In this document: piece by piece, positions 1 to 64,000 of the stretch
Position numbering within the stretch: position 1 is the stretch's first letter
How the letters are laid out: each line of letters starts with the position of its first letter
NCBI GenBank assembly: GCA_030537595.1
Contig: JAUNVR010000006.1
Span: forward strand, 1-64,000
Origin: Eubacteriales bacterium
Lineage (GTDB): Bacteria > Bacillota > Clostridia > Saccharofermentanales > DTU023
Length of the DNA: 64,000 bases
Reading direction: 5' to 3'
Notes under the pieces: model-generated
Told to the model about the DNA's origin: nothing
The model's input: the letters and a program-made list of their open reading frames with translations, nothing else
The model's database searches: none
Position numbers and translations under genes: made by a program

Positions 1-474
1 CGGGGTTTCTGAGGGTTCGTTAGGCTGCTCTGGTAATTCATCTACATGTACGACCTCGAAATTTGGATGATCAGCCTCAACGCCTTCCGGTATGAAAACT
101 AACTTAACTGTGGTCTTTCCCTTTTCTAGTTTATTAGTAATTGCTGAAAACCCCCCCTCATATCTAAAGCCTTCGATCTGTGGAGGATTGTAAGAAATCT
201 CAGAACCAGTTGGAGCTAGAAAAGCCTTGTCAGCCAATTTGACATAAGAGCCAGTCGCCGTATCGAAATAAAAAATTTCAACTGTAAGCTGGCTAAACTC
301 ATCATTTTCATTTTCCGTAAAGCTTACAGGAGCATCATTCCACGCAAATGGCGGAGCTTCGGCTTGAACCCTTGCGCTATAATTCCCAGGTAAAAAGAGC
401 AGCGCTGAGATAAGAAATAAGAGGCAAAGACTTAAAGCCAAAATTCGATTTCGCCAGTGATTCAGCTGTTTCAT
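1..474 (-). CDS. N-terminal part of a secreted protein of unknown function (runs off the window)
   Basis: The frame is open from an ATG at 474 down to position 1 (158 codons) and continues beyond the window. A GGAGA ribosome binding site lies a few bases before the ATG. The first ~35 residues are a typical export signal: basic start (KQLNHWRNR), a long hydrophobic core (about residues 11-29), then a polar A-x-A-like cleavage region. The mature part is rich in acidic and aromatic residues and ends in a Pro/Glu-rich stretch (EQPNEPSETP), as in linkers of surface proteins. I do not recognise a family; the segment around FDTATGSYVKLAD is compatible with a beta-sandwich surface repeat, but this is a guess. 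Confidence 0.7.
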   Translation of the reverse strand, partial: MKQLNHWRNRILALSLCLLFLISALLFLPGNYSARVQAEAPPFAWNDAPVSFTENENDEFSQLTVEIFYFDTATGSYVKLADKAFLAPTGSEISYNPPQIEGFRYEGGFSAITNKLEKGKTTVKLVFIPEGVEADHPNFEVVHVDELPEQPNEPSETP

Positions 475-651
475 AGCTCAATCTCCTTTCATTCAGCAAG
501 GATTAAATGCTGAGGCAGATTGTATATATTATAGCCAAAATCTTCTTTTCAATCCTGTACTTAATGTGCAGAATTGTGACAGAAATTTGAATATCAAATT
601 ATTAAGCAAGATTTAAATTTCGAGTGTCAGCCTAGGCTCTGAGATTTAAAT

Positions 652-680
652 TTGACAAGTTTCAAAATATAAAGCATAAT
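652..680 (+). promoter_or_regulatory. Sigma-A type promoter of tRNA-Thr
   Basis: A consensus TTGACA (652-657) and CATAAT (675-680) are separated by exactly 17 bases, and the tRNA begins 8 bases after the -10 box. The flanking sequence is very A/T rich. Confidence 0.8.
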
Positions 681-688
681 ACCCTAGC

Positions 689-764
689 GCCTGAGTAGCT
701 CAGTAGGTAGAGCAGCTGATTTGTAATCAGCAGGTCGGGGGTTCAAATCCGTCCTCAGGCTCCA
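689..764 (+). tRNA. tRNA-Thr (anticodon TGT)
   Basis: A 76-base cloverleaf with a GCCTGAG/CTCAGGC acceptor stem, an anticodon stem GCTGA/TCAGC enclosing the loop TTTGTAA (anticodon TGT), the GTTCAAATC T loop, and an encoded 3' CCA. It has its own promoter and terminator and stands alone. Confidence 0.97.
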
Positions 765-769
765 TTAAT

Positions 770-807
770 AAAACCCTTGAAACAAAGCGTTTCAGGGGTT
801 TTATTTT
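770..807 (+). terminator. Intrinsic terminator of tRNA-Thr
   Basis: A long hairpin starts AAAACCCTTGAAAC and closes with GTTTCAGGGGTTTT, followed by ATTTT. It begins six bases after the CCA end of the tRNA. Confidence 0.85.
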
Positions 808-884
808 CTACGAATATTATGCGACCAGTGTTTTTCACTCAATTTTTTTGTCTTTGAATAAAGCAAGTCTCAAAATTTTAAATT

Positions 885-910
885 AAAAAAGGAGCCAGCT
901 GGCTCCTTTT
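885..910 (-). terminator. Intrinsic terminator of mscL
   Basis: A perfect palindrome GGAGCCAGCTGGCTCC (891-906) flanked by A and T runs, so it can terminate either strand. The nearest incoming gene is mscL on the minus strand, where the hairpin is followed by six T. Confidence 0.75.
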
Positions 911-947
911 CAATTGATTGCCAAAAGCTATATTAGCTCTAGAGCTT

Positions 948-1340
948 CTATTTCTTTGCGAGTAGATCTCTGATTTCAGTCAGTAGGCTCTCTTCTTTAC
1001 TCGGCTCTGCTACAGCCTCAGCTTTTTCAGTCTTCCGACGTAACTTATTCATTGCCTTAATCATGAAGAAAATTACCAGGGCAATAATCAGGAAGTTCAA
1101 AACAGTTTGAATGAAGCTACCATAGTTCAGACTAACAATTTCCTCTGGTGTCGCACCGGCTCGTAAAATAATTCTTTTTTCGGCCAGTCTACTTCCTCCA
1201 ACCAGTAAACTGATGAACGGCATAATAAAGTCGTTGACCAAACTATCTACGATTGCCTTGAAAGCCATGCCCATGATCAGGCCTACAGCCATATCTACGA
1301 CATTTCCTCTTTGAATAAATTCTTTAAACTCTTTCCACAT
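948..1340 (-). CDS. mscL: Large-conductance mechanosensitive channel MscL
   Basis: The product has 130 residues, the usual MscL length. It forms a homopentameric inner-membrane pore that opens under high membrane tension and releases solutes during hypo-osmotic shock. The N-terminal amphipathic helix (WKEFKEFIQRGN) and the Gly-rich first membrane helix beginning NVVDMAVGLIMGMAF are family hallmarks, followed by the PFI motif. The second membrane helix spans about residues 75-97 and the charged C-terminal bundle helix ends LLTEIRDLLAKK. An AAAGGAG site precedes the ATG. The gene appears monocistronic, with a terminator just downstream. Confidence 0.97.
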   Translation of the reverse strand: MWKEFKEFIQRGNVVDMAVGLIMGMAFKAIVDSLVNDFIMPFISLLVGGSRLAEKRIILRAGATPEEIVSLNYGSFIQTVLNFLIIALVIFFMIKAMNKLRRKTEKAEAVAEPSKEESLLTEIRDLLAKK

Positions 1341-1409
1341 ACTATGTCTCCTTTTTTTATCTATCTTCTAAAGCTAGTTTATAATCCTAGCTCAGATTTT
1401 CACTTTACA

Positions 1410-1442
1410 GACTAAGGAGCACCAGCGTGGTGCTCCTTAGTC
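1410..1442 (-). terminator. Perfect 15-bp hairpin, probable terminator or mRNA end-stabiliser
   Basis: An inverted repeat with arms GACTAAGGAGCACCA and TGGTGCTCCTTAGTC and a 3-base loop (GCG). It lies between the end of the large minus-strand gene (stop at 1479) and the start of mscL. Neither side has a T tract, so it is not a textbook intrinsic terminator; it may instead be an end-protecting structure. Confidence 0.6.
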
Positions 1443-1478
1443 ATTATCACACTCTTCATTTAGACTCCGTGCGCTAAT

Positions 1479-3512
1479 TTAACCGTTGTTGTCATTCTGA
1501 TCGCCAGTCTGGTCGTCGTTTTGATCGCCAGTCTGATTCTCATCTTGGTTGAAGTCAGTGTTGTCAGGATTGTTATCCGCTGGCGGATTAGCTTCCTTGG
1601 CTTCTCTGACCTTCTGGACTCCAGCGTCATATTCTTCCTTAATCTCAGGTATATCCATCCATGAGTCGAGAATTTTGAAGGGACCTGACTCAGAAGCAGG
1701 GACTTTCCATGCTGAACCCGCAGGCATCGGGCTGTCCATCTCTGGTAGGGTCGGATTGTAACGCTTTAAGAATTCGTAGTAAATCTGATCGTCCTTACCA
1801 TAAATTGAGTTTAGGAACTGACGTGGTGTTTCATTCGGATCTGAATAGAAAGTGAGTTCAAAGAGATCTTCAACATCCTTATTCTCCTGCGGCTCCGGAC
1901 GCTGCTGTTCAGGTATCGGTTGAACCTGCGGCGGCTGCTTTTCCTCTGAGGGTTTGACGACCTCTTGGAGCTCGGTAGTCTGAGCTGTCGTTTCGTTCTC
2001 TTTATTCTTATCTTTACCACTCAAGAACTTACGCCCTAAGAAGAATATTGCTAAGAGTAGGATTAGCGCGATGACGCCGAGGATGATTAAGCGCTTAGTT
2101 TTCTCGCGCTTCTCATAGTCGTAGTCATCATAGTATTCATCGTAATACTCATCGCCATAACCGTCGTCATAGCCATCACCATAATCATCGGAATAGCCGT
2201 CATCATAGTAACCGTCATTATAATCATCATAGCCAGCATAAGTTTCACCATAGTCGGCTCCACCGTAGTCCTGGCCGGAGTAATCTGGGTCAGCGTAGTC
2301 ACCGTCCGCGTAGTTTGCTCCGTAATCTCCATGATAGCTATCGTCATAATTTTCACTGTAGTCTTCTGTGTAGTCATCCGCATATTCATCGGCAGCATAA
2401 TTCTGCGTCTGATAGTCGGGGCTAAACTGACTGTCTGATTCCTGATAGGCATCGTGTTCCGTGTAATCCGCATATTGATCGTCAGCATAATCCGCTGGCG
2501 GTGCAAATGCGGAATCATCATATTCAGTATTCTTCGCTACCGACCACGTGCCCGTGTCATGCTGATTATTATCATGTCTGTTACGGTCACCGTAGTTGTC
2601 ATTCCGTTTCATATTGTTTCTATTATCCTCCACGTTGTGGCTTTGGCCTTGTCCCGACTCTGACCGCTTCAATTCTTGCGGCGTGGGAGTTGAACCTGTG
2701 TTGAAGAGGCCGAGGTTTAAGCGGCCGGTCTTCGACTGTAAATTAACATCTTCAACGAAAGCTAGCAAGACTTGAAGTGAAACAGTAGGTGCCTTCGCTG
2801 CAGCAGCAGTCATTATTTGCTGTGCTGCTTCCATCTGATCCTCAGCTTCAAACAGCAGCCGGAGAAGCTCTCGTTGGCCAAGAGCCTCCAGTAATTCCCG
2901 ATTACATAAGATTACGCAATCGTTAGGTTTAACCTGCGCAATATTGGAGTATCGGATAGTACCAGCCACCCCTGCTGCGTAGTCATTGATACCTTCGATT
3001 GGGTTTCCATTATAATCGATAGCTTCTAATTGAAAGTCACTCTCAGTTAGAGGGTATAGTACATCGCCACGGTATAGTAAGGCGCAACCGGCCGTAGTGG
3101 TTACCGCAGCTATCTCACCTTCTTTAAGCAAAATGCCTGAGAACCAGGATTGTCTAACCCCATCCCTGGCCAAGGTTGCCCTACCTGTAACGTCCACGGC
3201 GACATCAGCTAAGTCATTAATCTGCTCGTCGATGTTTTTTGCGCTGCCGCGAACTTCGTTGTTCAGTTTTTCCAGAGCCGGAGCAAAAGACATATCTGCG
3301 GTTGCTTTCTGCTCATCCTTCGGGTGAGCAAATATACCGTAGAAAAAACCTCTATCTTCACGTACTGTAGTCATATCTACAGCGCGTGATTCACGCCGAC
3401 TCGGGAAGCGGCCATCCAGAAAATATGAATCTATAACAGCATCGTCTGGATGATAACGAGCATTAATTGTGCTGGCAATCCGCGTTCGTGCATAGCGGGG
3501 TACTTTAGCCAT
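1479..3512 (-). CDS. Membrane protein: degenerate PP2C-like domain, Tyr/Asp-rich linker, one membrane helix, LysM-like C-terminal domain
   Basis: The product has 677 residues and an AGGAGG site before the ATG. Residues 45-258 follow the order of a PP2C Ser/Thr phosphatase: an ED-RGFFYGIFA strand, AGCALLYRGD-LYPLTESD, then NDCVILCNRELLEAL and an alpha-helical end. The metal-binding Asp residues expected at DGHGG, SDGL and DN are not present (NREL replaces SDGL), so I infer a non-catalytic pseudophosphatase. Residues ~340-466 are an acidic linker dominated by Tyr, Asp and Gly. A membrane helix (about 473-493, RLIILGVIALILLL) follows a KREKTKR stop-transfer signal. Outside are a Pro/Gln/Glu-rich spacer, a domain (about 548-606) resembling LysM (DDQIYYEFLKRYNPTLP, MPAGSAWKVP), and an Asn/Asp/Gln tail. 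Family assignment is by eye; the architecture may link a cytoplasmic signalling domain to the cell wall. Confidence 0.7.
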   Translation of the reverse strand: MAKVPRYARTRIASTINARYHPDDAVIDSYFLDGRFPSRRESRAVDMTTVREDRGFFYGIFAHPKDEQKATADMSFAPALEKLNNEVRGSAKNIDEQINDLADVAVDVTGRATLARDGVRQSWFSGILLKEGEIAAVTTTAGCALLYRGDVLYPLTESDFQLEAIDYNGNPIEGINDYAAGVAGTIRYSNIAQVKPNDCVILCNRELLEALGQRELLRLLFEAEDQMEAAQQIMTAAAAKAPTVSLQVLLAFVEDVNLQSKTGRLNLGLFNTGSTPTPQELKRSESGQGQSHNVEDNRNNMKRNDNYGDRNRHDNNQHDTGTWSVAKNTEYDDSAFAPPADYADDQYADYTEHDAYQESDSQFSPDYQTQNYAADEYADDYTEDYSENYDDSYHGDYGANYADGDYADPDYSGQDYGGADYGETYAGYDDYNDGYYDDGYSDDYGDGYDDGYGDEYYDEYYDDYDYEKREKTKRLIILGVIALILLLAIFFLGRKFLSGKDKNKENETTAQTTELQEVVKPSEEKQPPQVQPIPEQQRPEPQENKDVEDLFELTFYSDPNETPRQFLNSIYGKDDQIYYEFLKRYNPTLPEMDSPMPAGSAWKVPASESGPFKILDSWMDIPEIKEEYDAGVQKVREAKEANPPADNNPDNTDFNQDENQTGDQNDDQTGDQNDNNG
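2115..2495 (-). repeat. In-frame Tyr/Asp/Gly-rich degenerate repeat tract
   Basis: Codons ~340-466 of the large membrane protein repeat short units such as DYADDQYADY and DDGYGDEYYDEYY. On the plus strand this shows as recurrent TCATCATAG, TCGTCATA and GTAGTC words. It encodes a highly acidic low-complexity linker next to the membrane helix. Confidence 0.8.
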
Positions 3513-3638
3513 ATCCTGCCTCCTAAGTAATTAATTGAATTCTTATTTACTAATTGTATCATAGAAAATCGACTTTCTTTGTCAATCTCCTTACGTTATT
3601 GAAATATTTCTGTATCATAATTCAGTCTATTTCTAAGC

Positions 3639-4433
3639 TTAGGCCCTGCCTAAAAGCCGATAATAATCGCTCTCTTCGTTTAACTTACTCCGCAGATAAA
3701 ACTCTGCCAGCTTCAAATCAGCGTAGGTGGTAATCTTCAGATTATCGCGCGAACCTTGGACCAATCTAACCGGATAACCAATGGCCTCTAAGAGAGCCAA
3801 ATCATCCGTATAAAGCTTTGCTTCATGGCGAGCCGCCTTTGCAGCCACTGCCAAAATCTTCAAGGGGGCACCTTGTGGTGTCTGCATCAGAAAGCATTCC
3901 TCTCGCGGGATCACTCGCGTGCGTTCTGGATCGGTTTTAGAGTAGCGCCGAATTGTGTCATAAACAGGAGTACAGAGTCCCGCGCCACAGCGCTCCTTGC
4001 TTAACTGCGAGATCACCTTTTCCAAATCCGCTAAAGAGAGCAAAGGACGAGCACCGTCATGAATTAGGATTAGAGCCTTTTCTGGCTCATCGACAATCCC
4101 AGATAGATAAGAAATCGCATTAAAAACAGACTCCTGACGTGTCTCTCCACCGCTAATAATATCAATCAGTTTCGGGTGTTCCGCTGTGCGAAGCAGCGCT
4201 TGCAATTGACGAATATCCTGGGGATTTGCAACTACTATATAGCCATCGACCTGAGCACTTGCGGCGAAGGCTGCTAAGGACCATTCAATCACTAGGCGGC
4301 CAGCTAATTTACTAGTAATTTTACTGGGCTCTGCTTGTTCAGGCTCAGCCCCCGACTTAAAGCGCTCGGAAGAACCTCCGGCGGCAATTATCCCGTAAAC
4401 CTTTACCGGTTGCCTAGCTTCTGAATTTAGCAT
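3639..4433 (-). CDS. ispD: 2-C-methyl-D-erythritol 4-phosphate cytidylyltransferase IspD
   Basis: IspD transfers CMP from CTP to methylerythritol 4-phosphate in the non-mevalonate isoprenoid pathway. The CTP-binding loop reads IIAAGGSSERF near the N-terminus; IHDGARPLLS and the Arg/Gln-containing PREECFLMQTPQ segment match the active site, and DDLALLEAIGYPVRLVQGS the family's C-terminal motif. Between the CTP loop and the conserved Lys there is an extra Glu/Pro-rich loop (about 13 residues). The ATG at 4433 is 8 bases after GGAGG; a GTG one codon earlier is possible but less well spaced. It follows radA after 22 bases, so the two are probably co-transcribed. The next pathway enzyme in this window, ispF, is 31 kb away, whereas ispD and ispF often sit together. 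Confidence 0.93.
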   Translation of the reverse strand: MLNSEARQPVKVYGIIAAGGSSERFKSGAEPEQAEPSKITSKLAGRLVIEWSLAAFAASAQVDGYIVVANPQDIRQLQALLRTAEHPKLIDIISGGETRQESVFNAISYLSGIVDEPEKALILIHDGARPLLSLADLEKVISQLSKERCGAGLCTPVYDTIRRYSKTDPERTRVIPREECFLMQTPQGAPLKILAVAAKAARHEAKLYTDDLALLEAIGYPVRLVQGSRDNLKITTYADLKLAEFYLRSKLNEESDYYRLLGRA

Positions 4434-4455
4434 CACTCTTACCTCCTAGAGTCCT

Positions 4456-5850
4456 TTAGGGAAACATCCAATCAATCGCTTCACTCAGCAAGCTGGCGTA
4501 GAAAAATTCCGGATTCTCCTTTAGTTTCAATTTTGCCAGCATTGACTCACTTTGACTAGGTACGATAAACCTTCTAAAGCCTAATTTCAAAGCTTCCATC
4601 ACCCGCTTATCCAAATCTGGAACTCGTCTCAGTTCTCCGGCCAAACCCAGCTCGCCTAAGATAATTAGATTTTGCGGTAAGGCTTTGCGTTCCAACGACG
4701 AGAGGGCCGCTGCAACTACCGCTAAATCAGCAGACCTTTCACGTAAGCGTAAACCCCCAGTGACATTTAGATACACATCATGGAGGGCCAGATTGACTTC
4801 TGTACTATGGGCTAAGAGCGCAAGCAATAAGCTAAGTCGATTGCGCTCGAAACCCTCGGTCATCCTGAGCGCTTGCTGGTAGTTACTCGGGCTAACTAAA
4901 GCCTGAATTTCCATGACCATCGGTCGACTGCCCTCCAGGCCCACGGTGAGTGCTGTACCTGGGACATCCTGAGGCCGCCCTGCGAGAAGTTGGGCTGAGG
5001 GATTGGCTAAGGAATGTAAGCCCTTATCATCTAGGTCAAAAATACCCAGCTCGTCAACCGAGCCAAAACGATTCTTATGCGCTCTAAGCAGGCGGTAATA
5101 TGAGTCTTTCTCACCTTCGAAATAGAGCACTGTGTCCACCATATGCTCGAGTATCCTCGGTCCAGCAATTTGTCCATCTTTGGTCACATGGCCGGCGATA
5201 ATCATGCAAATATTTTCTGCCTTGGCAAGGCGGAGCAAGGCCGCCGTAACCTCCCGCAATTGGCTTGCAGAACCTGGGGCAGAGGTTAAATCAGCTGAGT
5301 ATAGGGTCTGGATTGAGTCGATCAGGCAAAACTCTGGTTTGAGCTTCTCCACAGCTCGCGCAAAATCAGCTAAATCGGTGGACGCTAGTAATTTAACCTG
5401 CTGCGCAGGAATGCCTAAACGATCTGCCCTGAGTTTAATTTGGCCAGGAGATTCTTCGCCGGAGACGTAGAGTACTGAACCCGGCTTCTGCTCCTCAAGT
5501 TGATTTAAGATTTGCAATAAGAGGGTTGACTTCCCGACACCAGGCTCACCACCGAGTAAAATCAGTGAACCTGGGACCAGGCCACCACCTAAAACCAGGT
5601 CTAATTCGCTAATTCCGGTCTCTATCTTAGTCACCTCTCGCGCATCGACCTCGGCTAAATCTAAAACATCATCCGCCGCTAAATCTAACCAAGCCCCTGA
5701 GCTACGGGAGTTCTTTTTTTGCTTCTTTTCTTTTTCTTGCTGCGGTGCCTCGGCAAAACTATTCCATACGCCACAGGCCGGACACTTCCCGAGCCAACCA
5801 CGACTCTCGTATCCACATTCAGTACAAAAGAATAAATTTCCGGCCATCAT
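4456..5850 (-). CDS. radA: DNA repair protein RadA (Sms)
   Basis: RadA is a RecA-like, DnaB-shaped ATPase that promotes branch migration during recombinational repair. It has the expected three parts in 464 residues: a zinc finger (C9-x2-C12, C23-x2-C26), a RecA core with the Walker A loop GGEPGVGKST and the RadA-specific KNRFG motif (RAHKNRFGSVDELG), and a Lon-protease-like C-terminal domain (about 290-464). A charged Lys/Glu/Gln stretch separates finger and core. Two adjacent ATGs (5850 and 5847) follow an AAGGGG site; either could be used. It lies immediately downstream of tRNA-Ala but beyond that tRNA's terminator, and leads into ispD. Confidence 0.96.
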   Translation of the reverse strand: MMAGNLFFCTECGYESRGWLGKCPACGVWNSFAEAPQQEKEKKQKKNSRSSGAWLDLAADDVLDLAEVDAREVTKIETGISELDLVLGGGLVPGSLILLGGEPGVGKSTLLLQILNQLEEQKPGSVLYVSGEESPGQIKLRADRLGIPAQQVKLLASTDLADFARAVEKLKPEFCLIDSIQTLYSADLTSAPGSASQLREVTAALLRLAKAENICMIIAGHVTKDGQIAGPRILEHMVDTVLYFEGEKDSYYRLLRAHKNRFGSVDELGIFDLDDKGLHSLANPSAQLLAGRPQDVPGTALTVGLEGSRPMVMEIQALVSPSNYQQALRMTEGFERNRLSLLLALLAHSTEVNLALHDVYLNVTGGLRLRERSADLAVVAAALSSLERKALPQNLIILGELGLAGELRRVPDLDKRVMEALKLGFRRFIVPSQSESMLAKLKLKENPEFFYASLLSEAIDWMFP

Positions 5851-5880
5851 AACCCCTTTTCAAACTCGGCTGAGCTTTTG

Positions 5881-5920
5881 AAAAAAATACAGCCCTTAAT
5901 CGAACGCGATTAAGGGCTGT
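5881..5920 (-). terminator. Intrinsic terminator of tRNA-Ala
   Basis: On the minus strand the tRNA's final CCA runs straight into a 14-bp stem (ACAGCCCTTAATCG, 4-base loop, CGATTAAGGGCTGT), followed by A and seven T (plus-strand A run 5881-5887). Confidence 0.9.
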
Positions 5921-5995
5921 GGTGGAGATAATGGGATTCGAACCCATGGCCTCTGCCATGCGAAGGCAGCGCTCTCCCAGCTGAGCTATATCCCC
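5920..5995 (-). tRNA. tRNA-Ala (anticodon CGC)
   Basis: A 76-base cloverleaf with acceptor GGGGATA/TATCTCC including the G3:U70 wobble pair that identifies alanine tRNAs, D arm AGCTCAGCTGGGAGAGC, anticodon stem CTGCC/GGCAG enclosing TTCGCAT (anticodon CGC), T loop TTCGAAT and encoded CCA. A strong terminator follows at once. Confidence 0.97.
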
Positions 5996-6119
5996 ATCTT
6001 GCTGTAACTGCAGATTGTTCCTGCAAAGTACTGTCATATCATAATGACTCCAGGAGTAAAAATCAAGCAGTCAAACTAAGTCAAACTGAGCCCTTTTTCT
6101 CCGCTTTGAGAAAGCAAAT

Positions 6120-6449
6120 TTAATTGCGGCTAAAAAAGCGTGCACCTTCTTGGGGTGGGAAAAAGAAACAAAGCCAGATGCACTCAGTACTGCTCTTAGT
6201 CACGCGATGCTTATAGCCAGCTGGCAGGTACAGTAATTCACCCGTTTTTAATTCCAGTAAACGACCGTCGGCATCCTCGATTATAGCCTCCCCCTGGACT
6301 AAATAGACCAGCTCATCTTCTTCCTGTTCAAAGAATTCAGTGCTTTGCCCATTGGAAGCAATGCGCTCAACTCGAAGAATCGGGCTGTGGAAGAGATGGT
6401 CTACCACCTCCTCTTGCTCACTAAAGCGCAATTTATCAAAAACATTCAT
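6120..6449 (-). CDS. Small cupin-domain protein
   Basis: A 109-residue single-domain beta-barrel protein of the cupin superfamily. The first cupin motif is degenerate (about EQEEDELVYLVQGEA), followed by a Gly turn (LKTGELLYLPAGYKHRV) that supplies the second-motif His. Cupins of this size bind metals or small ligands, or act as isomerases; the substrate is not predictable. The start is the ATG at 6449, 5 bases after GGAGG; a GTG at 6455 overlaps that binding site and is unlikely. It is divergent from selB with about 80 bases between them, so promoter regions are shared. A link to selenium metabolism is suggested only by position. Confidence 0.75.
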   Translation of the reverse strand: MNVFDKLRFSEQEEVVDHLFHSPILRVERIASNGQSTEFFEQEEDELVYLVQGEAIIEDADGRLLELKTGELLYLPAGYKHRVTKSSTECIWLCFFFPPQEGARFFSRN

Positions 6450-6532
6450 ACGCACCTCCGTTGATTCTCCTAGCTATGTTAAGATTAAGCCTGTGGTTAA
6501 GCCCATCAGAATTAATTAGGAGAGGCCTTCTC

Positions 6533-8509
6533 ATGAATAATATCATTATTGGCACAGCAGGTCACGTAGACCATGGTAAGAGCTCTTTGATCCGCGCCCT
6601 GACCGGGGTGGAGACCGACCGTTTGGCAGAGGAGAAGAAGCGCGGCATCACGATTGAACTGGGCTTTGCCTGGCTCGACTTGCCCGATGGTGGGCGCGCC
6701 GGAATTATTGACGTCCCTGGCCACGAGCGCTTTATCAGCAATATGCTGGCTGGAGCCGGCGGCATGGACTTAGCCTTATTGATTGTTGCCGCTGACGAAG
6801 GAGTTATGCCACAGACTAGAGAACACTTGGAAATTCTCTCCCTGCTTGGCGTCCCTCAAGGTATTATCGTCATTAATAAAGCTGATTTAGTCGATTCCGA
6901 GTGGCTCGAATTAGTTAGTGAAGATGTCCGCGAAAACTGCGTCGGAACCTTTCTCGAAAATGCCCCTCTCTACCAAGTTTCTGCCCAGACTGGCGCAGGC
7001 ATAGAAGAGTTGCGCGAGGCAATTTTCCAGGAACTTTCTCAAATCAAAGAAAAGAATCCAGACCTGCCCTTCCGCTTGCCGATCGATCGCGCCTTTGCCA
7101 AAGACGGCTTCGGCCTAGTCGTGACTGGAACCTGTCTTGAAGGCAGAGTTCAAAAAGGCGAAGAGCTCAGCCTCTATCCTGAAGCCGCTAAGCTGAAGGT
7201 GCGCTCAATCCAGGTCCATGGTCGAGAAGCTGAGCTGGGACAGGCCGGCCAACGCCTGGCAATTAATCTCGTGGGCGAGGCCAAAACCCAGGTCAGCCGT
7301 GGCAAGTGTCTAGCTCGCCTAGACTCCCTGATACCTACAGAGTATCTGGAGGTTCAAGTCTCAGTCTTACCATCATCAAAGTATTCAATTAAGACTGAAT
7401 CGAGACTCCATCTGCATCTGGGTGCTAGTGAGCAGCTTTGCCGAATCATCCTTTACGGCAAAAAAGAACTAAATCCCGGCGAGACTGCTGTCGCTCGTTT
7501 AAACCTCAGCGAAGCCATAGTTGCCAAGTACCAGGATCCCTTTGTCCTGCGCTTCTACTCACCGCTTTCTACAATCGCTGGCGGTCAAGTCCTCGACCCC
7601 TTTCCGCCAAAGCAGAGCCTCAGCGCGAAAGCCCGTGTTGAATTCTTGAATGCCTGGCAGGAAGCCTCAGATAAAGAACGTCTAGCCCTCGCAATAGACA
7701 GCCAAAGCCGTCACTACTACAAGTTAAAAACAGCTGTACTACGAGCGGGACTGGATGCAGTAAAAGAAACTGAGCTAGCTCAGTTAGTCGCTGAATTAAG
7801 TAGTGAAAAAAGGATTTATGAATTAAGTCCAAATCTTTACGTCTCAGCTGCCTTCCTCGAAAAAATGGGCCAAAGTGCCCAGGCTATCTTTGCCGAATAC
7901 CATCAAGCCCAGCCCCTCAGAGCAGGCATGCGTAGAGAGGAAGCTCGCAGTCGCATCGCCCCTAAGGTCGGACTCGAAATCCAGGATGGTCTTTTGAATG
8001 CATTAACTGAACTTAAATACCTAAAAAACATAGATAAGCTAGTCGCAGATTATAACTTTAGTCCTCAACGCTCCCCCGCTGTAAGCGCGTTTGAAAGCCA
8101 TATTCTAAAGGCCTACGAAGCCGCAGGCTTTGAACCCTTCGTCCGAGAAGAAGTCGAAGCTAAGTTGATTACAGACCGTAACGCAGCCGAATTTGCAGCT
8201 CTAAAACAAGAGCTCACAGCAAAGGGCCAAAAGGAGAGTTCTAATAGTGAAATCCTCGATTTACTCTTAGAAGATTTAATTGAGCAGGGTGAATTGATTA
8301 GATTGAATTCAGAACTTTTAATTTCAGCTACTTATTACAATCAGGCGAAAGAGATTGTCCGCTCTACTATCGAGGCTGAAGGTGCATTACGTCTAGCAGA
8401 TTTCCGTGACCAGATTAAGAGCAGCCGCAAGTATGCAGTCGCCATTCTCGAAAAGATGGATAAAGATAAGCTGACCAAGCTACGTGGTGACTTACGCTTC
8501 TTAATCTAA
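6533..8509 (+). CDS. selB: Selenocysteine-specific elongation factor SelB
   Basis: SelB is the EF-Tu-like GTPase that brings Sec-tRNA(Sec) to UGA codons followed by a SECIS hairpin. The start is the ATG at 6533 after a TTAGGAGAGG site, giving 658 residues starting MNNIIIGTAGHVDHGKSS. G motifs are GHVDHGKSS (G1), the EKKRGITIELGF switch, DVPGHERF (G3) and NKAD (G4). After the EF-Tu-like domains 2-3 and the SelB-specific domain comes a winged-helix C-terminal region (about residues 380-658) that binds the SECIS RNA. It is the only plus-strand protein gene of the selenium island and ends 16 bases from the convergent selA stop. It is needed to read grdA, grdB and selD in this window. Confidence 0.97.
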   Translation: MNNIIIGTAGHVDHGKSSLIRALTGVETDRLAEEKKRGITIELGFAWLDLPDGGRAGIIDVPGHERFISNMLAGAGGMDLALLIVAADEGVMPQTREHLEILSLLGVPQGIIVINKADLVDSEWLELVSEDVRENCVGTFLENAPLYQVSAQTGAGIEELREAIFQELSQIKEKNPDLPFRLPIDRAFAKDGFGLVVTGTCLEGRVQKGEELSLYPEAAKLKVRSIQVHGREAELGQAGQRLAINLVGEAKTQVSRGKCLARLDSLIPTEYLEVQVSVLPSSKYSIKTESRLHLHLGASEQLCRIILYGKKELNPGETAVARLNLSEAIVAKYQDPFVLRFYSPLSTIAGGQVLDPFPPKQSLSAKARVEFLNAWQEASDKERLALAIDSQSRHYYKLKTAVLRAGLDAVKETELAQLVAELSSEKRIYELSPNLYVSAAFLEKMGQSAQAIFAEYHQAQPLRAGMRREEARSRIAPKVGLEIQDGLLNALTELKYLKNIDKLVADYNFSPQRSPAVSAFESHILKAYEAAGFEPFVREEVEAKLITDRNAAEFAALKQELTAKGQKESSNSEILDLLLEDLIEQGELIRLNSELLISATYYNQAKEIVRSTIEAEGALRLADFRDQIKSSRKYAVAILEKMDKDKLTKLRGDLRFLI

Positions 8510-8525
8510 GCTTAGAGCGATTGAT

Positions 8526-9983
8526 TTAGGAATTTTTGGCAAAGATTTTGAGAATGGAGCGACAGAGCTCCTCCTCTTCATCTTCCCTCACGCAGCGCAA
8601 ATCAAAGAGCAGGCAATCCTTGCGAATGCAGGCAACAATTGGTGGATCCTGCTGTCTCAGCTCGGCTTCCACCTCTGCAGCGCTTCTGCCAATTTGGGCT
8701 GGGTCGAGTGCAATGGCACAGGAAGGAAATGCCTGGCCTGGAGCTGAACCCCCGCCGATTTCACCTTCGCTTGAAACTAGGCTGGCTTCTACCCCCTGAG
8801 CTTCTAATCGGTCAATAAAAATATCTGAGCGCGATTCGAGCTCAGCCAAGCTCTTTTCTAAGAAGGCAAAGATTGGTAATTCAAGCTTTAATCTCTCGGG
8901 ATCGAGATAAGCTCTCAGCACCGCCTCTAGAGCGGACACAACCATCTTGTCAATCCTAAAGGCCCTGGTGTACGGATTCTTCTTCAGTCGCTCGATATAT
9001 TTTTTCTTGCCGACAATAATTCCAGCCTGTGGGCCACCCAGAAGTTTATCTCCAGAAAAACAAATCAAGTCGGCCTTAGAGTTTAGCGCATCTCGAACTG
9101 ATGGCTCCTCCGGTAAAAGCCGCTTTGCCTCCGGATGCAATAAGCCTGAACCGAGATCGTAAACAAAAGGTAGCTCGTGGCGCTCTGCAATCTGAGCAAG
9201 CTCCTTCGCTTCAAGCTCAGAGTAGAAGCCAGTAATTCTAAAGTTACTTTGGTGAACCTTTAAGATTAGAGCGGTTTCGGGATTTATCGCCCGCTCATAG
9301 TCGTAGTCGTGGGTCTTATTCGTCGTCCCCACCTCACGCAAGCGACAATTGGCCTTTAACATCACATCCGGGACCCTAAAGGCACCGCCAATTTCAACCA
9401 ATTCGCTACGTGAAACGATGACTTCTTTCCCCTCAGCTAATTCATTCAAAATCAGGAGCACCGCAGCCGCGTTGTTATTCACGACAAGTGCTGCCTCCTG
9501 CCCGGTCAACCTAGCAAGGAGTGGCTCCAATGCTTGGTAGCGCTCACCGCGCTCACCTGCCGCTAAATCATATTCGAGATTGCTGTAAGAAATTAATGAC
9601 TCGTAGACATGACGCGCAGCCAGATCGCCTAAAGGAGCCCGCCCCAAGTTAGTGTGGAGAATTACTCCAGTTGCATTGATTACTGGGCGAAAACTAAAGC
9701 CCTCATTCAAGGATAATTCGCTTTTTATGCGCGGCCTAAGAAAGTCTGCCCAGGCCTCACTTTGGCTGCAGTCTTTCTTTTCTATGTCTAAAGTTAAAAG
9801 AAAATTTTCTAAATCAAGGGCCAGCTCATCACTCAATAGCTGCTGCCGCAAATCTTGCAAAATATTGCGCAAAGCATCGGTCAAGGCCCGCTCACTATAT
9901 CCTGAGCGCAAGTGCTGCATCGACTCACTACGTAAGAGGCTATCAATACCAGGTAAAGCCCTGAGCCAATTTTCTTTAGACAT
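8526..9983 (-). CDS. selA: L-seryl-tRNA(Sec) selenium transferase SelA
   Basis: SelA is the PLP enzyme that converts seryl-tRNA(Sec) to selenocysteyl-tRNA(Sec) with selenophosphate; the family forms a decamer. From the ATG at 9983 (GGGAGG, 6 bases upstream) it has 485 residues, near the family norm. Seen are the family signature NATGVILHTNLGRAPLG, the EVGTTNKTH segment, and the PLP-lysine region FSGDKLLGGPQAGIIVGKK. An upstream TTG-type extension of 8 codons is rejected because it includes the ribosome binding site. It is the last gene of the selD-yedF-DUF3343-selA cluster, 30 bases after the DUF3343 gene. Confidence 0.97.
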   Translation of the reverse strand: MSKENWLRALPGIDSLLRSESMQHLRSGYSERALTDALRNILQDLRQQLLSDELALDLENFLLTLDIEKKDCSQSEAWADFLRPRIKSELSLNEGFSFRPVINATGVILHTNLGRAPLGDLAARHVYESLISYSNLEYDLAAGERGERYQALEPLLARLTGQEAALVVNNNAAAVLLILNELAEGKEVIVSRSELVEIGGAFRVPDVMLKANCRLREVGTTNKTHDYDYERAINPETALILKVHQSNFRITGFYSELEAKELAQIAERHELPFVYDLGSGLLHPEAKRLLPEEPSVRDALNSKADLICFSGDKLLGGPQAGIIVGKKKYIERLKKNPYTRAFRIDKMVVSALEAVLRAYLDPERLKLELPIFAFLEKSLAELESRSDIFIDRLEAQGVEASLVSSEGEIGGGSAPGQAFPSCAIALDPAQIGRSAAEVEAELRQQDPPIVACIRKDCLLFDLRCVREDEEEELCRSILKIFAKNS

Positions 9984-10013
9984 TAAAACCTCCCTGCCTC
10001 GGAACAAAGTTGA

Positions 10014-10286
10014 TTAAAGCTTAAATAAAAGCTTTCGGATCTCCTCATATTCGAGAGCTTCTTCTTTAATCAGAGCTTCGATTAGGCTTGCGTTTTCAAT
10101 TGCTGTCATAAAGGCCTGACCGCAATCGGCGCTGAACTCTCGCGGCTTTGGAATTAGCCGCCCTGAAATCCCAGCTTCTTGTGCAGCAGAAGCAAAAATT
10201 TGCGCTTCCGTACTGCCGCCAAAACTAATCACTAATCGCTCTTGGGTTTTTCGCTCTTCTCTCTGCACGTCGATTCTTGACTCCAT
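10014..10286 (-). CDS. DUF3343 protein, putative Se/S carrier-like protein
   Basis: A 90-residue protein that matches the DUF3343 pattern: a beta strand RLVISFGGSTEAQIF, then a turn and the diagnostic PREFSADCG, where the single Cys is thought to carry sulfur or selenium. Family members occur in selenium-utilising bacteria beside yedF and are annotated as putative Se/S carriers; the role is not proven. Its ATG lies 2 bases after the yedF stop, so translation is probably coupled. It precedes selA by 30 bases. Confidence 0.85.
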   Translation of the reverse strand: MESRIDVQREERKTQERLVISFGGSTEAQIFASAAQEAGISGRLIPKPREFSADCGQAFMTAIENASLIEALIKEEALEYEEIRKLLFKL

Positions 10287-10288
10287 TA

Positions 10289-10909
10289 CTATGGTCTGAT
10301 AACCACAGCTGCAGTCATCAATATCTCAACTATATCATACATATTTGAGATCTCACCGATTTCTAATTCCTCTTTTAGGCCGAAATGCTCCAGGCAAGTG
10401 CCGCAAGCAATTACTTTAACCCCATTTGCTGAGAGAGTCTTAAGATCTTCTATAACTGCAGAAGCACGACAGCAAAGCTTGACCCCAGTATTATAAAAAA
10501 TCAGCTGATCACAGAGTTCATCTTGTTGACTTAGGGCAAATAGAAAAGAGGCAATTAATTTATCGCCTAAGCGATCATCACCACTACCCATCTGCTCAGA
10601 GCCAATGAGTACCACTCTTTTGGCCTTGCTTTGAACTGGCTCGGGCAGTGCTTTTGCGCTAAATGGACTCGTCTTTCCACTGCCACTGCGCGATATTTTA
10701 ACTTCAATCAAATCTTCAGAAGAACTTTCAACTCTACTCTCAGCGCCCTGGCTTTGAGCATATTTAGAAACGTTCTGGCTTGCTACCTGATTGTCGACCT
10801 GAATCAGAAAGTCCTGACAATCTGGGTTTTCTGCCAGGGCCTTTTTAGTCATCACGACTGGAAAAGGGCAGGCCTGGCCCCTAGCATCTACGATAATTGG
10901 CTCGTGCAT
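10289..10909 (-). CDS. yedF: Selenium metabolism protein YedF
   Basis: The product has 206 residues and two parts. Residues 1-75 are a TusA/SirA-like domain with the CPFP motif (C14) in DARGQACPFPVVMTKKAL; the rest (about 95-206) is a DsrE-like domain with VVLIGSEQMGSGDDRLG and a later CGTCLEHF. Both domain types handle persulfide or perselenide. The two-domain YedF form is associated with selenium-utilising organisms, and a selenium delivery role is inferred from that pattern. A GGAGG site precedes the ATG; the gene follows selD after 30 bases and abuts the DUF3343 gene. Confidence 0.92.
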   Translation of the reverse strand: MHEPIIVDARGQACPFPVVMTKKALAENPDCQDFLIQVDNQVASQNVSKYAQSQGAESRVESSSEDLIEVKISRSGSGKTSPFSAKALPEPVQSKAKRVVLIGSEQMGSGDDRLGDKLIASFLFALSQQDELCDQLIFYNTGVKLCCRASAVIEDLKTLSANGVKVIACGTCLEHFGLKEELEIGEISNMYDIVEILMTAAVVIRP

Positions 10910-10939
10910 TTATACTTCCTCCAAACTTCCATCTGCTAC

Positions 10940-11992
10940 TTACTTAAGGATAATTCTAGCTCCAGCTGTATATTCACAGACCCGCCCGATGATTGCGAAG
11001 TCTTCATTTTCTCGCTCGAATTCAGCCAAGCAGGCTGCTGCATTCTCCGGGCTCATGCTGAAGAGTAAACCACCCGAGGTCTGCGGGTCAAAGACTAGAT
11101 CGACCAGAGCTTCCTTGACCCCTTCGCGCGCCTCAAAGCGCTCTCCCACATAGGCTTTATTCTGATAGGCGCCAGCTGGAATTATGCCCATCTCAGCCAT
11201 TTCTTCTGCCTGAGCTAAAAGTGGAATAGCCTCTGCCTCGAATTCAAGCTTGACCCCGGAAGCTTCCGCCATCTCTAAGGCATGACCGACTAAGCCGAAA
11301 CCAGTCACATCAGTTGCCGAGCTCGGCTTAAATTTACGCGCAAGCTCCATGCCTCTCCGGTTTAGTTTAGCCATCGTCTCAATCACTTCAGACTCAGTTT
11401 CTGCCCTGATTAGATTAGCCTTGGCAGCTGTGCTGAGCACACCACTACCGATAGCCTTGGTCAGAACTATCAGGTCTCCGACTTGGGCCGTACTGTTACT
11501 TAGTAATTCGTCTGGATGGCAGACCCCGACTACGGATAAGCCGTACTTCGGCTCAGTATCCTCTATGCTGTGCCCACCGAGAATATTAATCCCTGCTTCC
11601 AAGGCCTTTTCATTGCCACCGCGCAGGATTTCTTGAACCAGGGCTAAGTCTAGGCAGGAAGGAAAAGTTAGGATGTTTAGAGCCATCAAGGGAGTTCCAC
11701 CCATAGCATAGATATCTGAGATGGCATTGGCAGCTGCTATCCGCCCATAATCGTAGGGATTATCAACTAAGGGAGGAAAAAAGTCCATGGTCTGAATGAT
11801 CAGTAAATCATCCCTTATCTTATATACAGCCGCGTCATCACTAGCTTCAAAACCGACCAGGACATTGGGGTCAGGCTTCTGCTCAAGCTTAGCTAGCAAA
11901 GTTGAAAGGACCTCCGGTCCTATCTTCGCGCCTCAGCCCCCAGCCTTAGTGTATGAGCTAAGTTTAACTTCTGCTTGCTCTTTGTCTGCCAT
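10940..11992 (-). CDS. selD: Selenide, water dikinase SelD, itself a selenoprotein (Sec20)
   Basis: SelD makes selenophosphate from selenide and ATP, the selenium donor for SelA. The real gene starts at the ATG at 11992 (AGGAGG just upstream) and reads through an in-frame TGA at 11935-11933 as residue 20, giving 350 residues; ordinary ORF calling gives only the part from 11899. The context KAGG-Sec-GAK is exactly the catalytic Cys/Sec site of the family with the essential Lys three residues later. Downstream are the ATP-binding DDAAVYKI, MDFFPPLVDNPYDYGRIAAANAISDIYAMGG and GGHSIEDTEPKYGL. Upstream is the terminator of grdD, so selD probably starts its own transcript or receives read-through. 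Its dependence on Sec makes SelD production depend on selenium. Confidence 0.97.
11907..11921 (-). promoter_or_regulatory. Predicted bacterial SECIS hairpin of selD
   Basis: Eleven bases after the UGA of codon 20 the mRNA forms a 6-bp stem AGGACC/GGUCCU with a GGA loop. The spacing matches that known for the upper SECIS stem in bacterial mRNAs, the site SelB binds. The structure lies wholly inside the coding sequence. Confidence 0.65.
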
Positions 11993-12072
11993 ATCATCCT
12001 CCTTTTAGACTTATCAAAATAAGTAATTAATTCTCTAGCCAGTAATTTGTTTTCATAATTAGCCATAAAAGC

Positions 12073-12098
12073 AAAATTCCCCCGGCGCTTGCCGGGGG
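12073..12098 (-). terminator. Intrinsic terminator after grdD
   Basis: A GC-rich 8-bp stem CCCCCGGC/GCCGGGGG with a 4-base loop (12079-12098), followed on the minus strand by AATTTT and then GCTTTT. It separates the glycine reductase genes from selD. Confidence 0.88.
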
Positions 12099-12129
12099 AT
12101 AGTTTAAAGTCTAAGGCAAAACTTTTACT

Positions 12130-13296
12130 TTAGGCTTCTTCAATGTAACCTGCTGCGGCTAAAAGCTCGCGTGATCTAGCTAGGTTCTCTGCACTGATTC
12201 GAATAATCGGACCGGTGCAACCCATGCCAGTTTCTGCGTAAATCTTTTCCTTCCACAGAACCTTCGCTGCGTCCTCCAAGTCGAGAACATCAATTCCAGC
12301 GATTTGCTCGGCCACCGGTTCGGCTGGCGGGCAAACGACTTCTTCTGCAGAATCTTTGGCCTGAGCAGACTTGCTTCTGGCAGCAATAATGCCTTCCAGA
12401 CCTGCTTTTTCAGCAGCAGCAATTTCTGCGTTGACCTTTTCTTTCAGCTGACCGTTAACTAAGTCGGAAGCATAGATTAAGGCATTTGCAATAAGTGGTG
12501 CACCAGAGGCTCTCGAGATAATCAGAACCTTGCGGTCATAGCCCTTACCGACGCCCGGACCATAACCGTAGCCGACAGTTTCGAAGCTACCACCGGTGGA
12601 ATAGGCTGCGAAAAGTTTAATAATCGCATTACCGGTCAAAGTATCCATAACCATTACGTCGGCTGAACCTTTAAGCAGGTCGTTACCACGCATGATCATG
12701 CCACCATCGGACCTTGCGCTTTCGGCAAAGTTGATCTCGTAGCCCTTCTCCTGAAGCTCTTTCAGAACCATCTCGGCCTGACGAGCACCGTTCAGATTTA
12801 AGAGCCCAACGCTCGGATTCTCTATCCCACAAGCCTTAGCTGTAGCAATCCCAGCGACGGCATTGCGAACCAGACCTTCAACCAGGTCGGTAGCACTGGT
12901 TCCAGTAGTGGTGGCGAGGAACATTTCCCGGCCGTTTGCCGGACAAACAACCCGTCCCACAGTGGCCACACCAATTGGGAATGGATAGTGCATTGCTACT
13001 GCAGCCTGTGCTTCACCGCTGTCGAGAAGTTTTTCCATCGCAGCAAAGCAAGAATCTTCGTCATGTGCTTCAACCTTAGTTACACCACAGTTTTCAGGCA
13101 CGTCAATTGAGCCGATGAAATAGACCGAGACACCGCGTTTGGCAGCCATTATGGCACCTTGGAGAACGTTCTCTTCACCGTGTTCAGAGCCGATCCCCGT
13201 CACAGCCACTTTGACCGCACCGAAGCGGCCACTCTCGAGAGCATCGGCCAGTTCGAGGAAAGTGTTAGCGACAGTGTTTTGAATTTCTTTCATCAT
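12130..13296 (-). CDS. grdD: Glycine reductase complex component C, subunit GrdD (alpha)
   Basis: GrdC and GrdD form protein C, which releases acetyl phosphate from the carboxymethyl-selenoether on GrdA. GrdD, a PlsX-related protein, carries the Cys that accepts the acetyl group. Seen here are 388 residues, VAVTGIGSEHGEENVLQGA near the start, a glycine-rich GYGYGPGVGKG, and the C-terminal GMGCTGP motif with Cys360 at the position of the known active-site Cys of the family. The gene begins 5 bases after the grdC stop, so the two are translationally coupled, and it is followed by a strong terminator. Confidence 0.96.
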   Translation of the reverse strand: MMKEIQNTVANTFLELADALESGRFGAVKVAVTGIGSEHGEENVLQGAIMAAKRGVSVYFIGSIDVPENCGVTKVEAHDEDSCFAAMEKLLDSGEAQAAVAMHYPFPIGVATVGRVVCPANGREMFLATTTGTSATDLVEGLVRNAVAGIATAKACGIENPSVGLLNLNGARQAEMVLKELQEKGYEINFAESARSDGGMIMRGNDLLKGSADVMVMDTLTGNAIIKLFAAYSTGGSFETVGYGYGPGVGKGYDRKVLIISRASGAPLIANALIYASDLVNGQLKEKVNAEIAAAEKAGLEGIIAARSKSAQAKDSAEEVVCPPAEPVAEQIAGIDVLDLEDAAKVLWKEKIYAETGMGCTGPIIRISAENLARSRELLAAAGYIEEA

Positions 13297-13301
13297 GCAA
13301 C

Positions 13302-14855
13302 TTACTCTTCTTTCTGGAGGATACCTTCGGCAAATGAGCGGAGTGATTCACCGATCAGTTTGCGAATTTCCGCCTTGGATACACCTGCGGTCTCACTTTC
13401 GCCCTGACCGTCGTTCTTAACCAGCATGAAGGAGATGCCATCAAAGAGGTTTGTCATACGACCTAGGAAGAGTGAGCCTTTACCGATAATCATGACGCGT
13501 TTCATCTCGCCATTTCTCAGCGCTTCTGAAGCGTGTCCGATATAGGGTGCGCCTGAGGGGATGTGACCCTGGGTCGGGGCAAAGCCCGGAAGTCCGTGCT
13601 CTTCGGTAAACTTATTTAAGTCTTTACGATCGAGCTCGCCACGTTTTACCGCGAGGGCTGCAATCATCTTGAAGTTGGCTAAGGGCACGTCGCCTGCACC
13701 GGCAGGTTTGGTGATATCGGGGTTCTGCATCTCAGGTGAGAATTTATCAACATCGAGTACTGACAGGCCAGCCTTATCCAGCGGATCGGTGACTAGAGCA
13801 CTGATTACTGCCTGCGGTGCGGAACCGGTACCAACTGCGTGACGTCCGACATGATCGAGGTCGATAATCGGGTTAACGCCGTCATCCTGAGCAATTACGA
13901 TTGCGAAGCCGCCGAGGCAGTCTTCGAGAATTGGCAGGTCGCGCTTGACGTGATCTTTACCATTCATGCCGAGCTTTGCCGTGCTGCCACCGGCAGTAAC
14001 TGCAACAGCTTTAAAGACGCCTGCTTTGACCAATGCTGCGGCTTCAACTAAGGCGTGTGAGGGAGCTGCACAGAATGATCTGGTATCTGAACCTGAGGCT
14101 GAGGGGAGATTGACAATTTCAGCTGCGGCTTTAGCAAAGTTACCGCCACCACGCTGGTTCATATCACCACAAGCTTCTTCTGAGCAGTCGATTACGTATT
14201 CAATGTCTTCAACCGGTAAATCTGAATTCTTGACCACATGAGCAAGAGCCAGGACTGATGAAGCTTTGGAGACCATGTTCTCATGCATGACGTGGGCGTT
14301 TAGGTTCTGGTCGATATCGTGTGCGCGACGGACACAGCCGACGAGCTTATCTTCGTGATACAGACCTTCGGCATGCTCATCGTTCACGAGATGTTCAATT
14401 TCGCTCAACTCATGACCCTCTTTGAGTCTGCCCTTCATTAAATCGGTGACCAGTTCCCATTTTTCAAATTGGGGTCTGACCTTAGCTACGAATTCTTTGT
14501 CTAAGAAGACGAGGTCAAATTCGTCAACTACCTGCATGAGCAGTAGAAATTCTTCCTCCGGCATAATTTCACCGAATTTATTGTAGCGACCATTGGTTTC
14601 AATTTGCTTATCATACCAGGGGAATTCAACTTCCTTTAGCTCCTCCGGGGTGATGCCGCCGATGTAGCACTGGTTCGGTGCGTAGGCTAAGACATCCTCG
14701 TATTTACGAAGGTGTTTTCTAATTTCCTTCAGGTATTCGGATTCGGGATTAACCACTCTTTCTGTGGTTTGGGTCGTACCGTTGTAGATTACCATCTCGG
14801 GTACGTGTGCCAAGACGTAGGCACTGCCTTTGATTACAGGTTTCATTCTGCTCAT
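13302..14855 (-). CDS. grdC: Glycine reductase complex component C, subunit GrdC (beta)
   Basis: GrdC is the beta-ketoacyl-synthase-III-like partner of GrdD in protein C. The ATG at 14855 follows AAAGGACC and gives 517 residues; an ATG 5 codons earlier lies before that site and is less likely. Recognisable segments are PVIKGSAYVLAHVPEMV at the start, YVIDCSEEACGDMNQRGGGN, and SASGSDTRSFCAAPSHAL, with a thiolase-fold Cys. Its upstream spacer contains two hairpins, one of them terminator-like, so its expression may be tuned separately from grdA. Confidence 0.96.
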   Translation of the reverse strand: MSRMKPVIKGSAYVLAHVPEMVIYNGTTQTTERVVNPESEYLKEIRKHLRKYEDVLAYAPNQCYIGGITPEELKEVEFPWYDKQIETNGRYNKFGEIMPEEEFLLLMQVVDEFDLVFLDKEFVAKVRPQFEKWELVTDLMKGRLKEGHELSEIEHLVNDEHAEGLYHEDKLVGCVRRAHDIDQNLNAHVMHENMVSKASSVLALAHVVKNSDLPVEDIEYVIDCSEEACGDMNQRGGGNFAKAAAEIVNLPSASGSDTRSFCAAPSHALVEAAALVKAGVFKAVAVTAGGSTAKLGMNGKDHVKRDLPILEDCLGGFAIVIAQDDGVNPIIDLDHVGRHAVGTGSAPQAVISALVTDPLDKAGLSVLDVDKFSPEMQNPDITKPAGAGDVPLANFKMIAALAVKRGELDRKDLNKFTEEHGLPGFAPTQGHIPSGAPYIGHASEALRNGEMKRVMIIGKGSLFLGRMTNLFDGISFMLVKNDGQGESETAGVSKAEIRKLIGESLRSFAEGILQKEE

Positions 14856-14884
14856 TAGGTCCTTTCTCATATTTATTTATCTTG

Positions 14885-14917
14885 AGTACTTAAGCTGATT
14901 TGCCGGGCTTTAGTACT
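14885..14917 (-). other. Hairpin in the grdC leader
   Basis: An inverted repeat AGTACTTAAG ... CTTTAGTACT (10-base arms with one internal mismatch, 13-base loop) ends about 30 bases before the grdC start. It may shape translation or protect the 5' end of a grdCD transcript. Confidence 0.5.
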
Positions 14918-14926
14918 TACATGCGT

Positions 14927-14991
14927 AAAAAACCACCTTCGAAACTCTCATAGCTAGGAAGATCCCAACCAGGAACGTTGCGAAGGCGGTT
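14927..14991 (-). terminator. Wide-loop terminator-like structure between grdA and grdC
   Basis: Reading on the minus strand, AACCGCCTTCG and CGAAGGTGGTT pair over 11 bp with one G-U wobble, enclose a 39-base loop, and are followed directly by a run of six T. It begins 17 bases after the grdA stop. Because grdCD lie downstream without an obvious new promoter, partial termination is the simplest reading; the large loop leaves room for a competing fold. Confidence 0.6.
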
Positions 14992-15007
14992 AGAGTGCGA
15001 ATCAGTA

Positions 15008-15478
15008 TTAGAATTTGCAATACTCTTCGCGGATCTCCTGCATTTCCTCTGCAATTTCATCCACGTCGAGCACCATTTCCATCATGCTGACTTGTTCCTC
15101 ATAGACTGCTTCGTCAAATTCAGATTTAACTTCTTCCTCGCACACGTGGTAGCATCTGAGTCCCAACGAGACTCCTGTCAATGGACCTGCAAATGTCGGG
15201 TCGCCTGCCATACATGTTTCAGCGGCGAGACCGGCACCTTCACCATCAGCTGCACCGAGCAGAACAACAATGTTTTCTGCGCCGTGCTCTTCAGTGAAGC
15301 CGAGAACGCGTTTTTGGTTCTCAAGGTCCATTGCACCTGCGGCGGTTCAGACGAAGCACTCCGTTGAGGAGTAGATGACTTCTGCACCTGCGGACTCTGC
15401 ACAGAGAGCAATCGCCGGGCCGGGAATTCCATCGCGGTCACCGATAACGATGACTTTAGCACCATCTAAAATAGCCAT
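15008..15478 (-). CDS. grdA: Glycine reductase selenoprotein A, GrdA (Sec44)
   Basis: GrdA is the small shared selenoprotein that takes the carboxymethyl group from GrdB on its selenocysteine and passes it to GrdCD. The gene starts at the ATG at 15478 (GGAGG upstream) and reads through an in-frame TGA at 15349-15347 as Sec44 in the context ECFV[14 protein letters not shown], with Cys41 three residues before, the family's CxxU redox motif. The full product has 156 residues, as expected. A conventional ORF caller finds only the last 107 codons. A weak 4-bp stem 8 bases after the UGA (AGGU/ACCU) and a 6-bp GAGAAC/GTTCTC stem further on are SECIS candidates. It sits between trxA and grdC. Confidence 0.98.
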
Positions 15479-15518
15479 ACATAACCTCCTTTCCGCAAAC
15501 ACTTGCTGGTTAAGAACA

Positions 15519-15547
15519 GCGGGCTGATTGCTTGCAATTCAGCCCGC
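15519..15547 (-). other. Strong hairpin in the trxA-grdA spacer
   Basis: Arms GCGGGCTGA and TCAGCCCGC are perfect, and the loop itself contains TTGC/GCAA, so nearly the whole 29 bases can pair. No T run follows on the minus strand (TGTTCTT). It is more likely an mRNA processing or stability element before grdA than a terminator. Confidence 0.65.
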
Positions 15548-15599
15548 ACTCTTTATACCATTTTTAAGCTATCTAAGCAATACATGAGCAGCTATTTGC

Positions 15600-15920
15600 T
15601 TACTCTGCGTATTGTTTTACTAGCTCGGCAACTGCCTCTTTAGTGCAGGCTTCTTTGACCAGCTCAGTGACCTTCTCACCGTTCTGGTAAATCGCCACTA
15701 CTGGCAGTCCGAGAATCTTCTGGCTGATGGCCAGACGACGAGCCTTACTGGTGTTCAGGCAGGTGAATTTAATCTTGTCGCCATACTCTTCTGCAAGAGC
15801 TTCAACGTGGGGCTTTAAGGCAGCGCAAGGTACGCAGCCATCACCAAAGAAGTCAACCAAAACGGTTCCTTCTGCTTGCAAGACTTCTTCTTCAAAATTT
15901 TTCCGATCGAGTTCTAGCAT
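15600..15920 (-). CDS. trxA: Thioredoxin of the glycine reductase system (CVPC active site)
   Basis: It passes electrons from TrxB to the oxidised Sec/Cys pair of GrdA. The ATG at 15920 follows AGGAGG by five bases and gives 106 residues; the longer open frame upstream encodes no thioredoxin sequence. The redox motif is C29-V-P-C32 in FFGDGCVPCAALKP rather than the usual CGPC; this variant is known from glycine-reductase-linked thioredoxins. The cis-Pro region reads ILGLPVVAIYQNG. It lies between trxB and grdA, flanked on both sides by strong mRNA hairpins. Confidence 0.95.
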   Translation of the reverse strand: MLELDRKNFEEEVLQAEGTVLVDFFGDGCVPCAALKPHVEALAEEYGDKIKFTCLNTSKARRLAISQKILGLPVVAIYQNGEKVTELVKEACTKEAVAELVKQYAE

Positions 15921-15939
15921 AATTCCTCCTATGAAACTA

Positions 15940-15972
15940 CCGCCTGCTACAGCTGCTGCTGTCCGCAGGCGG
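15940..15972 (-). other. Strong hairpin in the trxB-trxA spacer
   Basis: Arms CCGCCTGC and GCAGGCGG enclose an inner ACAG/CTGT stem. The hairpin lies between the trxB stop and the trxA ribosome binding site and has no T run, suggesting an mRNA stability or processing role. Confidence 0.6.
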
Positions 15973-15983
15973 ATATTAAACAA

Positions 15984-16937
15984 TTATTCTTCGTGACTAA
16001 AGTTTTCTTGGATATAGTGGTCGCACTGGATTCCTGCAATGGCACCGTCTGCTGCTGCAGTCACGACCTGACGCAAGCTCTTCTTGCGGATATCACCGGC
16101 AGCAAAGACGCCAGGGATATTGGTCTTCATGTCTTCGTCAGTTAGGACATAGTCCCACTCACATTCGACCTGATCTTTGAACAGCTCGGAGTTCGGTAAG
16201 TAGCCAATGAATACGAAGCAGCCAAAGATGCCATCATCTTCGTCAGCCTTAATTACGCGGCGCTCACCGGTCTTGGTGTCTTCAACGGTCATGGTGTCGA
16301 GTACACCCTCACCCTCGAGGTCAACGACTACTGAGTTCCACATGAATTCGAGATTCTCAGTGTTGAATGCACGCTCTTGGATGCTCTTGACAGCACGCAG
16401 TTCATCACGGCGGTGAATCAAGGTAACCTTACGTGCGAATTTGCAAAGATACATGGCTTCTTCAACAGCTGTGTCACCACCACCGACGACAAAGACTTCG
16501 AGATTTTCGAAGAAGTTAGCATCACAGGTTGCACAGTAGGAAACGCCTTTACCGGTAAATTCGTCCTCACCGGGGCAGCCAATTTTTCTGGAGTGTGCGC
16601 CGGTTGCCAGAATTACTGTACGACCTTCGTAGACTGTGTCACCACAATGAACCTTCTTAATTCTACCTTCGAGTTCGAGCTTAGTTGCGGTATCAGTTAC
16701 GCGTTCGCAACCGAAACGCTCAGCCTGCTTGGTGAAACGCTCAACTAATGCGGGGCCGCTTTCGCCTTCGGGCATTTGGCCAGGATAGTTCTCAATCTCA
16801 TCGGTAATCGCGATTTGACCACCGTCAGATCCCTTTTCGATGATCAGGGTTGACAGGCGCGAACGACCGGTGTACAAGCCTGCTGCCAGTCCTGCCGGGC
16901 CTGCGCCAAGGATAATGACATCGTAAATTTTAGACAT
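15984..16937 (-). CDS. trxB: Thioredoxin reductase TrxB
   Basis: This FAD enzyme uses NADPH or another reduced donor to reduce thioredoxin. The ATG at 16937 (AGAGGAAAGAGG upstream) gives 317 residues. Motifs are the FAD-binding ILGAGPAGLAAG at the N-terminus, C135-A-T-C138 in GVSYCATCDANFF, the second nucleotide-binding GGGDTAVEEA and the C-terminal FAD motif GVFAAGDIRKKSLRQ. The NADPH-site HRRDELRAVKS has the expected basic residues. The leader is about 125 bases long and contains a perfect small hairpin (AATACAT/ATGTATT, 16954-16969) just before the binding site. It follows the grdB terminator and appears to have its own promoter. Confidence 0.96.
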   Translation of the reverse strand: MSKIYDVIILGAGPAGLAAGLYTGRSRLSTLIIEKGSDGGQIAITDEIENYPGQMPEGESGPALVERFTKQAERFGCERVTDTATKLELEGRIKKVHCGDTVYEGRTVILATGAHSRKIGCPGEDEFTGKGVSYCATCDANFFENLEVFVVGGGDTAVEEAMYLCKFARKVTLIHRRDELRAVKSIQERAFNTENLEFMWNSVVVDLEGEGVLDTMTVEDTKTGERRVIKADEDDGIFGCFVFIGYLPNSELFKDQVECEWDYVLTDEDMKTNIPGVFAAGDIRKKSLRQVVTAAADGAIAGIQCDHYIQENFSHEE

Positions 16938-17068
16938 AGTGCCTCTTTCCTCTAATACATTTATGTATTTGCGGACCACGCTATAGCCGTACAGCCACGC
17001 ACCGCAGCACAACCGCCGTCGTTATCGGCAACTCTGCTGCGAGGCGCTCATCTGCGAGCACTCGTTTT

Positions 17069-17096
17069 ATTCTACCAAATAAAAGCCCTCCGTAAA
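17069..17096 (-). promoter_or_regulatory. Probable promoter of trxB-trxA-grdA
   Basis: TTTACG (17096-17091) and TAGAAT (17074-17069) are 16 bases apart, downstream of the grdB terminator and about 130 bases before the trxB start. The long leader it would produce is GC rich with several small stems. Confidence 0.5.
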
Positions 17097-17162
17097 AGCT
17101 TTTGGCCGGGCAGATAAGGAATTAACTATCTGCTGTCAGGATTCAGGATTTTAGTGGAAAAT

Positions 17163-17196
17163 AAAACGGCAGAGGTAAGCTAGCTCACCTCTGCCG
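17163..17196 (-). terminator. Intrinsic terminator after grdB
   Basis: Arms CGGCAGAGGT and ACCTCTGCCG (10 bp, perfect) with a self-complementary AGCTAGCT-type loop, followed on the minus strand by TTTTATTTT. It lies 15 bases past the grdB stop, inside the glycine reductase gene cluster. Confidence 0.88.
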
Positions 17197-17210
17197 CGAG
17201 CCGTTAAAAT

Positions 17211-18521
17211 TTATGACTCAAAGATCGTTTGGTCTGAAACTTCAGTTTCTAGGGCGCGGAGTGATTTCTCAACGAGTTTGCTCCGCAGCTCATATTCTTC
17301 CTCACGACTCAGTCCAGGATTGCCAAGCGGGTGAGGAATTGCGACTGCAGGTACAATCCTGTTTGCACCAACTGTCATCGAAATCGGAGTGACTGTACAT
17401 ACGTGGACGACAGGCAGACCGGTTCTTTCAATTTCTTTTACCATCGTTGCGCCGCAACGAGTACAAGTTCCTCAGGTAGAGGTGAGGATGACTGCATCAA
17501 CGCCATCGGCCTTGAGCTTCTTGCCAATTTCCTCACCGAACTTCTTGGCTGAGGCAACGGCGGTACCGTTACCTACTGTGGTGTAGAAGTGATCATAGAG
17601 CTTGCCGATTTTGCCATCGGCTTCGAGTTTACGCAGCACGTCTACGGGCAGGACGCGGTCTGAGTCTTCATTTGCATAGACCGGGTCGTAGCCGCCGTGA
17701 GCGGTCTCGTAGGTATCCGCATCGAGATCGGTAACGCCGGCGATATTGTACTCACCAAATTTAGAGGCGTTTGAAGATTCGATGTGATCGGGGTTGCCCT
17801 TCGGGACAATACCGCCAGAGGTGACCAAGGCGATTGTTGCTTTGCTCATCTCTTTAATTGCTGCACCTGGTTCGACACGGTCGAATGAGGGCATCGGATA
17901 CTCTGTGGTGTAAGCCTTGCCTGCGAGCTTCTTGTTCAGCATTTCTACTGCTCTTAAAGCACCGCGCTTCTCTTCAAAGAAGTTGACTCTGATGCCGTTC
18001 GGCAGGTAGCCTTCTTCTGCTGATGAGCCAACGGCTTCACCCTTTGCCAGCTTCAAGCCTAATTTGGCCATCGGCGGCACTGCTTTTCGCATGCCGGCTG
18101 CGGAGTCGCGGGTGGCGATGATGTAGACTTTGTCCTTAAACATATCGGCACCGGGGTTCTCCTCGTACATACCGGTGATTGCGGGAATTCCCAATTCTTC
18201 CTTAACTGCGGCTGTGATAGTGGCGCAAGCGACACCATAGCGGCCGGCGTTAAAGGCAGGTCCAGCGATGAAGAGGTCAGGCTTTTCTTCCTTGACCATG
18301 TTCAAGACGGTTTCTTTGGCCTTATCCATGTTTTCGCCGAAGTAGGAGTCGCCACAGACGATCGTTGCTACGATTTCTGCTTGCTCACCAAATTCGGTGT
18401 TAAAAGCCAGACCGGGACCTACAGCGCCTTCGCGCTTCTCGGGCTCGATGTGAGCCATCTCTTCACCACCGACTTGCGCGAAGAACTGGTTAATATAATG
18501 AACAACACGAAGTTTTGTCAT
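17211..18521 (-). CDS. grdB: Glycine reductase component B selenoprotein GrdB (Sec350)
   Basis: GrdB is the substrate-specific selenoprotein subunit of protein B; with GrdE it activates glycine and delivers the carboxymethyl group to GrdA. The ATG at 18521 leads a 436-residue product read through an in-frame TGA at 17474-17472 as Sec350, in STU-GTCTRCGA, a UxxCxxC motif. Ordinary ORF calling breaks it into a 349-residue piece and a 77-residue piece. The N-terminus (LRVVHYINQFFAQVGGEE) and SGGIVPKGNPDHIESSNASKFGEY are family hallmarks. It starts 14 bases after the grdE stop and is followed by a terminator. Confidence 0.98.
17445..17459 (-). promoter_or_regulatory. Predicted bacterial SECIS hairpin of grdB
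   Basis: Twelve bases after the UGA of codon 350 the mRNA contains a perfect 6-bp stem CGUUGC/GCAACG with a GGC loop. The placement fits SelB-binding SECIS elements, and the size is close to the predicted selD hairpin. Confidence 0.6.
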
Positions 18522-18535
18522 TTCAGTCTCCTTTC

Positions 18536-19816
18536 TTAACGGGCACTGAGCTTGTTAAAGCCCATCTCGTTAGTTGCGCCGGTGATCATCTGGAGTTCAC
18601 CTTCAATGCTGCCATCTGCCTGTAAGCTGCCATCGTGGCCGCCGGCAATGACGTTCACAAATTCGGTGCTGCCGATAACCCGCTCCAGTGCGGGCAGCTT
18701 GACGACCATGTTCGCGTTACCACCGGTAACCACTGCGTCAGCAGCAGCATCGGCGTCAGCAAGTGACTGTGACTTGCCGTCCTGACCGGCGTACTCATCA
18801 GTGATGATGACGGTCTTGATGCCACGCTCTTCAAGCTTCTTGCAGTTCATAATCAGGTCGGTATCGGGGTTGCCGAAGCCTTCCTGTGAAACGATAGCGC
18901 CGTCCAGTTGGAGGAACTCAGCCAGCTTGGCGGTCCAGTCTGAGGAGCGCATCTTGTCAGCAAGATAGACGTTTTCGTTCGTGATGATCACACCGACAAA
19001 GTTCAGCGTCTTGCCATGTTCCTTAAACAGTTCGGCGATGACCGGGTTGTTCAAGTGATGGAAGGTCGTATTCTTGTCACAAGCTGAAACACAGTTACCG
19101 GAGATAATTGCACCGTCCATGGTTTCGGTCGGCATAATCATGGTGGTTAAACTTTGTTTCATATCGACACCGTATACGTAGGTATCGTGTAAGAGCCCTT
19201 GGCTCTGGAGCATCATGACATAGCCTACACGCGGCAGGTCGGGATACTTTTCGATGCCCTCCTTAATGCCGAGTGTTTCAAATTCTTCGGTTTCGTCTGC
19301 TTTGAGTTCACGAGAGAGCTCACCCAGCATTGTGGCCACTTTGAGGCCAGCTAGACGGGCAGCTTTTTCGTACTGGTGAGGGTGAATGCCTTCTTTAGGC
19401 TCCACGACCAATACGAGGTTGTTAAACTGAGAGAACGGGGTATAGTCAGCACCCGGGCCGGTCATATCAATAATGCCTTCCTGGAAACCAACGATCTTAC
19501 CGGCGGTGACTACGTTGACGCCACGCAAAACATGAGTTTTGCCGCTGCCAACTGTGTCTACCTTATGCATCCAGCCTGGAAAAACGCCACCCGGACCCTC
19601 GACTTTACAGCGGGGTTGGATGACGTCTTTGACCGGAGTAATTCTGCATGATTCTCCCGGTTTCGTGATCTCGAGACGAGCTGCTTTCAGATGTTCATCC
19701 TGGAGAACTTCAGCGACGATTTCCTTCTCATTTACGTACAAGATACCATTTTTGATTTCTGACTTGTCCGCAAACTCGACACCGGAAATGTCGATGTAAC
19801 CTAGTTGAAGCTTCAT
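18536..19816 (-). CDS. grdE: Glycine reductase component B proprotein GrdE
   Basis: GrdE is made as a proprotein that cuts itself into two subunits and forms a pyruvoyl-type carbonyl group, which binds the amino group of glycine as a Schiff base. The product has 426 residues. The processing site is Cys242 in SGNCVSACDKNT, identical in position to that of characterised family members. Other conserved stretches are QPRCKVEGPGGVFPGW and GFGNPDTDLIMNCKKLE. An AAAGGA site lies 10 bases before the ATG. It is the second gene of the cluster, 77 bases after grdX and just before grdB. Confidence 0.97.
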   Translation of the reverse strand: MKLQLGYIDISGVEFADKSEIKNGILYVNEKEIVAEVLQDEHLKAARLEITKPGESCRITPVKDVIQPRCKVEGPGGVFPGWMHKVDTVGSGKTHVLRGVNVVTAGKIVGFQEGIIDMTGPGADYTPFSQFNNLVLVVEPKEGIHPHQYEKAARLAGLKVATMLGELSRELKADETEEFETLGIKEGIEKYPDLPRVGYVMMLQSQGLLHDTYVYGVDMKQSLTTMIMPTETMDGAIISGNCVSACDKNTTFHHLNNPVIAELFKEHGKTLNFVGVIITNENVYLADKMRSSDWTAKLAEFLQLDGAIVSQEGFGNPDTDLIMNCKKLEERGIKTVIITDEYAGQDGKSQSLADADAAADAVVTGGNANMVVKLPALERVIGSTEFVNVIAGGHDGSLQADGSIEGELQMITGATNEMGFNKLSAR

Positions 19817-19893
19817 CTATAGATCTTCCTTTCTTTTATTATTAAAGTCCGCAGCAGCCTAAGCCGTGCTTGAACCTTAATGCATGCTGAGGG

Positions 19894-20337
19894 CTATCCG
19901 CCACGAGTTTCCAGAGCGAAGCTGTCGAGCCCTGCCGATTCGAGCGCAGAGTTAATCACGCTTAAATCAATTAATTGGAAATCTCTGTGGACCCGCTCAC
20001 TATAGTAAGGTAAGCGCTGCCCGTAGTATTGGAGAAACTTCTCTGTCGCAGCTAAAGCCGCCTCAATTAAGTCTAAAGAGTCAAAATCGAGCTGCGGTGA
20101 ATTATCTGCTTGCTTTATCAGCAGTGACTTATAGGGGGTTTCTCCCGGTTTGATACTCGAAGAAAGTGGATGTGAGAGCAAAACCTCTCCCTCATGTATG
20201 CGGTCTCTGGCTGCTTTGTAGAAATCTACAAGACCAGCTTCAATGAAGTCCACTCGAACCCTTGAAGCCCAAACTTTCACAACTTGAGGATTGTTAGTTA
20301 GTATGTACGTAGTTCTGCTTTCCTTTCCTAGAGTCAT
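19894..20337 (-). CDS. grdX: GrdX family protein
   Basis: A 147-residue protein that begins, after a few residues, with YILTNNPQVVKVWASRVRVDF, the hallmark N-terminus of GrdX, a protein of unknown function encoded at the head of glycine reductase operons. No membrane segment or signal peptide is visible. The -10 box of a consensus promoter ends only 9 bases before the ATG, leaving no room for an upstream ribosome binding site, so the mRNA may be leaderless. A purine-rich AGGAAAGGAAAG falls inside codons 4-8 instead. No alternative ATG, GTG or TTG lies between it and the conserved TNNP. Confidence 0.88.
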   Translation of the reverse strand: MTLGKESRTTYILTNNPQVVKVWASRVRVDFIEAGLVDFYKAARDRIHEGEVLLSHPLSSSIKPGETPYKSLLIKQADNSPQLDFDSLDLIEAALAATEKFLQYYGQRLPYYSERVHRDFQLIDLSVINSALESAGLDSFALETRGG

Positions 20338-20345
20338 CAGCCGTT

Positions 20346-20374
20346 ATTATACTTAATTTTATAGTAATTTGCAA
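20346..20374 (-). promoter_or_regulatory. Main promoter of the glycine reductase genes
   Basis: TTGCAA (20374-20369) and a perfect TATAAT (20351-20346) are 17 bases apart. The predicted start point falls on or within two bases of the grdX ATG. The selC promoter lies about 75 bp away, facing the opposite direction. Confidence 0.82.
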
Positions 20375-20446
20375 GGCATATGCACGAGGCTTGAGGGCTA
20401 GATTCCCCTCTTTATAGTTAATCTGGAAGTATTTTTTCAGCTTTCC

Positions 20447-20475
20447 TTGCCACTGCCCGGAGTCTGTGCTATTTT
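20447..20475 (+). promoter_or_regulatory. Promoter of selC
   Basis: TTGCCA (20447-20452), 17-base spacer, TATTTT (20470-20475). The tRNA begins 21 bases after the -10 box, consistent with a short 5' leader removed by RNase P. Confidence 0.65.
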
Positions 20476-20496
20476 ATCTAAGCATTTACATCTAAT

Positions 20497-20593
20497 GGGA
20501 GCGGATGGGTGCTGGTGTGCCCCGCGGTCTTCAAAACCGTTGCGAGGGGTGAAAAGCTTCTTAGGTAAGTTCGATTCTTACACGTTCCCGCCA
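20497..20593 (+). tRNA. selC: Selenocysteine tRNA (anticodon TCA)
   Basis: A 97-base gene with the features peculiar to tRNA-Sec: anticodon loop CTTCAAA (anticodon TCA, reads UGA), a 6-bp D stem with a 4-base loop (GGGTGC-TGGT-GTGCCC), a long extra arm, a 5-bp T stem (GTAAG/CTTAC), discriminator G and encoded CCA. The acceptor stem GGGAGCG pairs with CGTTCCC; the eighth pair typical of tRNA-Sec would be a G-A mismatch here. It charges with Ser first and is then converted by SelA. It is divergent from grdX and followed by its own terminator. Confidence 0.96.
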
Positions 20594-20597
20594 ATTT

Positions 20598-20625
20598 GCG
20601 TCGACTTCGGTCGACGCTTTTTATT
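20598..20625 (+). terminator. Intrinsic terminator of selC
   Basis: A perfect 8-bp stem GCGTCGAC/GTCGACGC with the stable TTCG tetraloop (20598-20617), followed by TTTTTATTT. It overlaps the last codons of the convergent MATE gene by a few bases. Confidence 0.93.
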
Positions 20626-22060
20626 TGCTATCAGCATCGGCGCAAGTTTCTACCCCGGCCGCTGAACCATGCTTTTCATTACTTAGCTCAGGGCTAAATT
20701 GTAAGCGCGACTTATTATGCCAACGACCACTCAGATAGTAAGTGATAGCAATGACTAGAGCGAGCGCCCAGCCGAGGGGCCAGGACCAGAAAATATTATC
20801 CCGGCCAAAGTAATGATTGAGCCCATAGGCCAGGGGTACACGACCGAGAATCAGGCCAAAGAAGGTAATCAACATCGGCATCAAAGAAGAACCGGCACCG
20901 CGAATTGCGCTGTTGATGATAAAGAGGAAACCCAGCGCCCAGAGAAATGGCACTACTCGCCAGAGATAGGCCATCCCCGCGGCAATTACCTCGGGGTCAT
21001 ATTGGTCGAGGAAGAGACTTAAGAGCTTTGGCCCCATAAAGACGACCAAGGGGGCTAAAATCGCAGCAGTCACGAAATTTATACGCAGAGCTGCTCGTAC
21101 TCCCTTGCGCACCCGATCCATGCGATTGGCGCCGATATTTTGACCGACGTATGCAGTTGTCGCACTTGCATATGAAGTGATTGGCAAGAAGGCTAGACCA
21201 TCAATTTTAATCGCCGCGTTATAACCAGCGATAAAGTTAGTCCCGTAGCTATTAACTAAGCGAACCACAGCCAGCATCCCGACAGAGAAAATAACATTCT
21301 GTAAACCTGCGGGGATTCCTAGGCGGTATGCCTCACGTAGGATCGGCCCAGAAAAATTCTTGGTAAAGAGGCGAACTCTGACCCCATCCTCCCGCTTATT
21401 GATATGCCAGACGCCAAAGACAAAGGAGCAAAAGTTAGCAATCACAGTGGCGTAAGCCGCACCCGCAACTCCCCAGGAAAAATAACCAACGAAGAGCAGG
21501 TCCAAAACAATATTAATGACCACTGCAATAGCCAGATAGTAGAGCGAGGAAATAGTGTCTCCGACCCCCTGTAAGATACTGTTATTGACGTTGTAGCCAA
21601 AGAGCGCAAAGTAGCCGAGGAAGATAATACTGAGATAAGTCTTAGCAAAATCGAAGATATCCTCCGGCACGCCCATTAAATGCAGAAGGTCGTTAATGAA
21701 AAATAGTGAGAGCGCAGTAATTACGATACTCATAACGACATAGGCTTTGTAGATGGTCTCAATTGTCAATTGGACATTGCGCTTATCCTTAGCCCCGAAA
21801 TACTGAGCAATAATTACAGTCGAACCAATAGCTAAGCCCATGAAAAGCGAAATGAAGAGGAAGGTAACGGGCATCACAGAGCCAACCGCGCCCAGGGCTT
21901 CCTTCCCTACATAATTGCCGACAACTAAAGAGTCGACAATATTATATGTTTGCTGGAGAAAGTTGCCCAGCAAAAGAGGGACTGCAAATTTTAATAGCAA
22001 GGAGGTTGGATTACCCTCCGTCATATCCAATGAAGTTCTGCGCGCAATCTTTTTGCTCAT
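20621..22060 (-). CDS. MATE family multidrug/cation exporter
   Basis: The product has 479 residues and about 12 membrane helices in two related halves, the MATE fold. It probably exports organic cations or drugs in exchange for Na+ or H+. Seen are the N-terminal PLLLGNFLQQTYNIVDSLVVG with the conserved Asp after NI, the GLAIGSTVIIAQYFGAKD loop, and the matching second-half GYNAAIKIDGLAFLPITS and TAYVGQNIGANRMDR. The cytoplasmic tail is Ser/Glu rich. AGAGGA precedes the ATG. It is convergent with selC, whose terminator touches its stop codon. Substrate cannot be told from sequence. Confidence 0.93.
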   Translation of the reverse strand: MSKKIARRTSLDMTEGNPTSLLLKFAVPLLLGNFLQQTYNIVDSLVVGNYVGKEALGAVGSVMPVTFLFISLFMGLAIGSTVIIAQYFGAKDKRNVQLTIETIYKAYVVMSIVITALSLFFINDLLHLMGVPEDIFDFAKTYLSIIFLGYFALFGYNVNNSILQGVGDTISSLYYLAIAVVINIVLDLLFVGYFSWGVAGAAYATVIANFCSFVFGVWHINKREDGVRVRLFTKNFSGPILREAYRLGIPAGLQNVIFSVGMLAVVRLVNSYGTNFIAGYNAAIKIDGLAFLPITSYASATTAYVGQNIGANRMDRVRKGVRAALRINFVTAAILAPLVVFMGPKLLSLFLDQYDPEVIAAGMAYLWRVVPFLWALGFLFIINSAIRGAGSSLMPMLITFFGLILGRVPLAYGLNHYFGRDNIFWSWPLGWALALVIAITYYLSGRWHNKSRLQFSPELSNEKHGSAAGVETCADADSK

Positions 22061-22161
22061 CTGAATCCTCTTCGTGTTTCTAATCTAGATAGCTTAAACT
22101 TTTCTAAAAATCTAATCTTTGCTTAATTTTACTCTATCATTAAGCTTTTTTGAGCATTGAA

Positions 22162-22195
22162 AAACAGTTCCGTATTAGGCCCCACGGAACTGTTT
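22162..22195 (+). promoter_or_regulatory. Perfect 12-bp stem-loop in the leader of the small Cys ORF
   Basis: Arms AAACAGTTCCGT and ACGGAACTGTTT with a 10-base loop (ATTAGGCCCC), ending 6 bases before the GGAGG binding site of the 50-residue ORF. The stem has no T tract of note; it may be a translational control element or a terminator facing the MATE promoter region. Confidence 0.55.
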
Positions 22196-22214
22196 ATCAT
22201 TGGAGGAGAAAAGT

Positions 22215-22367
22215 ATGAAAGTTGCAGAAAGATTTGAGCACTCCTGCCCTTCATGCTTATCATACGGCATGCATGAGTCTAATTTTCTAAGGGATTGTTA
22301 CGAAATTAAGAACAAGCTTTCCCCGCGTAAACTCTGCCCCAGCAATTCTAAGTTCCGCCTAATCTAA
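22215..22367 (+). CDS. Small (50-residue) Cys-containing protein of unknown function
   Basis: A short frame missed by common length cut-offs. The ATG at 22215 follows a strong GGAGGAG site by 7 bases. The sequence starts MKVAERFEHSCPSCLSYGMH and holds four Cys (C11, C14, C28, C41), a spacing that could bind zinc or an Fe-S cluster. There is no membrane segment. Its last nine bases overlap the 3' end of the convergent zinc-ribbon gene. No family recognised. Support is the binding site, the Cys pattern and the leader hairpin; conservation would settle it. Confidence 0.55.
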   Translation: MKVAERFEHSCPSCLSYGMHESNFLRDCYEIKNKLSPRKLCPSNSKFRLI

Positions 22368-23081
22368 TGCCGCATCTGGACGCAATTCAATCTCAGCATC
22401 TCGTCCATCCTGGCTTAATCTGTAAGTTTTATCTTTAGCAATTAAATCGAGGACTACCTCACCATTTGCATCGCGACCTCTCGCCTCGACAAAGGCCTTG
22501 AAGTACTCTTTTGCCTGGGCCTCATCCTTGAGTTCCTGCAAAATCAAGATGCCGCGGTTGTTCTTCATTCCTGTGATTACGAAATCCTCGCCTAAAATGA
22601 CTTGTTCACTACTCCCACCAATTGTTTTGACTGCTTGAGAGAAAGTATTGGCCATCTCTTCACGTTGCTTATCTCGATTGATGGTCTGTGGTAAGACGAT
22701 TGCTAAGAAGAGCAAGATGCAAAGCGCAATTGCGCCCCCCGCGATTAAAGCAACTTTACGATCAGCCTTGACGTCAGGAATCTCTCTGATTTTAGGTTCA
22801 TAGACCGGCTTTGCCTCGGCCTGCTTTTTGGCTGTCGCCTTTGGCGGCGGGCTAAAGTTAACGACAGGGGCAGAGCTGGGCTTCGGGTCTAAGTTAGGCC
22901 CCTCGTAAGGTGGCATTTCCTTATTTTCAAAGCTATAGTCATCAGGGTTTGCTGCAATTTCAAATGCTCTTTCATTCTCAAAGACTGCATCACAGTAGAT
23001 ACAGTGTCCCTTCTCCATCTGGGGGTCTAGGTGTAGTATTGAGCCGCAATTATAGCAGCGACCCTCTTTTAAACTTGACAT
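22359..23081 (-). CDS. Zinc-ribbon membrane protein of unknown function
   Basis: The product has 240 residues. The N-terminus is a zinc ribbon (two CxxC knuckles, CYNCG and CIYCD, 15 residues apart). A Pro/Lys-rich disordered linker (about 55-105) follows, then one membrane helix (about 113-133, VALIAGGAIALCILLFLAIVL) and an external C-terminal domain of about 100 residues with mixed alpha/beta character (EDFVITGMKNNRGILILQELKD). Similar zinc-ribbon/helix arrangements are common in Firmicutes without known function. It is divergent from tadA, with about 180 bases between, and its 3' end overlaps the small Cys ORF on the other strand. Confidence 0.75.
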   Translation of the reverse strand: MSSLKEGRCYNCGSILHLDPQMEKGHCIYCDAVFENERAFEIAANPDDYSFENKEMPPYEGPNLDPKPSSAPVVNFSPPPKATAKKQAEAKPVYEPKIREIPDVKADRKVALIAGGAIALCILLFLAIVLPQTINRDKQREEMANTFSQAVKTIGGSSEQVILGEDFVITGMKNNRGILILQELKDEAQAKEYFKAFVEARGRDANGEVVLDLIAKDKTYRLSQDGRDAEIELRPDAALD

Positions 23082-23258
23082 AAAGGTACCATCCTGTCTT
23101 CACTAGCAGTCCCATAGCAGTTTTTCTGCCAATTGTCCTGCAAATTAGCCATGTTATTATAGTTTCATTCCGCAGACTATGCAAACCCCTCTACAAGAAG
23201 ACTCGAGTCTTGATGTATACTATTTCTTGCGAGCTAGCGGAGAAAGGTTGGAATTTCC

Positions 23259-23873
23259 GTGTCAAACGAAATCCAAAATAAATCTGAATCAGCTAAAAAA
23301 CTAGCCTCGACCGAAGAGGATAGGCTTTTTATGACTGAGGTTTTGGCCTTGGCTCAGGAGGCCGCAGCGCAGGGAGAAATCCCGGTTGCAGCGATTCTGG
23401 TCGAATCTGGCCAAATCTTAGCCAGGGCCGCAAATTCTCGAGAAAAAAGCCAAAACCCCCTTGGGCATGCTGAGGTGTTATGCCTCATGGAGGCAGCTGA
23501 AAAGACCGGTCGTCGCTTTTTTCCACAAGCGAGCTTATACTGCAATCTGGAGCCATGCTTAATGTGCCTAGGTGCAATTATTCAGGCCCGCGTGGGTCGA
23601 CTTGTTTACGCCGCTGCTGATCAAAAGGGCGGCGCGGCTTATCTTTTAGAAGATCCTGAGCTCCGCGTAAATCATCGCCCTGAACTTCAAGCCGGCCTGC
23701 TGGCTGAAGAGTCGAGTCAGTTATTAAAGTCATTCTTTCGCAGTCGCCGCCAGATTAATAAGCACTATGGCGGTCGCGGAGCACGGCGTATTTTATATGA
23801 AAAAGGCTATACTAAGCCTGAGTTAATAAATCAAAAGGAGCCCAGTGAAGACAGGGCTCAGCTGGAGGAATAG
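23259..23873 (+). CDS. tadA: tRNA-specific adenosine deaminase TadA
   Basis: TadA converts the wobble adenosine A34 of tRNA-Arg(ACG) to inosine. The zinc site is complete: H70-A-E72 in PLGHAEVLCL and P-C100-LM-C103. The product has 204 residues; about 20 extra residues at each end, rich in Lys/Ser and Glu, exceed the usual ~155-170. The start codon is GTG with an AAAGG site 11 bases upstream. The plsC gene starts 2 bases after the stop, so these two form a tight operon. Confidence 0.92.
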   Translation: MSNEIQNKSESAKKLASTEEDRLFMTEVLALAQEAAAQGEIPVAAILVESGQILARAANSREKSQNPLGHAEVLCLMEAAEKTGRRFFPQASLYCNLEPCLMCLGAIIQARVGRLVYAAADQKGGAAYLLEDPELRVNHRPELQAGLLAEESSQLLKSFFRSRRQINKHYGGRGARRILYEKGYTKPELINQKEPSEDRAQLEE

Positions 23874-23875
23874 AA

Positions 23876-24634
23876 TTGGCTAAAGCTCAAGATACAATTG
23901 GAAAAAGACCGCTCTGGGCACTTGCTGTATTCCATGGAGCACTCGGCTTAAGCAGAGCCTTTGCCGGCCTGGAATATCAGGGTTTAGAAAACTTGCCGGA
24001 TAACGAGGCCTTTATCCTCGCGGCAAACCACCTCAGCTACCTCGATGGTCTCTGGGTCATGGGCGGCCTATCCAAGGCCCAATTTAGCCGAGCTACAGCT
24101 TTGGCCGGGGCAGATTTGAGCTCAGATCACGGCTTTATCGGAAAATTAATTATGGCCGTAGCCCAACCGATTAAAATCGAGCGTCATGGTAACCCCGTGC
24201 GTGGCCTGATTATGGCTAAACGAGCCTTGCAGTCTGGGCATATCGTCTTAATTCATCCGGAGGGCACACGCAGTCACGATGGCTTCCTCGCCCCTTTACT
24301 AAGCGGCGCAGGCTACCTCGGGATTAAGGCCAAGGTCCCGACCGTTCCCGTCTTCATCTCAGGGGCATACGATTTCTATTCCCGACATCATAAACGCCCA
24401 TCCATCCGCCCTAAACGCACAGGCAAAAAAGCCAAGCTAACTGTTAATTTCTTGCCGCCGATAGCAGCTGATACTTATCAGAACGCACATGACTTAAGCG
24501 CTGCTATTCACAGTGCTCTGTATGACGCAGAAACAGCCTGGCTAGAGTCTGACGAGGGGCGCAAGGCCTCGATTATCCCTGCTGCAGAGGACTGGACCCG
24601 CCAAGCGCGTCCTCCACAGGATTTAGAAGCTTAG
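23876..24634 (+). CDS. plsC: 1-acylglycerol-3-phosphate acyltransferase family protein (PlsC-like)
   Basis: PlsC adds the second acyl chain to lysophosphatidic acid at the membrane. The catalytic H52-x4-D57 motif (NHLSYLD) and the phosphate-binding PEGTRS are both present in 252 residues. The start is a TTG with GGAGG 7 bases before; no ATG is available nearby. It is coupled to tadA. The last 62 bases overlap the 3' end of the convergent acyl-CoA synthetase gene. An acyl-activating enzyme next to an acyltransferase is a sensible pairing, though they lie on opposite strands. Confidence 0.9.
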   Translation: MAKAQDTIGKRPLWALAVFHGALGLSRAFAGLEYQGLENLPDNEAFILAANHLSYLDGLWVMGGLSKAQFSRATALAGADLSSDHGFIGKLIMAVAQPIKIERHGNPVRGLIMAKRALQSGHIVLIHPEGTRSHDGFLAPLLSGAGYLGIKAKVPTVPVFISGAYDFYSRHHKRPSIRPKRTGKKAKLTVNFLPPIAADTYQNAHDLSAAIHSALYDAETAWLESDEGRKASIIPAAEDWTRQARPPQDLEA

Positions 24635-26468
24635 CTTCCAGAGAATCAATATTGCAGCCACTTAAATCGGACCAGCTTAGATTTAGCGCGGCTAAAAGCG
24701 ACTCAATTCTGGCCATCTCCTCTGCCCTCTTAATTTTCAGGGTAGTAGTTGTGATTAAATCCTTAAAGGAATAAAAGTAAGAGCGGATGCCCTTGAAGGT
24801 CGGTAGTTTCGCATTAACCGTGGCAATCATTTTATCTAGCCATTCGAGAATCGAAGCGGAATCAGCTTCGCCCCTCCCCTCAGCTTCCAGCTTATCCCGA
24901 TCTAAGACGATCTTTGCAGTTAGAACAACATCACCCTTATTATCCTTTTGGCCAAAGACCATTGAGTCCTTGACATAGTCATAAGCATTCAAAAGCTCTT
25001 CTAGTTCCTCCGGGAAAACCTTCTTTCCAGATTGCAAAACAATCATCGATTTAGAGCGGCCACTAAGGTAGAGATATTTTCCATCTTCTAAGTAGCCGAT
25101 ATCACCAGTTTTGAACCAACCATCAGCAGTAAAGGCCTCCTGATTTGCCGCTTCATCCTCGTAATACTCCTTCATCACGATTGGCGATTTGACCAAGATT
25201 TCGCCCGGCTCACCTGGCCGCTCATTATCTATCGCCAGCGAGACCAGGGCCAAGGGATAGCCGACACTACCAAAGCGCAGGTCCTCTTCACGCGTCCCGG
25301 TAATCACCGGAGAACACTCGGTCATCCCGTAGCCTTGGAGTAAGGAAACGCCAATCTGGTCAAAGAAGCGTTGGACCTCAGGATCGATTGGTGCCGCACC
25401 GTTAATCCCGATGTATAAGCGACCGCCCAATTCTGCTCTAATTTCCCGAAAGATTCGGGTCCTTAGATCTAGGCCAAAAAAGCGCAAGAAAGCTGAAAGC
25501 TTCAGCGCAAATTTAAACTTCTTCTCTTGGCCTGACTTTCTAATTGCTGAAAGTATCCGCCGCTTCATCATGTTAAAGACCGTGGGGACTCCGACAATTA
25601 AATCTGGTGAGTATTCTTTGAGGTTTTTTGAGATATAACGTAAGCCGTCGTAGATACTGACACAGCCACCTAAGGCCAAACTCGTCTGAAAGCCACAGGT
25701 ATTTTCAAAGCTGTGGTGTAAAGGCAAAAGCGAGAGGGTTTTTAACTCCGGTCTAAAATCCACTGTCATCATCATTGAGCGGATATTTGCGCAAACCGAG
25801 CGGTGAGTTAGAATTACCGCCTTCGCTGCGGCTGAAGTTCCCGAGGTGAAAAGTAGCGACATCGGAGCATCGGGGTCAGGAGCTGGAAATTCAGTCACTC
25901 CATGTTCCAGAACTAGCTTTCGACCTTGCTCCAATAAGTCGTCAAAATAGTAGAGCTCAGAAGCTTTGCTCTTGAGATCAGCTGCAAAGCTCTCCCTTTC
26001 TGCAGCAGCTGCTCTCTCCGCCCGTGCTGCAACCCAGTGCTCGACCGGAGTACTGCTGCGCCTGTTCTGGAAGAGCGCTCGGTGAAAGGACATATCGTAA
26101 ATCAAAACTTCGACCTTGCCGCGCTCTAGAAGGTCTAATACTTCCCCGCTAGGCAGGAGACGATCTAGCGGTACAACTAGGCCGAGACCCGTGACTTGTG
26201 CCAGATAGGAGAGCATCCAAACATAAGAGTTATCCCCGATGATCCCGACCCGCTTGCCTTGCCAGCCGAGTTCACTGTAGATTTTATGAAGCGCTTTAAG
26301 ATCTCTTTCAAGCTCCCGATAGCTAACAGTTGTGACCTCGGACTGTGGCGTGACCCGGTAGCGAATCGCAGGCGACTCAGGGCGCTTTTTGAAATGCGGT
26401 TCCAGAAATTCATTAACAGTTGAAAAGGCCGGATCTTTTAACCAGGCCTTGCCATGTGCAATCTCCAT
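24573..26468 (-). CDS. AMP-dependent long-chain fatty acyl-CoA synthetase
   Basis: A 631-residue member of the adenylate-forming family. Motifs in order: P-loop LLFTSGTSAAAKAVILTH, the substrate-pocket region PLHHSFENTCGF, GYGMTECSPVITGTR, the ATP-binding GWFKTGDIGYLEDGKYLYLSGRSKSMIVLQSGKKVFPEE hinge region (in parts), and a C-terminal lid. The length and GYGMTEC fit long-chain synthetases that activate fatty acids with ATP and CoA. A GGGAGGG site precedes the ATG. It is 22 bases downstream of hflX. The 3' end overlaps plsC by 62 bases tail to tail. A role in recycling host or membrane fatty acids is plausible. Confidence 0.9.
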   Translation of the reverse strand: MEIAHGKAWLKDPAFSTVNEFLEPHFKKRPESPAIRYRVTPQSEVTTVSYRELERDLKALHKIYSELGWQGKRVGIIGDNSYVWMLSYLAQVTGLGLVVPLDRLLPSGEVLDLLERGKVEVLIYDMSFHRALFQNRRSSTPVEHWVAARAERAAAAERESFAADLKSKASELYYFDDLLEQGRKLVLEHGVTEFPAPDPDAPMSLLFTSGTSAAAKAVILTHRSVCANIRSMMMTVDFRPELKTLSLLPLHHSFENTCGFQTSLALGGCVSIYDGLRYISKNLKEYSPDLIVGVPTVFNMMKRRILSAIRKSGQEKKFKFALKLSAFLRFFGLDLRTRIFREIRAELGGRLYIGINGAAPIDPEVQRFFDQIGVSLLQGYGMTECSPVITGTREEDLRFGSVGYPLALVSLAIDNERPGEPGEILVKSPIVMKEYYEDEAANQEAFTADGWFKTGDIGYLEDGKYLYLSGRSKSMIVLQSGKKVFPEELEELLNAYDYVKDSMVFGQKDNKGDVVLTAKIVLDRDKLEAEGRGEADSASILEWLDKMIATVNAKLPTFKGIRSYFYSFKDLITTTTLKIKRAEEMARIESLLAALNLSWSDLSGCNIDSLEAKLLNPVEDALGGSSPLQQG

Positions 26469-26490
26469 TTTACCCTCCCTAATTTGAAGC

Positions 26491-27771
26491 TTATTTTAAA
26501 TCCTCAATTAGACCAAGTTGTGCAGCAGGTAATTTAAAGCGTACCTCGTAACCCTGCTCAGCGTAGTTTAGACTCTCGATTCTGCCGTGCTCGCGGATGC
26601 TTTGCAGCAGCTTTTCGCGACCGTAGGGCAAGAGCAAATTAAAGGGCAGGAGATTATAGTCAGCCATCTCGACAAGGGTCTCTAGCAATTGATCCATGCC
26701 CTCGCCGCTTTTTACTGAAACTGCCATCTCCTTAACTTTTTCTGAATGCCGGTAAAAATACCGCTCAGACTTAGCTGCTGGGTTCAAATCGAGTTTATTA
26801 AGGACGTGAATCCGCGGCTTTAAATTGACTGATAATTGTAGCAGCTGTTCTTCAACAACTGCAATCTGCGCAGCCCGATCTGGGTCGGAAATATCGGTAA
26901 CTTGTAAAATTAAATCAGCTTCCTTGATTTCATCTAAGGTCGCTGTAAAGGCCTCCGCTAAGCGTGGGGGCAGCTCTCTAACGAAGCCAACCGTATCTAA
27001 AAGTAAGATTTCATGACCTGAGAGATCAACTCTCCGCACAATCGGATCTAAGGAGGCAAAGAGCCGGTCACAGGCATAAAGATCAGAGCCGCAGAGGGCA
27101 TTAATTAAGGATGATTTACCAGCATTGGTGTAACCGACTACTGCAACTGTGACTAAGTCCTGCTGCTGTCTTTTCCGCCGCAGATTATCACGCTGCGTCG
27201 AAATCTGCTTCAGTTGGCGCTTGAGTTTACTTAGCCGTCTTTGGATATGTCGCCGGTCAGTTTCAAGCTGCGTTTCACCAGGCCCTCTGGTGCCGATCCC
27301 ACCGCCAAGCCTCGACAACCATTCAACCGAGCCTCTAAGGCGTGCATTTAAATCTTCCAGCTGGGCAATCTCAACCTGAATTTTACCGGCCTTCGTCTTC
27401 GCACGGGCGGCAAAGATATCCAGTATCAGTAGTGAGCGATCAATCACCTTCAACTCAGTTAATTTCTGAATCGCGCTCATTTGCGAACCAGTCAGCTCGC
27501 CGTCAATCACTAGACAGTCAGCACCGATCCTTTTTGCTTCTTCACCGAGCTCCTGCATCTTGCCCTTGCCACCATAGTACGCCGGGTCAATTTTCTCCCG
27601 TCTTTGGATCGCTGTACCGAGAATTTCCAGACCCGCTGAATCGGCCAAACGCTCTAATTCAGCAAGCGATGCCTCTGCTACTTGGGCAGCGACTCCATCG
27701 CTGCCCCATTGGAAAGATAGTAAAATAACCTTTTCTGCCGCTTGTTCGGCTAAGAGAAATTCGTGAAACAA
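26491..27771 (-). CDS. hflX: Ribosome-associated GTPase HflX
   Basis: HflX splits stalled or stressed 70S ribosomes and binds the 50S subunit. The 426-residue product has the N-terminal HflX domain (DPAYYGGKGKMQELGEEA), the signature GGIGTRGPGETQLETDRR, a helical linker rich in Arg/Lys/Gln, then the G domain: GYTNAGKSSL (G1), DTVGFVRELP (G3), NKLD (G4). The start is TTG with AAAGG six bases before; the protein sequence in front of it lacks an ATG. It precedes the acyl-CoA synthetase in the same direction. Confidence 0.95.
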   Translation of the reverse strand: MFHEFLLAEQAAEKVILLSFQWGSDGVAAQVAEASLAELERLADSAGLEILGTAIQRREKIDPAYYGGKGKMQELGEEAKRIGADCLVIDGELTGSQMSAIQKLTELKVIDRSLLILDIFAARAKTKAGKIQVEIAQLEDLNARLRGSVEWLSRLGGGIGTRGPGETQLETDRRHIQRRLSKLKRQLKQISTQRDNLRRKRQQQDLVTVAVVGYTNAGKSSLINALCGSDLYACDRLFASLDPIVRRVDLSGHEILLLDTVGFVRELPPRLAEAFTATLDEIKEADLILQVTDISDPDRAAQIAVVEEQLLQLSVNLKPRIHVLNKLDLNPAAKSERYFYRHSEKVKEMAVSVKSGEGMDQLLETLVEMADYNLLPFNLLLPYGREKLLQSIREHGRIESLNYAEQGYEVRFKLPAAQLGLIEDLK

Positions 27772-27869
27772 ATCGTACCTTTCTTTAAGCCCTTCTATCC
27801 TGAAGTATTAAAAGTAAAATCTTTCCTTCAGTATAGCAAATTTGAAGTCTGAATTTTGAGCTCAAGCTG

Positions 27870-27878
27870 TGCTAAAAT
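27870..27878 (+). promoter_or_regulatory. Extended -10 promoter element of the DEAD-box helicase gene
   Basis: TG-C-TAAAAT is an extended -10 box. The ATG begins 8 bases after it, leaving almost no leader. No good -35 box is visible at the right distance. Confidence 0.45.
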
Positions 27879-27885
27879 TAGGACT

Positions 27886-29193
27886 ATGAATAATTTCCAG
27901 CAATTTAATTTGGCCCCTGAAACAATCCGGGCCCTTGAGCAGCAGTCTATAACTATTCCCAGTTCGATTCAAGAACAATCGATTGGGGCCTTAATTAACG
28001 GGCACGACGTAATTGCCAAAGCACCAACCGGCACGGGTAAAACCTTTGCCTTTGCGCTGCCGATGCTAGAGCGGATTCGTCCGGACGGCGGCCCGATTCA
28101 GGCCTTAGTCCTGGCACCGACTCGTGAACTGGCAATTCAAATTGCCAAAGACATTGAATCTTTACTGCGTGAACGTCCCGAACTCGAGGTATCACTCGTC
28201 TACGGTGGGCAGGCATACAATAAGCAAATTGAAAGTTTTAAGACAGCGCAGATTTTAGTCGCCACGCCAGGTCGTCTCTTAGACCATCTGCAGCGGAAGA
28301 ATTTAAAGCTTAGCAATTGTCATTATGCCATTCTCGATGAAGCTGACAGAATGGTTGATATGGGCTTTATTGACGAGGTCAAAAGAATCCTCGACAAGCT
28401 GCCAAAGGAGCGGCAAATCGGACTCTTCTCGGCAACCCTCTCGCGTTCAGTCATGGACATCTCATGGGTTTACCAGAATCAGCCCTTAGAATTTGAAGTT
28501 GTCCCGGAAGCTGAGGATAGACCACAGATTAGCGCCTTCCATTGCATCGCCAATGGCCCGCAAAGAGTGGCGGCCCTGCGCGATTTCTGCGCCTTACACG
28601 AACTCGATCGCGGCTTAATCTTCGTGAACATGAAACAATCCGCAGAGATTGTCTCGCGCCGTCTCCAGGGACTCGGCCTAAAAGCTGAGCACTTACACGG
28701 AGGCTTAAACCAGAAGCAGCGAGAACGCATCTTAAAGCTCTTCCGAGACGGTAAGTTAAACTTTCTAGTGGCAACTGATGTCGCAGCCCGTGGCTTAGAT
28801 ATTGACGAGGTGGAATTAGTCGTTAACTATGACCTCCCTCTAGAAAACGAGAACTATGTCCACCGCATCGGCAGAACTGGCCGAGCCGGTGAAAGCGGCT
28901 ATGCCTTAACTTTCTATACTGCTAACACAGAGCAAAGACTAAAAGAGCTACTGCGACGCACTCAGCAAAGCAGCAGCGAGTGGGCTTGGACTAAAGCCAA
29001 GGCTAACCTCGCCTGGTTACCAGCTACAGAGATTGATGAAGATGCCCTAAAGGCTCGCTTCGAGCGCAGTCCGAAACGCAGCAAGAAAAGCTCAAGCAGA
29101 GCTGGCCAGAGAGCTCCGCGAAGTAGCGGACCAATGCGCGGTCGTAAAAGAGGCCAGGCTGGCAGAAAGTCTAAGCCAGGTAAAAAAGACTAA
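27886..29193 (+). CDS. DEAD-box ATP-dependent RNA helicase
   Basis: From the ATG at 27886 the product has 435 residues. Helicase motifs: Q motif (FNLAPETIRALEQQSITIPSSIQ region), APTGTGKT (I), PTRELAIQ (Ia), DEAD (II, in AILDEADRMVDMGF), SAT (III), VATDVAARGLDID (V) and HRIGRTGRAG (VI). The C-terminal 60 residues are strongly basic (Lys/Arg/Ser/Gly), as in RNA-binding tails of CshA/RhlE-like cold-shock and ribosome-assembly helicases. A TTG start 30 bases earlier lies before the predicted promoter and is rejected. It converges on murJ with 12 bases between stops. Confidence 0.93.
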   Translation: MNNFQQFNLAPETIRALEQQSITIPSSIQEQSIGALINGHDVIAKAPTGTGKTFAFALPMLERIRPDGGPIQALVLAPTRELAIQIAKDIESLLRERPELEVSLVYGGQAYNKQIESFKTAQILVATPGRLLDHLQRKNLKLSNCHYAILDEADRMVDMGFIDEVKRILDKLPKERQIGLFSATLSRSVMDISWVYQNQPLEFEVVPEAEDRPQISAFHCIANGPQRVAALRDFCALHELDRGLIFVNMKQSAEIVSRRLQGLGLKAEHLHGGLNQKQRERILKLFRDGKLNFLVATDVAARGLDIDEVELVVNYDLPLENENYVHRIGRTGRAGESGYALTFYTANTEQRLKELLRRTQQSSSEWAWTKAKANLAWLPATEIDEDALKARFERSPKRSKKSSSRAGQRAPRSSGPMRGRKRGQAGRKSKPGKKD

Positions 29194-29205
29194 GAGTAAA
29201 AATAA

Positions 29206-30876
29206 TTAGGAATTGAGATTAAGGCGAGTTTTCTCCTCCAGCGGAGGAAGATTTAGAACTCGCCTTATTTGAGTCTGTAAAGCGACCGTTTCACGTAAGT
29301 TGATTGCCAATCCGCCGATATAATAAATGCCAAAACCCAGAGCCATCTTAATTCCATAAACTAGCAGTTGAAGAATTTTTAAATTAGGCGCAAAGGGAAT
29401 TGAACGCAGTGCGAACAATGCAATAGCCATCAGAGCGGCCGGCGGTAGCAGGCGAATGATAAAGGGGAAAATCCGATACGGCCTAAGTTCTGGACGGTGG
29501 TAGCGATAGGCCTGGTACACCAATAAAGCTGAGAGCAGTGAATAGCTCGCATGCGCCATTGCTATCCCCTCGAGCCCGAAACTAAAGACTCTGGTGTAAA
29601 GCAGAATAAATAAGGGATTTAAGACTAAGCTAATTAAACCAGTAACTAAGGTCAGCTGGGTAATTCTCCGAGCATAGAAGGCCTGATTCGTAATGAAAAT
29701 TACGGAGTGCGCCAGCATCGAGATACAGAACCAGCGCATCACCCCTGCGGTCACGCCGACGTCATGCATGGTGTAATTGCTAGGATTCCATTGGAAGATC
29801 GCCTGTATTGTTTCGAAGTTTAAAATCGCAAAAGCAATCGCAAAGGGCAGGATGTAAAACAAGGTCCTGCGAAGGGACATCGTATACAGCCGTCTAACCT
29901 TCCGATGCTCGCCCTGGGCTATAAAGGTTGTCAGATTAGGCAAAATTACATTCCCGATGCCTACAGCAATAATTCCATAGGGCAAGGTCCAGGTCGTAGC
30001 CGACTGCCGAATCGAGGTGACAGCACCGGTCATCGAACTGGCAAAGCGGTTCATAATCATGAAGTTTAGCTGGAGTACAGAGCCCGAAAGCAGAGTCGGT
30101 AAAGCCAGGCGCCAAAGCCGTTTAAAGCCGGGATTTGCAAAGTCGAAATTCGGTCTGAAATTAACTAATTCACGCCGGGCAAAAAAGGCTGCAAAGCAGA
30201 AATAGAGCAGGGCTGAAAGCACTACTGACCAGGCCACTTTCTTCACCGCTTCCTCAGTCGGCCCACCCAGGAGAATCAAGCCAATCATATAGGCTAAATT
30301 ATAAACAACTACCCCAAAGGAGGCCGGTCCGAAGCGACGATAAGCCTGTAAAACCCCGTTCGTCAAAGAGATACTGACCATCACAAAGGTCTGTAATAAC
30401 AAAATTCTCGTCACCGGAATGACCAGATCTAACTTATCTGCCAGCTCCGGCATCGCCCCATCAGAAGCCTTCCCCATCAGAGCAGGAATCAGGTACGGGG
30501 CTAAAATATAGGTTAAAAGCAGAACTACTGCCATGATTGTGAGGAAAAAGGTTGAGAAGGTATTGATTGAATACCAGGTCTGCTTCTCTCTTTTGCGCTC
30601 AATACCATGAGCCAGAGTCGGCGTCATGACCGCAGCCACAGCGCCACCAATCAATAGCTCAAACATCAAGTCTGGCAACTGGAAGGAAAAAATATAGGCA
30701 TCGGAAAGCAAACCATAGCCAAATTTAGGAACAATTAAAATTTCCCTGAGGAAACCAGTCAGTTTGACCAGGAACATGGCAAAGATTGTGATTATCGTTG
30801 CCTCTGCAATACCCTGAGATGACGAAGCACGCTGTCTTCGTTTCATCTCCAAATCTTCATGCCTCTGCCTCTGCAA
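29206..30876 (-). CDS. murJ: Lipid II flippase MurJ (MviN)
   Basis: MurJ moves lipid II across the membrane for peptidoglycan synthesis. The product has 556 residues, about 14 membrane helices and the family's opening pattern (FLREILIVPKFGYGLLSDAYIFSFQLPD, in parts). It carries the conserved Arg of the FLRE loop and GAVAAVMTPT. The start is probably a TTG at 30876 that follows GGAGGGG by 4 bases; an ATG 10 codons later has its GGAG directly adjoining and is worse placed. The 3' end holds a nested inverted repeat that may terminate the convergent helicase gene. Confidence 0.93.
   Translation of the reverse strand: MQRQRHEDLEMKRRQRASSSQGIAEATIITIFAMFLVKLTGFLREILIVPKFGYGLLSDAYIFSFQLPDLMFELLIGGAVAAVMTPTLAHGIERKREKQTWYSINTFSTFFLTIMAVVLLLTYILAPYLIPALMGKASDGAMPELADKLDLVIPVTRILLLQTFVMVSISLTNGVLQAYRRFGPASFGVVVYNLAYMIGLILLGGPTEEAVKKVAWSVVLSALLYFCFAAFFARRELVNFRPNFDFANPGFKRLWRLALPTLLSGSVLQLNFMIMNRFASSMTGAVTSIRQSATTWTLPYGIIAVGIGNVILPNLTTFIAQGEHRKVRRLYTMSLRRTLFYILPFAIAFAILNFETIQAIFQWNPSNYTMHDVGVTAGVMRWFCISMLAHSVIFITNQAFYARRITQLTLVTGLISLVLNPLFILLYTRVFSFGLEGIAMAHASYSLLSALLVYQAYRYHRPELRPYRIFPFIIRLLPPAALMAIALFALRSIPFAPNLKILQLLVYGIKMALGFGIYYIGGLAINLRETVALQTQIRRVLNLPPLEEKTRLNLNS
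29221..29266 (+). terminator. Nested hairpin inside the murJ 3' end, possible terminator of the helicase gene
   Basis: Arms AAGGCGAGTT and AACTCGCCTT (10 bp, perfect) enclose a second stem TCCTCC/GGAGGA with a 3-base loop. On the plus strand TTATTTG follows. It begins 28 bases after the helicase stop and lies within murJ codons, so one DNA segment may code on one strand and terminate on the other. Confidence 0.5.
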
Positions 30877-30958
30877 GCTACCCCTCCATTAATTCCTCTA
30901 CTAATTTAGCTTTCTTCTGAGATAACTCCCACAGTATACAATATTCTTTCTCAGCTAT

Positions 30959-32026
30959 CTATGCACAGTAGTCTTGAAAGAAAATTGCTAAGGCCAGTTG
31001 GTCAGCCGATCCTCCGGGAGAAGCATTGCGAGCAATAAATTCCTGGTCCAAGTCCCGGACAAAATCAATCAATTGCTGCTCCCTAACCCGCCGCAGTCGA
31101 CGCACTGTTCCCAGGGGTTCACCCGCTAGACCCTCACTTTGATACAAGGCCCTTAACTTTGCTAATTTAATTCCTAAATCTGCCTGTAAGGCCCTAGCCT
31201 CAGCCTCGCCTAAACGATGATAAAGATTACTGTCAGAGATTTCAGAAATTAAAGCCAATAAAGCCCAAATCCGTGCCGAATTTTGACTGAAGCCAAAGCT
31301 TAAAGCCTCCTTTAGCCGGGGTAAAGCAAGCTCAAAAACCGCAGGATAGCCGGCTGCTGCAGCTTCTCGCGCTCCCCCCGCAGAACCTTTTAAGCGCTGT
31401 TGTAAACCGTGCCCACGCTGTAATTGCTGCTGAAAGCTACCTAGCTCTGCGGCCTGCTTTCTGATTTTCTCGGGCATCTCTTTTGTCCAGGGTAAATCCA
31501 GAACAGGCTCTTCAGCAAGCTCAGTTCGGACGTATTCATAATCTTTTAAGGCACAAGCTCCCAAGGCAGAAATCTCGGCCCTGATCGCAGGAATCTCGAC
31601 TTCAGCATCTGCAGGCTGTCGAAAGCTCAGGTCAGCAATCGCATAAAGCACAAGACTAAAGGCAAAGAGCATGCCCTTTTGCGTATTAACTCCAGCCGTC
31701 TCCCCGAGCAGTCGCCGTTCCCAAACTCGCCCGAGCCAACGTAAGGCCGTAAAATCCTCCGCATAGCTTCGGCTTGTCGACTGAGCTCTGGCAAAAGCTA
31801 ATTCCACCACATGGCCAAAAAACTCTCTCAGGACTAGGGCACCCCGCCGAAATAAATCCACATTCATATCCAAATGTGATCCATTATTATATAAATCGAC
31901 TAGGCCTGGCTTAGGACTGGTCTCGAGCTCCGCGACCACTGCAGCGTATGCTAAGTCTACTAGCCTCTTTTTTAGGGGCAATAAAGCAGCCCAGTTTAAA
32001 TTAATCTGACTTTCTCGCCTACTCAT
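30959..32026 (-). CDS. CitG-like triphosphoribosyl-dephospho-CoA synthase family protein
   Basis: The 355-residue product carries the CitG signature: TSPKPGLVDLYNNGSHLDMN near the start, a helical core, and WLGRVWERRLLGETAGVNTQKGMLFAFSL, whose G-N-T-x-K-G motif is diagnostic. CitG enzymes join ATP and dephospho-CoA to make the prosthetic group of citrate or malonate lyase. No lyase genes are in this window. The region between about 160 and 260 is Gln/Ala/Arg rich and looks poorly conserved. It follows the P-loop gene after 7 bases and has only a weak binding site, so translation is likely coupled. Confidence 0.8.
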   Translation of the reverse strand: MSRRESQINLNWAALLPLKKRLVDLAYAAVVAELETSPKPGLVDLYNNGSHLDMNVDLFRRGALVLREFFGHVVELAFARAQSTSRSYAEDFTALRWLGRVWERRLLGETAGVNTQKGMLFAFSLVLYAIADLSFRQPADAEVEIPAIRAEISALGACALKDYEYVRTELAEEPVLDLPWTKEMPEKIRKQAAELGSFQQQLQRGHGLQQRLKGSAGGAREAAAAGYPAVFELALPRLKEALSFGFSQNSARIWALLALISEISDSNLYHRLGEAEARALQADLGIKLAKLRALYQSEGLAGEPLGTVRRLRRVREQQLIDFVRDLDQEFIARNASPGGSADQLALAIFFQDYCA

Positions 32027-32033
32027 CTTTGCA

Positions 32034-32957
32034 CTAAGGAATTATTTGATTCAAATCTGAAAGCTGGGAATCATACTGGAAGCCGACTATGCCGACCAGC
32101 TGATAACGTCCAGTGATAGATTCTTTAATAAACTCAGGGTGTAAAGTGAAGTGCTTAATATCACCAGTTGCTTCCACGTGCATTCTAGGACCTGTACAGT
32201 AATGCACAATATCGCCAATCGTGATGTGATAATCATCCTTGTAAGAAATTGGTAAATTCGCAGCGATCTTCTCTTTAACCTTTGCCTCCAGGGCCGGAAT
32301 ATCTATCTCCGGTTTATTCTCAAAGGACAGAATAAAGCCGTGGCGAACATCATCATGGTCAAAGCGCCCGATCCCCATCAGCGATAACTCATGCTCGACT
32401 AAATCCTCAGCAGAGTGCGCCATCTTCCTAAAAATTACTGAAGGCATTACGATATCAGCAACCTCTTGTGGCTCGGGGCCGAAAACCGAAGGCCGGGTAA
32501 TAATAATCTCTTCCCCAACTCCCAGCAGCAGGTGCGCATTGCGCTTTAAGACCGGATAAATCAAATCAAAATGCTCAACTATAACGCGCCGATTCAATTT
32601 TAAGGCTGCTTCAATTGCTTCTGCCAGGTCGCCCAGCTGGTAAAAACCCTGCTCGAAACGAATATCGAGGTGGTAGGTGTGAGGTTTGAAGAATCCAGTA
32701 TCATCGAGATCCATGATGGGCAGGGGGCGCACATTGACCCCAGAATCATCATTGGTTAATTCCAAGCCCGGGAACATCCCCTTTAAGAGCATTGACTTAC
32801 CGGACCCTGCTTCACCGATAACGCCGATTAAATTATCATAGGGGCTCAGATACATCTGCGCGATCTGCGCTCCAACGTCAGCCATCCGGATTGCCCCACG
32901 AGGCGCTAATAAGACGCTGTAAAGATGGTTTTTCTGCATGCGTGCTGAATAGGACAT
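32034..32957 (-). CDS. P-loop NTP-binding protein of unknown function, partner of CitG-like gene
   Basis: The ATG at 32957 follows GGAGG by 5 bases; a GTG four codons earlier overlaps that site. The 307-residue protein has a clear Walker A loop, GEAGSGKSMLLKGMF, preceded by hydrophobic strand NLIGVI. Conserved-looking pairs of His appear later: VEHFDLIYP, KMAHSAEDLVEHEL, and a C-terminal DDYHITIGDIVHYCTGPRMHVE with GDIKHFTLHPEF. I recall Clostridia proteins of this type being named for an extra alanyl-tRNA-synthetase-related domain, but I would not rely on that. The tight pairing with the CitG-like gene suggests a shared pathway. Function unknown. Confidence 0.65.
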   Translation of the reverse strand: MSYSARMQKNHLYSVLLAPRGAIRMADVGAQIAQMYLSPYDNLIGVIGEAGSGKSMLLKGMFPGLELTNDDSGVNVRPLPIMDLDDTGFFKPHTYHLDIRFEQGFYQLGDLAEAIEAALKLNRRVIVEHFDLIYPVLKRNAHLLLGVGEEIIITRPSVFGPEPQEVADIVMPSVIFRKMAHSAEDLVEHELSLMGIGRFDHDDVRHGFILSFENKPEIDIPALEAKVKEKIAANLPISYKDDYHITIGDIVHYCTGPRMHVEATGDIKHFTLHPEFIKESITGRYQLVGIVGFQYDSQLSDLNQIIP

Positions 32958-33031
32958 ATCGACCTCCACTAATCCAAAGAGCTGATGGCTGTCAGCATTG
33001 ACAATTCTTTTGCTTCTTTAATAATTTAAGA

Positions 33032-33059
33032 TTGAAGCATGCTTATCCTTGCCTATTTT
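33032..33059 (+). promoter_or_regulatory. Probable promoter of the fucosidase gene
   Basis: TTGAAG (33032-33037), 16-base spacer, TATTTT (33054-33059), placed in the divergent gap about 50 bases before the fucosidase ATG. Confidence 0.45.
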
Positions 33060-33108
33060 AGCATACTCAGTGCAAGGCTTTACTTTAGCTAGCTCAAAGG
33101 AGAAAGAG

Positions 33109-34443
33109 ATGGCAGCAGAAAAATTAGAATTCAAAGAGCTAAAGCTCAGCGCAATGATGCACCTCGGCATCTACTCCTGCCTTGGCGGAGAATGGCAAGG
33201 TCAAACTATCCCTTGGTATGCGGAGTGGATCAAGCACACAGCAAAAATAGCCGATGCTGAATACCGGAAGCTGGTCTCTAGCTTCCAGCCTAATCAACTA
33301 GAGCCCGAAAGGCTAATCAAAGAATTAAAAGAACTTGGCTTCCAGAGCTTTTGCTTTACGGCCAAACACCATGACGGCTTCGCGCTTTACCCCTCTAAAT
33401 ACGGAAACTTCAATAGTGAGAGGGACTTTTTAGCTGAATTCTCAAAGGCTTGTAAAGCCCATGGACTGGGTTTTTCCATCTATTACTCACAGGCCCAAGA
33501 CTGGTCAGATCAAAACGCCTACTCCGCCTATTCCGAGAGTGAGCCAGAAGATTTTGAGCGCTACTTTTACGGCAAGTGTCTAGCCCAGATCGACGAAATC
33601 CTAAGTAATTATGGCCCTTTACAGTCGATCTGGTTCGATACACCCGATCGGATGCCCTTGCGCTACGCCCAGGAACTGAGAGACTTTGTCAAAGCCCGGC
33701 AGGCAGATTGCTTAATTAGCGGTCGGATTGGCTATGGCCTGGGGGATTACTTGACTTGCGCTGATAACACAGTCCCTGCAAAAGCCTGGACTGCCCCTTG
33801 GGAACTACCAATTAGCTGCGGAGAGTCTTGGGCGTACAAGAAAGCTGCGCAGCAGTATAAAAGCTTTCCTGAAATCCTCGATTGCTTCCTCAAAACCCTG
33901 AGTCGAGGAGGCCATTTCTTACTCAACCTCGGGCCAAAGGCAGACGGCAGTCTCGTGCCAGAGGAAGCTGAAATATTTGCAAAACTGGGCGACTATGTCC
34001 AGCGCAATAAGGCGGCAATTTTCAAGACTCAGTTTTTAGCCGATCAGCTCTATGAAATTTCCGAGAGCTATTTTTTACAAAGTCAAAATGAGCAAAAACT
34101 ACACTTACATATTTTAAATCCAAAAAACTTCGACCGGGAAAATTATAATCTGCTGGGCTTTCAAAACGAGCTGCTGGCTGTCCAATTCAATCCATTGAAG
34201 CCAAATGAAGAAGCCTACTGCCTAGGGCCTAGAGACTTTTATCAAAGAACAAGCCTCGAAGGTGAACCCTGCTGGACTTTCAAAATCCCAAGTGAGTATA
34301 GAACGTCATCACAGCCTTACAGCATAACATTTAGCTATGGAGGGGTGAAAAATGCCGCCCTAGCTTCTAAATCAAGCCAGGGCAATCGAAATAATGCCAA
34401 GCAGCAATTGCTCGTCTACCAGCCTGAATATGTTAAAATCTAA
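33109..34443 (+). CDS. Alpha-L-fucosidase, GH29 family
   Basis: The ATG at 33109 follows AAAGGAG by 6 bases; the open frame upstream is rejected. The 444-residue protein has GH29 marks: WYAEWIKH, FCFTAKHHDGFALYPSKY, GFSIYYSQAQDW, and the nucleophile region SIWFDTPDRMP. Then GESWAYKKAAQQYKSFPEILDCFLKTLSRGGHFLLNLGPKADGS (in parts) is the classical active-site helix and loop. There is no signal peptide, so it would act in the cytoplasm on imported fucosylated oligosaccharides, such as mucin or plant fragments. A Lys/Asn/Gln-rich C-terminus replaces a carbohydrate-binding module. cutC follows after 46 bases. Confidence 0.93.
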   Translation: MAAEKLEFKELKLSAMMHLGIYSCLGGEWQGQTIPWYAEWIKHTAKIADAEYRKLVSSFQPNQLEPERLIKELKELGFQSFCFTAKHHDGFALYPSKYGNFNSERDFLAEFSKACKAHGLGFSIYYSQAQDWSDQNAYSAYSESEPEDFERYFYGKCLAQIDEILSNYGPLQSIWFDTPDRMPLRYAQELRDFVKARQADCLISGRIGYGLGDYLTCADNTVPAKAWTAPWELPISCGESWAYKKAAQQYKSFPEILDCFLKTLSRGGHFLLNLGPKADGSLVPEEAEIFAKLGDYVQRNKAAIFKTQFLADQLYEISESYFLQSQNEQKLHLHILNPKNFDRENYNLLGFQNELLAVQFNPLKPNEEAYCLGPRDFYQRTSLEGEPCWTFKIPSEYRTSSQPYSITFSYGGVKNAALASKSSQGNRNNAKQQLLVYQPEYVKI

Positions 34444-34489
34444 ATAAATTAACAGCCGACTTTGACTGTGCAGAAAGGTTGGAAGTGAA

Positions 34490-35251
34490 ATGAAAAAATA
34501 TCAGCCTACACTCGAAATTGCTTGTGGCTCGGCCTGGGATGCGATTGAAGCTGCAGCAGGTGGTGCCGATCGGGTAGAGTTTTGCTCTGCGATGTTCTTA
34601 GGTGGACTAACCCCAAGCTACGGCTCCTTTGTCACTGCCCGCCGGGATTGCCGCATTCCCATGTACGTCATGCTGCGACCACGCGAAGCCAGTTTTGCCT
34701 ACAACGATTACGAATATAATGTAATCAAGGAAGATGCAAAAATCTTTTTAGAAGCCGGGGCTGAAGGCCTGGTACTTGGTCTTTTAACCCCAGATAATGA
34801 TCTAGACTTGGAGCGTTTGAAGGATTTTCGCGAGACCTTCCCCGATGCTGAATTAGTTTTTCACCGCGCCTTTGACATCGTCAACGATTGGCGCTCAGCG
34901 ATGGAAAGTCTAATTGAACTAGGTTTCAAGCGCATCTTAAGTTCCGGCCAAGCCCCCAACGTAATAATCGGCAAGGAAAAATTAAAAAGCATGAACGAGG
35001 CTGCCCAAGGGCGGATTGAAATCATGCCAGGCGGTGGCTTGAAGCCCTTTTTCCTAGCAGAATTACTGGAATACACCGGAGTTAGCTCAGTCCACATGAA
35101 CCTGCGCCGCCCGGTCCGTGACGCCTCTGGAGATATGACCAATGGAATACACTTTGGCGGAGCACTTTATCCAGCCGAAAATCTCTACGATGTAATCGAC
35201 AGTGAGAAGGTGCGCCAGATTAGTAGTGGCGAAATCTTCAAGACAAATTAG
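34490..35251 (+). CDS. cutC: CutC family TIM-barrel protein
   Basis: The product has 253 residues with the CutC opening LEIACGSAWDAIEAAAGGADRVEFCS and GGLTPSYG, the PMYVMLRPR strand, and LVFHRAFDIVNDW. CutC proteins were linked to copper homeostasis, but that role is doubted and many members sit beside glycoside hydrolases. AAAGG precedes the ATG. It is probably co-transcribed with the fucosidase and ends at a clear terminator. A sugar-related enzymatic role would fit the context; this is inference. Confidence 0.9.
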   Translation: MKKYQPTLEIACGSAWDAIEAAAGGADRVEFCSAMFLGGLTPSYGSFVTARRDCRIPMYVMLRPREASFAYNDYEYNVIKEDAKIFLEAGAEGLVLGLLTPDNDLDLERLKDFRETFPDAELVFHRAFDIVNDWRSAMESLIELGFKRILSSGQAPNVIIGKEKLKSMNEAAQGRIEIMPGGGLKPFFLAELLEYTGVSSVHMNLRRPVRDASGDMTNGIHFGGALYPAENLYDVIDSEKVRQISSGEIFKTN

Positions 35252-35286
35252 CTTAAATAACTTAGAAAATTAAATTTCAAAATAGG

Positions 35287-35337
35287 ACTGCCCAATTTAG
35301 CCAGATCACTTCACGCTAGCTGGGCAGTTTTATTTTT
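35287..35337 (+). terminator. Intrinsic terminator of the fucosidase-cutC unit
   Basis: Arms ACTGCCCA and TGGGCAGT with an inner TAGC/GCTA stem, followed by TTTTATTTTT. Its T tract overlaps the stop region of the convergent ispF. Confidence 0.8.
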
Positions 35338-35854
35338 CTTCCGGATAGGCTAGGCGGCTGCCAGATAGTAAAACCCTACAACTCATCCCCTCACCCCGAC
35401 CGAAGGCAGTTAATGCCTCACCACTTGTCGCGCTAATTCCCACCTGCTCGGCTCGAAGCTTTAAGACCTCGGCGACTGCAGCCCTCAAGCGCGCTAGATG
35501 TGAGTACAGATAAGGGCGCTTCCCTTCCAGGCTGATTGAGACATGGTGGATTCTATAATCCAGGTCTAAGTCTTTCAACTGGCTTAATTGGAGCTCTAGG
35601 AAAACCCGCGAATCCGTGATTCCTTCTTCCCTACATAATCGATCGGCCGGGGGACCCAGCACCGGGTCTAGGGCGCCCAGAGAGGCCAGGGCATGGCAGA
35701 GGGCATGAAAGATTATATCCCCATCAGAATTGGCTAAAAAACCGACTTCTTCAGGAAAGCTTAGCCCGGCCAAAACTAAGGCCTTGCTTTCACTCTCACT
35801 AACAAAGCGGTGACTATCCTCGCCCAGAGCTGTCAAATATACGCGCTCTTCCAT
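35330..35854 (-). CDS. ispF: Divergent 2-C-methyl-D-erythritol 2,4-cyclodiphosphate synthase IspF
   Basis: From the ATG at 35854 (one base after the stop of the upstream methyltransferase gene, AGGGGG upstream) the product has 174 residues, a little longer than usual. Zinc ligands expected for IspF are present: D13 and H15 in GEDSHRF and H50 in NSDGDIIFHAL. GEALTAFGRGEGMSC matches the C-terminal TTEKLGFTGRGEG region. Differences from the norm: HSDGD reads NSDGD, and the usual GDIGxxFPD loop is replaced by DPVLGPPADRL. It should cyclise CDP-ME 2-phosphate to MEcPP in the same pathway as IspD at 3.6-4.4 kb. The long-start ORF upstream would overlap the neighbour and is rejected. Confidence 0.82.
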   Translation of the reverse strand: MEERVYLTALGEDSHRFVSESESKALVLAGLSFPEEVGFLANSDGDIIFHALCHALASLGALDPVLGPPADRLCREEGITDSRVFLELQLSQLKDLDLDYRIHHVSISLEGKRPYLYSHLARLRAAVAEVLKLRAEQVGISATSGEALTAFGRGEGMSCRVLLSGSRLAYPEEK

Positions 35855-35855
35855 C

Positions 35856-36533
35856 TTATTCCCCCTCAGCAAGCAGCGGCTTATGCGCCCGGAAAACCTG
35901 GTAGCCACGATCTCTTAGGACTCGCTCAACTTCTGGGAAGAGCCGTTCTAATTCGCGCCGATGGCTTTCTGCCCCCTGCTTCTTACGGACCACCAGATAA
36001 AAGCTCCCACCAGCTAGCAAGGCTTTTTCCACCTCCGCATACAAGCGGTAGCATAGCTCCTTCCCTGCACGGATTGGCGGATTGGTCACGCAGAGCTGGA
36101 AATAGGGCAAATCAATAGCTGCTTCGTCCAAATTCATCTGCCCTTCAGAATTCAAGTTTAAACCGTCCGCCTCGAAGACTTGTAAATTCTTCTCTCCTTG
36201 ACAATTCATCCGCGCCAGCTCAACGGCCCGCGGAGAAAGATCAACTAAGGAGATCTCGGCCTCAGGCCAAAATTTAGCCATGAACAAGCCGAGCACCCCG
36301 TTCCCGCAGCCGAGGTCCAAGATTTTATCTGGCTGCCAATCCGGCTGCTCGTCTGCAGCAGTCTTTATTGCTTTTAAAAGCAAGCGAGAACCCTCATCAA
36401 AACCACGTTTTGCAAAGATTCCTGCAGAGGTTTTAAGCTGCAGTTTCAAGCCGTCTAGCTCATAGCTGTGAGTTTTAATTTCCCCCTCACCCTCCGGGGC
36501 ATTGAAATAATGTCGTTGACTCAATGCACTCAC
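35856..36533 (-). CDS. Class I SAM-dependent methyltransferase, RsmC-like
   Basis: A 225-residue protein with SAM-binding motif I ILDLGCGNGVLGLFMA, acidic motif II (SLVDLSPRAVELAR) and catalytic NPPIRAGK (motif IV), the N-P-P-[IF]-R-A-G-K pattern of 16S rRNA m2G methyltransferases of the RsmC/RlmG type. It is the C-terminal half of E. coli RsmC in length, as usual in Firmicutes. The start is 5 bases after the queT stop, and ispF starts one base after its own stop. Which guanine it modifies is not predictable. Confidence 0.9.
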   Translation of the reverse strand: MSALSQRHYFNAPEGEGEIKTHSYELDGLKLQLKTSAGIFAKRGFDEGSRLLLKAIKTAADEQPDWQPDKILDLGCGNGVLGLFMAKFWPEAEISLVDLSPRAVELARMNCQGEKNLQVFEADGLNLNSEGQMNLDEAAIDLPYFQLCVTNPPIRAGKELCYRLYAEVEKALLAGGSFYLVVRKKQGAESHRRELERLFPEVERVLRDRGYQVFRAHKPLLAEGE

Positions 36534-36538
36534 CTCAC

Positions 36539-37099
36539 TCAGCGCAGAAACTTAGTTTTAGCAATTGCCTTCAAGAAAGGATAGCCAATGCCGTAGATTA
36601 CTATGGTCTGACTGAGCAAAATGGAAAGCTGGGTAATCAAAATTAAGCTAAAGGGCGGGCTTCCGCTATCGGTAAATAAAAAAGGCAGATAGGCACCAAC
36701 AATTAGCGCATTGACTAGTACAGGCGGTAGCAGCATCAGAAGCTCTCGCTTGCGCAGTTGCTTCGATTTAAAGTCTTTGGCCCCCGGCTTGCCTAATCTG
36801 GCCGCCCGCCATGGCTCTGCCAACTTATAACTTAGACCTGCTGCTAGAGCCGTGCACAATGAGCCGCCAATAATATCAATTAAACCTAGGTTCTGTGGGT
36901 TTAAAATATTAGCGATAAAGCAGCCTAAAAAGACAGCCGGAATTGCGGCCGGTGTAAAGGCCGGCAAAACAGTCAGCGCCTCAGCCAGTCTGAATTGAAT
37001 CATGCCATAGGCAATATTAGCTGCTGGCACCGTTAGGCTAACGTAAAGGGCGGCGATAATCGCCGCCAAGATAGTTTGATAAATCTTATTATTTTGCAT
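36539..37099 (-). CDS. queT: QueT family transporter
   Basis: A 186-residue membrane protein with about six helices that matches QueT, a probable substrate-binding S component of an ECF transporter for queuosine precursors. The diagnostic segment is AYGMIQFRLAEALTVLP in the first third, followed by AVFLGCFIANIL. A basic loop (about 100-125, KPGAKDFKSKQLRKREL) links the halves. No preQ1 riboswitch is possible here because its start overlaps the end of ileS by 11 bases, so it is coupled to ileS translation. No queuosine biosynthesis gene is in the window. Confidence 0.85.
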   Translation of the reverse strand: MQNNKIYQTILAAIIAALYVSLTVPAANIAYGMIQFRLAEALTVLPAFTPAAIPAVFLGCFIANILNPQNLGLIDIIGGSLCTALAAGLSYKLAEPWRAARLGKPGAKDFKSKQLRKRELLMLLPPVLVNALIVGAYLPFLFTDSGSPPFSLILITQLSILLSQTIVIYGIGYPFLKAIAKTKFLR

Positions 37100-40000
37100 T
37101 TTCTACTCGCCTGAGCTCCAATTTGAGTTCAGTACCATTGATGTCTACTACAGTTTCATCGTTCAAATCCTGAGCTGGCGTCAGCTCGAGAGCTAAGACC
37201 TCCGCTTTAAGTAGCTCGGCATACTCTGCGATAATCTCGGCCAGTTCTGGGCTCGTCTGATAACGTAGGCTGATTCTGTCACTGACTTCAAATTCAGCTT
37301 CCTTACGCGCAGCTTGGATCTTCGAAATCAGCTCGCGCACCTGTCCTTCCTTGATCAGCTCTGGGCTCAGTTCAGTGTCCAAAGCAACAGTCAAACCTTG
37401 CTGGTTTGCCGAAGCATAGCCTTCAGCCTGAATGATATCAATTAGGACTTCCTCGGTTGAAAGTTTTTCCTTCTTGCCAGCTATTTCAAGTTCAATCTCA
37501 CCCTTAGATTTAAGCTCAGCATAAGCTTTCTGCCCATCTAATTCAGCTAAGACCTTACGCACCTCAGCTAAGTTTTTACCAAAGCGGGGGCCGAGGATAC
37601 GAAGCTGCGGTTTGAAACTATAATCCAGTAAACCTGATGCTGAGTCTGTAATCTCAACTCGATGAACATTAAGTTCCTCCAAGATTAAGGGATAATAGGC
37701 TTCATCCAACTCCCGTTCACTGGCCAGAATAATCCTGCTTAAAGGTTGTCTGGTCTTAATCTGAGCTTCATTTCTTGCCGCACGACCGAGCACAACAATA
37801 TCCAGGACTAAGTCCATCTGAGCTTCCAGCTCGCGATCAATTAAGCTCTCATCAGCTAGCGGGAAGTCACTCAAGTGGACTGATTCCGGAGCTGAACTAT
37901 CGTCTGTACGGCAGAGGTTTTGATAAATCATCTCACTCATGAAGGGTGTAATCGGGGCAGCTAATTTTGCCAGGGTCAAAAGCACCGTGTACAGGGTGTT
38001 AAATGCAGCCTTCTTATCGCTGTCCATCTCCGGACCCCAGAAGCGCTCACGCGAACGGCGTAGATACCAGTTCGATAAGTCATCGGAGAAGCGATCCAGG
38101 TCTCTGCCCGCTCCAGTAATATCGTAATTTTCCAGCTTTGTATCAACACTCTTAATCAGAGAGTTCAGGCGAGAGATAATCCAGCGATCGAGGAGGCTAA
38201 GTTCCTCAGCTTTGACCTTATAATCGCGGCTGTTAAAGCCATCAATATTTGCGTAGAGGACAAAGAAGGCGTAGGTGTTCCAGACCGTACCCATAAATTT
38301 ACGCTTTAGCTCGTTCACATTTTCTGCTGAGAAACGAGAGGGCAACCAGGGCTGAGAGTTAGTCACAAAGTACCAGCGCACAGCATCAGCACCTTCACTA
38401 TTCAGGACTGACCAGGTATCCACGACATTGCCCTTGTGCTTACTCATCTTAATGCCATCGCCATCGAGGATATGCCCCAGCACGATGCAATTTTTAAAGA
38501 CGCGCTCATTAAACAGGAGCACCCCAAGTGCAGTCATTGTATAGAACCAACCACGAGTCTGATCAACAGCTTCTGAAATGAAGTCTGCTGGGAAGTTTTC
38601 TTTAAACTTTTCCTGATTCTCAAATGGGTAATGCCATTGTGCAAAGGGCATCGAGGCAGAGTCGAACCAGCAGTCAATAACTTCTGGTACCCGCTGCATC
38701 GGCTTGCCACATTTTTCACAAGTCACATGAACTTCATCAACCATCGGGCGGTGGAGCTCAATTTCCTCCGGACAGTCCGGAGCCTTGGCCTTTAATTCCT
38801 CGATCGAACCGATCATGCAATCATGACCACAGTCATGACATTGCCAAATTGGCAGCGGAGTTCCCCAGTAGCGCTCTCGAGAAAGCGCCCAGTCTACGAC
38901 ATTTTCTAAGAAGTTACCAAAGCGCCCAGTGCCAATACTTTCAGGAATCCAATTGATTTCCGCGTTTCTGGCCAAGAGCTCTTTTTTGAACTGAGTCATG
39001 CGAATAAACCATGAGTGGCGAGCATAATAAATCAGCGGTGTGTCACAGCGCCAGCAGTGGGGGTAATTATGGGTGATTTCCTCACGCTTAATCAGACGTT
39101 TATTACGCTTCAGTTCAGCAATCAGCTTCGGATCTGCATCCTTGCAGAAATCGCCTGCCGCCACCGTAACCTCGGCCGGCATTGTGCCATCCTCATTGAC
39201 CAATTGGACAAAGGCTAAGCCTTCACGATTACCAATCCTGGCGTCATCTTCACCAAAGGCCGGAGCCAGGTGCACGATGCCAGTACCGTCATCAGCACTA
39301 ACGTAGGAATCTGCCAAAACGACATATGATTCGCCCTTACTTTTAGCTAAGCTCTCCTTTGCGTAGTCAAAGAGTGCTTCGTAGCGCTTTCCGACCAGCT
39401 CAGATCCCTTGCACTCCGAGATCAGCTCGAAATCTTCACCAAAGACAGCTTTCGCTCTATCCTTAGCCACATAGTAGCGGACTTTATGCTCGCCTTCCGT
39501 GAGCTCAATTAATTGATAAGTTAAATCTGCGTGTACACAGAGCCCGACGTTGGAGGGCAAGGTCCACGGAGTCGTCGTCCAAACTGAAAAATACGTATCT
39601 TTTTCGCCACAGACGGGCATTGCGACATAGACCGAGGTCTCTTTCACGTCTTTGTAGCCTTGGCCAACCTCGTGCGAGGATAAGGTAGTACCACAGCGCG
39701 GACAGAAGGGCACGACACCGTAACCATGGTAAATTAAGTCACGATCCCAGATTTCTTTTAAGGCCCACCAGACTGATTCAATATAGTCATTGTGGTAGGT
39801 TACATAAGGATGCTCCATGTCGACCCAGTAGCCAACCCGCTCACTCATCTCTTCCCACTCAGACTGGTACTTCCAAACAGATTCCTTACACTGCTTAATA
39901 AACTCAGCAACCCCGTAGGCTTCAATCTGCTCTTTGCCGTTGATGCCTAAGGCCTTTTCAACTTCTAACTCTACCGGCAAACCATGGGTATCCCAACCAG

Positions 40001-40247
40001 CCTTACGTAAAACGTTATAGCCCTTCATGCTGCGATACCGCGGAATTAAATCTTTAACTACCCGGGTAATGACGTGGCCAATATGGGGGCGCCCATTAGC
40101 AGTCGGGGGCCCATCATAAAAACAAAAGCGTTCACAGCCGCAGCGATGTTCTTGCGACTTTTTGAAAATCTCATTCTCACGCCAAAACTTAAGTATCTCT
40201 TCCTCTCTCGGAACAAAATTCAGGGCAGGATCTACCGGTTTATACAT
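37089..40247 (-). CDS. ileS: Isoleucyl-tRNA synthetase, long form
   Basis: IleS charges tRNA-Ile. The product has 1052 residues, longer than the usual bacterial ~930, as in the type 2 (eukaryote-like) group. Motifs: PPTANGRPHIGHV (HIGH), WTTTPWTLPSN in the editing domain, GWDTHGLPVE, and KMSKHKGNVVD (KMSKS). CxxC pairs near the middle (CHDCG, CEKCGKP) suggest a zinc-binding insertion. The 5' leader is under 90 bases and holds no T-box, unlike ileS of many Firmicutes. It heads the operon ileS-queT-methyltransferase-ispF. Confidence 0.96.
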   Translation of the reverse strand: MYKPVDPALNFVPREEEILKFWRENEIFKKSQEHRCGCERFCFYDGPPTANGRPHIGHVITRVVKDLIPRYRSMKGYNVLRKAGWDTHGLPVELEVEKALGINGKEQIEAYGVAEFIKQCKESVWKYQSEWEEMSERVGYWVDMEHPYVTYHNDYIESVWWALKEIWDRDLIYHGYGVVPFCPRCGTTLSSHEVGQGYKDVKETSVYVAMPVCGEKDTYFSVWTTTPWTLPSNVGLCVHADLTYQLIELTEGEHKVRYYVAKDRAKAVFGEDFELISECKGSELVGKRYEALFDYAKESLAKSKGESYVVLADSYVSADDGTGIVHLAPAFGEDDARIGNREGLAFVQLVNEDGTMPAEVTVAAGDFCKDADPKLIAELKRNKRLIKREEITHNYPHCWRCDTPLIYYARHSWFIRMTQFKKELLARNAEINWIPESIGTGRFGNFLENVVDWALSRERYWGTPLPIWQCHDCGHDCMIGSIEELKAKAPDCPEEIELHRPMVDEVHVTCEKCGKPMQRVPEVIDCWFDSASMPFAQWHYPFENQEKFKENFPADFISEAVDQTRGWFYTMTALGVLLFNERVFKNCIVLGHILDGDGIKMSKHKGNVVDTWSVLNSEGADAVRWYFVTNSQPWLPSRFSAENVNELKRKFMGTVWNTYAFFVLYANIDGFNSRDYKVKAEELSLLDRWIISRLNSLIKSVDTKLENYDITGAGRDLDRFSDDLSNWYLRRSRERFWGPEMDSDKKAAFNTLYTVLLTLAKLAAPITPFMSEMIYQNLCRTDDSSAPESVHLSDFPLADESLIDRELEAQMDLVLDIVVLGRAARNEAQIKTRQPLSRIILASERELDEAYYPLILEELNVHRVEITDSASGLLDYSFKPQLRILGPRFGKNLAEVRKVLAELDGQKAYAELKSKGEIELEIAGKKEKLSTEEVLIDIIQAEGYASANQQGLTVALDTELSPELIKEGQVRELISKIQAARKEAEFEVSDRISLRYQTSPELAEIIAEYAELLKAEVLALELTPAQDLNDETVVDINGTELKLELRRVENAK

Positions 40248-40334
40248 AGAACTCTCCTCGTCTATTTCTAAATTTATCTTCCAGCTTCTAAAAGCTGAGC
40301 TAAAGCCAATTTAACCTATAAATTATAGCAGATT

Positions 40335-40889
40335 TTAGCTGCAAGACCAGCCAGGACTGCGGCTCAACCATTCTTCGCGCAAGATACTATAAGAATTAAA
40401 ATCGCAAAGCTGACCATTTTGGTCGCTTGAATAGGCTCGTAAACAACCTTCCAAGCTAAAGCCCAAAGCCTTAATCAGGCGTTTAGAAGCCTCGTTATCG
40501 ACCCTAATCATTGCCTCAATTAAAAGTAAATCCTCGGCCTTGAAACTTGCGTCCAGCAAGGCAGTTGCCGCTTCTCTCATCAAGCCTTCACCCCAGTACT
40601 CATCGTCTAGAATGTAGCCTAGAGCACGACAGCCAGGGCTCTTCCGAATGGAGGGGTCGAGACTAATCGTACCAATCATCCGGCCCTCAGCACGATGAAC
40701 TAGGGCCCACACATTTTGCTTCATGAGGCTATGTAAAACCTCACGACTAGCTGCCAAGGAACTATGAGCTGGCCAACTCATGTACTTTGTCACGCTTGCT
40801 TTACTACTGTAGTAGTTAAAATCCTCCAGGTCGCTTTCTCGCAAACGCCTGAGATTCAGACGTTCTGTATTAATTCGCTCAATTGACAT
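40335..40889 (-). CDS. GNAT family N-acetyltransferase (RimJ/RimL-like)
   Basis: The ATG at 40889 lies 7 bases after AAGGGG and starts MSIERINTERLNLRRL, the usual opening of RimJ/RimL-type acetyltransferases (184 residues); the 23-codon extension upstream is rejected. Acetyl-CoA-binding motif A is present as GYILDDEYWGEGLMREAATALL, then VDNEASKRLIKALGFSLEGCLRAY. The substrate is unknown; ribosomal-protein N-termini, amino acids or drugs are possible. Divergent from the metallophosphoesterase gene. Confidence 0.88.
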   Translation of the reverse strand: MSIERINTERLNLRRLRESDLEDFNYYSSKASVTKYMSWPAHSSLAASREVLHSLMKQNVWALVHRAEGRMIGTISLDPSIRKSPGCRALGYILDDEYWGEGLMREAATALLDASFKAEDLLLIEAMIRVDNEASKRLIKALGFSLEGCLRAYSSDQNGQLCDFNSYSILREEWLSRSPGWSCS

Positions 40890-40923
40890 CCCAATACCCC
40901 TTATTTCACTTCCCGGCCAAAGA

Positions 40924-40952
40924 TTGCCAGTTAAAAACTTTCTTGCTAAGTT
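40924..40952 (+). promoter_or_regulatory. Promoter of the metallophosphoesterase gene
   Basis: TTGCCA (40924-40929), 17-base spacer, TAAGTT (40947-40952). The ATG follows the -10 box by only 6 bases (first base at 40959), so the transcript would be leaderless. Confidence 0.5.
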
Positions 40953-40958
40953 TAGCAT

Positions 40959-41849
40959 ATGCTAATACTTGTAATTCTAGCTCTAATCCCCCTCGGCCTC
41001 GCCCTCGCTTTTTGGCAAAGCCAGAGGCTAAAAGTCGAGACCTATCGCGTGAAGCCTGAAGGCTATAACGGCCCTGCTTTACGTATCCTATTCTTTTCTG
41101 ACTTTCATCTCGGCCTAGGAAAAAGTCAGAAGAGGGCAGCTGCCTTTATTCAACAGATGACGGAGGCAGAGGCTGACATCATCCTCTTTGGCGGTGATTT
41201 ATTTACAGAACCGGCCAAAACTGACCCTGCCACCCTAGCCAGCTACTACCAGATTCTAAAAAAGCTTAAGGCAAAAAAAGCTATTTACGCAATCAAGGGT
41301 AACCATGACGCTTGCTCGCCTACTGTGCTTTCCGCCTACCGCCAACTCTGCGCCAAACTAAAGTGGCAGCTACTCGAAAATGAGCTGATTTACCGCGACG
41401 CAGAAAAGCTAATCCTAATCGGATTAAATGACTATATTCACGAAGACTCAGCCCTTTACTTACAAAGCGAAGCCCATGCAGAACCGGGAACCTTTCGGAT
41501 TTGTCTTATTCATGAACCAGACATCCTCCCCCTCACTGAGCCTGCCAAGGGCCCTAGCCTGATTCTTTCAGGACATACCCACGCCGGGCAAATAGCCTTC
41601 TGTTCCTGGCAACCGGTCCTCCCGAGGCACGGCAAAATCTTCACTCGTGGCTTTTACCGTCTGCCGAAACTAAGTAAACTTCCCCCTAAGCAAAACCAAG
41701 CTCGTAAGCTTTATGGGCTGGAGCCAAAGCCAGTAATCGAGTTAAAAGCAGAGCGCTACGCCTATGTCTCTTCGGGTAGTGGCACCACCCACCTGCCCTT
41801 GCGCTGGGGCGCTCCGCAAAGTTTTCTGCTACTCGAACTTGAAGCCTAG
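40959..41849 (+). CDS. Membrane-anchored calcineurin-like metallophosphoesterase (YkuE-like)
   Basis: The product has 296 residues and an N-terminal membrane anchor (LILVILALIPLGLALAFW). The five metal-binding motifs are complete: FFSDFHLG, FGGDLF, IKGNHDA, CLIHEPD and ILSGHTHAGQ. This order fits the YaeI/YkuE group of phosphodiesterases or lipid-directed hydrolases. No ribosome binding site is visible ahead of the ATG, in line with the leaderless promoter arrangement. A strong terminator follows 16 bases after the stop. Confidence 0.9.
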   Translation: MLILVILALIPLGLALAFWQSQRLKVETYRVKPEGYNGPALRILFFSDFHLGLGKSQKRAAAFIQQMTEAEADIILFGGDLFTEPAKTDPATLASYYQILKKLKAKKAIYAIKGNHDACSPTVLSAYRQLCAKLKWQLLENELIYRDAEKLILIGLNDYIHEDSALYLQSEAHAEPGTFRICLIHEPDILPLTEPAKGPSLILSGHTHAGQIAFCSWQPVLPRHGKIFTRGFYRLPKLSKLPPKQNQARKLYGLEPKPVIELKAERYAYVSSGSGTTHLPLRWGAPQSFLLLELEA

Positions 41850-41864
41850 CTAATTAGAACGAAA

Positions 41865-41889
41865 GCCCGGCGGACCGGGCTTTTTTACT
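41865..41889 (+). terminator. Intrinsic terminator of the metallophosphoesterase gene
   Basis: A 9-bp stem AAAGCCCGG/CCGGGCTTT with a CGGA loop followed by a T run to 41889. It also serves as a boundary to the convergent alcohol dehydrogenase gene. Confidence 0.9.
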
Positions 41890-41906
41890 TTTACTTAAGA
41901 CTTTTC

Positions 41907-42980
41907 TTACTTTTGTAAGTCCTCGGCCACAACCACAACCGGCTTGATTAAGTCCTCCGGCTTTTGGCGCATTAATTCGAGGGCCGGCTCGACACCTTCG
42001 AGACCATTAAAGAGGTGGGTAACTAGTGGGGCCAAGTCGAGGCGACCATGAGTGACCAAGCTGGCCAATCTTTCAAGCCGCAGACGTCCACCAGGCATTA
42101 GGCCACCCTTGATGGTTTTGTGACCCATGCCAACACCCCACTCCACGCGTGGGAGGCAGATACAGTCACCTTCACCGAAGTAGTTGACGTTGGCCACGCA
42201 ACCGCCAGCTTTGACACACTTTACTGCTTGGGGGAAGGTATGGACCGTACCACCAGCAATGATTACCTTGTCAACACCCTTACCATGGGTTAGTTCCATG
42301 ACTTGATCAACAATTGGAGCTTCCTTGTAATTAATAATCTCGCTTGCACCGTAACCCTTTGCAGCTTCAATACAATTCGGCCTAGTCCCAACTGCATAAA
42401 TCGCCGAAGCACCACCGAGGTAGGAGGCGGCAACAGACATCAAGCCAACAGGCCCAATTCCGATGACCAAAACTTCGTCGCCATATTTAATATCTGCCAA
42501 TTCAGCACCATGAAAACCCGTTGGCACCATGTCAGAGAGCATTGGTGCGAGGACGGGATCCACGCCTTCAGGAATTAGAGCTAAGTTACCATCAGCATCA
42601 TTGACATGAAAATATTCAGCAAAGACACCATCTTTAATATTTGAGAATTTCCACCCGGCTAACATTCCGCCAGAGTGCATCGGAAATCCAGCCTGAGCCT
42701 CGAGGGAGTTCCAATCCGGCGTAATTGCAGTCAAGAGAACCCTGTCTCCGACCTTGAAATCTTTAACTAAAGATCCGACTTCGACAATTTCGCCGGCCGC
42801 CTCGTGGCCTAAAACCATCTCGCTGCGTTCGCCGATTGCCCCCTCCCAAACCGTGTGACAGTCTGAAGTACAGGGCGCTAAAGAAATCGGCTTACAGATT
42901 GCATCCAGAGGGCCACATTCCGGCCTCGCCTTCTCGATCCAGCCGGTTTTACCAATACCTAACATTGCATATGCTTTCAT
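41907..42980 (-). CDS. adh: NADP-dependent secondary (isopropanol-type) alcohol dehydrogenase
   Basis: A zinc-dependent medium-chain dehydrogenase that interconverts secondary alcohols and ketones. From the ATG at 42980 (AAAGGA upstream) it has 357 residues, and the catalytic zinc ligands fall at the same numbers as in the well-studied clostridial enzyme: Cys37 (PCTSD), His59 (GHE) and Asp150 (LSDM). The NADP site is GIGPVGLM followed by VGTRPNCIEAAKGYG, whose Arg200 and Tyr218 favour the 2' phosphate. WKFSNIKDGVFAEYFHVNDAD and HKTIKGGLMPGGRLR are also conserved. The longer open frame upstream lacks family sequence. It may dispose of reductant. Confidence 0.95.
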   Translation of the reverse strand: MKAYAMLGIGKTGWIEKARPECGPLDAICKPISLAPCTSDCHTVWEGAIGERSEMVLGHEAAGEIVEVGSLVKDFKVGDRVLLTAITPDWNSLEAQAGFPMHSGGMLAGWKFSNIKDGVFAEYFHVNDADGNLALIPEGVDPVLAPMLSDMVPTGFHGAELADIKYGDEVLVIGIGPVGLMSVAASYLGGASAIYAVGTRPNCIEAAKGYGASEIINYKEAPIVDQVMELTHGKGVDKVIIAGGTVHTFPQAVKCVKAGGCVANVNYFGEGDCICLPRVEWGVGMGHKTIKGGLMPGGRLRLERLASLVTHGRLDLAPLVTHLFNGLEGVEPALELMRQKPEDLIKPVVVVAEDLQK

Positions 42981-43192
42981 AATTACGGGATCCTTTCGCC
43001 TCTGACAGTCCGCAAAAAATCTCTCGCGGAATGTCGCTTTAAGAAGATTTTCTCGGTCTTTGCTGATACAGCAGGGGTCCAAGCAAAAAATACTCCTCGC
43101 AGCAAAAATTCGCAATATTAAATGCATGATTTCGCTTATTTATTGGAAAACAAAAGTACTCCCCCCAGTTTTTTGTGCGTTTGACAATAAAA

Positions 43193-44722
43193 CTAGGCTT
43201 TAAAGAGGGCTAATTTTTTCTCGCTTTCGAGCTGAGCCCGCTCGATGTATAGTCCGATATCCTTAACATTTACATAGCGCTCTAAGCGCCGGCCAAAAAC
43301 CGCCTTAGAACTAGCGCCTGCCCCGAAGCCGATGACCGATATCCGATCACTCATCATTCCGACATTATAAATCGACTCTGTGCCCGGCAGGGCAAATCCG
43401 GTATTTTCTAAACCGGCTGTCAGATTCTTTTGGCGGTAGAGATAATAGGGTGCATAATTTTGGCTTCTTAAGAGTTTATGAGCCTCTTCCATAGCCCTGA
43501 ATAACTGCTCTGCTTGCGCCTTTAAAGCTTTCTTTTTCTCTACTTCTTCAGCTGCAATTAAGGCAAGTTGGGCCTGGTATTCTGCAGTACCAGCTACAGC
43601 TTTGACCTCGTGTCGCAAGCGCGCTGCCCGCTTCAAGGCTAGACTATGGAGCGTAATATTCTCTGGCTCTAAGGCCATTACAGCCCTTAGACTATGTAAA
43701 AACTCGGCCTCGCCCTCCCCCGGTAAACCACAGATTAAATCCATGTTTACAGAGTCAAAGTTTAGCGCCTTGAGATAGTCCGCAGCTTGGTAAAACTCTT
43801 CCACCGTATGATGTCTACCAATCCGCTTTAAGCTTTGATTGTGGAGGGTTTGAGGGTTGAGGCAGATCCGCTGAATTGGATAGTTTTTTAACAAGGCTAA
43901 CTTTTCCGGATCAAGACTATCCGGGCGCCCTGCCTCGAAAGTAACCTCCGCCCCTTCTTTTAAGGGCAGAATCGAGAAAACAGCAGTCAATAGGACTTCT
44001 AATTGCTCAGTAGACAAAGCTGATGGCGTTCCGCCCCCAAAATAGAGGGCTGAAACCCTTTCCTTCCGCCGCGCGTAAAAGTACTTTAAATCCTGGATGA
44101 TCGCTTGAACATAATCTCCTAAACGCTCAGCATACCTAGCTGCATCCTGCGCGATGAAAGAACAGTAAGCGCAGCGGGAATTGCAAAATGGGATGCCAAT
44201 ATAAACCATATCCTCTGACTTATCTAGCTTCGCTAAAATTGCCTGCTCCGCTCGGTTTGTTTCGATCAGGAGTGCCGCCTTTTCGGGACATAGACCATAA
44301 TCGCTTAAAAGTAAATTCTCGCTCTCTTTTTCACCATGTCGAGCGACTAGCTCAGCCGCGAGCATTGTGGGACGAACCCCAGTTAAGGCACCCCAAGGTC
44401 TTGATTCCCCGAGTAAGTCCACAAGTGATAGATAGAGTTGGCGCTTCAGCTCGCGCCGGATTAAAGACTCCTGTACCTCAGAGAAGATTTCCTGATCTGG
44501 GCTGTATTTTGTCCGACAGAGATAGCGCCCAGACCCTCCCAGAGGCTCTACAAATTGCTCGATTCTGAGCTCTTGATCAGCCGTGCACCCGAGCAGGGGA
44601 AAGCTCAAGCTGTAAGGTATTTCCAGCGGCTCTGGAGGAGCTTTTACGCCGGTAAAAAACAGCCTTAAAACCTCAGCAAAGGTCTCGAATCTTTGATTAT
44701 GATGAAAAGTAATTTTTAGCAC
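43193..44722 (-). CDS. hemZ: Radical SAM protein HemZ (coproporphyrinogen dehydrogenase-like)
   Basis: A 509-residue HemN-family protein. The radical SAM cluster motif is C-NSR-C-AY-C (CNSRCAYCSF) at about residue 180, preceded by the HemZ-type WGALTGVRPTMLAAELV segment and followed by YFGGGTPSALS and GLPGE. The start is a GTG at 44722 that overlaps the end of the acyltransferase-like gene by 26 bases. HemZ proteins are named after oxygen-independent heme synthesis, but many anaerobes with hemZ lack the other heme genes and no heme genes occur here, so the substrate is uncertain. Last gene of a four-gene operon. Confidence 0.88.
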   Translation of the reverse strand: MLKITFHHNQRFETFAEVLRLFFTGVKAPPEPLEIPYSLSFPLLGCTADQELRIEQFVEPLGGSGRYLCRTKYSPDQEIFSEVQESLIRRELKRQLYLSLVDLLGESRPWGALTGVRPTMLAAELVARHGEKESENLLLSDYGLCPEKAALLIETNRAEQAILAKLDKSEDMVYIGIPFCNSRCAYCSFIAQDAARYAERLGDYVQAIIQDLKYFYARRKERVSALYFGGGTPSALSTEQLEVLLTAVFSILPLKEGAEVTFEAGRPDSLDPEKLALLKNYPIQRICLNPQTLHNQSLKRIGRHHTVEEFYQAADYLKALNFDSVNMDLICGLPGEGEAEFLHSLRAVMALEPENITLHSLALKRAARLRHEVKAVAGTAEYQAQLALIAAEEVEKKKALKAQAEQLFRAMEEAHKLLRSQNYAPYYLYRQKNLTAGLENTGFALPGTESIYNVGMMSDRISVIGFGAGASSKAVFGRRLERYVNVKDIGLYIERAQLESEKKLALFKA

Positions 44723-45437
44723 GTGTAAAGCCTTCTAAACAGAGGATAAAAAATCCTTGGTGGACGAAGTAAAAGATTAACGCATGGCGGCCCAGAAAAG
44801 CAAGTGGCGAAAAGCGCAACTTAGACTGATTTTCAGCTCGAGCTAGCTTTTTTGGCGGATGGAAATAGACCCAGCTGTAAATTGCCATAAAGTAGAGCAA
44901 CCAGGGCCAGAGGGCCAGATAATCCGCCTGTGCTGGGAGAGGATAGTTTTGGCTTAGAGCTGAGTTTTGATAAAGCTTAGTCATAAGACTCGCGATCAAA
45001 ATCGCGCCTAGGCTCAATAACCAGCTGGCAAGGAGGGGCCGCTTTAAATCCTGGCTAAGATAAATAATCAGTCGGGCTAGGGCAATTAGCATCAGCATGT
45101 TCCAAAAAATATAAAGCTCCTGCCCGCTAAGCAAACTCAGCAGCGAGGTCAAGAAGCAGAGCAAGACTGCGGCAGCGATCTGGCGCCACAAGCCCCGCTT
45201 TGATTGCCGTTTACTCAGTCCAGCTGTAAAGGCCGAACAGGCAATAAAAATACAGACAATTAATAAGTGCAGCGGATAGAAAAAAGCTCGACCCAAGCCT
45301 AAATCAACATCATATAGGTACTGCAAATCAAAGCAGAAATGGTGGACAAACATCAAAAGTACGGCAGCACCTCTAATTTGATCCAGGCGGCGGAAGCGTC
45401 CCGCCGCCTGCTTTATTGCTCCAGCTTTTAGGGACAT
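44697..45437 (-). CDS. HGSNAT/DUF1624-like membrane acyltransferase
   Basis: A 246-residue protein with about seven membrane helices. The N-terminal pattern RFRRLDQIRGAAVLLMFVHHFCFDL is the hallmark of DUF1624/heparan-alpha-glucosaminide N-acetyltransferase-like proteins, with the RG and HHF residues thought to be catalytic. The C-terminal FLGRHALIFYFVHQG also matches. Bacterial members may acetylate sugars of the envelope, but no substrate is established. It starts directly after the pepF stop and overlaps hemZ, so it is translationally coupled on both sides. Confidence 0.85.
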   Translation of the reverse strand: MSLKAGAIKQAAGRFRRLDQIRGAAVLLMFVHHFCFDLQYLYDVDLGLGRAFFYPLHLLIVCIFIACSAFTAGLSKRQSKRGLWRQIAAAVLLCFLTSLLSLLSGQELYIFWNMLMLIALARLIIYLSQDLKRPLLASWLLSLGAILIASLMTKLYQNSALSQNYPLPAQADYLALWPWLLYFMAIYSWVYFHPPKKLARAENQSKLRFSPLAFLGRHALIFYFVHQGFFILCLEGFTRAKNYFSS

Positions 45438-47255
45438 CTAGCAGCCTAGCTCCGCAGTCAATTTCTCACAAGTTCCAATCAGTTCATCAATATAGGCTAT
45501 TGTGCGCTTCAAGGGTGCATCGGTACTGATATCAATCCCCGCTAAAGCAGCCTGCTCAAGCGGCCTTAAACTATTCCCCGAGCTGAGGAAGCGACGCCAA
45601 TCTGAAAGAGCGCTTGGACCTTCTTCACGCAGTCTTTGGAACATTTCTGTACCAATGGTTAGACCCGCTGAGTAAGTAAAGGAATAGAGCCCAGAGTAAT
45701 AGTGGGGCTGGCGCATCCAAGTCAGTTCAGCTCCCTCATCTAAAATTACACTGTCGCCCCAGAACTCAGATAAAACTTCCTTGAAGACCCGCTTACATAT
45801 CTCAGCATTGATCGTTTCGCCCTGATCGACCAGGCGGTATATCTCGCGCTGATAGGCAGCTTCATGGAGGTGAGTGACCATATTGTGATAGTAGGTATTG
45901 CCAACAATTAATGAGGCGACCCAACGCTTAAAGCGCGGTTCCGCAGAGTCCTGTTCGAGTAAATGATAAGCGAGTAAAAGCTCATGGAAGGTTGACGGTG
46001 CCTCTACACTATAAAGGCTCATCCCCCGCTGCAGGAAAGTCTGGTCAGCTTCAGAAAAGATAAACTGTCCAGCATGACCTAACTCGTGAATCAGGGTGAA
46101 AACTTCGGCCATTGAATTATCCCAATTCAGCAGAATATAGGGATGAACATTTGGCACATGGCTAGCAAAACCGCCGGTCGACTTGCCATCATTTTGGGCA
46201 AAGTCTAACCAACGCTCAGGAAATGCTTTGAGTAAAAGCTCGCGATAATCCTCACCCATCGGCTCGAGGGCTGCAGCACAAAGCTCTCTAGCTTCTTGAG
46301 GCTCGATTTCTGAAGTAAATTCGGGATCCAAGGGCAATTTAAGGTCTGAGAAATAGAGTTCGTCAAGCCCGTGAACCTGCTTTAAAAGCTGCGCATAACG
46401 ACGCATCGGTCCCTTCAACTCCGCCATAATCGTATCGATCTGGCGATCATGCATTTCTGCTGTAACCTTTTGTGAATGGAGAAGGTAATCAAAGACAGAA
46501 GGGAACTTTCTCAATTCAGAAATCTGCTTATTGTATTGCAAGTTCTGGTTAAAGATTGCTGCCGTAATCTCCTCATAGCTGGCCAAAACCTTGGAGAACT
46601 CTTTAAAGCTCTTCCTTCTCAGCTCAGTATTCGGACTATAGCAATAGTTATTTTCATAGAGCACATATGACAGCGGGTAGTTCTTGTCCTGAACTCTAAA
46701 GTCAGGGAATTCCATGTCATTAAACTTAACCGTATTGTAAAGCTCTTCTGAACTAGTTAAGGTCGGTTTCAAAACCGCCAGTGCGGCTTCAGTTTCTGGG
46801 CTTAAACGATGTGGTATCCACTCGATTATCTCAGTCAGAAACATCTCATACTGCGGTGCAGCTTCGGCCAGAGCCCGCAGCTTTTCTTCCCCAGCTTCAG
46901 CCAGTTCAGTTTCAACAAAGGAAAGCTCCGCAAATAGGGGGTTGAATTCCATCGAGACTCGGCTCCAGGCAGCACGTCGTTCGGGATTCTTCATCTCCAC
47001 GACAAAGCCCAGGAAATAGTAGTCTAGATGCTTATAAATGTTCTTCAGCAAGGCCTCATAATCTGCTAAGAACTCTATAAGCTCTGCTGAACTTTCTAAG
47101 CTTTTTAGCTGGCCACGATATTTTTCTAAAAATAGCTTAAACTCAGCTAAAATCTGCTTTTCCTCTACTTTGGCAGCCTCATCATCTGGATAAATCGCCG
47201 TCAAATCCCAGCATAGTGCCGGATCTACTTCTGATCTTTGGGGGAATGTTTTCAT
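45438..47255 (-). CDS. pepF: Oligoendopeptidase F, M3 family
   Basis: A cytoplasmic zinc peptidase that degrades short peptides. The active-site HExxH occurs in FTLIHELGHAGQF (about residue 389), with a Glu of the third ligand in SVEAPSTFHELLLA downstream, the M3 pattern. Length 605 matches PepF. The N-terminal region (WDLTAIYPDDEAAKVEEK) is typical. AAAGAGG precedes the ATG. Peptide turnover suits an amino-acid fermenter: it would supply glycine and other amino acids for the Stickland pathway. Second gene of the pgeF-pepF-acyltransferase-hemZ operon. Confidence 0.95.
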   Translation of the reverse strand: MKTFPQRSEVDPALCWDLTAIYPDDEAAKVEEKQILAEFKLFLEKYRGQLKSLESSAELIEFLADYEALLKNIYKHLDYYFLGFVVEMKNPERRAAWSRVSMEFNPLFAELSFVETELAEAGEEKLRALAEAAPQYEMFLTEIIEWIPHRLSPETEAALAVLKPTLTSSEELYNTVKFNDMEFPDFRVQDKNYPLSYVLYENNYCYSPNTELRRKSFKEFSKVLASYEEITAAIFNQNLQYNKQISELRKFPSVFDYLLHSQKVTAEMHDRQIDTIMAELKGPMRRYAQLLKQVHGLDELYFSDLKLPLDPEFTSEIEPQEARELCAAALEPMGEDYRELLLKAFPERWLDFAQNDGKSTGGFASHVPNVHPYILLNWDNSMAEVFTLIHELGHAGQFIFSEADQTFLQRGMSLYSVEAPSTFHELLLAYHLLEQDSAEPRFKRWVASLIVGNTYYHNMVTHLHEAAYQREIYRLVDQGETINAEICKRVFKEVLSEFWGDSVILDEGAELTWMRQPHYYSGLYSFTYSAGLTIGTEMFQRLREEGPSALSDWRRFLSSGNSLRPLEQAALAGIDISTDAPLKRTIAYIDELIGTCEKLTAELGC

Positions 47256-47288
47256 AAGTCACCTCTTTTTCTTTTGACTTTATAATAC

Positions 47289-48188
47289 TTAATTAATTGC
47301 CGTGAAACTCATCATCAAGCCGAATCTCTCCCGGCCATCACGTCGGTATGAATGATAGGCTGGCTCGGCGAAAGTAGAGCCTCCTACCCGGAATAGCTGA
47401 CCATTTTGCAAGCCAAATTTTTCTGCCTGTAAGCTAATTGCCAAACCCAGGTTCAGCTCATATTTTAGCTCAGAACGTCGTTTAATTACGCCTGAGTTTT
47501 GACCAAAGCTCTGCATAAAAGGCTCTGCAACATCTGCTTCTACCTCGTAGTCCTCAGCGCCAATCATCGGGCCTAGAACCATAATTAAATCTGCTAATTC
47601 TACAGCATGATACTTCGTCAGATAATTTAACGCATGGAGGGGGAATAAGGCCAAAGTCCCACGCCAACCGGAGTGCAAATTAAGCAGCAGCTTTTGGCGT
47701 TGGTCAAAAATAATGACCGGTGCACAATCAGCATGCGTCGAAGCTGTAATCAGCTCAGGCTCACTAGTTAAAATCCCGTCCACAGAATGGTAGCGATAGC
47801 CAAAACCCAGCTGCTCTGCTTCGAGCTCAGTCGGAAATTGATTTACCGATTCAGCTTCAGGCATGAAGTCCACAACTCTAGCACGGCTATAAGCTGCTTC
47901 GCGGAGAGGTATAATCAGCCGAGAACTATGACATTGGCGCATGATTACTAAATCCTTCGGCTCAGAGTCTTGGCGCAAGCTAAACTGCTCTTTAACCGCT
48001 TTAAAAGGCGCCTTCCCCTCCGCCGTAGTAGCAGGCTGATCTGCTGCCAGCGACATATCCCAGTCACTGCCGCTTAGGATATATTCAAAACCTCTATCTG
48101 CTAATTCCGGAAAGCGATAAAGCAAACCTGACTTGCCTCCAGATTCTAGCGCTATACTTTCCTGCTTTAAATACCTTGCTTCTAACAT
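47289..48188 (-). CDS. pgeF: Peptidoglycan editing factor PgeF / multicopper-like purine nucleoside phosphorylase (YfiH/YlmD family)
   Basis: The 299-residue product has the family's zinc-site motifs: ITASTHADCAPVIIFD and LLNLHSGWRGTL, with a second His cluster (STFAEPAYHSYRRDGRERFGLMMSF). Members act as purine nucleoside phosphorylases or adenosine deaminases and help edit peptidoglycan. The N-terminal ~60 residues are less conserved. GGGGAAG precedes the ATG. It heads the operon with pepF. In other Firmicutes the gene lies near division genes; that context is absent here. Confidence 0.9.
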   Translation of the reverse strand: MLEARYLKQESIALESGGKSGLLYRFPELADRGFEYILSGSDWDMSLAADQPATTAEGKAPFKAVKEQFSLRQDSEPKDLVIMRQCHSSRLIIPLREAAYSRARVVDFMPEAESVNQFPTELEAEQLGFGYRYHSVDGILTSEPELITASTHADCAPVIIFDQRQKLLLNLHSGWRGTLALFPLHALNYLTKYHAVELADLIMVLGPMIGAEDYEVEADVAEPFMQSFGQNSGVIKRRSELKYELNLGLAISLQAEKFGLQNGQLFRVGGSTFAEPAYHSYRRDGRERFGLMMSFTAIN

Positions 48189-48352
48189 AATTCTTCCCCA
48201 CTGTCTCAGCCGAGCTGAAGAGCACTCTGAGTTAATATTAAATCCACACTTATGCTATCATGTCTACGACTATCGAAATAGAGCAAGTCTGGCTAAAGTC
48301 TGGATTTATGAGCTGATCGACTTGCTAAATGAATAAAAAGGAAGGCTAATAT

Positions 48353-49675
48353 ATGACTGTAAAAACTCGCAGTTCAGAATCAATCGCAGCCGCAGAACGT
48401 CTCCTCGACTTTATTGCAGCATCTCCAACTGCTTATCAAGCGGTTAAAGAACTGAGTAATTTGCTCGATGCTCATGGTTTTAAAGAATACAAACTCTCCG
48501 AGCTCAAGCAGCTAAAAACAGGTGATCGAGGTTACTACCTTAAAAATGCTTCCGCTATTGCAGCCTTTGTCGTAGGTGCTGACCCGATTGAAAATGGCTT
48601 CCAAATTTTCGGAGCTCATACGGACAGCCCTTCCCTAAGAATTAAACCTAATTCCATCTCAATTAAAGATGGGATTTTACGCCTGACCACAGAGGTCTAT
48701 GGTGGACCGATCCTGAACACCTACTTCGATCGCCCACTATCTCTAGCTGGCCGTGTTGTGCTGAAGTCGGATAATTACTTAAAACCAAAGATCCAAAATG
48801 TCGACTTAGAAGAGGCGCTACTAATTCTGCCAAATCTTTGCATCCACATGAACAGAGAAGTCAATGACGGGGTGAAAATCGCTCGTGAGAAGGTGCTTTT
48901 GCCCTTTGTTGCAATGGCGAATGACCTACCTGAAGATCCTGAACTTTGGCTCAGAAAGAAACTTGCTCAGAAGCTAAATCTAGATCCTTCTAGCATCCTC
49001 GATTACGACTTATACATATATGAATGCGCTAAACCCAGCTTTGTCGGTGAAGAAAAGGCCTTTATCTCGACTGGCCGGCTCGACAATTTGGCCATGGCCT
49101 GGGCTGGGATTTATAACCTGGCAAAAGCGGCTGATCAAATTGGTCCTGGCTTGAAAATTGCTCTGGCCACAGACCATGAGGAAGTTGGCTCTGGCTCGAA
49201 GCAGGGTGCAGCATCAGCCTTTATCAGAGATTTCCTCGAAAGCTTATATCTCGCTTTAGGTGCAAGCCGGCAAGAGTTTTTAGCCAGCTTTGACCGCTCC
49301 TACATGATTTCTGCCGACCTAGCACACGCCCTACACCCCAACTATAGTGAGATGGCTGATCCAGATCATCGTCCCTTAATTAATGGGGGCCCGGTAATTA
49401 AAGTTGCAGCAAGTCAGGCCTACGCTACTGATGCAGTATCAGCCGGGATCTTCCGCAGTCTCTGCGCCAATGCTGGAGTGCCCTGTCAAGTCTTTACTAA
49501 CCGTTCAGATTTACGCGGCGGCTCGACAATTGGACCTATTACCTCGACCAGAGTACCGGTCTCGACTGTTGATATTGGAACTGCAATCTGGGGCATGCAT
49601 TCACTTCGAGAAACCGGCGGAACAGACGATGTGCTCTATATGGACAAGCTCTGCCACTATTACTTTACTCACTAG
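48353..49675 (+). CDS. M18 family aminopeptidase
   Basis: A 440-residue zinc aminopeptidase of the DAP/ApeB type. Metal ligands are seen in FGAHTDSPSLRI (His-Thr-Asp), LDNLAMAWAG, ATDHEEVGSGSKQGA (the EE pair, catalytic Glu) and the SADLAHALHPNY C-terminal motif. It probably removes acidic N-terminal residues from peptides. The AAGGAAGG site lies 8 bases before the ATG. It is divergent from pgeF with a ~165 bp gap and is another peptide-breaking enzyme in a window for an amino-acid fermenter. Confidence 0.95.
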   Translation: MTVKTRSSESIAAAERLLDFIAASPTAYQAVKELSNLLDAHGFKEYKLSELKQLKTGDRGYYLKNASAIAAFVVGADPIENGFQIFGAHTDSPSLRIKPNSISIKDGILRLTTEVYGGPILNTYFDRPLSLAGRVVLKSDNYLKPKIQNVDLEEALLILPNLCIHMNREVNDGVKIAREKVLLPFVAMANDLPEDPELWLRKKLAQKLNLDPSSILDYDLYIYECAKPSFVGEEKAFISTGRLDNLAMAWAGIYNLAKAADQIGPGLKIALATDHEEVGSGSKQGAASAFIRDFLESLYLALGASRQEFLASFDRSYMISADLAHALHPNYSEMADPDHRPLINGGPVIKVAASQAYATDAVSAGIFRSLCANAGVPCQVFTNRSDLRGGSTIGPITSTRVPVSTVDIGTAIWGMHSLRETGGTDDVLYMDKLCHYYFTH

Positions 49676-49687
49676 AAAGCTAGGATA

Positions 49688-49705
49688 AAAACTAGCCCTA
49701 GTTTT
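49688..49705 (+). terminator. Short palindromic terminator-like hairpin after the M18 gene
   Basis: AAAACTAG and CTAGTTTT flank two bases (CC); the right arm doubles as the T tract. The stem is short and A/T rich, so termination would be weak. Confidence 0.4.
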
Positions 49706-49798
49706 ACAGCAGTCAAAGAAGAGTGTAAAGTAGTATAGATAATGACTTTAAGCGAAAAATTTGCTTAATCGCAAAGATTTATTAAAGAGGTCGATAAT

Positions 49799-50263
49799 AT
49801 GAGTACAGAAAAAAGCAATAAGCCAATTCGCAAGGTGCAGCCAGGAGCAGCTAAGCCGGTCAGGAGTCCTAGACCAGCAAATGTTCCGCGCGAGCGCCCA
49901 GTTCCGAGAGATGTTGCTCGGCCCCGCGCTAAACGCCCAGCCGTCCTACTCGACGAGCGCGATCGCCGCGCCCTGACCACAGCCACGGCGAAAAAGCCGG
50001 AGCGTGGATCGTCAACCCTGGGTCTCTGGCTAATGATGATACCCCTCGTCATTCTCCTAGTTCTTTCACTAGTCTTTAACTTCCTACTCTATAAGGATGC
50101 TAGAGAGCAAGCAGCAGATAATCTAAAGTTGACTAGAGAAATGACTCAAATGCAGGAAGATGTACAAAACGGCCTCAGTCGCATTGATTTACAACAAAAT
50201 GAAATAGAACAAGTTAAGCAAGCTATAAAAACACTAGAAAGCTGGCTAACAGATAGCGAATAA
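49799..50263 (+). CDS. Small single-pass membrane protein with basic N-terminus and coiled coil
   Basis: A 154-residue protein with three parts. Residues 1-70 are disordered and rich in Arg, Pro and Lys (RKVQPGAAKPVRS, RPANVPRERPVPRDVARPRA). Residues ~77-100 form one membrane helix (LWLMMIPLVILLVLSLVFNFLLY). Residues ~105-150 form a coiled coil (REMTQMQEDVQNGLSRIDLQQNEI). This is the layout of FtsL/DivIC-like division proteins, but no specific motif supports that, so I leave function open. AGAGG lies 9 bases before the ATG. Followed by a bidirectional hairpin. Confidence 0.75.
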   Translation: MSTEKSNKPIRKVQPGAAKPVRSPRPANVPRERPVPRDVARPRAKRPAVLLDERDRRALTTATAKKPERGSSTLGLWLMMIPLVILLVLSLVFNFLLYKDAREQAADNLKLTREMTQMQEDVQNGLSRIDLQQNEIEQVKQAIKTLESWLTDSE

Positions 50264-50280
50264 AAGCTGTCTAGATATAA

Positions 50281-50309
50281 GAAACCCCGTTAGTTCATAA
50301 CGGGGTTTC
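50281..50309. terminator. Bidirectional hairpin between convergent genes
   Basis: Arms GAAACCCCGTTA and TAACGGGGTTTC are perfect over 12 bp with a 5-base loop. It lies between the coiled-coil protein (plus) and the FemXAB gene (minus), 18 and 12 bases from the respective stops. The tails are only moderately T rich. Confidence 0.75.
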
Positions 50310-50320
50310 AATCATTAAAT

Positions 50321-51583
50321 TTATTTTTTCAGCCTAGCTAGGATTTTAGCTGGGCCTTTTTCAGCGGTAAATTTGCCGACTAGGATTATGGTTTCTCCAG
50401 CAAAACTCTTTTTAAACTCATAGTTACCGATGCCTTGTTTTGCTTCTTCTATTTCTAGTGTGCCATAAAAATTAAAGCGCTTATAAGCCTTATCGAAGGC
50501 TTCTTCTAGTAGCCTATGATTTAAGATGCTATTACCTTCTACGGCATTGAACCGCCTGTATCGACCACCAAAAACTGTAGTAATTTCACCGCCAAATTCG
50601 ACACAGAACAAGGCGCATAGATCTACTAAGTTCTGATCTGATGGGTATTCGCCTGCCTCATCCAACCTGCGCGTCACAGCCTTAATTCTTTCTGCACACT
50701 CTTTTTCTTTGCCTCTTGCTCTTTTGCCTGTTTTTTGTTTATTTTCTTCTAGCTCAGCCTCTAATTCAGCTTTCTCAGCCTTCTGAACTTTGCGATAATG
50801 TTCTAAATCCAGCTGGCCAAGCATTAACTTAGCCCGCTTGCCAAAGGCCTTGCGCATGGCTCTGAAATAGCTTTCCTCCTGGATAAAAAACTCTTTTCTC
50901 TCAGCTGTATCTTCTAAGATTTTGAAAAAGTGGCTGAGCTCGGAGTCGGGAAGATCCTTGATCCGAACACCATAGTAATCTGACTTAGTGATTGCTCGTC
51001 GGAGATTTCCACTATAACTTGCGACTATCTCTTCTATATCCTGATAGTCATCGAGATTTTTAATATAGAGGTGGTTGACGTTCGTCATATCCAGCTCTCT
51101 ACCCTCATCTTTAAAATTTTCTGCTTCCATCATTTTCGGTAAATCAGAAAATTGCTCATAATTGTAATATGGGGTTAAAAGCATTGATATGACCTTAGCT
51201 TCACGGAAAATCTCCTGCCTCAAAGCTGCTGAAATAGCAGCTATCTCGGCGCTAGATAAGCCAGATTTAAAGACTGGACCATGCGTAATCCAGGCTTCTT
51301 TGAAGAGGCGAAATTTGGGATAATAACGCACTACTGCTGTGGCTAGCGGCTCCTCTTCCTCTCTCGACTTAACCATGAACCTAGCATATTGAATGCCTTG
51401 GAGTCGAAATACTTCGCCCATTTCATAGGCTTGCAGGAAAGCAACAGGCTCGGTGCACGAGTCTATGAATTTTTTAAACTCAAGCTTAAATGAAGCAGCG
51501 GGATTTGCATCCACGCTGCTGTCTTGATCTTGCTTTTCTCTAATAACAATGTACTGATTTCTTTTATTTTTTATTTGCTGCAT
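50321..51583 (-). CDS. FemXAB-family peptidyltransferase (Fem-like)
   Basis: A 420-residue protein with the doubled GNAT fold of the Fem family, which add amino acids from aminoacyl-tRNA to the peptidoglycan stem peptide to form the interpeptide bridge. YYPKFRLFKEAWITHGPVF and LLTPYYNYEQF match the N-terminal half. LRRAITKSDYYGVRI lies in the middle. A long charged helical arm (about 270-320: AEKAELEAELEENKQK) is the typical coiled coil, and FYGTLEIEEAKQGIGNYEFKKSF is the conserved C-terminal segment. The ATG lies inside the last codons of atpC (20 base overlap), so it is a distal gene of the ATP synthase operon. Confidence 0.87.
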   Translation of the reverse strand: MQQIKNKRNQYIVIREKQDQDSSVDANPAASFKLEFKKFIDSCTEPVAFLQAYEMGEVFRLQGIQYARFMVKSREEEEPLATAVVRYYPKFRLFKEAWITHGPVFKSGLSSAEIAAISAALRQEIFREAKVISMLLTPYYNYEQFSDLPKMMEAENFKDEGRELDMTNVNHLYIKNLDDYQDIEEIVASYSGNLRRAITKSDYYGVRIKDLPDSELSHFFKILEDTAERKEFFIQEESYFRAMRKAFGKRAKLMLGQLDLEHYRKVQKAEKAELEAELEENKQKTGKRARGKEKECAERIKAVTRRLDEAGEYPSDQNLVDLCALFCVEFGGEITTVFGGRYRRFNAVEGNSILNHRLLEEAFDKAYKRFNFYGTLEIEEAKQGIGNYEFKKSFAGETIILVGKFTAEKGPAKILARLKK

Positions 51584-51962
51584 TAATTCTATTTATCGCC
51601 TTTGCTAGGGCTATCTTTGCTCGCTCATAATCAATCTGCTTATCTTTTGCCTGGAGATAGGCTTCTGCTCTCTCCTTCGCCTTGTGGGCACGTTCCAGAT
51701 CAATATCTTCGGGCCACTCGGCGGACTCTACAACCAGGGTTGCTCCATTTTGATCAACAGCAATATAGCCTCGCCCTAAGGCTGCCTCTTTCTTGCTCCC
51801 ATCTTCTAAATGTAGGGTACAGACAGAAATCTTGGTTGGAGTTAATAGCGGAGTAGTGCCCTTCATGATTGCCAGGTCACCCTCAATCCCGCGGATAACT
51901 AAAGTTTTTACCGCAGCTTCAAAGAACATTCTGTGTGGAGTGACAACTTTCAAGCGAAACAT
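51564..51962 (-). CDS. atpC: ATP synthase epsilon subunit
   Basis: The epsilon subunit sits on the central stalk and inhibits wasteful ATP hydrolysis. The 132 residues start FRLKVVTPHRMFFEAAVKT with the beta-sandwich pattern (GIEGDLAIMKGTTPLLT), then RGYIAVDQNGATLVVESAEWPEDID and a two-helix C-terminus rich in Ala/Lys/Glu. It follows atpD by 10 bases and overlaps the FemXAB gene. Confirmed by operon position. Confidence 0.95.
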   Translation of the reverse strand: MFRLKVVTPHRMFFEAAVKTLVIRGIEGDLAIMKGTTPLLTPTKISVCTLHLEDGSKKEAALGRGYIAVDQNGATLVVESAEWPEDIDLERAHKAKERAEAYLQAKDKQIDYERAKIALAKAINRINAANKK

Positions 51963-51972
51963 AAACTAGTCC

Positions 51973-53367
<1,395 letters not shown>

Positions 53368-53405
53368 CTAATGCCTGTACTTACGTACTTAACCTTTCTA
53401 CTACT

Positions 53406-54275
53406 CTACTGTAATGCGTTAGCGCCGGAGACAATTTCCGTAATCTCGTTCGTAATTGCGGCCTGACGCGCCCGGTTATAGCTGACCGATAAATCTTCAA
53501 TCATCTCATCAGCATTCTCGGTTGCAGCCTCCATGGCTGTCCGCCGTGAAGCCTGCTCACTCGCCGAAGCCTCAATCAGTGCCCCGAAGACTGTAATCAC
53601 AACATATAGGGGAATTAAATTATCTAAAACTTCATCCGGATTTGGTTCAAAGGTAACCAGGGTGCGCGCCTTCTTTTCTGCTTTTTCATCAGCTTTTGGA
53701 GCACTAAATGGCAGGACCTCTAAGCTCATCGGCGTATACTGCAAGGTTGTGTCAAAACGCGTGAAGAGTAAAAGCACTCTATCAACTGCCTTGGACGCAT
53801 AGCGCTCCATTACCACCTTACCTACTCTTTGCGCATGCTGAAAATCAATTACCTCGGGAAAACCTCTGTAACTTTTGATTAATTCAGCTCCTGAATTCTC
53901 CAGACGGTCACGAGCCTTGTCGCCAATTACAACTAACTCATATGCACTAGGGTCTTCTGCAATCAGGTCGCTGGCCATGTCCGTAATATTATTGTTATAA
54001 CCGCCAGCCAGACCCCGGTCTGAAGTAATTACCACCAAGAGTGTTTTTTTGACTTCCCTACGCAGTAAAAACGGGTGATTCAGATTCACATATTCCAAGA
54101 CGTTTTGAATGCTCTCAACCACCGTCGTGTAATAAGGCCTCGAACTTTCCAGCTTCTGTCTGGCCTTTCTCAGCTTTGCTGTAGACACTAACTCCATCGC
54201 CTTGGTAATCTGGCGAGTTGAGTTAATACCACGTATCCGCCTTTTAATTTCCTTTGTTGTAGCCAAGCCGGCCAC
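53406..54275 (-). CDS. atpG: ATP synthase gamma subunit
   Basis: The rotor shaft. The N-terminus ATTKEIKRRIRGINSTRQITKAMELVSTAKLRKA is a hallmark, as is the C-terminal ENADEMIEDLSVSYNRARQAAITNEITEIVSGA that turns inside the alpha/beta ring. The internal ITSDRGLAGGYN is conserved. Between about 200 and 230 there is a Lys/Glu/Ala insert (APKADEKAEKKART). Length 289. It follows atpA by 17 bases. Confidence 0.97.
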   Translation of the reverse strand: MAGLATTKEIKRRIRGINSTRQITKAMELVSTAKLRKARQKLESSRPYYTTVVESIQNVLEYVNLNHPFLLRREVKKTLLVVITSDRGLAGGYNNNITDMASDLIAEDPSAYELVVIGDKARDRLENSGAELIKSYRGFPEVIDFQHAQRVGKVVMERYASKAVDRVLLLFTRFDTTLQYTPMSLEVLPFSAPKADEKAEKKARTLVTFEPNPDEVLDNLIPLYVVITVFGALIEASASEQASRRTAMEAATENADEMIEDLSVSYNRARQAAITNEITEIVSGANALQ

Positions 54276-54292
54276 CTCCCCTAGTCAATAGT

Positions 54293-55801
<1,509 letters not shown>

Positions 55802-55846
55802 TCACCTCAGTATACTAAGCCAAAAGCAATTCTTCGCGGACTGACT

Positions 55847-56383
55847 CTAGGTCAATCCCGTCAGAGTCTGGCGGAAATGCTCCAGGGATGTCTTTAGTGA
55901 GCCATCCAGGCGCTGCCCTCCGTAAGCTACAATTAGGCCGCCGATTATGCTCGGATCTAGCGTCTCGATTAAGTTAATCTTCTGCTTTGTTTTCCGACTT
56001 AGGCTCTCAATCAATCTGCCCTTCTGCTCCTCGCTCAAAGGACTTGCCGAAGTCACCTCGACTTCTAACAAGCCGAGCTCAGAATAGGCCAAAGTCTTAA
56101 AGTCCGCTGCAATTTCCGGAAGTCTAGCAATCCGTCCATTATCAACCAAGACATAAAAGAAATTTAAAAGCAGCTCATTTAAATCTTTAGCGAAACAGTC
56201 TTTAATGATTGCTTTCTTACTTCTTTCGGCAACTCGCGGATGATTCAGCACGGCCTTTAATTCAGGATTTTCCTGAATCTCTCTGACTGTATTAGATAGA
56301 GCCTCAGCAGTCTCAGCTAAGACCGAGCGCTCCACAGCAGCACGAAATAGTGCTGCCGCATATGGTGTGCTCAACTTAGCCAT
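55847..56383 (-). CDS. atpH: ATP synthase delta subunit
   Basis: Delta joins F1 to the peripheral stalk (subunit b). The 178 residues open AKLSTPYAAALFRAAVERS and close IGGLIVAYGGQRLDGSLKTSLEHFRQTL, both typical. The ATG at 56383 overlaps the atpF stop (TGATG), showing translational coupling; the GTG one codon earlier is unlikely. Confidence 0.93.
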   Translation of the reverse strand: MAKLSTPYAAALFRAAVERSVLAETAEALSNTVREIQENPELKAVLNHPRVAERSKKAIIKDCFAKDLNELLLNFFYVLVDNGRIARLPEIAADFKTLAYSELGLLEVEVTSASPLSEEQKGRLIESLSRKTKQKINLIETLDPSIIGGLIVAYGGQRLDGSLKTSLEHFRQTLTGLT

Positions 56384-56895
56384 CACTTACTCTCCAAATC
56401 ACTGATAAAGCCATCGATAATTGCGTCTTTTTTGGCCGGATCTGAAAGCTTTTCTGCTAATAGCTTCTCCGCCAATTTGACCGCCATATCACCGGCTTCA
56501 GCTTTGACCGTGGAGTAGGCTTCTTCTTGGCGCCGCACAATCTCACGGTCAGCGCGCTCCATAATCAGCTTGGCTTCGGCCTGTCCTTCTGCGACTAACT
56601 TATCGCGCATTGATTCACCGCGCTGCTTGTAGTCCTCGACAATCTCGCTACCTTCTTCTTTCGCCTCGGCGATTAGCTTTTCGTAATCTGCCTTCAGGCT
56701 TTCAGCTTCAGCGCGCTCTGCTTCTGCTTTGGCAATATTGCCCAGAATCAAGTCTTCGCGCTTCTTCAGAAATTCACGGATTGGCTTGTGCAAAAAGTGT
56801 CTGAGTATGAAGTAGAGTATGATGACGGAAATCCACACCAAGATCATATTGATCGGGTCTGGTACAGAATGCACCTGAATATCCAGAACATACAT
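56383..56895 (-). CDS. atpF: ATP synthase b subunit
   Basis: The peripheral stalk subunit. A single N-terminal membrane helix (about 15-35, INMILVWISVIILYFILRHFL) is followed by KPIREFLKKREDLILGNIAKAEAERAEAESL, the family's long charged helix that dimerises. The C-terminus binds delta. Length 170. AAAGGAG precedes the ATG. Confidence 0.95.
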   Translation of the reverse strand: MYVLDIQVHSVPDPINMILVWISVIILYFILRHFLHKPIREFLKKREDLILGNIAKAEAERAEAESLKADYEKLIAEAKEEGSEIVEDYKQRGESMRDKLVAEGQAEAKLIMERADREIVRRQEEAYSTVKAEAGDMAVKLAEKLLAEKLSDPAKKDAIIDGFISDLESK

Positions 56896-56988
56896 ATTTA
56901 TTACTCCTTTGATTAAGCTGCGAACTGAAGCTGTCTCAGTCTCTGATGACTTGAGTTAAGCCCATTCCGCCAGCAGTAGTGACACTAA

Positions 56989-57282
<294 letters not shown>

Positions 57283-57302
57283 CTACATTTAACTCAAAAA
57301 CT

Positions 57303-57971
57303 CTACTCAGCGTCGCCGCCGATGTAGAGCATGGTTAGCATAACAAAGATAAAGGTCTGCAAGACACCGGCAAAGATGTCAAAGTAAGCATGCAATACCG
57401 GTGCAACAATCGGGCTAAACATGCCCAATCCTGCATAGACCAAGGTCAAAATCAAACCACCACTCATGATGTTACCGAAGAGACGGAAAGAGAGCGAAAT
57501 CGGGTTCGCTAACTCACCAATAATATTGACCGGCGTAATCACCACGATGGGTTCGGTAAAGCTCTTCAAATAGCCAAAAAAGCCATGATTCGAGCGGAAT
57601 TTAAAAATCTGTGTAAGGATGAATGTAATTAAGGCCAAAGCCATGGTAACACTGATGTCCGAGGTCGGTGGTGTAAGTCCCACCAAGCCCCAGAGGTTAG
57701 AGACCAATAAAAACAGAGCTAGGGTGAAGATATAGGGGGCGAACTTCAGGTTCTGCGGACCCATATTGGTCACGACCAGGTTTTCAACCCCTTCCACGGC
57801 TAGCTCCATAAATGTTTGTAATTTACCAGGTTTTGCGGCTGGATCAAGGCGCTTGAACTTGCGACCGACAAGAATGCCGAAAATCGCTAAAACTATGACG
57901 ACAACAAAAGTGTTAACAATCGTGTCGGGCAGCACGTATGTTTTCCCACCATAATTAACTAGAAGTTCCAA
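57303..57971 (-). CDS. atpB: ATP synthase a subunit
   Basis: Subunit a provides the ion half-channels. The 222 residues make about six membrane helices. The essential Arg is in ELANPISLSFRLFGNIMSGG, where the N-x-R-L-F-G-N motif is universal; GGDAE closes the protein. The start is a TTG directly after the stop of the preceding gene, with GGAGG 8 bases before. The 32-base gap to atpE carries its ribosome binding site. Confidence 0.95.
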   Translation of the reverse strand: MELLVNYGGKTYVLPDTIVNTFVVVIVLAIFGILVGRKFKRLDPAAKPGKLQTFMELAVEGVENLVVTNMGPQNLKFAPYIFTLALFLLVSNLWGLVGLTPPTSDISVTMALALITFILTQIFKFRSNHGFFGYLKSFTEPIVVITPVNIIGELANPISLSFRLFGNIMSGGLILTLVYAGLGMFSPIVAPVLHAYFDIFAGVLQTFIFVMLTMLYIGGDAE

Positions 57972-58424
57972 CTAGTCATCCTCCGTTTCAAGCTCAGAGT
58001 TTCCGAGCTCAGTTTCGGCTTCTTCCTTAGGCTCCAGTAGAGACTTATCGCCCAGAAGCTCTCGGTCAAATATTCCGGAAATCATTACCGTATACTTTAG
58101 CGAAATCACACCTAAAATAACGCTAATCAACTGTACTTCCGGTGACAGCAGACTGAGTCCAAAGACCACTCCATAAATCAGGAGGCGGATCAGATAGCCA
58201 CGTCGCACTGTCGCATTGGCCGCTTGTGGTGCTTTAACTAGAGCCTTTTCTAGTGTTCTCTTCATCTGTAAAAAGAGCAATACACCAATTGCTCCGCCGA
58301 GGATTTGGCCACGAATCCAGGGCATACTGTCCTTAAAGACCACCGCCCAGATGCCAAGCATAATCAGGTTAAAGGCAATAGCCCGCAGAATAATCTTGCG
58401 AATCGCCGGGTCCGGCTTTACCAT
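57972..58424 (-). CDS. AtpI-like ATP synthase accessory membrane protein
   Basis: A 150-residue protein with about four membrane helices (RAIAFNLIMLGIWAVVF, LGGAIGVLLFLQM, LIRLLIYGVVFGLSLL, LISVILGVISLKYTVMISG) and an acidic tail (EPKEEAETELGNSE). The pattern and place in the operon fit the subunit-I/AtpI group, which assist c-ring assembly. The ATG lies within the last codons of the preceding gene and the stop abuts atpB. Confidence 0.8.
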   Translation of the reverse strand: MVKPDPAIRKIILRAIAFNLIMLGIWAVVFKDSMPWIRGQILGGAIGVLLFLQMKRTLEKALVKAPQAANATVRRGYLIRLLIYGVVFGLSLLSPEVQLISVILGVISLKYTVMISGIFDRELLGDKSLLEPKEEAETELGNSELETEDD

Positions 58425-58816
58425 TCCTCCACCTCTATTTCTGCCTCATCTGTAGACTCCGAAGACTTGCCTTCACTTTTCAGCTTACTCAGGTCTAGCT
58501 CACTACGACTCAAATTGTGGTTCAAAGCCGTATCGTTACCACGTTCGGCAAGACTTTTCTGATCAAGCTTTGCCACTTCCGCAGTCTTCTTAGCAGCTGC
58601 TGAACCCTTCTTATAAACTGAGCCGAGGCGCAGTAAATTACGAAAAGCGGCAGCTATTCCCAGGAGTAGCAAGACCAGCGTTAAAATACCTTTAGTACTT
58701 AATAACTTGTCGAGCCACTGACCTAAAAAAAGACCCAGGAGGATAGGCACAATCATTGACAAGCCCACATGGGTAATCAATGCCAAATAACTTACAGGCA
58801 TCTTCTTGTCAGGCAA
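58418..58816 (-). CDS. AtpZ/AtpI-family small membrane protein
   Basis: The first gene of the ATP synthase operon. A TTG at 58816 is placed 7 bases after GGAGG and gives 132 residues; a GTG at 58834 overlaps the binding site. Two membrane helices (about 12-35 and 43-62) form the AtpZ hairpin, with VGLSMIVPILLGLFLGQWLD and GILTLVLLLLGIAAAFRNLLRL. A Lys/Ser/Glu-rich cytoplasmic tail is unusually long (about 60 residues). AtpZ has been linked to Mg2+/Ca2+ transport and to assembly. Overlaps the next gene by 7 bases. Confidence 0.78.
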   Translation of the reverse strand: MPDKKMPVSYLALITHVGLSMIVPILLGLFLGQWLDKLLSTKGILTLVLLLLGIAAAFRNLLRLGSVYKKGSAAAKKTAEVAKLDQKSLAERGNDTALNHNLSRSELDLSKLKSEGKSSESTDEAEIEVEEW

Positions 58817-58852
58817 AAGTTTACCTCCTCCCACGCTTCCGAGTCTTTATGA

Positions 58853-58881
58853 ATTATAAACTGAAAAAAACATAAAGGCAA
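58853..58881 (-). promoter_or_regulatory. Promoter of the ATP synthase operon
   Basis: TTGCCT (58881-58876), 17-base T-rich spacer, TATAAT (58858-58853), about 40 bases before the first start codon. The region is very A/T rich. Confidence 0.75.
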
Positions 58882-58947
58882 ACGTAAATGACTTATAATC
58901 TCAAATTTTTGACTGTATATTATAAATCTATATGCAATTCTGCACTA

Positions 58948-59442
58948 CTATTTTAGTCGGTGTAGCACAGGCTCCCCTGCCCTCAGCGATTCTTTAATAT
59001 CGATAATTCGCTGATTGCTGCTACCCCGAAAACGCAGCTTCAGATCCCTTAGCGCGAGGACAAAGAGGCCATCGACCAGGACATCACATTCCTCCAATAA
59101 GGCCCTGCGCCCGGGGTGCTCGATTATTTGCTCATATGTATAGCCCGAATAAATCCAGACGGACTTATCCACCCTTGCTCTCAGCTTGCGGAGAATTTCA
59201 GCAAGGTAAAGATTTTGCATCGGCTCGCCGCCGAGTAAAGTGAGGCCGGAAATTTCCGGCCTCTCGAGGTAGCTAATTACTTCCTGAGTTGTCTCATCTG
59301 TCCACTCCTGGCCAAAATTAAAGTCTTGATAGGCTTCATTAAAGCACTCTGGGCAGCGATGCGTACAACCAGTTACGAAGATACTGACTCTAATACCTTC
59401 CCCGTTAGCAACATCATAGGGTCTAATTTGAGCGTAACGCAT
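58948..59442 (-). CDS. nrdG: Anaerobic ribonucleotide reductase activating protein NrdG
   Basis: The radical SAM activase that puts the glycyl radical on NrdD. The cluster motif is C26-THR-C30-PE-C33 near the N-terminus in FVTGCTHRCPECFN; TLLGGEPMQN is the SAM-binding GGE motif. The 164 residues are of normal length. It starts 12 bases after the nrdD stop, so they share a transcript. Confidence 0.95.
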   Translation of the reverse strand: MRYAQIRPYDVANGEGIRVSIFVTGCTHRCPECFNEAYQDFNFGQEWTDETTQEVISYLERPEISGLTLLGGEPMQNLYLAEILRKLRARVDKSVWIYSGYTYEQIIEHPGRRALLEECDVLVDGLFVLALRDLKLRFRGSSNQRIIDIKESLRAGEPVLHRLK

Positions 59443-59454
59443 AGGCTTCAGAAT

Positions 59455-61716
59455 TTAGATATGTAAAACCCTTGCTGCAATCTCCTTGGTCCGACCTTCA
59501 TTCCAGAAGTTTTCGCCAAGATAGCCACAGGTTCTACGAATTACAGTCAATTTATCGCGGTCACTATTATGACAGTTAGGGCACTCCCACTCGTTCTGCT
59601 CATTGACTTTTATCTCACCGTCAAAACCACAGTTGTGGCAGTAGTCAGACTTAGTATTAAACTCCGCGTAGGTGATGTGATCAGAGATATAGCGGACTAA
59701 GGTCTCTACGGCCTCCGGGTTTTGGATCATGTTCGGGATTTCTGCATAGGAAATCATCCCACCAGTAGAGCGCTCTTGAAACTCTGCTTCAAAATTGAAT
59801 TTATCGAAGACTGAAATCTCTTCACGCACATCAACATGGTATGAATTGGTGTAGTAGCCCTTGTCTGTAATGTCCGGGATTGAGCCGAAGCGCTGTCTAT
59901 CTAAGCTCGCAAAGCGATTTGTCAAACTCTCAGCAGGTGTTCCATAAAGCGCAAAGCCTAATCCTGTCTCGCTTCTCCAGCTCTGGATTGCATCACGCAA
60001 TCTATCCATTACTCGAAGTGCGAATTCTTTGCCCTCCGGACTGGTGTGGGAAAGACCGCAAATCAGCTTGGTCGCTTCGTAGAGGCCAATATAGCCCATC
60101 GAAATGCTGGCATAACCATCTTTTAGCAAGTCTCCAATTTTCTCTTGCGGCTTTAATCTGGCAATCGCGCCGTGCTGCCAGTGGATTGGGCTAACATCGG
60201 ATGTAATATCTTTTAAAAGATCATATCTGAAAAGTAAAGCCTTCTTTACGAGTTCTAAGCGCTTCTCGAGAATTTCCCAGAACTTTGCTTCGTCACCTTC
60301 GGCTAAAATTCCGATTTGTGGTAAGTTCAGGCTGACCACACCCATGTTAAAGCGGCCATCAAAGACATAATTACCCTCTGCGTCCTGCCAAGGTGCCAGG
60401 AAGGAGCGGCAACCCATTGGTGAGAAGACATTACCCTCATAAAGTCGACGCATCATTTTGGCCGAGATGTAGTCTGGGTACATTCTCTTCGCGGTGCATT
60501 TCGCAGCCAGCTGAGTTAAATAGTAGTATTCACTCTCCGGATTCACGTTATGCTCATCTAGCACATAGATTAATTTCGGGAAAGCAGGCGTGACGTAAAC
60601 ATTGGCCTCGTTCTTAATGCCCTCCATCCGCTGCTCGAGAATTTCCTCCTGAATCATTGCGGCTTCCTGAGCATATTCATAGTCCGGCATAAAATACATA
60701 AATAAAGTCACGAAAGGCGCCTGCCCATTAGTCGTCATTAATGTATTAATCTGATACTGGATGGTTTGAATGCCGTCTTTAACTTCCTTACGCGTCCGCT
60801 TCCAGGCAATTTGCTCCGCCTTCTCAAGGTCTGGCTCGATACCATAAACCTCGCGCTGCTCCTCGACTACTGCGCTCAGATATTTGCGATAACTTTTGCG
60901 CACGTAGGGGGCTAGAATCCGATCAATGCCATTGATGCTCTGGCCACCATATTGGCCGCTAGCAACCTGCGCAATAATCTGTGTAGTTACAGTACAGGCC
61001 ACCTGGAAGGACTTTGGGGTGTCAATCTTCTTCCCATTAATTACCGTTCCATTAGCTAGCATATCCTCAAGATTAATCAGGCAGCAATTGAACATTGGTT
61101 GAATAATATAATCCATGTCGTGGAAGTGGATTGCACCTGAGTCGTGTGCCATCACAATGTCGGTTGGCATTAAGAGGCGTCTGGCAATGTCCTTCGAAAC
61201 CTCGCCAGCAATTAAATCCCTCTGGGTGCTGACAACTCTGGCATCTTTGTTAGAATTCTCATCCATAACATCGGCATTCGAGGAGTTTAGAATACCGACA
61301 ATCTCACTATCGCTGGTATTCATCTGCCGCTTAAAAGCTTGGACTGAGCGGTAGCTTTCATAGGCCTTTGCGGTGGCCGGATTCCCATATTGGAGCAGCT
61401 TGTAGTAGACCTGCTCTTCAATCCCATAAATGGTCATTGCTGAGGGTTGCAGGAGGGCAAATTCTTCAATCTCACGAGCGATCTGCTCTGCCTGCCCTGC
61501 CACATAAATACCAGCTGATGAATGCATTGCCTTATGAATTGCGACAACTATCTTCTCACGGTCAAATTCTGCAGTCTCACCATTTCGCTTAATGACCTGC
61601 ATCGGCTTCCGTTCAGTGCGCGGAAAACTAATTCGCTTAAAATAATCTTCGCTCTCTCTGACCGCACCGGCTAGAATTTCCTCTTTGACAGCTGCACCGC
61701 TTTCCATATAATCCAT
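59455..61716 (-). CDS. nrdD: Anaerobic ribonucleoside-triphosphate reductase NrdD
   Basis: The class III enzyme makes deoxynucleotides without oxygen. The 753 residues contain an ATP-cone regulatory domain (from about residue 39, MQVIKRNGETAEFDREKIVVAIHKA), the catalytic barrel with SGAIHFHDMDY and FNCCLINLEDML, a C-terminal zinc site (CHNCG ... CPNCH) and the glycyl-radical loop RRTCGYLGENFWNEGR, with the radical on the Gly of CGYLG. A GGAGG site lies 9 bases before the ATG. Upstream are a promoter and a NrdR box, so it is probably repressed by NrdR when dATP is plentiful. Confidence 0.97.
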   Translation of the reverse strand: MDYMESGAAVKEEILAGAVRESEDYFKRISFPRTERKPMQVIKRNGETAEFDREKIVVAIHKAMHSSAGIYVAGQAEQIAREIEEFALLQPSAMTIYGIEEQVYYKLLQYGNPATAKAYESYRSVQAFKRQMNTSDSEIVGILNSSNADVMDENSNKDARVVSTQRDLIAGEVSKDIARRLLMPTDIVMAHDSGAIHFHDMDYIIQPMFNCCLINLEDMLANGTVINGKKIDTPKSFQVACTVTTQIIAQVASGQYGGQSINGIDRILAPYVRKSYRKYLSAVVEEQREVYGIEPDLEKAEQIAWKRTRKEVKDGIQTIQYQINTLMTTNGQAPFVTLFMYFMPDYEYAQEAAMIQEEILEQRMEGIKNEANVYVTPAFPKLIYVLDEHNVNPESEYYYLTQLAAKCTAKRMYPDYISAKMMRRLYEGNVFSPMGCRSFLAPWQDAEGNYVFDGRFNMGVVSLNLPQIGILAEGDEAKFWEILEKRLELVKKALLFRYDLLKDITSDVSPIHWQHGAIARLKPQEKIGDLLKDGYASISMGYIGLYEATKLICGLSHTSPEGKEFALRVMDRLRDAIQSWRSETGLGFALYGTPAESLTNRFASLDRQRFGSIPDITDKGYYTNSYHVDVREEISVFDKFNFEAEFQERSTGGMISYAEIPNMIQNPEAVETLVRYISDHITYAEFNTKSDYCHNCGFDGEIKVNEQNEWECPNCHNSDRDKLTVIRRTCGYLGENFWNEGRTKEIAARVLHI

Positions 61717-61815
61717 CTTCTATGCCTCCTCAAGCCTATCTCATTAATCTTTCTAAACTAAGTTTTTCTGATGCTGCTAAGCCCAGAAGTCTTTTCAAGC
61801 TTTAGCAGCTACTCA

Positions 61816-61843
61816 AGTATGGCATATCAAAATTTTATGTCAA
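61816..61843 (-). promoter_or_regulatory. Promoter of nrdD-nrdG
   Basis: A consensus TTGACA (61843-61838), 16-base spacer, CATACT (61821-61816), about 100 bases before the nrdD ATG. The leader in between is A/T rich with no clear riboswitch. Confidence 0.65.
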
Positions 61844-61844
61844 T

Positions 61845-61874
61845 AGAAAAACCACAATATATTGTGGTTTTTCT
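61845..61874 (-). terminator. Palindrome around the NrdR box, also terminator of the upstream gene
   Basis: The perfect palindrome extends beyond the NrdR box with AGAAAAA and TTTTTCT flanks (30 bases). On the minus strand it is a hairpin followed by a T run, 80 bases after the stop at 61955. It could terminate that gene while also carrying the operator. Confidence 0.55.
61852..61867 (-). promoter_or_regulatory. NrdR operator box
   Basis: CCACAATATATTGTGG is a perfect palindrome that matches 14 of 16 positions of the NrdR box (ACACwATATATwGTGT). It ends 8 bases upstream of the nrdD -35 box. Normally two boxes are found; I see only one well-formed copy. Confidence 0.75.
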
Positions 61875-61954
61875 GGCTTTCACAAAGATCTCGGCACTAT
61901 TTGTGCAATTTGCTTGTACTGTCAACATGTAGGCTTCACAGCTCAAACGGGAGC

Positions 61955-64000
61955 CTATTCGAGGTATTTTTCTAGCCACTTTGGCTTCAACATGGACCAG
62001 AAAGTATAGTCATCATCTAGCTCAATAAAGTCATCAATGTAGAAATCTTCAAAGTCGATAATGTCGCTGATCTCATAAAGCGGTGAAGATGAAGCTTGGA
62101 GCGGGATTTTGATTTCTTGCGGGCCTTTGGCCTTAACTTGGTAAATCTTTAAGCTGTAATTATCCGCTGGAAGCTTTGCAGAATTTGCCAAGACTGTAGG
62201 TCCATGGGTCAGAATATTCTCACTCTTATTCTCCCCCTCCAAGGCCAAAACAGCCTGCTCTTCACGTGGGATAATTAAATAAAAATTATCCCCTATTAAT
62301 TGCTTACTGCCTTCAGGAAAGGCCTGCTCGAAGTTAAGCACTGCAAAATCATAAACTTCTCCAGCATAGGCCATAGCTGTGTAATGAGCAAAGAAGGCCC
62401 GAAGTTTACGGTAGAGCAACTCTAATTCAGCCTCAGTTTTGCACTCCCCTAAATCGACGACCAAGCCCGCAATATCCTCGTCAAGTAAAACTTCCTCGGC
62501 CTGATCTTTTGCCTTACCAGCATCCGGAGCTGAGTTTTCTGCTTCAACTAGTCTTAATAAGTGTAGAAAGAGGCTGGATTCAGGACTACTTGCAGCTTGT
62601 AGGTCCAGCTTCAAACGTGGCGCAAAGCTCACCCAGCCTGAACCTGCTGGGAAGGCGAAGCGGCCAAAATAATTCAAGCGCCCGGCGGGTGTGATAAAGA
62701 GATGATGCTCCTCAGCCTCCTCCTCACCCGAATTGAATTCCTGCATCAGGACATCGCTTTGCGGCATGATACTATTCGCGATATAGTCATGGCTCGCTTC
62801 CCAATAATTATCAGCGAGGAGATATGCCATTTTTCTCTGCAGAGTATCAGCATGGCAATCACGTCTGGCGAGCTCATACATCTCTTTACTTACTGCATAG
62901 GAATTACTGTGGAAACGATTGAGTAATTCTAAATCGCTCAATCTCTCACCCGTTTCTAGATCGATGTTGTAAATTAGATAATTATTTAAGATCTGATATT
63001 CTGGACTAGAATAGACGCAAATCACTGAAAGAATCCCATCTTCCTCACTAATCCAATAGTTACTCTGCGCATACTTACCGTCCTTAATTAAAGCGATCAA
63101 ATCTGCTTTAATCTCGGCAATATCTGCTTCCAATTCATCAACTACAGCTAAATCTAAGTCGATAGCTGGAAGGGCTAAAATATCCGTCGGATTAGTCAAG
63201 CCCGCACGCCTTAAATCACGGGCCGAAAGCTGATCCGATAAATCCCAGTAGAAGGCATATTCCAGGGGTGCTTGGCCAAAGGCAGAGACCAGTTCAGAAT
63301 CAAAGATCCCCTCCAGCTCAGTGACTAGAGCTAGCTTTGGCTCGAACTCACTCGCTTGAAAATTCTGCTCTAGAGTGAAGGCAAAGTCCTGATCTTTCTG
63401 GCGTACAGAAAGCTCTAATTCACAAAGCTCATCAGGCAGGCAAATTAAAGTCGTGCCGCAGGCTTTGGCCGTGAGGGCTAAGAAAGAATCTGGAACTTCA
63501 GCTGTGAGGACAGTAGTTTTATTTTTAGGAATAAATAAGTAGAACTCACCTTCTGCTTCGTTTTCATCTTCAAAGCTACCTAGATCCAGGCTAGCCACCT
63601 CCTCTAAAAAGTCTCCAAAAGGCGTTAAATATTCGTAGTTCTTAAGCTTACGTTGAACTGCTTCGCGCTCATCCTGATTCGTGAATTCACCCCAGTAAAT
63701 TATAAAGGCTTCAAGCTCATCAGCTAGCTCTTGCCCATAATCATTGATTAGATAGTTACGTAGATAAACAAAGTCTGGATTTAATGACTCATTACTCTCT
63801 ATTAAATCTAGATAAAGTGGCAATTTGAAATACTCATAATTCACAAAGTTGAAATCCTCATCGTAAAGCCTAATCCGGAATGTAATCTGATTCAGTTCAT
63901 CCAGGATTAAGGAGGACTCTTCCGCCCGCTCCCAATCATGCTCCCAGAGCTCCTCTAAAAGCAGCGCCGGATAAGCCTTATTGTAGCTGTAGCCCCCTGG
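61955..64000 (-). CDS. Large acidic protein of unknown function, 5' part outside the window
   Basis: The frame is open to the window edge (681 codons seen), so the GTG at 63844 is not a trustworthy start; the upstream codons (for example PGGYSYNKAYPALLLEELWE) are continuous. The protein is soluble-looking and very rich in Glu, Asp and Leu. One section (about VICVYSSPEYQILNNYLIYNIDLETGERLSDLELL) resembles the DUF3298/RsiV-type domain, in which a bound substrate or peptide is sensed. Two similar blocks, EFYLFIPKNKTTVLTAE and NFYLIIPREEQAVLALE, suggest an internal duplication. The end is aromatic/acidic (DFIELDDDYTFWSML). Function not known. Confidence 0.7.
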   Translation of the reverse strand, partial: PGGYSYNKAYPALLLEELWEHDWERAEESSLILDELNQITFRIRLYDEDFNFVNYEYFKLPLYLDLIESNESLNPDFVYLRNYLINDYGQELADELEAFIIYWGEFTNQDEREAVQRKLKNYEYLTPFGDFLEEVASLDLGSFEDENEAEGEFYLFIPKNKTTVLTAEVPDSFLALTAKACGTTLICLPDELCELELSVRQKDQDFAFTLEQNFQASEFEPKLALVTELEGIFDSELVSAFGQAPLEYAFYWDLSDQLSARDLRRAGLTNPTDILALPAIDLDLAVVDELEADIAEIKADLIALIKDGKYAQSNYWISEEDGILSVICVYSSPEYQILNNYLIYNIDLETGERLSDLELLNRFHSNSYAVSKEMYELARRDCHADTLQRKMAYLLADNYWEASHDYIANSIMPQSDVLMQEFNSGEEEAEEHHLFITPAGRLNYFGRFAFPAGSGWVSFAPRLKLDLQAASSPESSLFLHLLRLVEAENSAPDAGKAKDQAEEVLLDEDIAGLVVDLGECKTEAELELLYRKLRAFFAHYTAMAYAGEVYDFAVLNFEQAFPEGSKQLIGDNFYLIIPREEQAVLALEGENKSENILTHGPTVLANSAKLPADNYSLKIYQVKAKGPQEIKIPLQASSSPLYEISDIIDFEDFYIDDFIELDDDYTFWSMLKPKWLEKYLE

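Follow-up and report, generated by a model that had tools for sequence, protein, structure and literature searches.

Eukaryotic signalling offers many familiar pseudoenzymes, and among the PPM pseudophosphatases of eukaryotes TAB1 acts as a kinase adaptor and PHLPP2 is reportedly a pseudophosphatase (PMC12002173); to our knowledge, few pseudoenzymes have been described in bacterial Ser/Thr phosphorylation. The bacterial PP2C/PPM phosphatases Stp1, IreP, PrpC and PstP belong to a family in which Asp residues at PrpC-type positions are the metal ligands, and we know of no LysM domain in PstP. The PASTA kinases PrkC and StkP are bitopic, joining a cytoplasmic signalling domain to extracellular wall-binding repeats, and MapZ-type division anchors, which are PASTA kinase substrates, are also bitopic and link the cytoplasm to the wall; no PP2C-like domain is known to us in anchors of this type. 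A 2025 survey (PMC12088040) counts 119 types of extra domain in bacterial PP2Cs and details the eight commonest; its text notes a TM helix in PstP and contains no occurrence of LysM. Neither a bacterial PP2C-LysM protein nor a LysM pseudophosphatase was found among the literature matches listed.

The window (the whole 64,000-nucleotide stretch of DNA analysed, part of a 1.55-Mb genome assembled into 35 contigs) encodes a putative wall-tethered bacterial PPM pseudophosphatase that occurs order-wide and belongs to a wider PP2C-TM-LysM family, itself apparently undescribed. Its head resembles the Stp1/IreP/PrpC/PstP phosphatases in fold, element order and profile homology, but the DG, SDG and DN metal ligands present in those enzymes are lost in it, and the PrpC of this genome is a lone domain, unlike the multi-part window protein. 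With TAB1 and PHLPP2 it shares a PP2C fold that lacks a working metal centre, whereas those proteins have no wall tether and unrelated partners. The PASTA kinases offer the same bitopic arrangement of inner signalling domain and outer wall-binding domain, but built from a kinase fold and with PASTA in place of LysM; MapZ-type anchors resemble it in their bitopic layout. The resemblance extends to clostridial PP2C-TM-LysM proteins (L228, L124, L218-L230), for which no family name was found: these share the layout, a joint tree and, in most rows, the pattern [DN]-F/Y-x-x-N/D-G after the first motif, and differ in having intact or partly eroded motifs, shorter linkers and a length of mostly 440-540 aa. 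A sequence-only reading of this locus had known of no described protein with this layout. The literature matches agree with that claim, but the layout is not unique to the window: nearly every genome of the order has it, and it recurs across other clostridia, partly with intact motifs.

The features of the gene are collected in Table 1. The open reading frame begins with ATG and lies between ispD and mscL, and the promoter-like site closely 5' of it ranked first among the 14 promoter candidates in the scanned stretch.

Table 1. The putative pseudophosphatase gene and its features, in window coordinates; residue numbers are those of the encoded protein.
Feature	Coordinates	Strand	Basis or observation
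Whole gene, 677 aa, from PP2C-like pseudophosphatase head through disordered linker and TM helix to LysM-like tail	1479..3512	-	
Promoter-like site TTGACA-16-TATGAT, near-consensus sigma-70-type	3558..3585	-	consensus match only
Shine-Dalgarno AGGAGG, 6 bases 5' of ATG	3519..3524	-	sequence
PP2C/PPM-fold head, residues 9-257	2742..3488	-	AlphaFold, PDB matches, profile comparison with PrpC
D28 = PrpC D22 (R-x-x-N-E-D motif)	3429..3431	-	only acidic ligand retained; D in 66/71 rows
A62 = PrpC D41 (DGxGG motif)	3327..3329	-	D in 0/71 rows
A141 = PrpC D126 (GDSR/GDTR motif)	3090..3092	-	D in 11/71 rows
R205 = PrpC D200 (S/T-D-G motif)	2898..2900	-	D in 0/71 rows
V244 = PrpC D239 (SDN motif)	2781..2783	-	D in 6/71 rows, N never next
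Acidic low-complexity linker, residues 263-467	2112..2726	-	composition; tandem repeat at 2138-2207
Single TM helix, residues 475-493	2034..2090	-	hydropathy 3.25
LysM-like domain, about residues 551-607	1692..1862	-	alignment with relatives' LysM, model, PDB matches
Asp/Asn/Gln-rich C-terminal extension, residues 640-677	1479..1595	-	sequence

Sequence searches with the window protein gave no Pfam family at E-values up to 1 and no PP2C-type NCBIfam model, and searches of the PDB by sequence, including hmmsearch with the profile of the order, gave no PP2C match for the head. NCBIfam matches to IcmG/DotF, FliL and others lie far under the cut-off on the TM helix and its surroundings and were set aside as composition matches; PriCT_1, which appeared in 3 of 33 heads scanned with Pfam, was taken as chance together with a few other matches. 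The AlphaFold model of residues 1-272, built from a 51-sequence alignment, has a PP2C fold (mean pLDDT 89.1, pTM 0.88). Its best Foldseek match in the PDB is 2cm1 (E 1.2e-8, TMq 0.56), and the 50 matches listed are PP2C/PPM structures or PPM-containing complexes with the sole exception of 4oic, whose title says soluble protein only. Structural alignment with VIA gave Z 16.9 against the Streptococcus agalactiae phosphatase STP (2pk0; rmsd 3.4 over 191 residues, 9% identity), 16.5 against PstP (1txo) and 13.7 against the TAB1 pseudophosphatase (2pop), so that the PP2C-like N-terminal fold proposed from the letters of the sequence was borne out. When the profile of the order's heads alone was compared with that of the kin of this genome's PrpC, the similarity was weak (probability 42, E 2.6e-4), and it became strong when intermediate sequences were added (probability 98, E 1.8e-13). 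By this profile comparison the head is homologous to PrpC, a relationship that becomes clear only with intermediate sequences in the profile.

The catalytic positions were read off a joint alignment of 171 sequences with PrpC as reference numbering, and the counts for the order in Table 1 are taken over the 71 rows that are distinct over the first 265 residues, one of which is gapped at some positions. Measured against the Asp ligands of the NED, DG, SDG and DN motifs that mark active PP2C/PPM enzymes, three of the four core Asp residues of the head are lost (A62, R205, V244) and D28 is kept; this one place excepted, the result agrees with the earlier claim that the metal-binding Asp residues are gone. 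At the position of PrpC N240 no row of the order has Asn (0 of 71). Other positions of the former active site are fixed: N204, at the place of PrpC S/T199, is Asn in 69 of the 71 rows, and Q247 is invariant in one alignment of the order (A1) and nearly so in another (A2, from which row L087 was excluded for a misplaced start). That some former active-site positions are fixed is evidence against free decay. Both a fold unrelated to PP2C and an intact catalytic set had been looked for as grounds to abandon the sequence-only reading; neither turned up, the predicted fold being that of PP2C and none of the 71 rows having a complete set. As judged from the alignment, the metal centre of the head is dismantled throughout the window's order. 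The head, with its predicted phosphatase fold, lost catalytic residues and conserved domain, fits the description of a pseudophosphatase and would be expected to be inactive in vitro.

The stretch between the head and the membrane had been described as about 125 residues of Tyr/Asp/Gly repeats. Tyr, Asp and Gly indeed make up 80 of the 125 residues from 341 to 465 (64%), while the maximum in 1000 shuffles of the protein was 52, but this richness is not family-wide: the Tyr/Asp-rich linker is confined to two closely related genera, one of them the window's, and most of the family is without it. The Tyr/Asp repeat was rejected as the functional part, since D/E/R/P/S or A/P predominate in the linkers of other genera. 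Most relatives have an acidic linker, and the conserved property is that it is acidic and disordered, rather than its Tyr/Asp composition. In each of the 64 distinct complete relatives a single strong TM helix follows the head, reached through a linker of 50-659 residues (median 188), and the membrane helix expected in the window protein is likewise present. In one genus (g8; L043-L048) the linker reaches 600 residues or more and the whole protein 1,030-1,089 aa.

When 52 tails were scanned with Pfam, LysM was recognized in 41 and a bacterial SH3 domain in 4, and 7, the window's among them, were assigned to neither LysM nor SH3_3. For the window's tail Pfam gave no match; its tentative assignment as LysM-like, as proposed earlier, is supported by three observations. 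Set beside its relatives' LysM sequences, it shows the characteristic LysM pattern with an invariant Asn and Pro in an alignment (A6) of 29 LysM-type tails from which the SH3 tails and several tails with over-long flanks were left out. The model of the tail, of modest confidence (pLDDT 74), shows a strand-helix-helix-strand core, and its PDB matches are weak, with mostly LysM among the best (Foldseek E 0.033 at best, VIA Z at most 5.4). In four relatives of a single genus (L016, L027, L011, L018) an SH3 tail replaces the LysM, a clean domain swap in an orthologous protein. Such an exchange of LysM for SH3 suggests that selection on the tail acts to preserve wall binding. Given a wall domain outside and a single helix, the head would lie inside the cell, so that the layout predicts a cytoplasmic head and an extracellular wall domain.

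The gene has a match in 58 of 59 genomes belonging to the order (Saccharofermentanales in GTDB), a count that takes in the window's genome, and head matches free of internal stops were likewise found in 58 of 59. A protein search located relatives in Mageeibacillus sp. MAGs, in Clostridiaceae MAGs and in Oscillospiraceae bacterium HV4-5-C5C. The head (about residues 1-262) of the aligned relatives is 35-83% identical to that of the window protein, and the head alignment of 51 sequences has a mean column identity of 58% and 28 invariant columns. Against the nearest relative, dN is 0.13 in the head, where dS is saturated and hence no dN/dS can be given, and 0.48 in the linker, which therefore changes faster than the head.

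Searched across the class, the profile of the order matched 30 of 291 genomes, members of the order counted in. A wider profile, which also picks up ordinary PrpC, matched 296 of 391 genomes across the class and 308 of 398 across the phylum, many of the latter matches being PrpC-like frames of 240-290 aa. Among the class matches are proteins of other clostridia, mostly of 440-690 aa, with the PP2C-TM-LysM layout. Pfam recognized LysM in 9 of 10 chosen class proteins in one scan, the frame of L123 being without a tail, and in 10 of 10 in another; among 40 fetched class loci, LysM was seen in 16 by pattern, in L224 by Pfam and in L230 by eye, and was not seen in the other 22, several of which are short soluble PP2Cs and three of which lie at a contig end. 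The heads of these relatives range widely in state. L228 combines a PP2C domain that looks intact (Pfam E 4.7e-17) with a TM helix and two LysM domains and matches the NCBIfam Stp1 model at E 1.1e-55, under the model's cut-off; Pfam PP2C is above cut-off in L124, L222 and L228. All four core Asp residues are present in L124, L218-L221, L224, L227 and L230, some are lost in L118-L127 (except L124) and in L195-L207, and most are lost in L240-L244, these rows having been chosen by similarity and frame length, so that the proportions intact and lost are not estimates for the population. L208-L210 are members of the window's order. Other degenerate clostridial PP2C-like proteins (L248-L250, L233-L236) have a TM helix and no recognized LysM, and some have Pro/Thr-rich tails.

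In a tree of 83 of the 171 aligned rows, hand-picked to cover the groups and computed by a quick method, the window's order forms one clade (SH-aLRT 100, stem 2.09) within the PP2C-TM-LysM set, with which the head shares a common origin; its sister group is unsure, because the order joins L238 and L239 on long branches and long-branch warnings attach to L237 and L245. The intact and lost catalytic states require at least seven changes on this tree, a minimum that by itself does not separate gain from loss. The direction from intact to lost is inferred from the PrpC outgroup. The simplest reading of these sequences is an ancestral wall-tethered phosphatase whose catalytic residues would have been lost repeatedly, with the window's order as the most complete case.

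Candidate partners for such a protein are encoded in the genome. A 681-aa PASTA kinase directly adjoins an intact-looking 249-aa PrpC there, among genes identified by eye as rsgA-like, rlmN-like and 16S rRNA methyltransferase-like, and across the 59 genomes of the order a kinase match was found in 58 and a PrpC match in 56, some of these being partial or to related kinases and phosphatases. Co-retention with prkC is little informative, because both genes are near-universal. The suggested check for a neighbouring PASTA kinase gene came out negative: the prkC-prpC pair lies on contig C1 and the pseudophosphatase gene on C35, and the local neighbours ispD, radA and mscL are housekeeping genes that are not conserved across the order. 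Gene neighbourhood was discarded as a functional clue, since it varies across the order (ispD/radA, alaS-like, tRNA nucleotidyltransferase-like, aminotransferase-like and others); apart from the ispD, radA, mscL and sel matches, neighbours were named by eye from sequence starts.

The reading tentatively preferred, which we hold at somewhat short of even confidence, is that of a bitopic pseudophosphatase, tethered to the wall, whose head docks onto components of Ser/Thr phosphorylation signalling. Such a protein could couple wall state to cytoplasmic Ser/Thr phospho-signalling, as the sequence-only reading had suggested. Outside the cell, LysM (SH3b in one genus) would hold the protein to peptidoglycan, one helix would span the membrane, and the long, disordered, acidic linker would give the PP2C-shaped head its reach within the cytoplasm. 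This head would derive from an active wall-tethered PP2C phosphatase and, with most of its metal ligands gone, would not be expected to perform PP2C chemistry; it would most likely dock non-catalytically at sites of wall growth. Its partner would be what the ancestor dephosphorylated, either PrkC, the PASTA kinase, or one of the kinase's phosphorylated clients, and docking would recruit that partner or shield it from the active phosphatase PrpC; both the partner and the direction of signalling are what we infer. In favour of docking are the PP2C fold, the profile homology to PrpC and the loss of Asp residues in a constrained domain, together with the uniform layout of head, linker, TM helix and tail, the LysM and SH3 tails, the intact-motif relatives outside the order, and the PASTA kinase gene that adjoins an intact prpC here, with matches to both in nearly all relatives. 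Against it stand the absence of linkage to prkC/prpC, the differing neighbours across the order, the weak profile homology of the order on its own, and a window tail with no Pfam LysM and a model of modest confidence.

The missing linkage fits better with the main rival, a possible but less probable account in which the protein is a structural anchor between wall and membrane and the head is an interaction platform for a protein of cell division or morphogenesis, with no role in Ser/Thr phosphorylation. The bitopic layout, long acidic linker and wall-binding tail of all complete relatives, the LysM/SH3 swap and the near-universal retention in the order would all be expected of such an anchor. 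It has more difficulty with relatives of the same layout that keep the PP2C motifs (L228, L124, L218-L221), which indicate that the ancestor probably acted in phosphatase signalling and so make a residual link to it the simpler reading. An improbable further account takes the fixed residues D28, N204 and Q247 as an altered pocket that would bind a nucleotide, a phosphopeptide or a different metal. The near-fixation of these former active-site positions speaks for it; against it, various other residues stand where the DG, SDG and DN ligands used to be, and the fixed residues may be structural. That the gene is a former phosphatase in the process of being lost is hardly credible: catalytic residues have been lost in several lineages, as such decay would have it, but the stop-free head matches in 58 of the 59 genomes, the strong conservation of the head and the gene's own promoter-like site all run counter to it.

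A broader and rather doubtful reading is that these proteins form an undescribed third arm of PASTA-kinase signalling in clostridia, in which wall-tethered PP2C-TM-LysM phosphatases would have become pseudophosphatases more than once and, in the window's order, would serve as a near-universal reporter or marker of wall state that works through binding, to the kinase or to phosphorylated proteins, and not through dephosphorylation. The window protein may be a wall sensor or anchor that evolved from an enzyme. The family presents a graded series from an intact-looking enzyme to a fully dismantled head, all on the same conserved and wall-tethered scaffold, which allows it to be asked what a phosphatase domain offers the cell wall once dephosphorylation is lost. 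It is also a possible wall-facing regulator overlooked by surveys of PP2Cs, which would miss the family because degenerate heads score under the cut-offs of the family models.

Elsewhere in the window, a selenium and glycine reductase cluster spans positions 6461-20593. It includes SelA, an AIRS-family gene resembling selD, a TusA/DsrE fusion, GRDB and Gly_reductase genes, and FA_synthesis and DUF5940 genes, which we take to be GrdD/GrdC-like; by eye, thioredoxin and thioredoxin reductase genes are also present, and the gene at 6461 resembles selB. A tRNA-SeC lies at 20497-20593. The GrdB frame (17202-18521, minus strand) halts at a TGA, and reading this codon as selenocysteine gives a protein of 436 aa with U at residue 350, in the context S-T-U-G-T-C.
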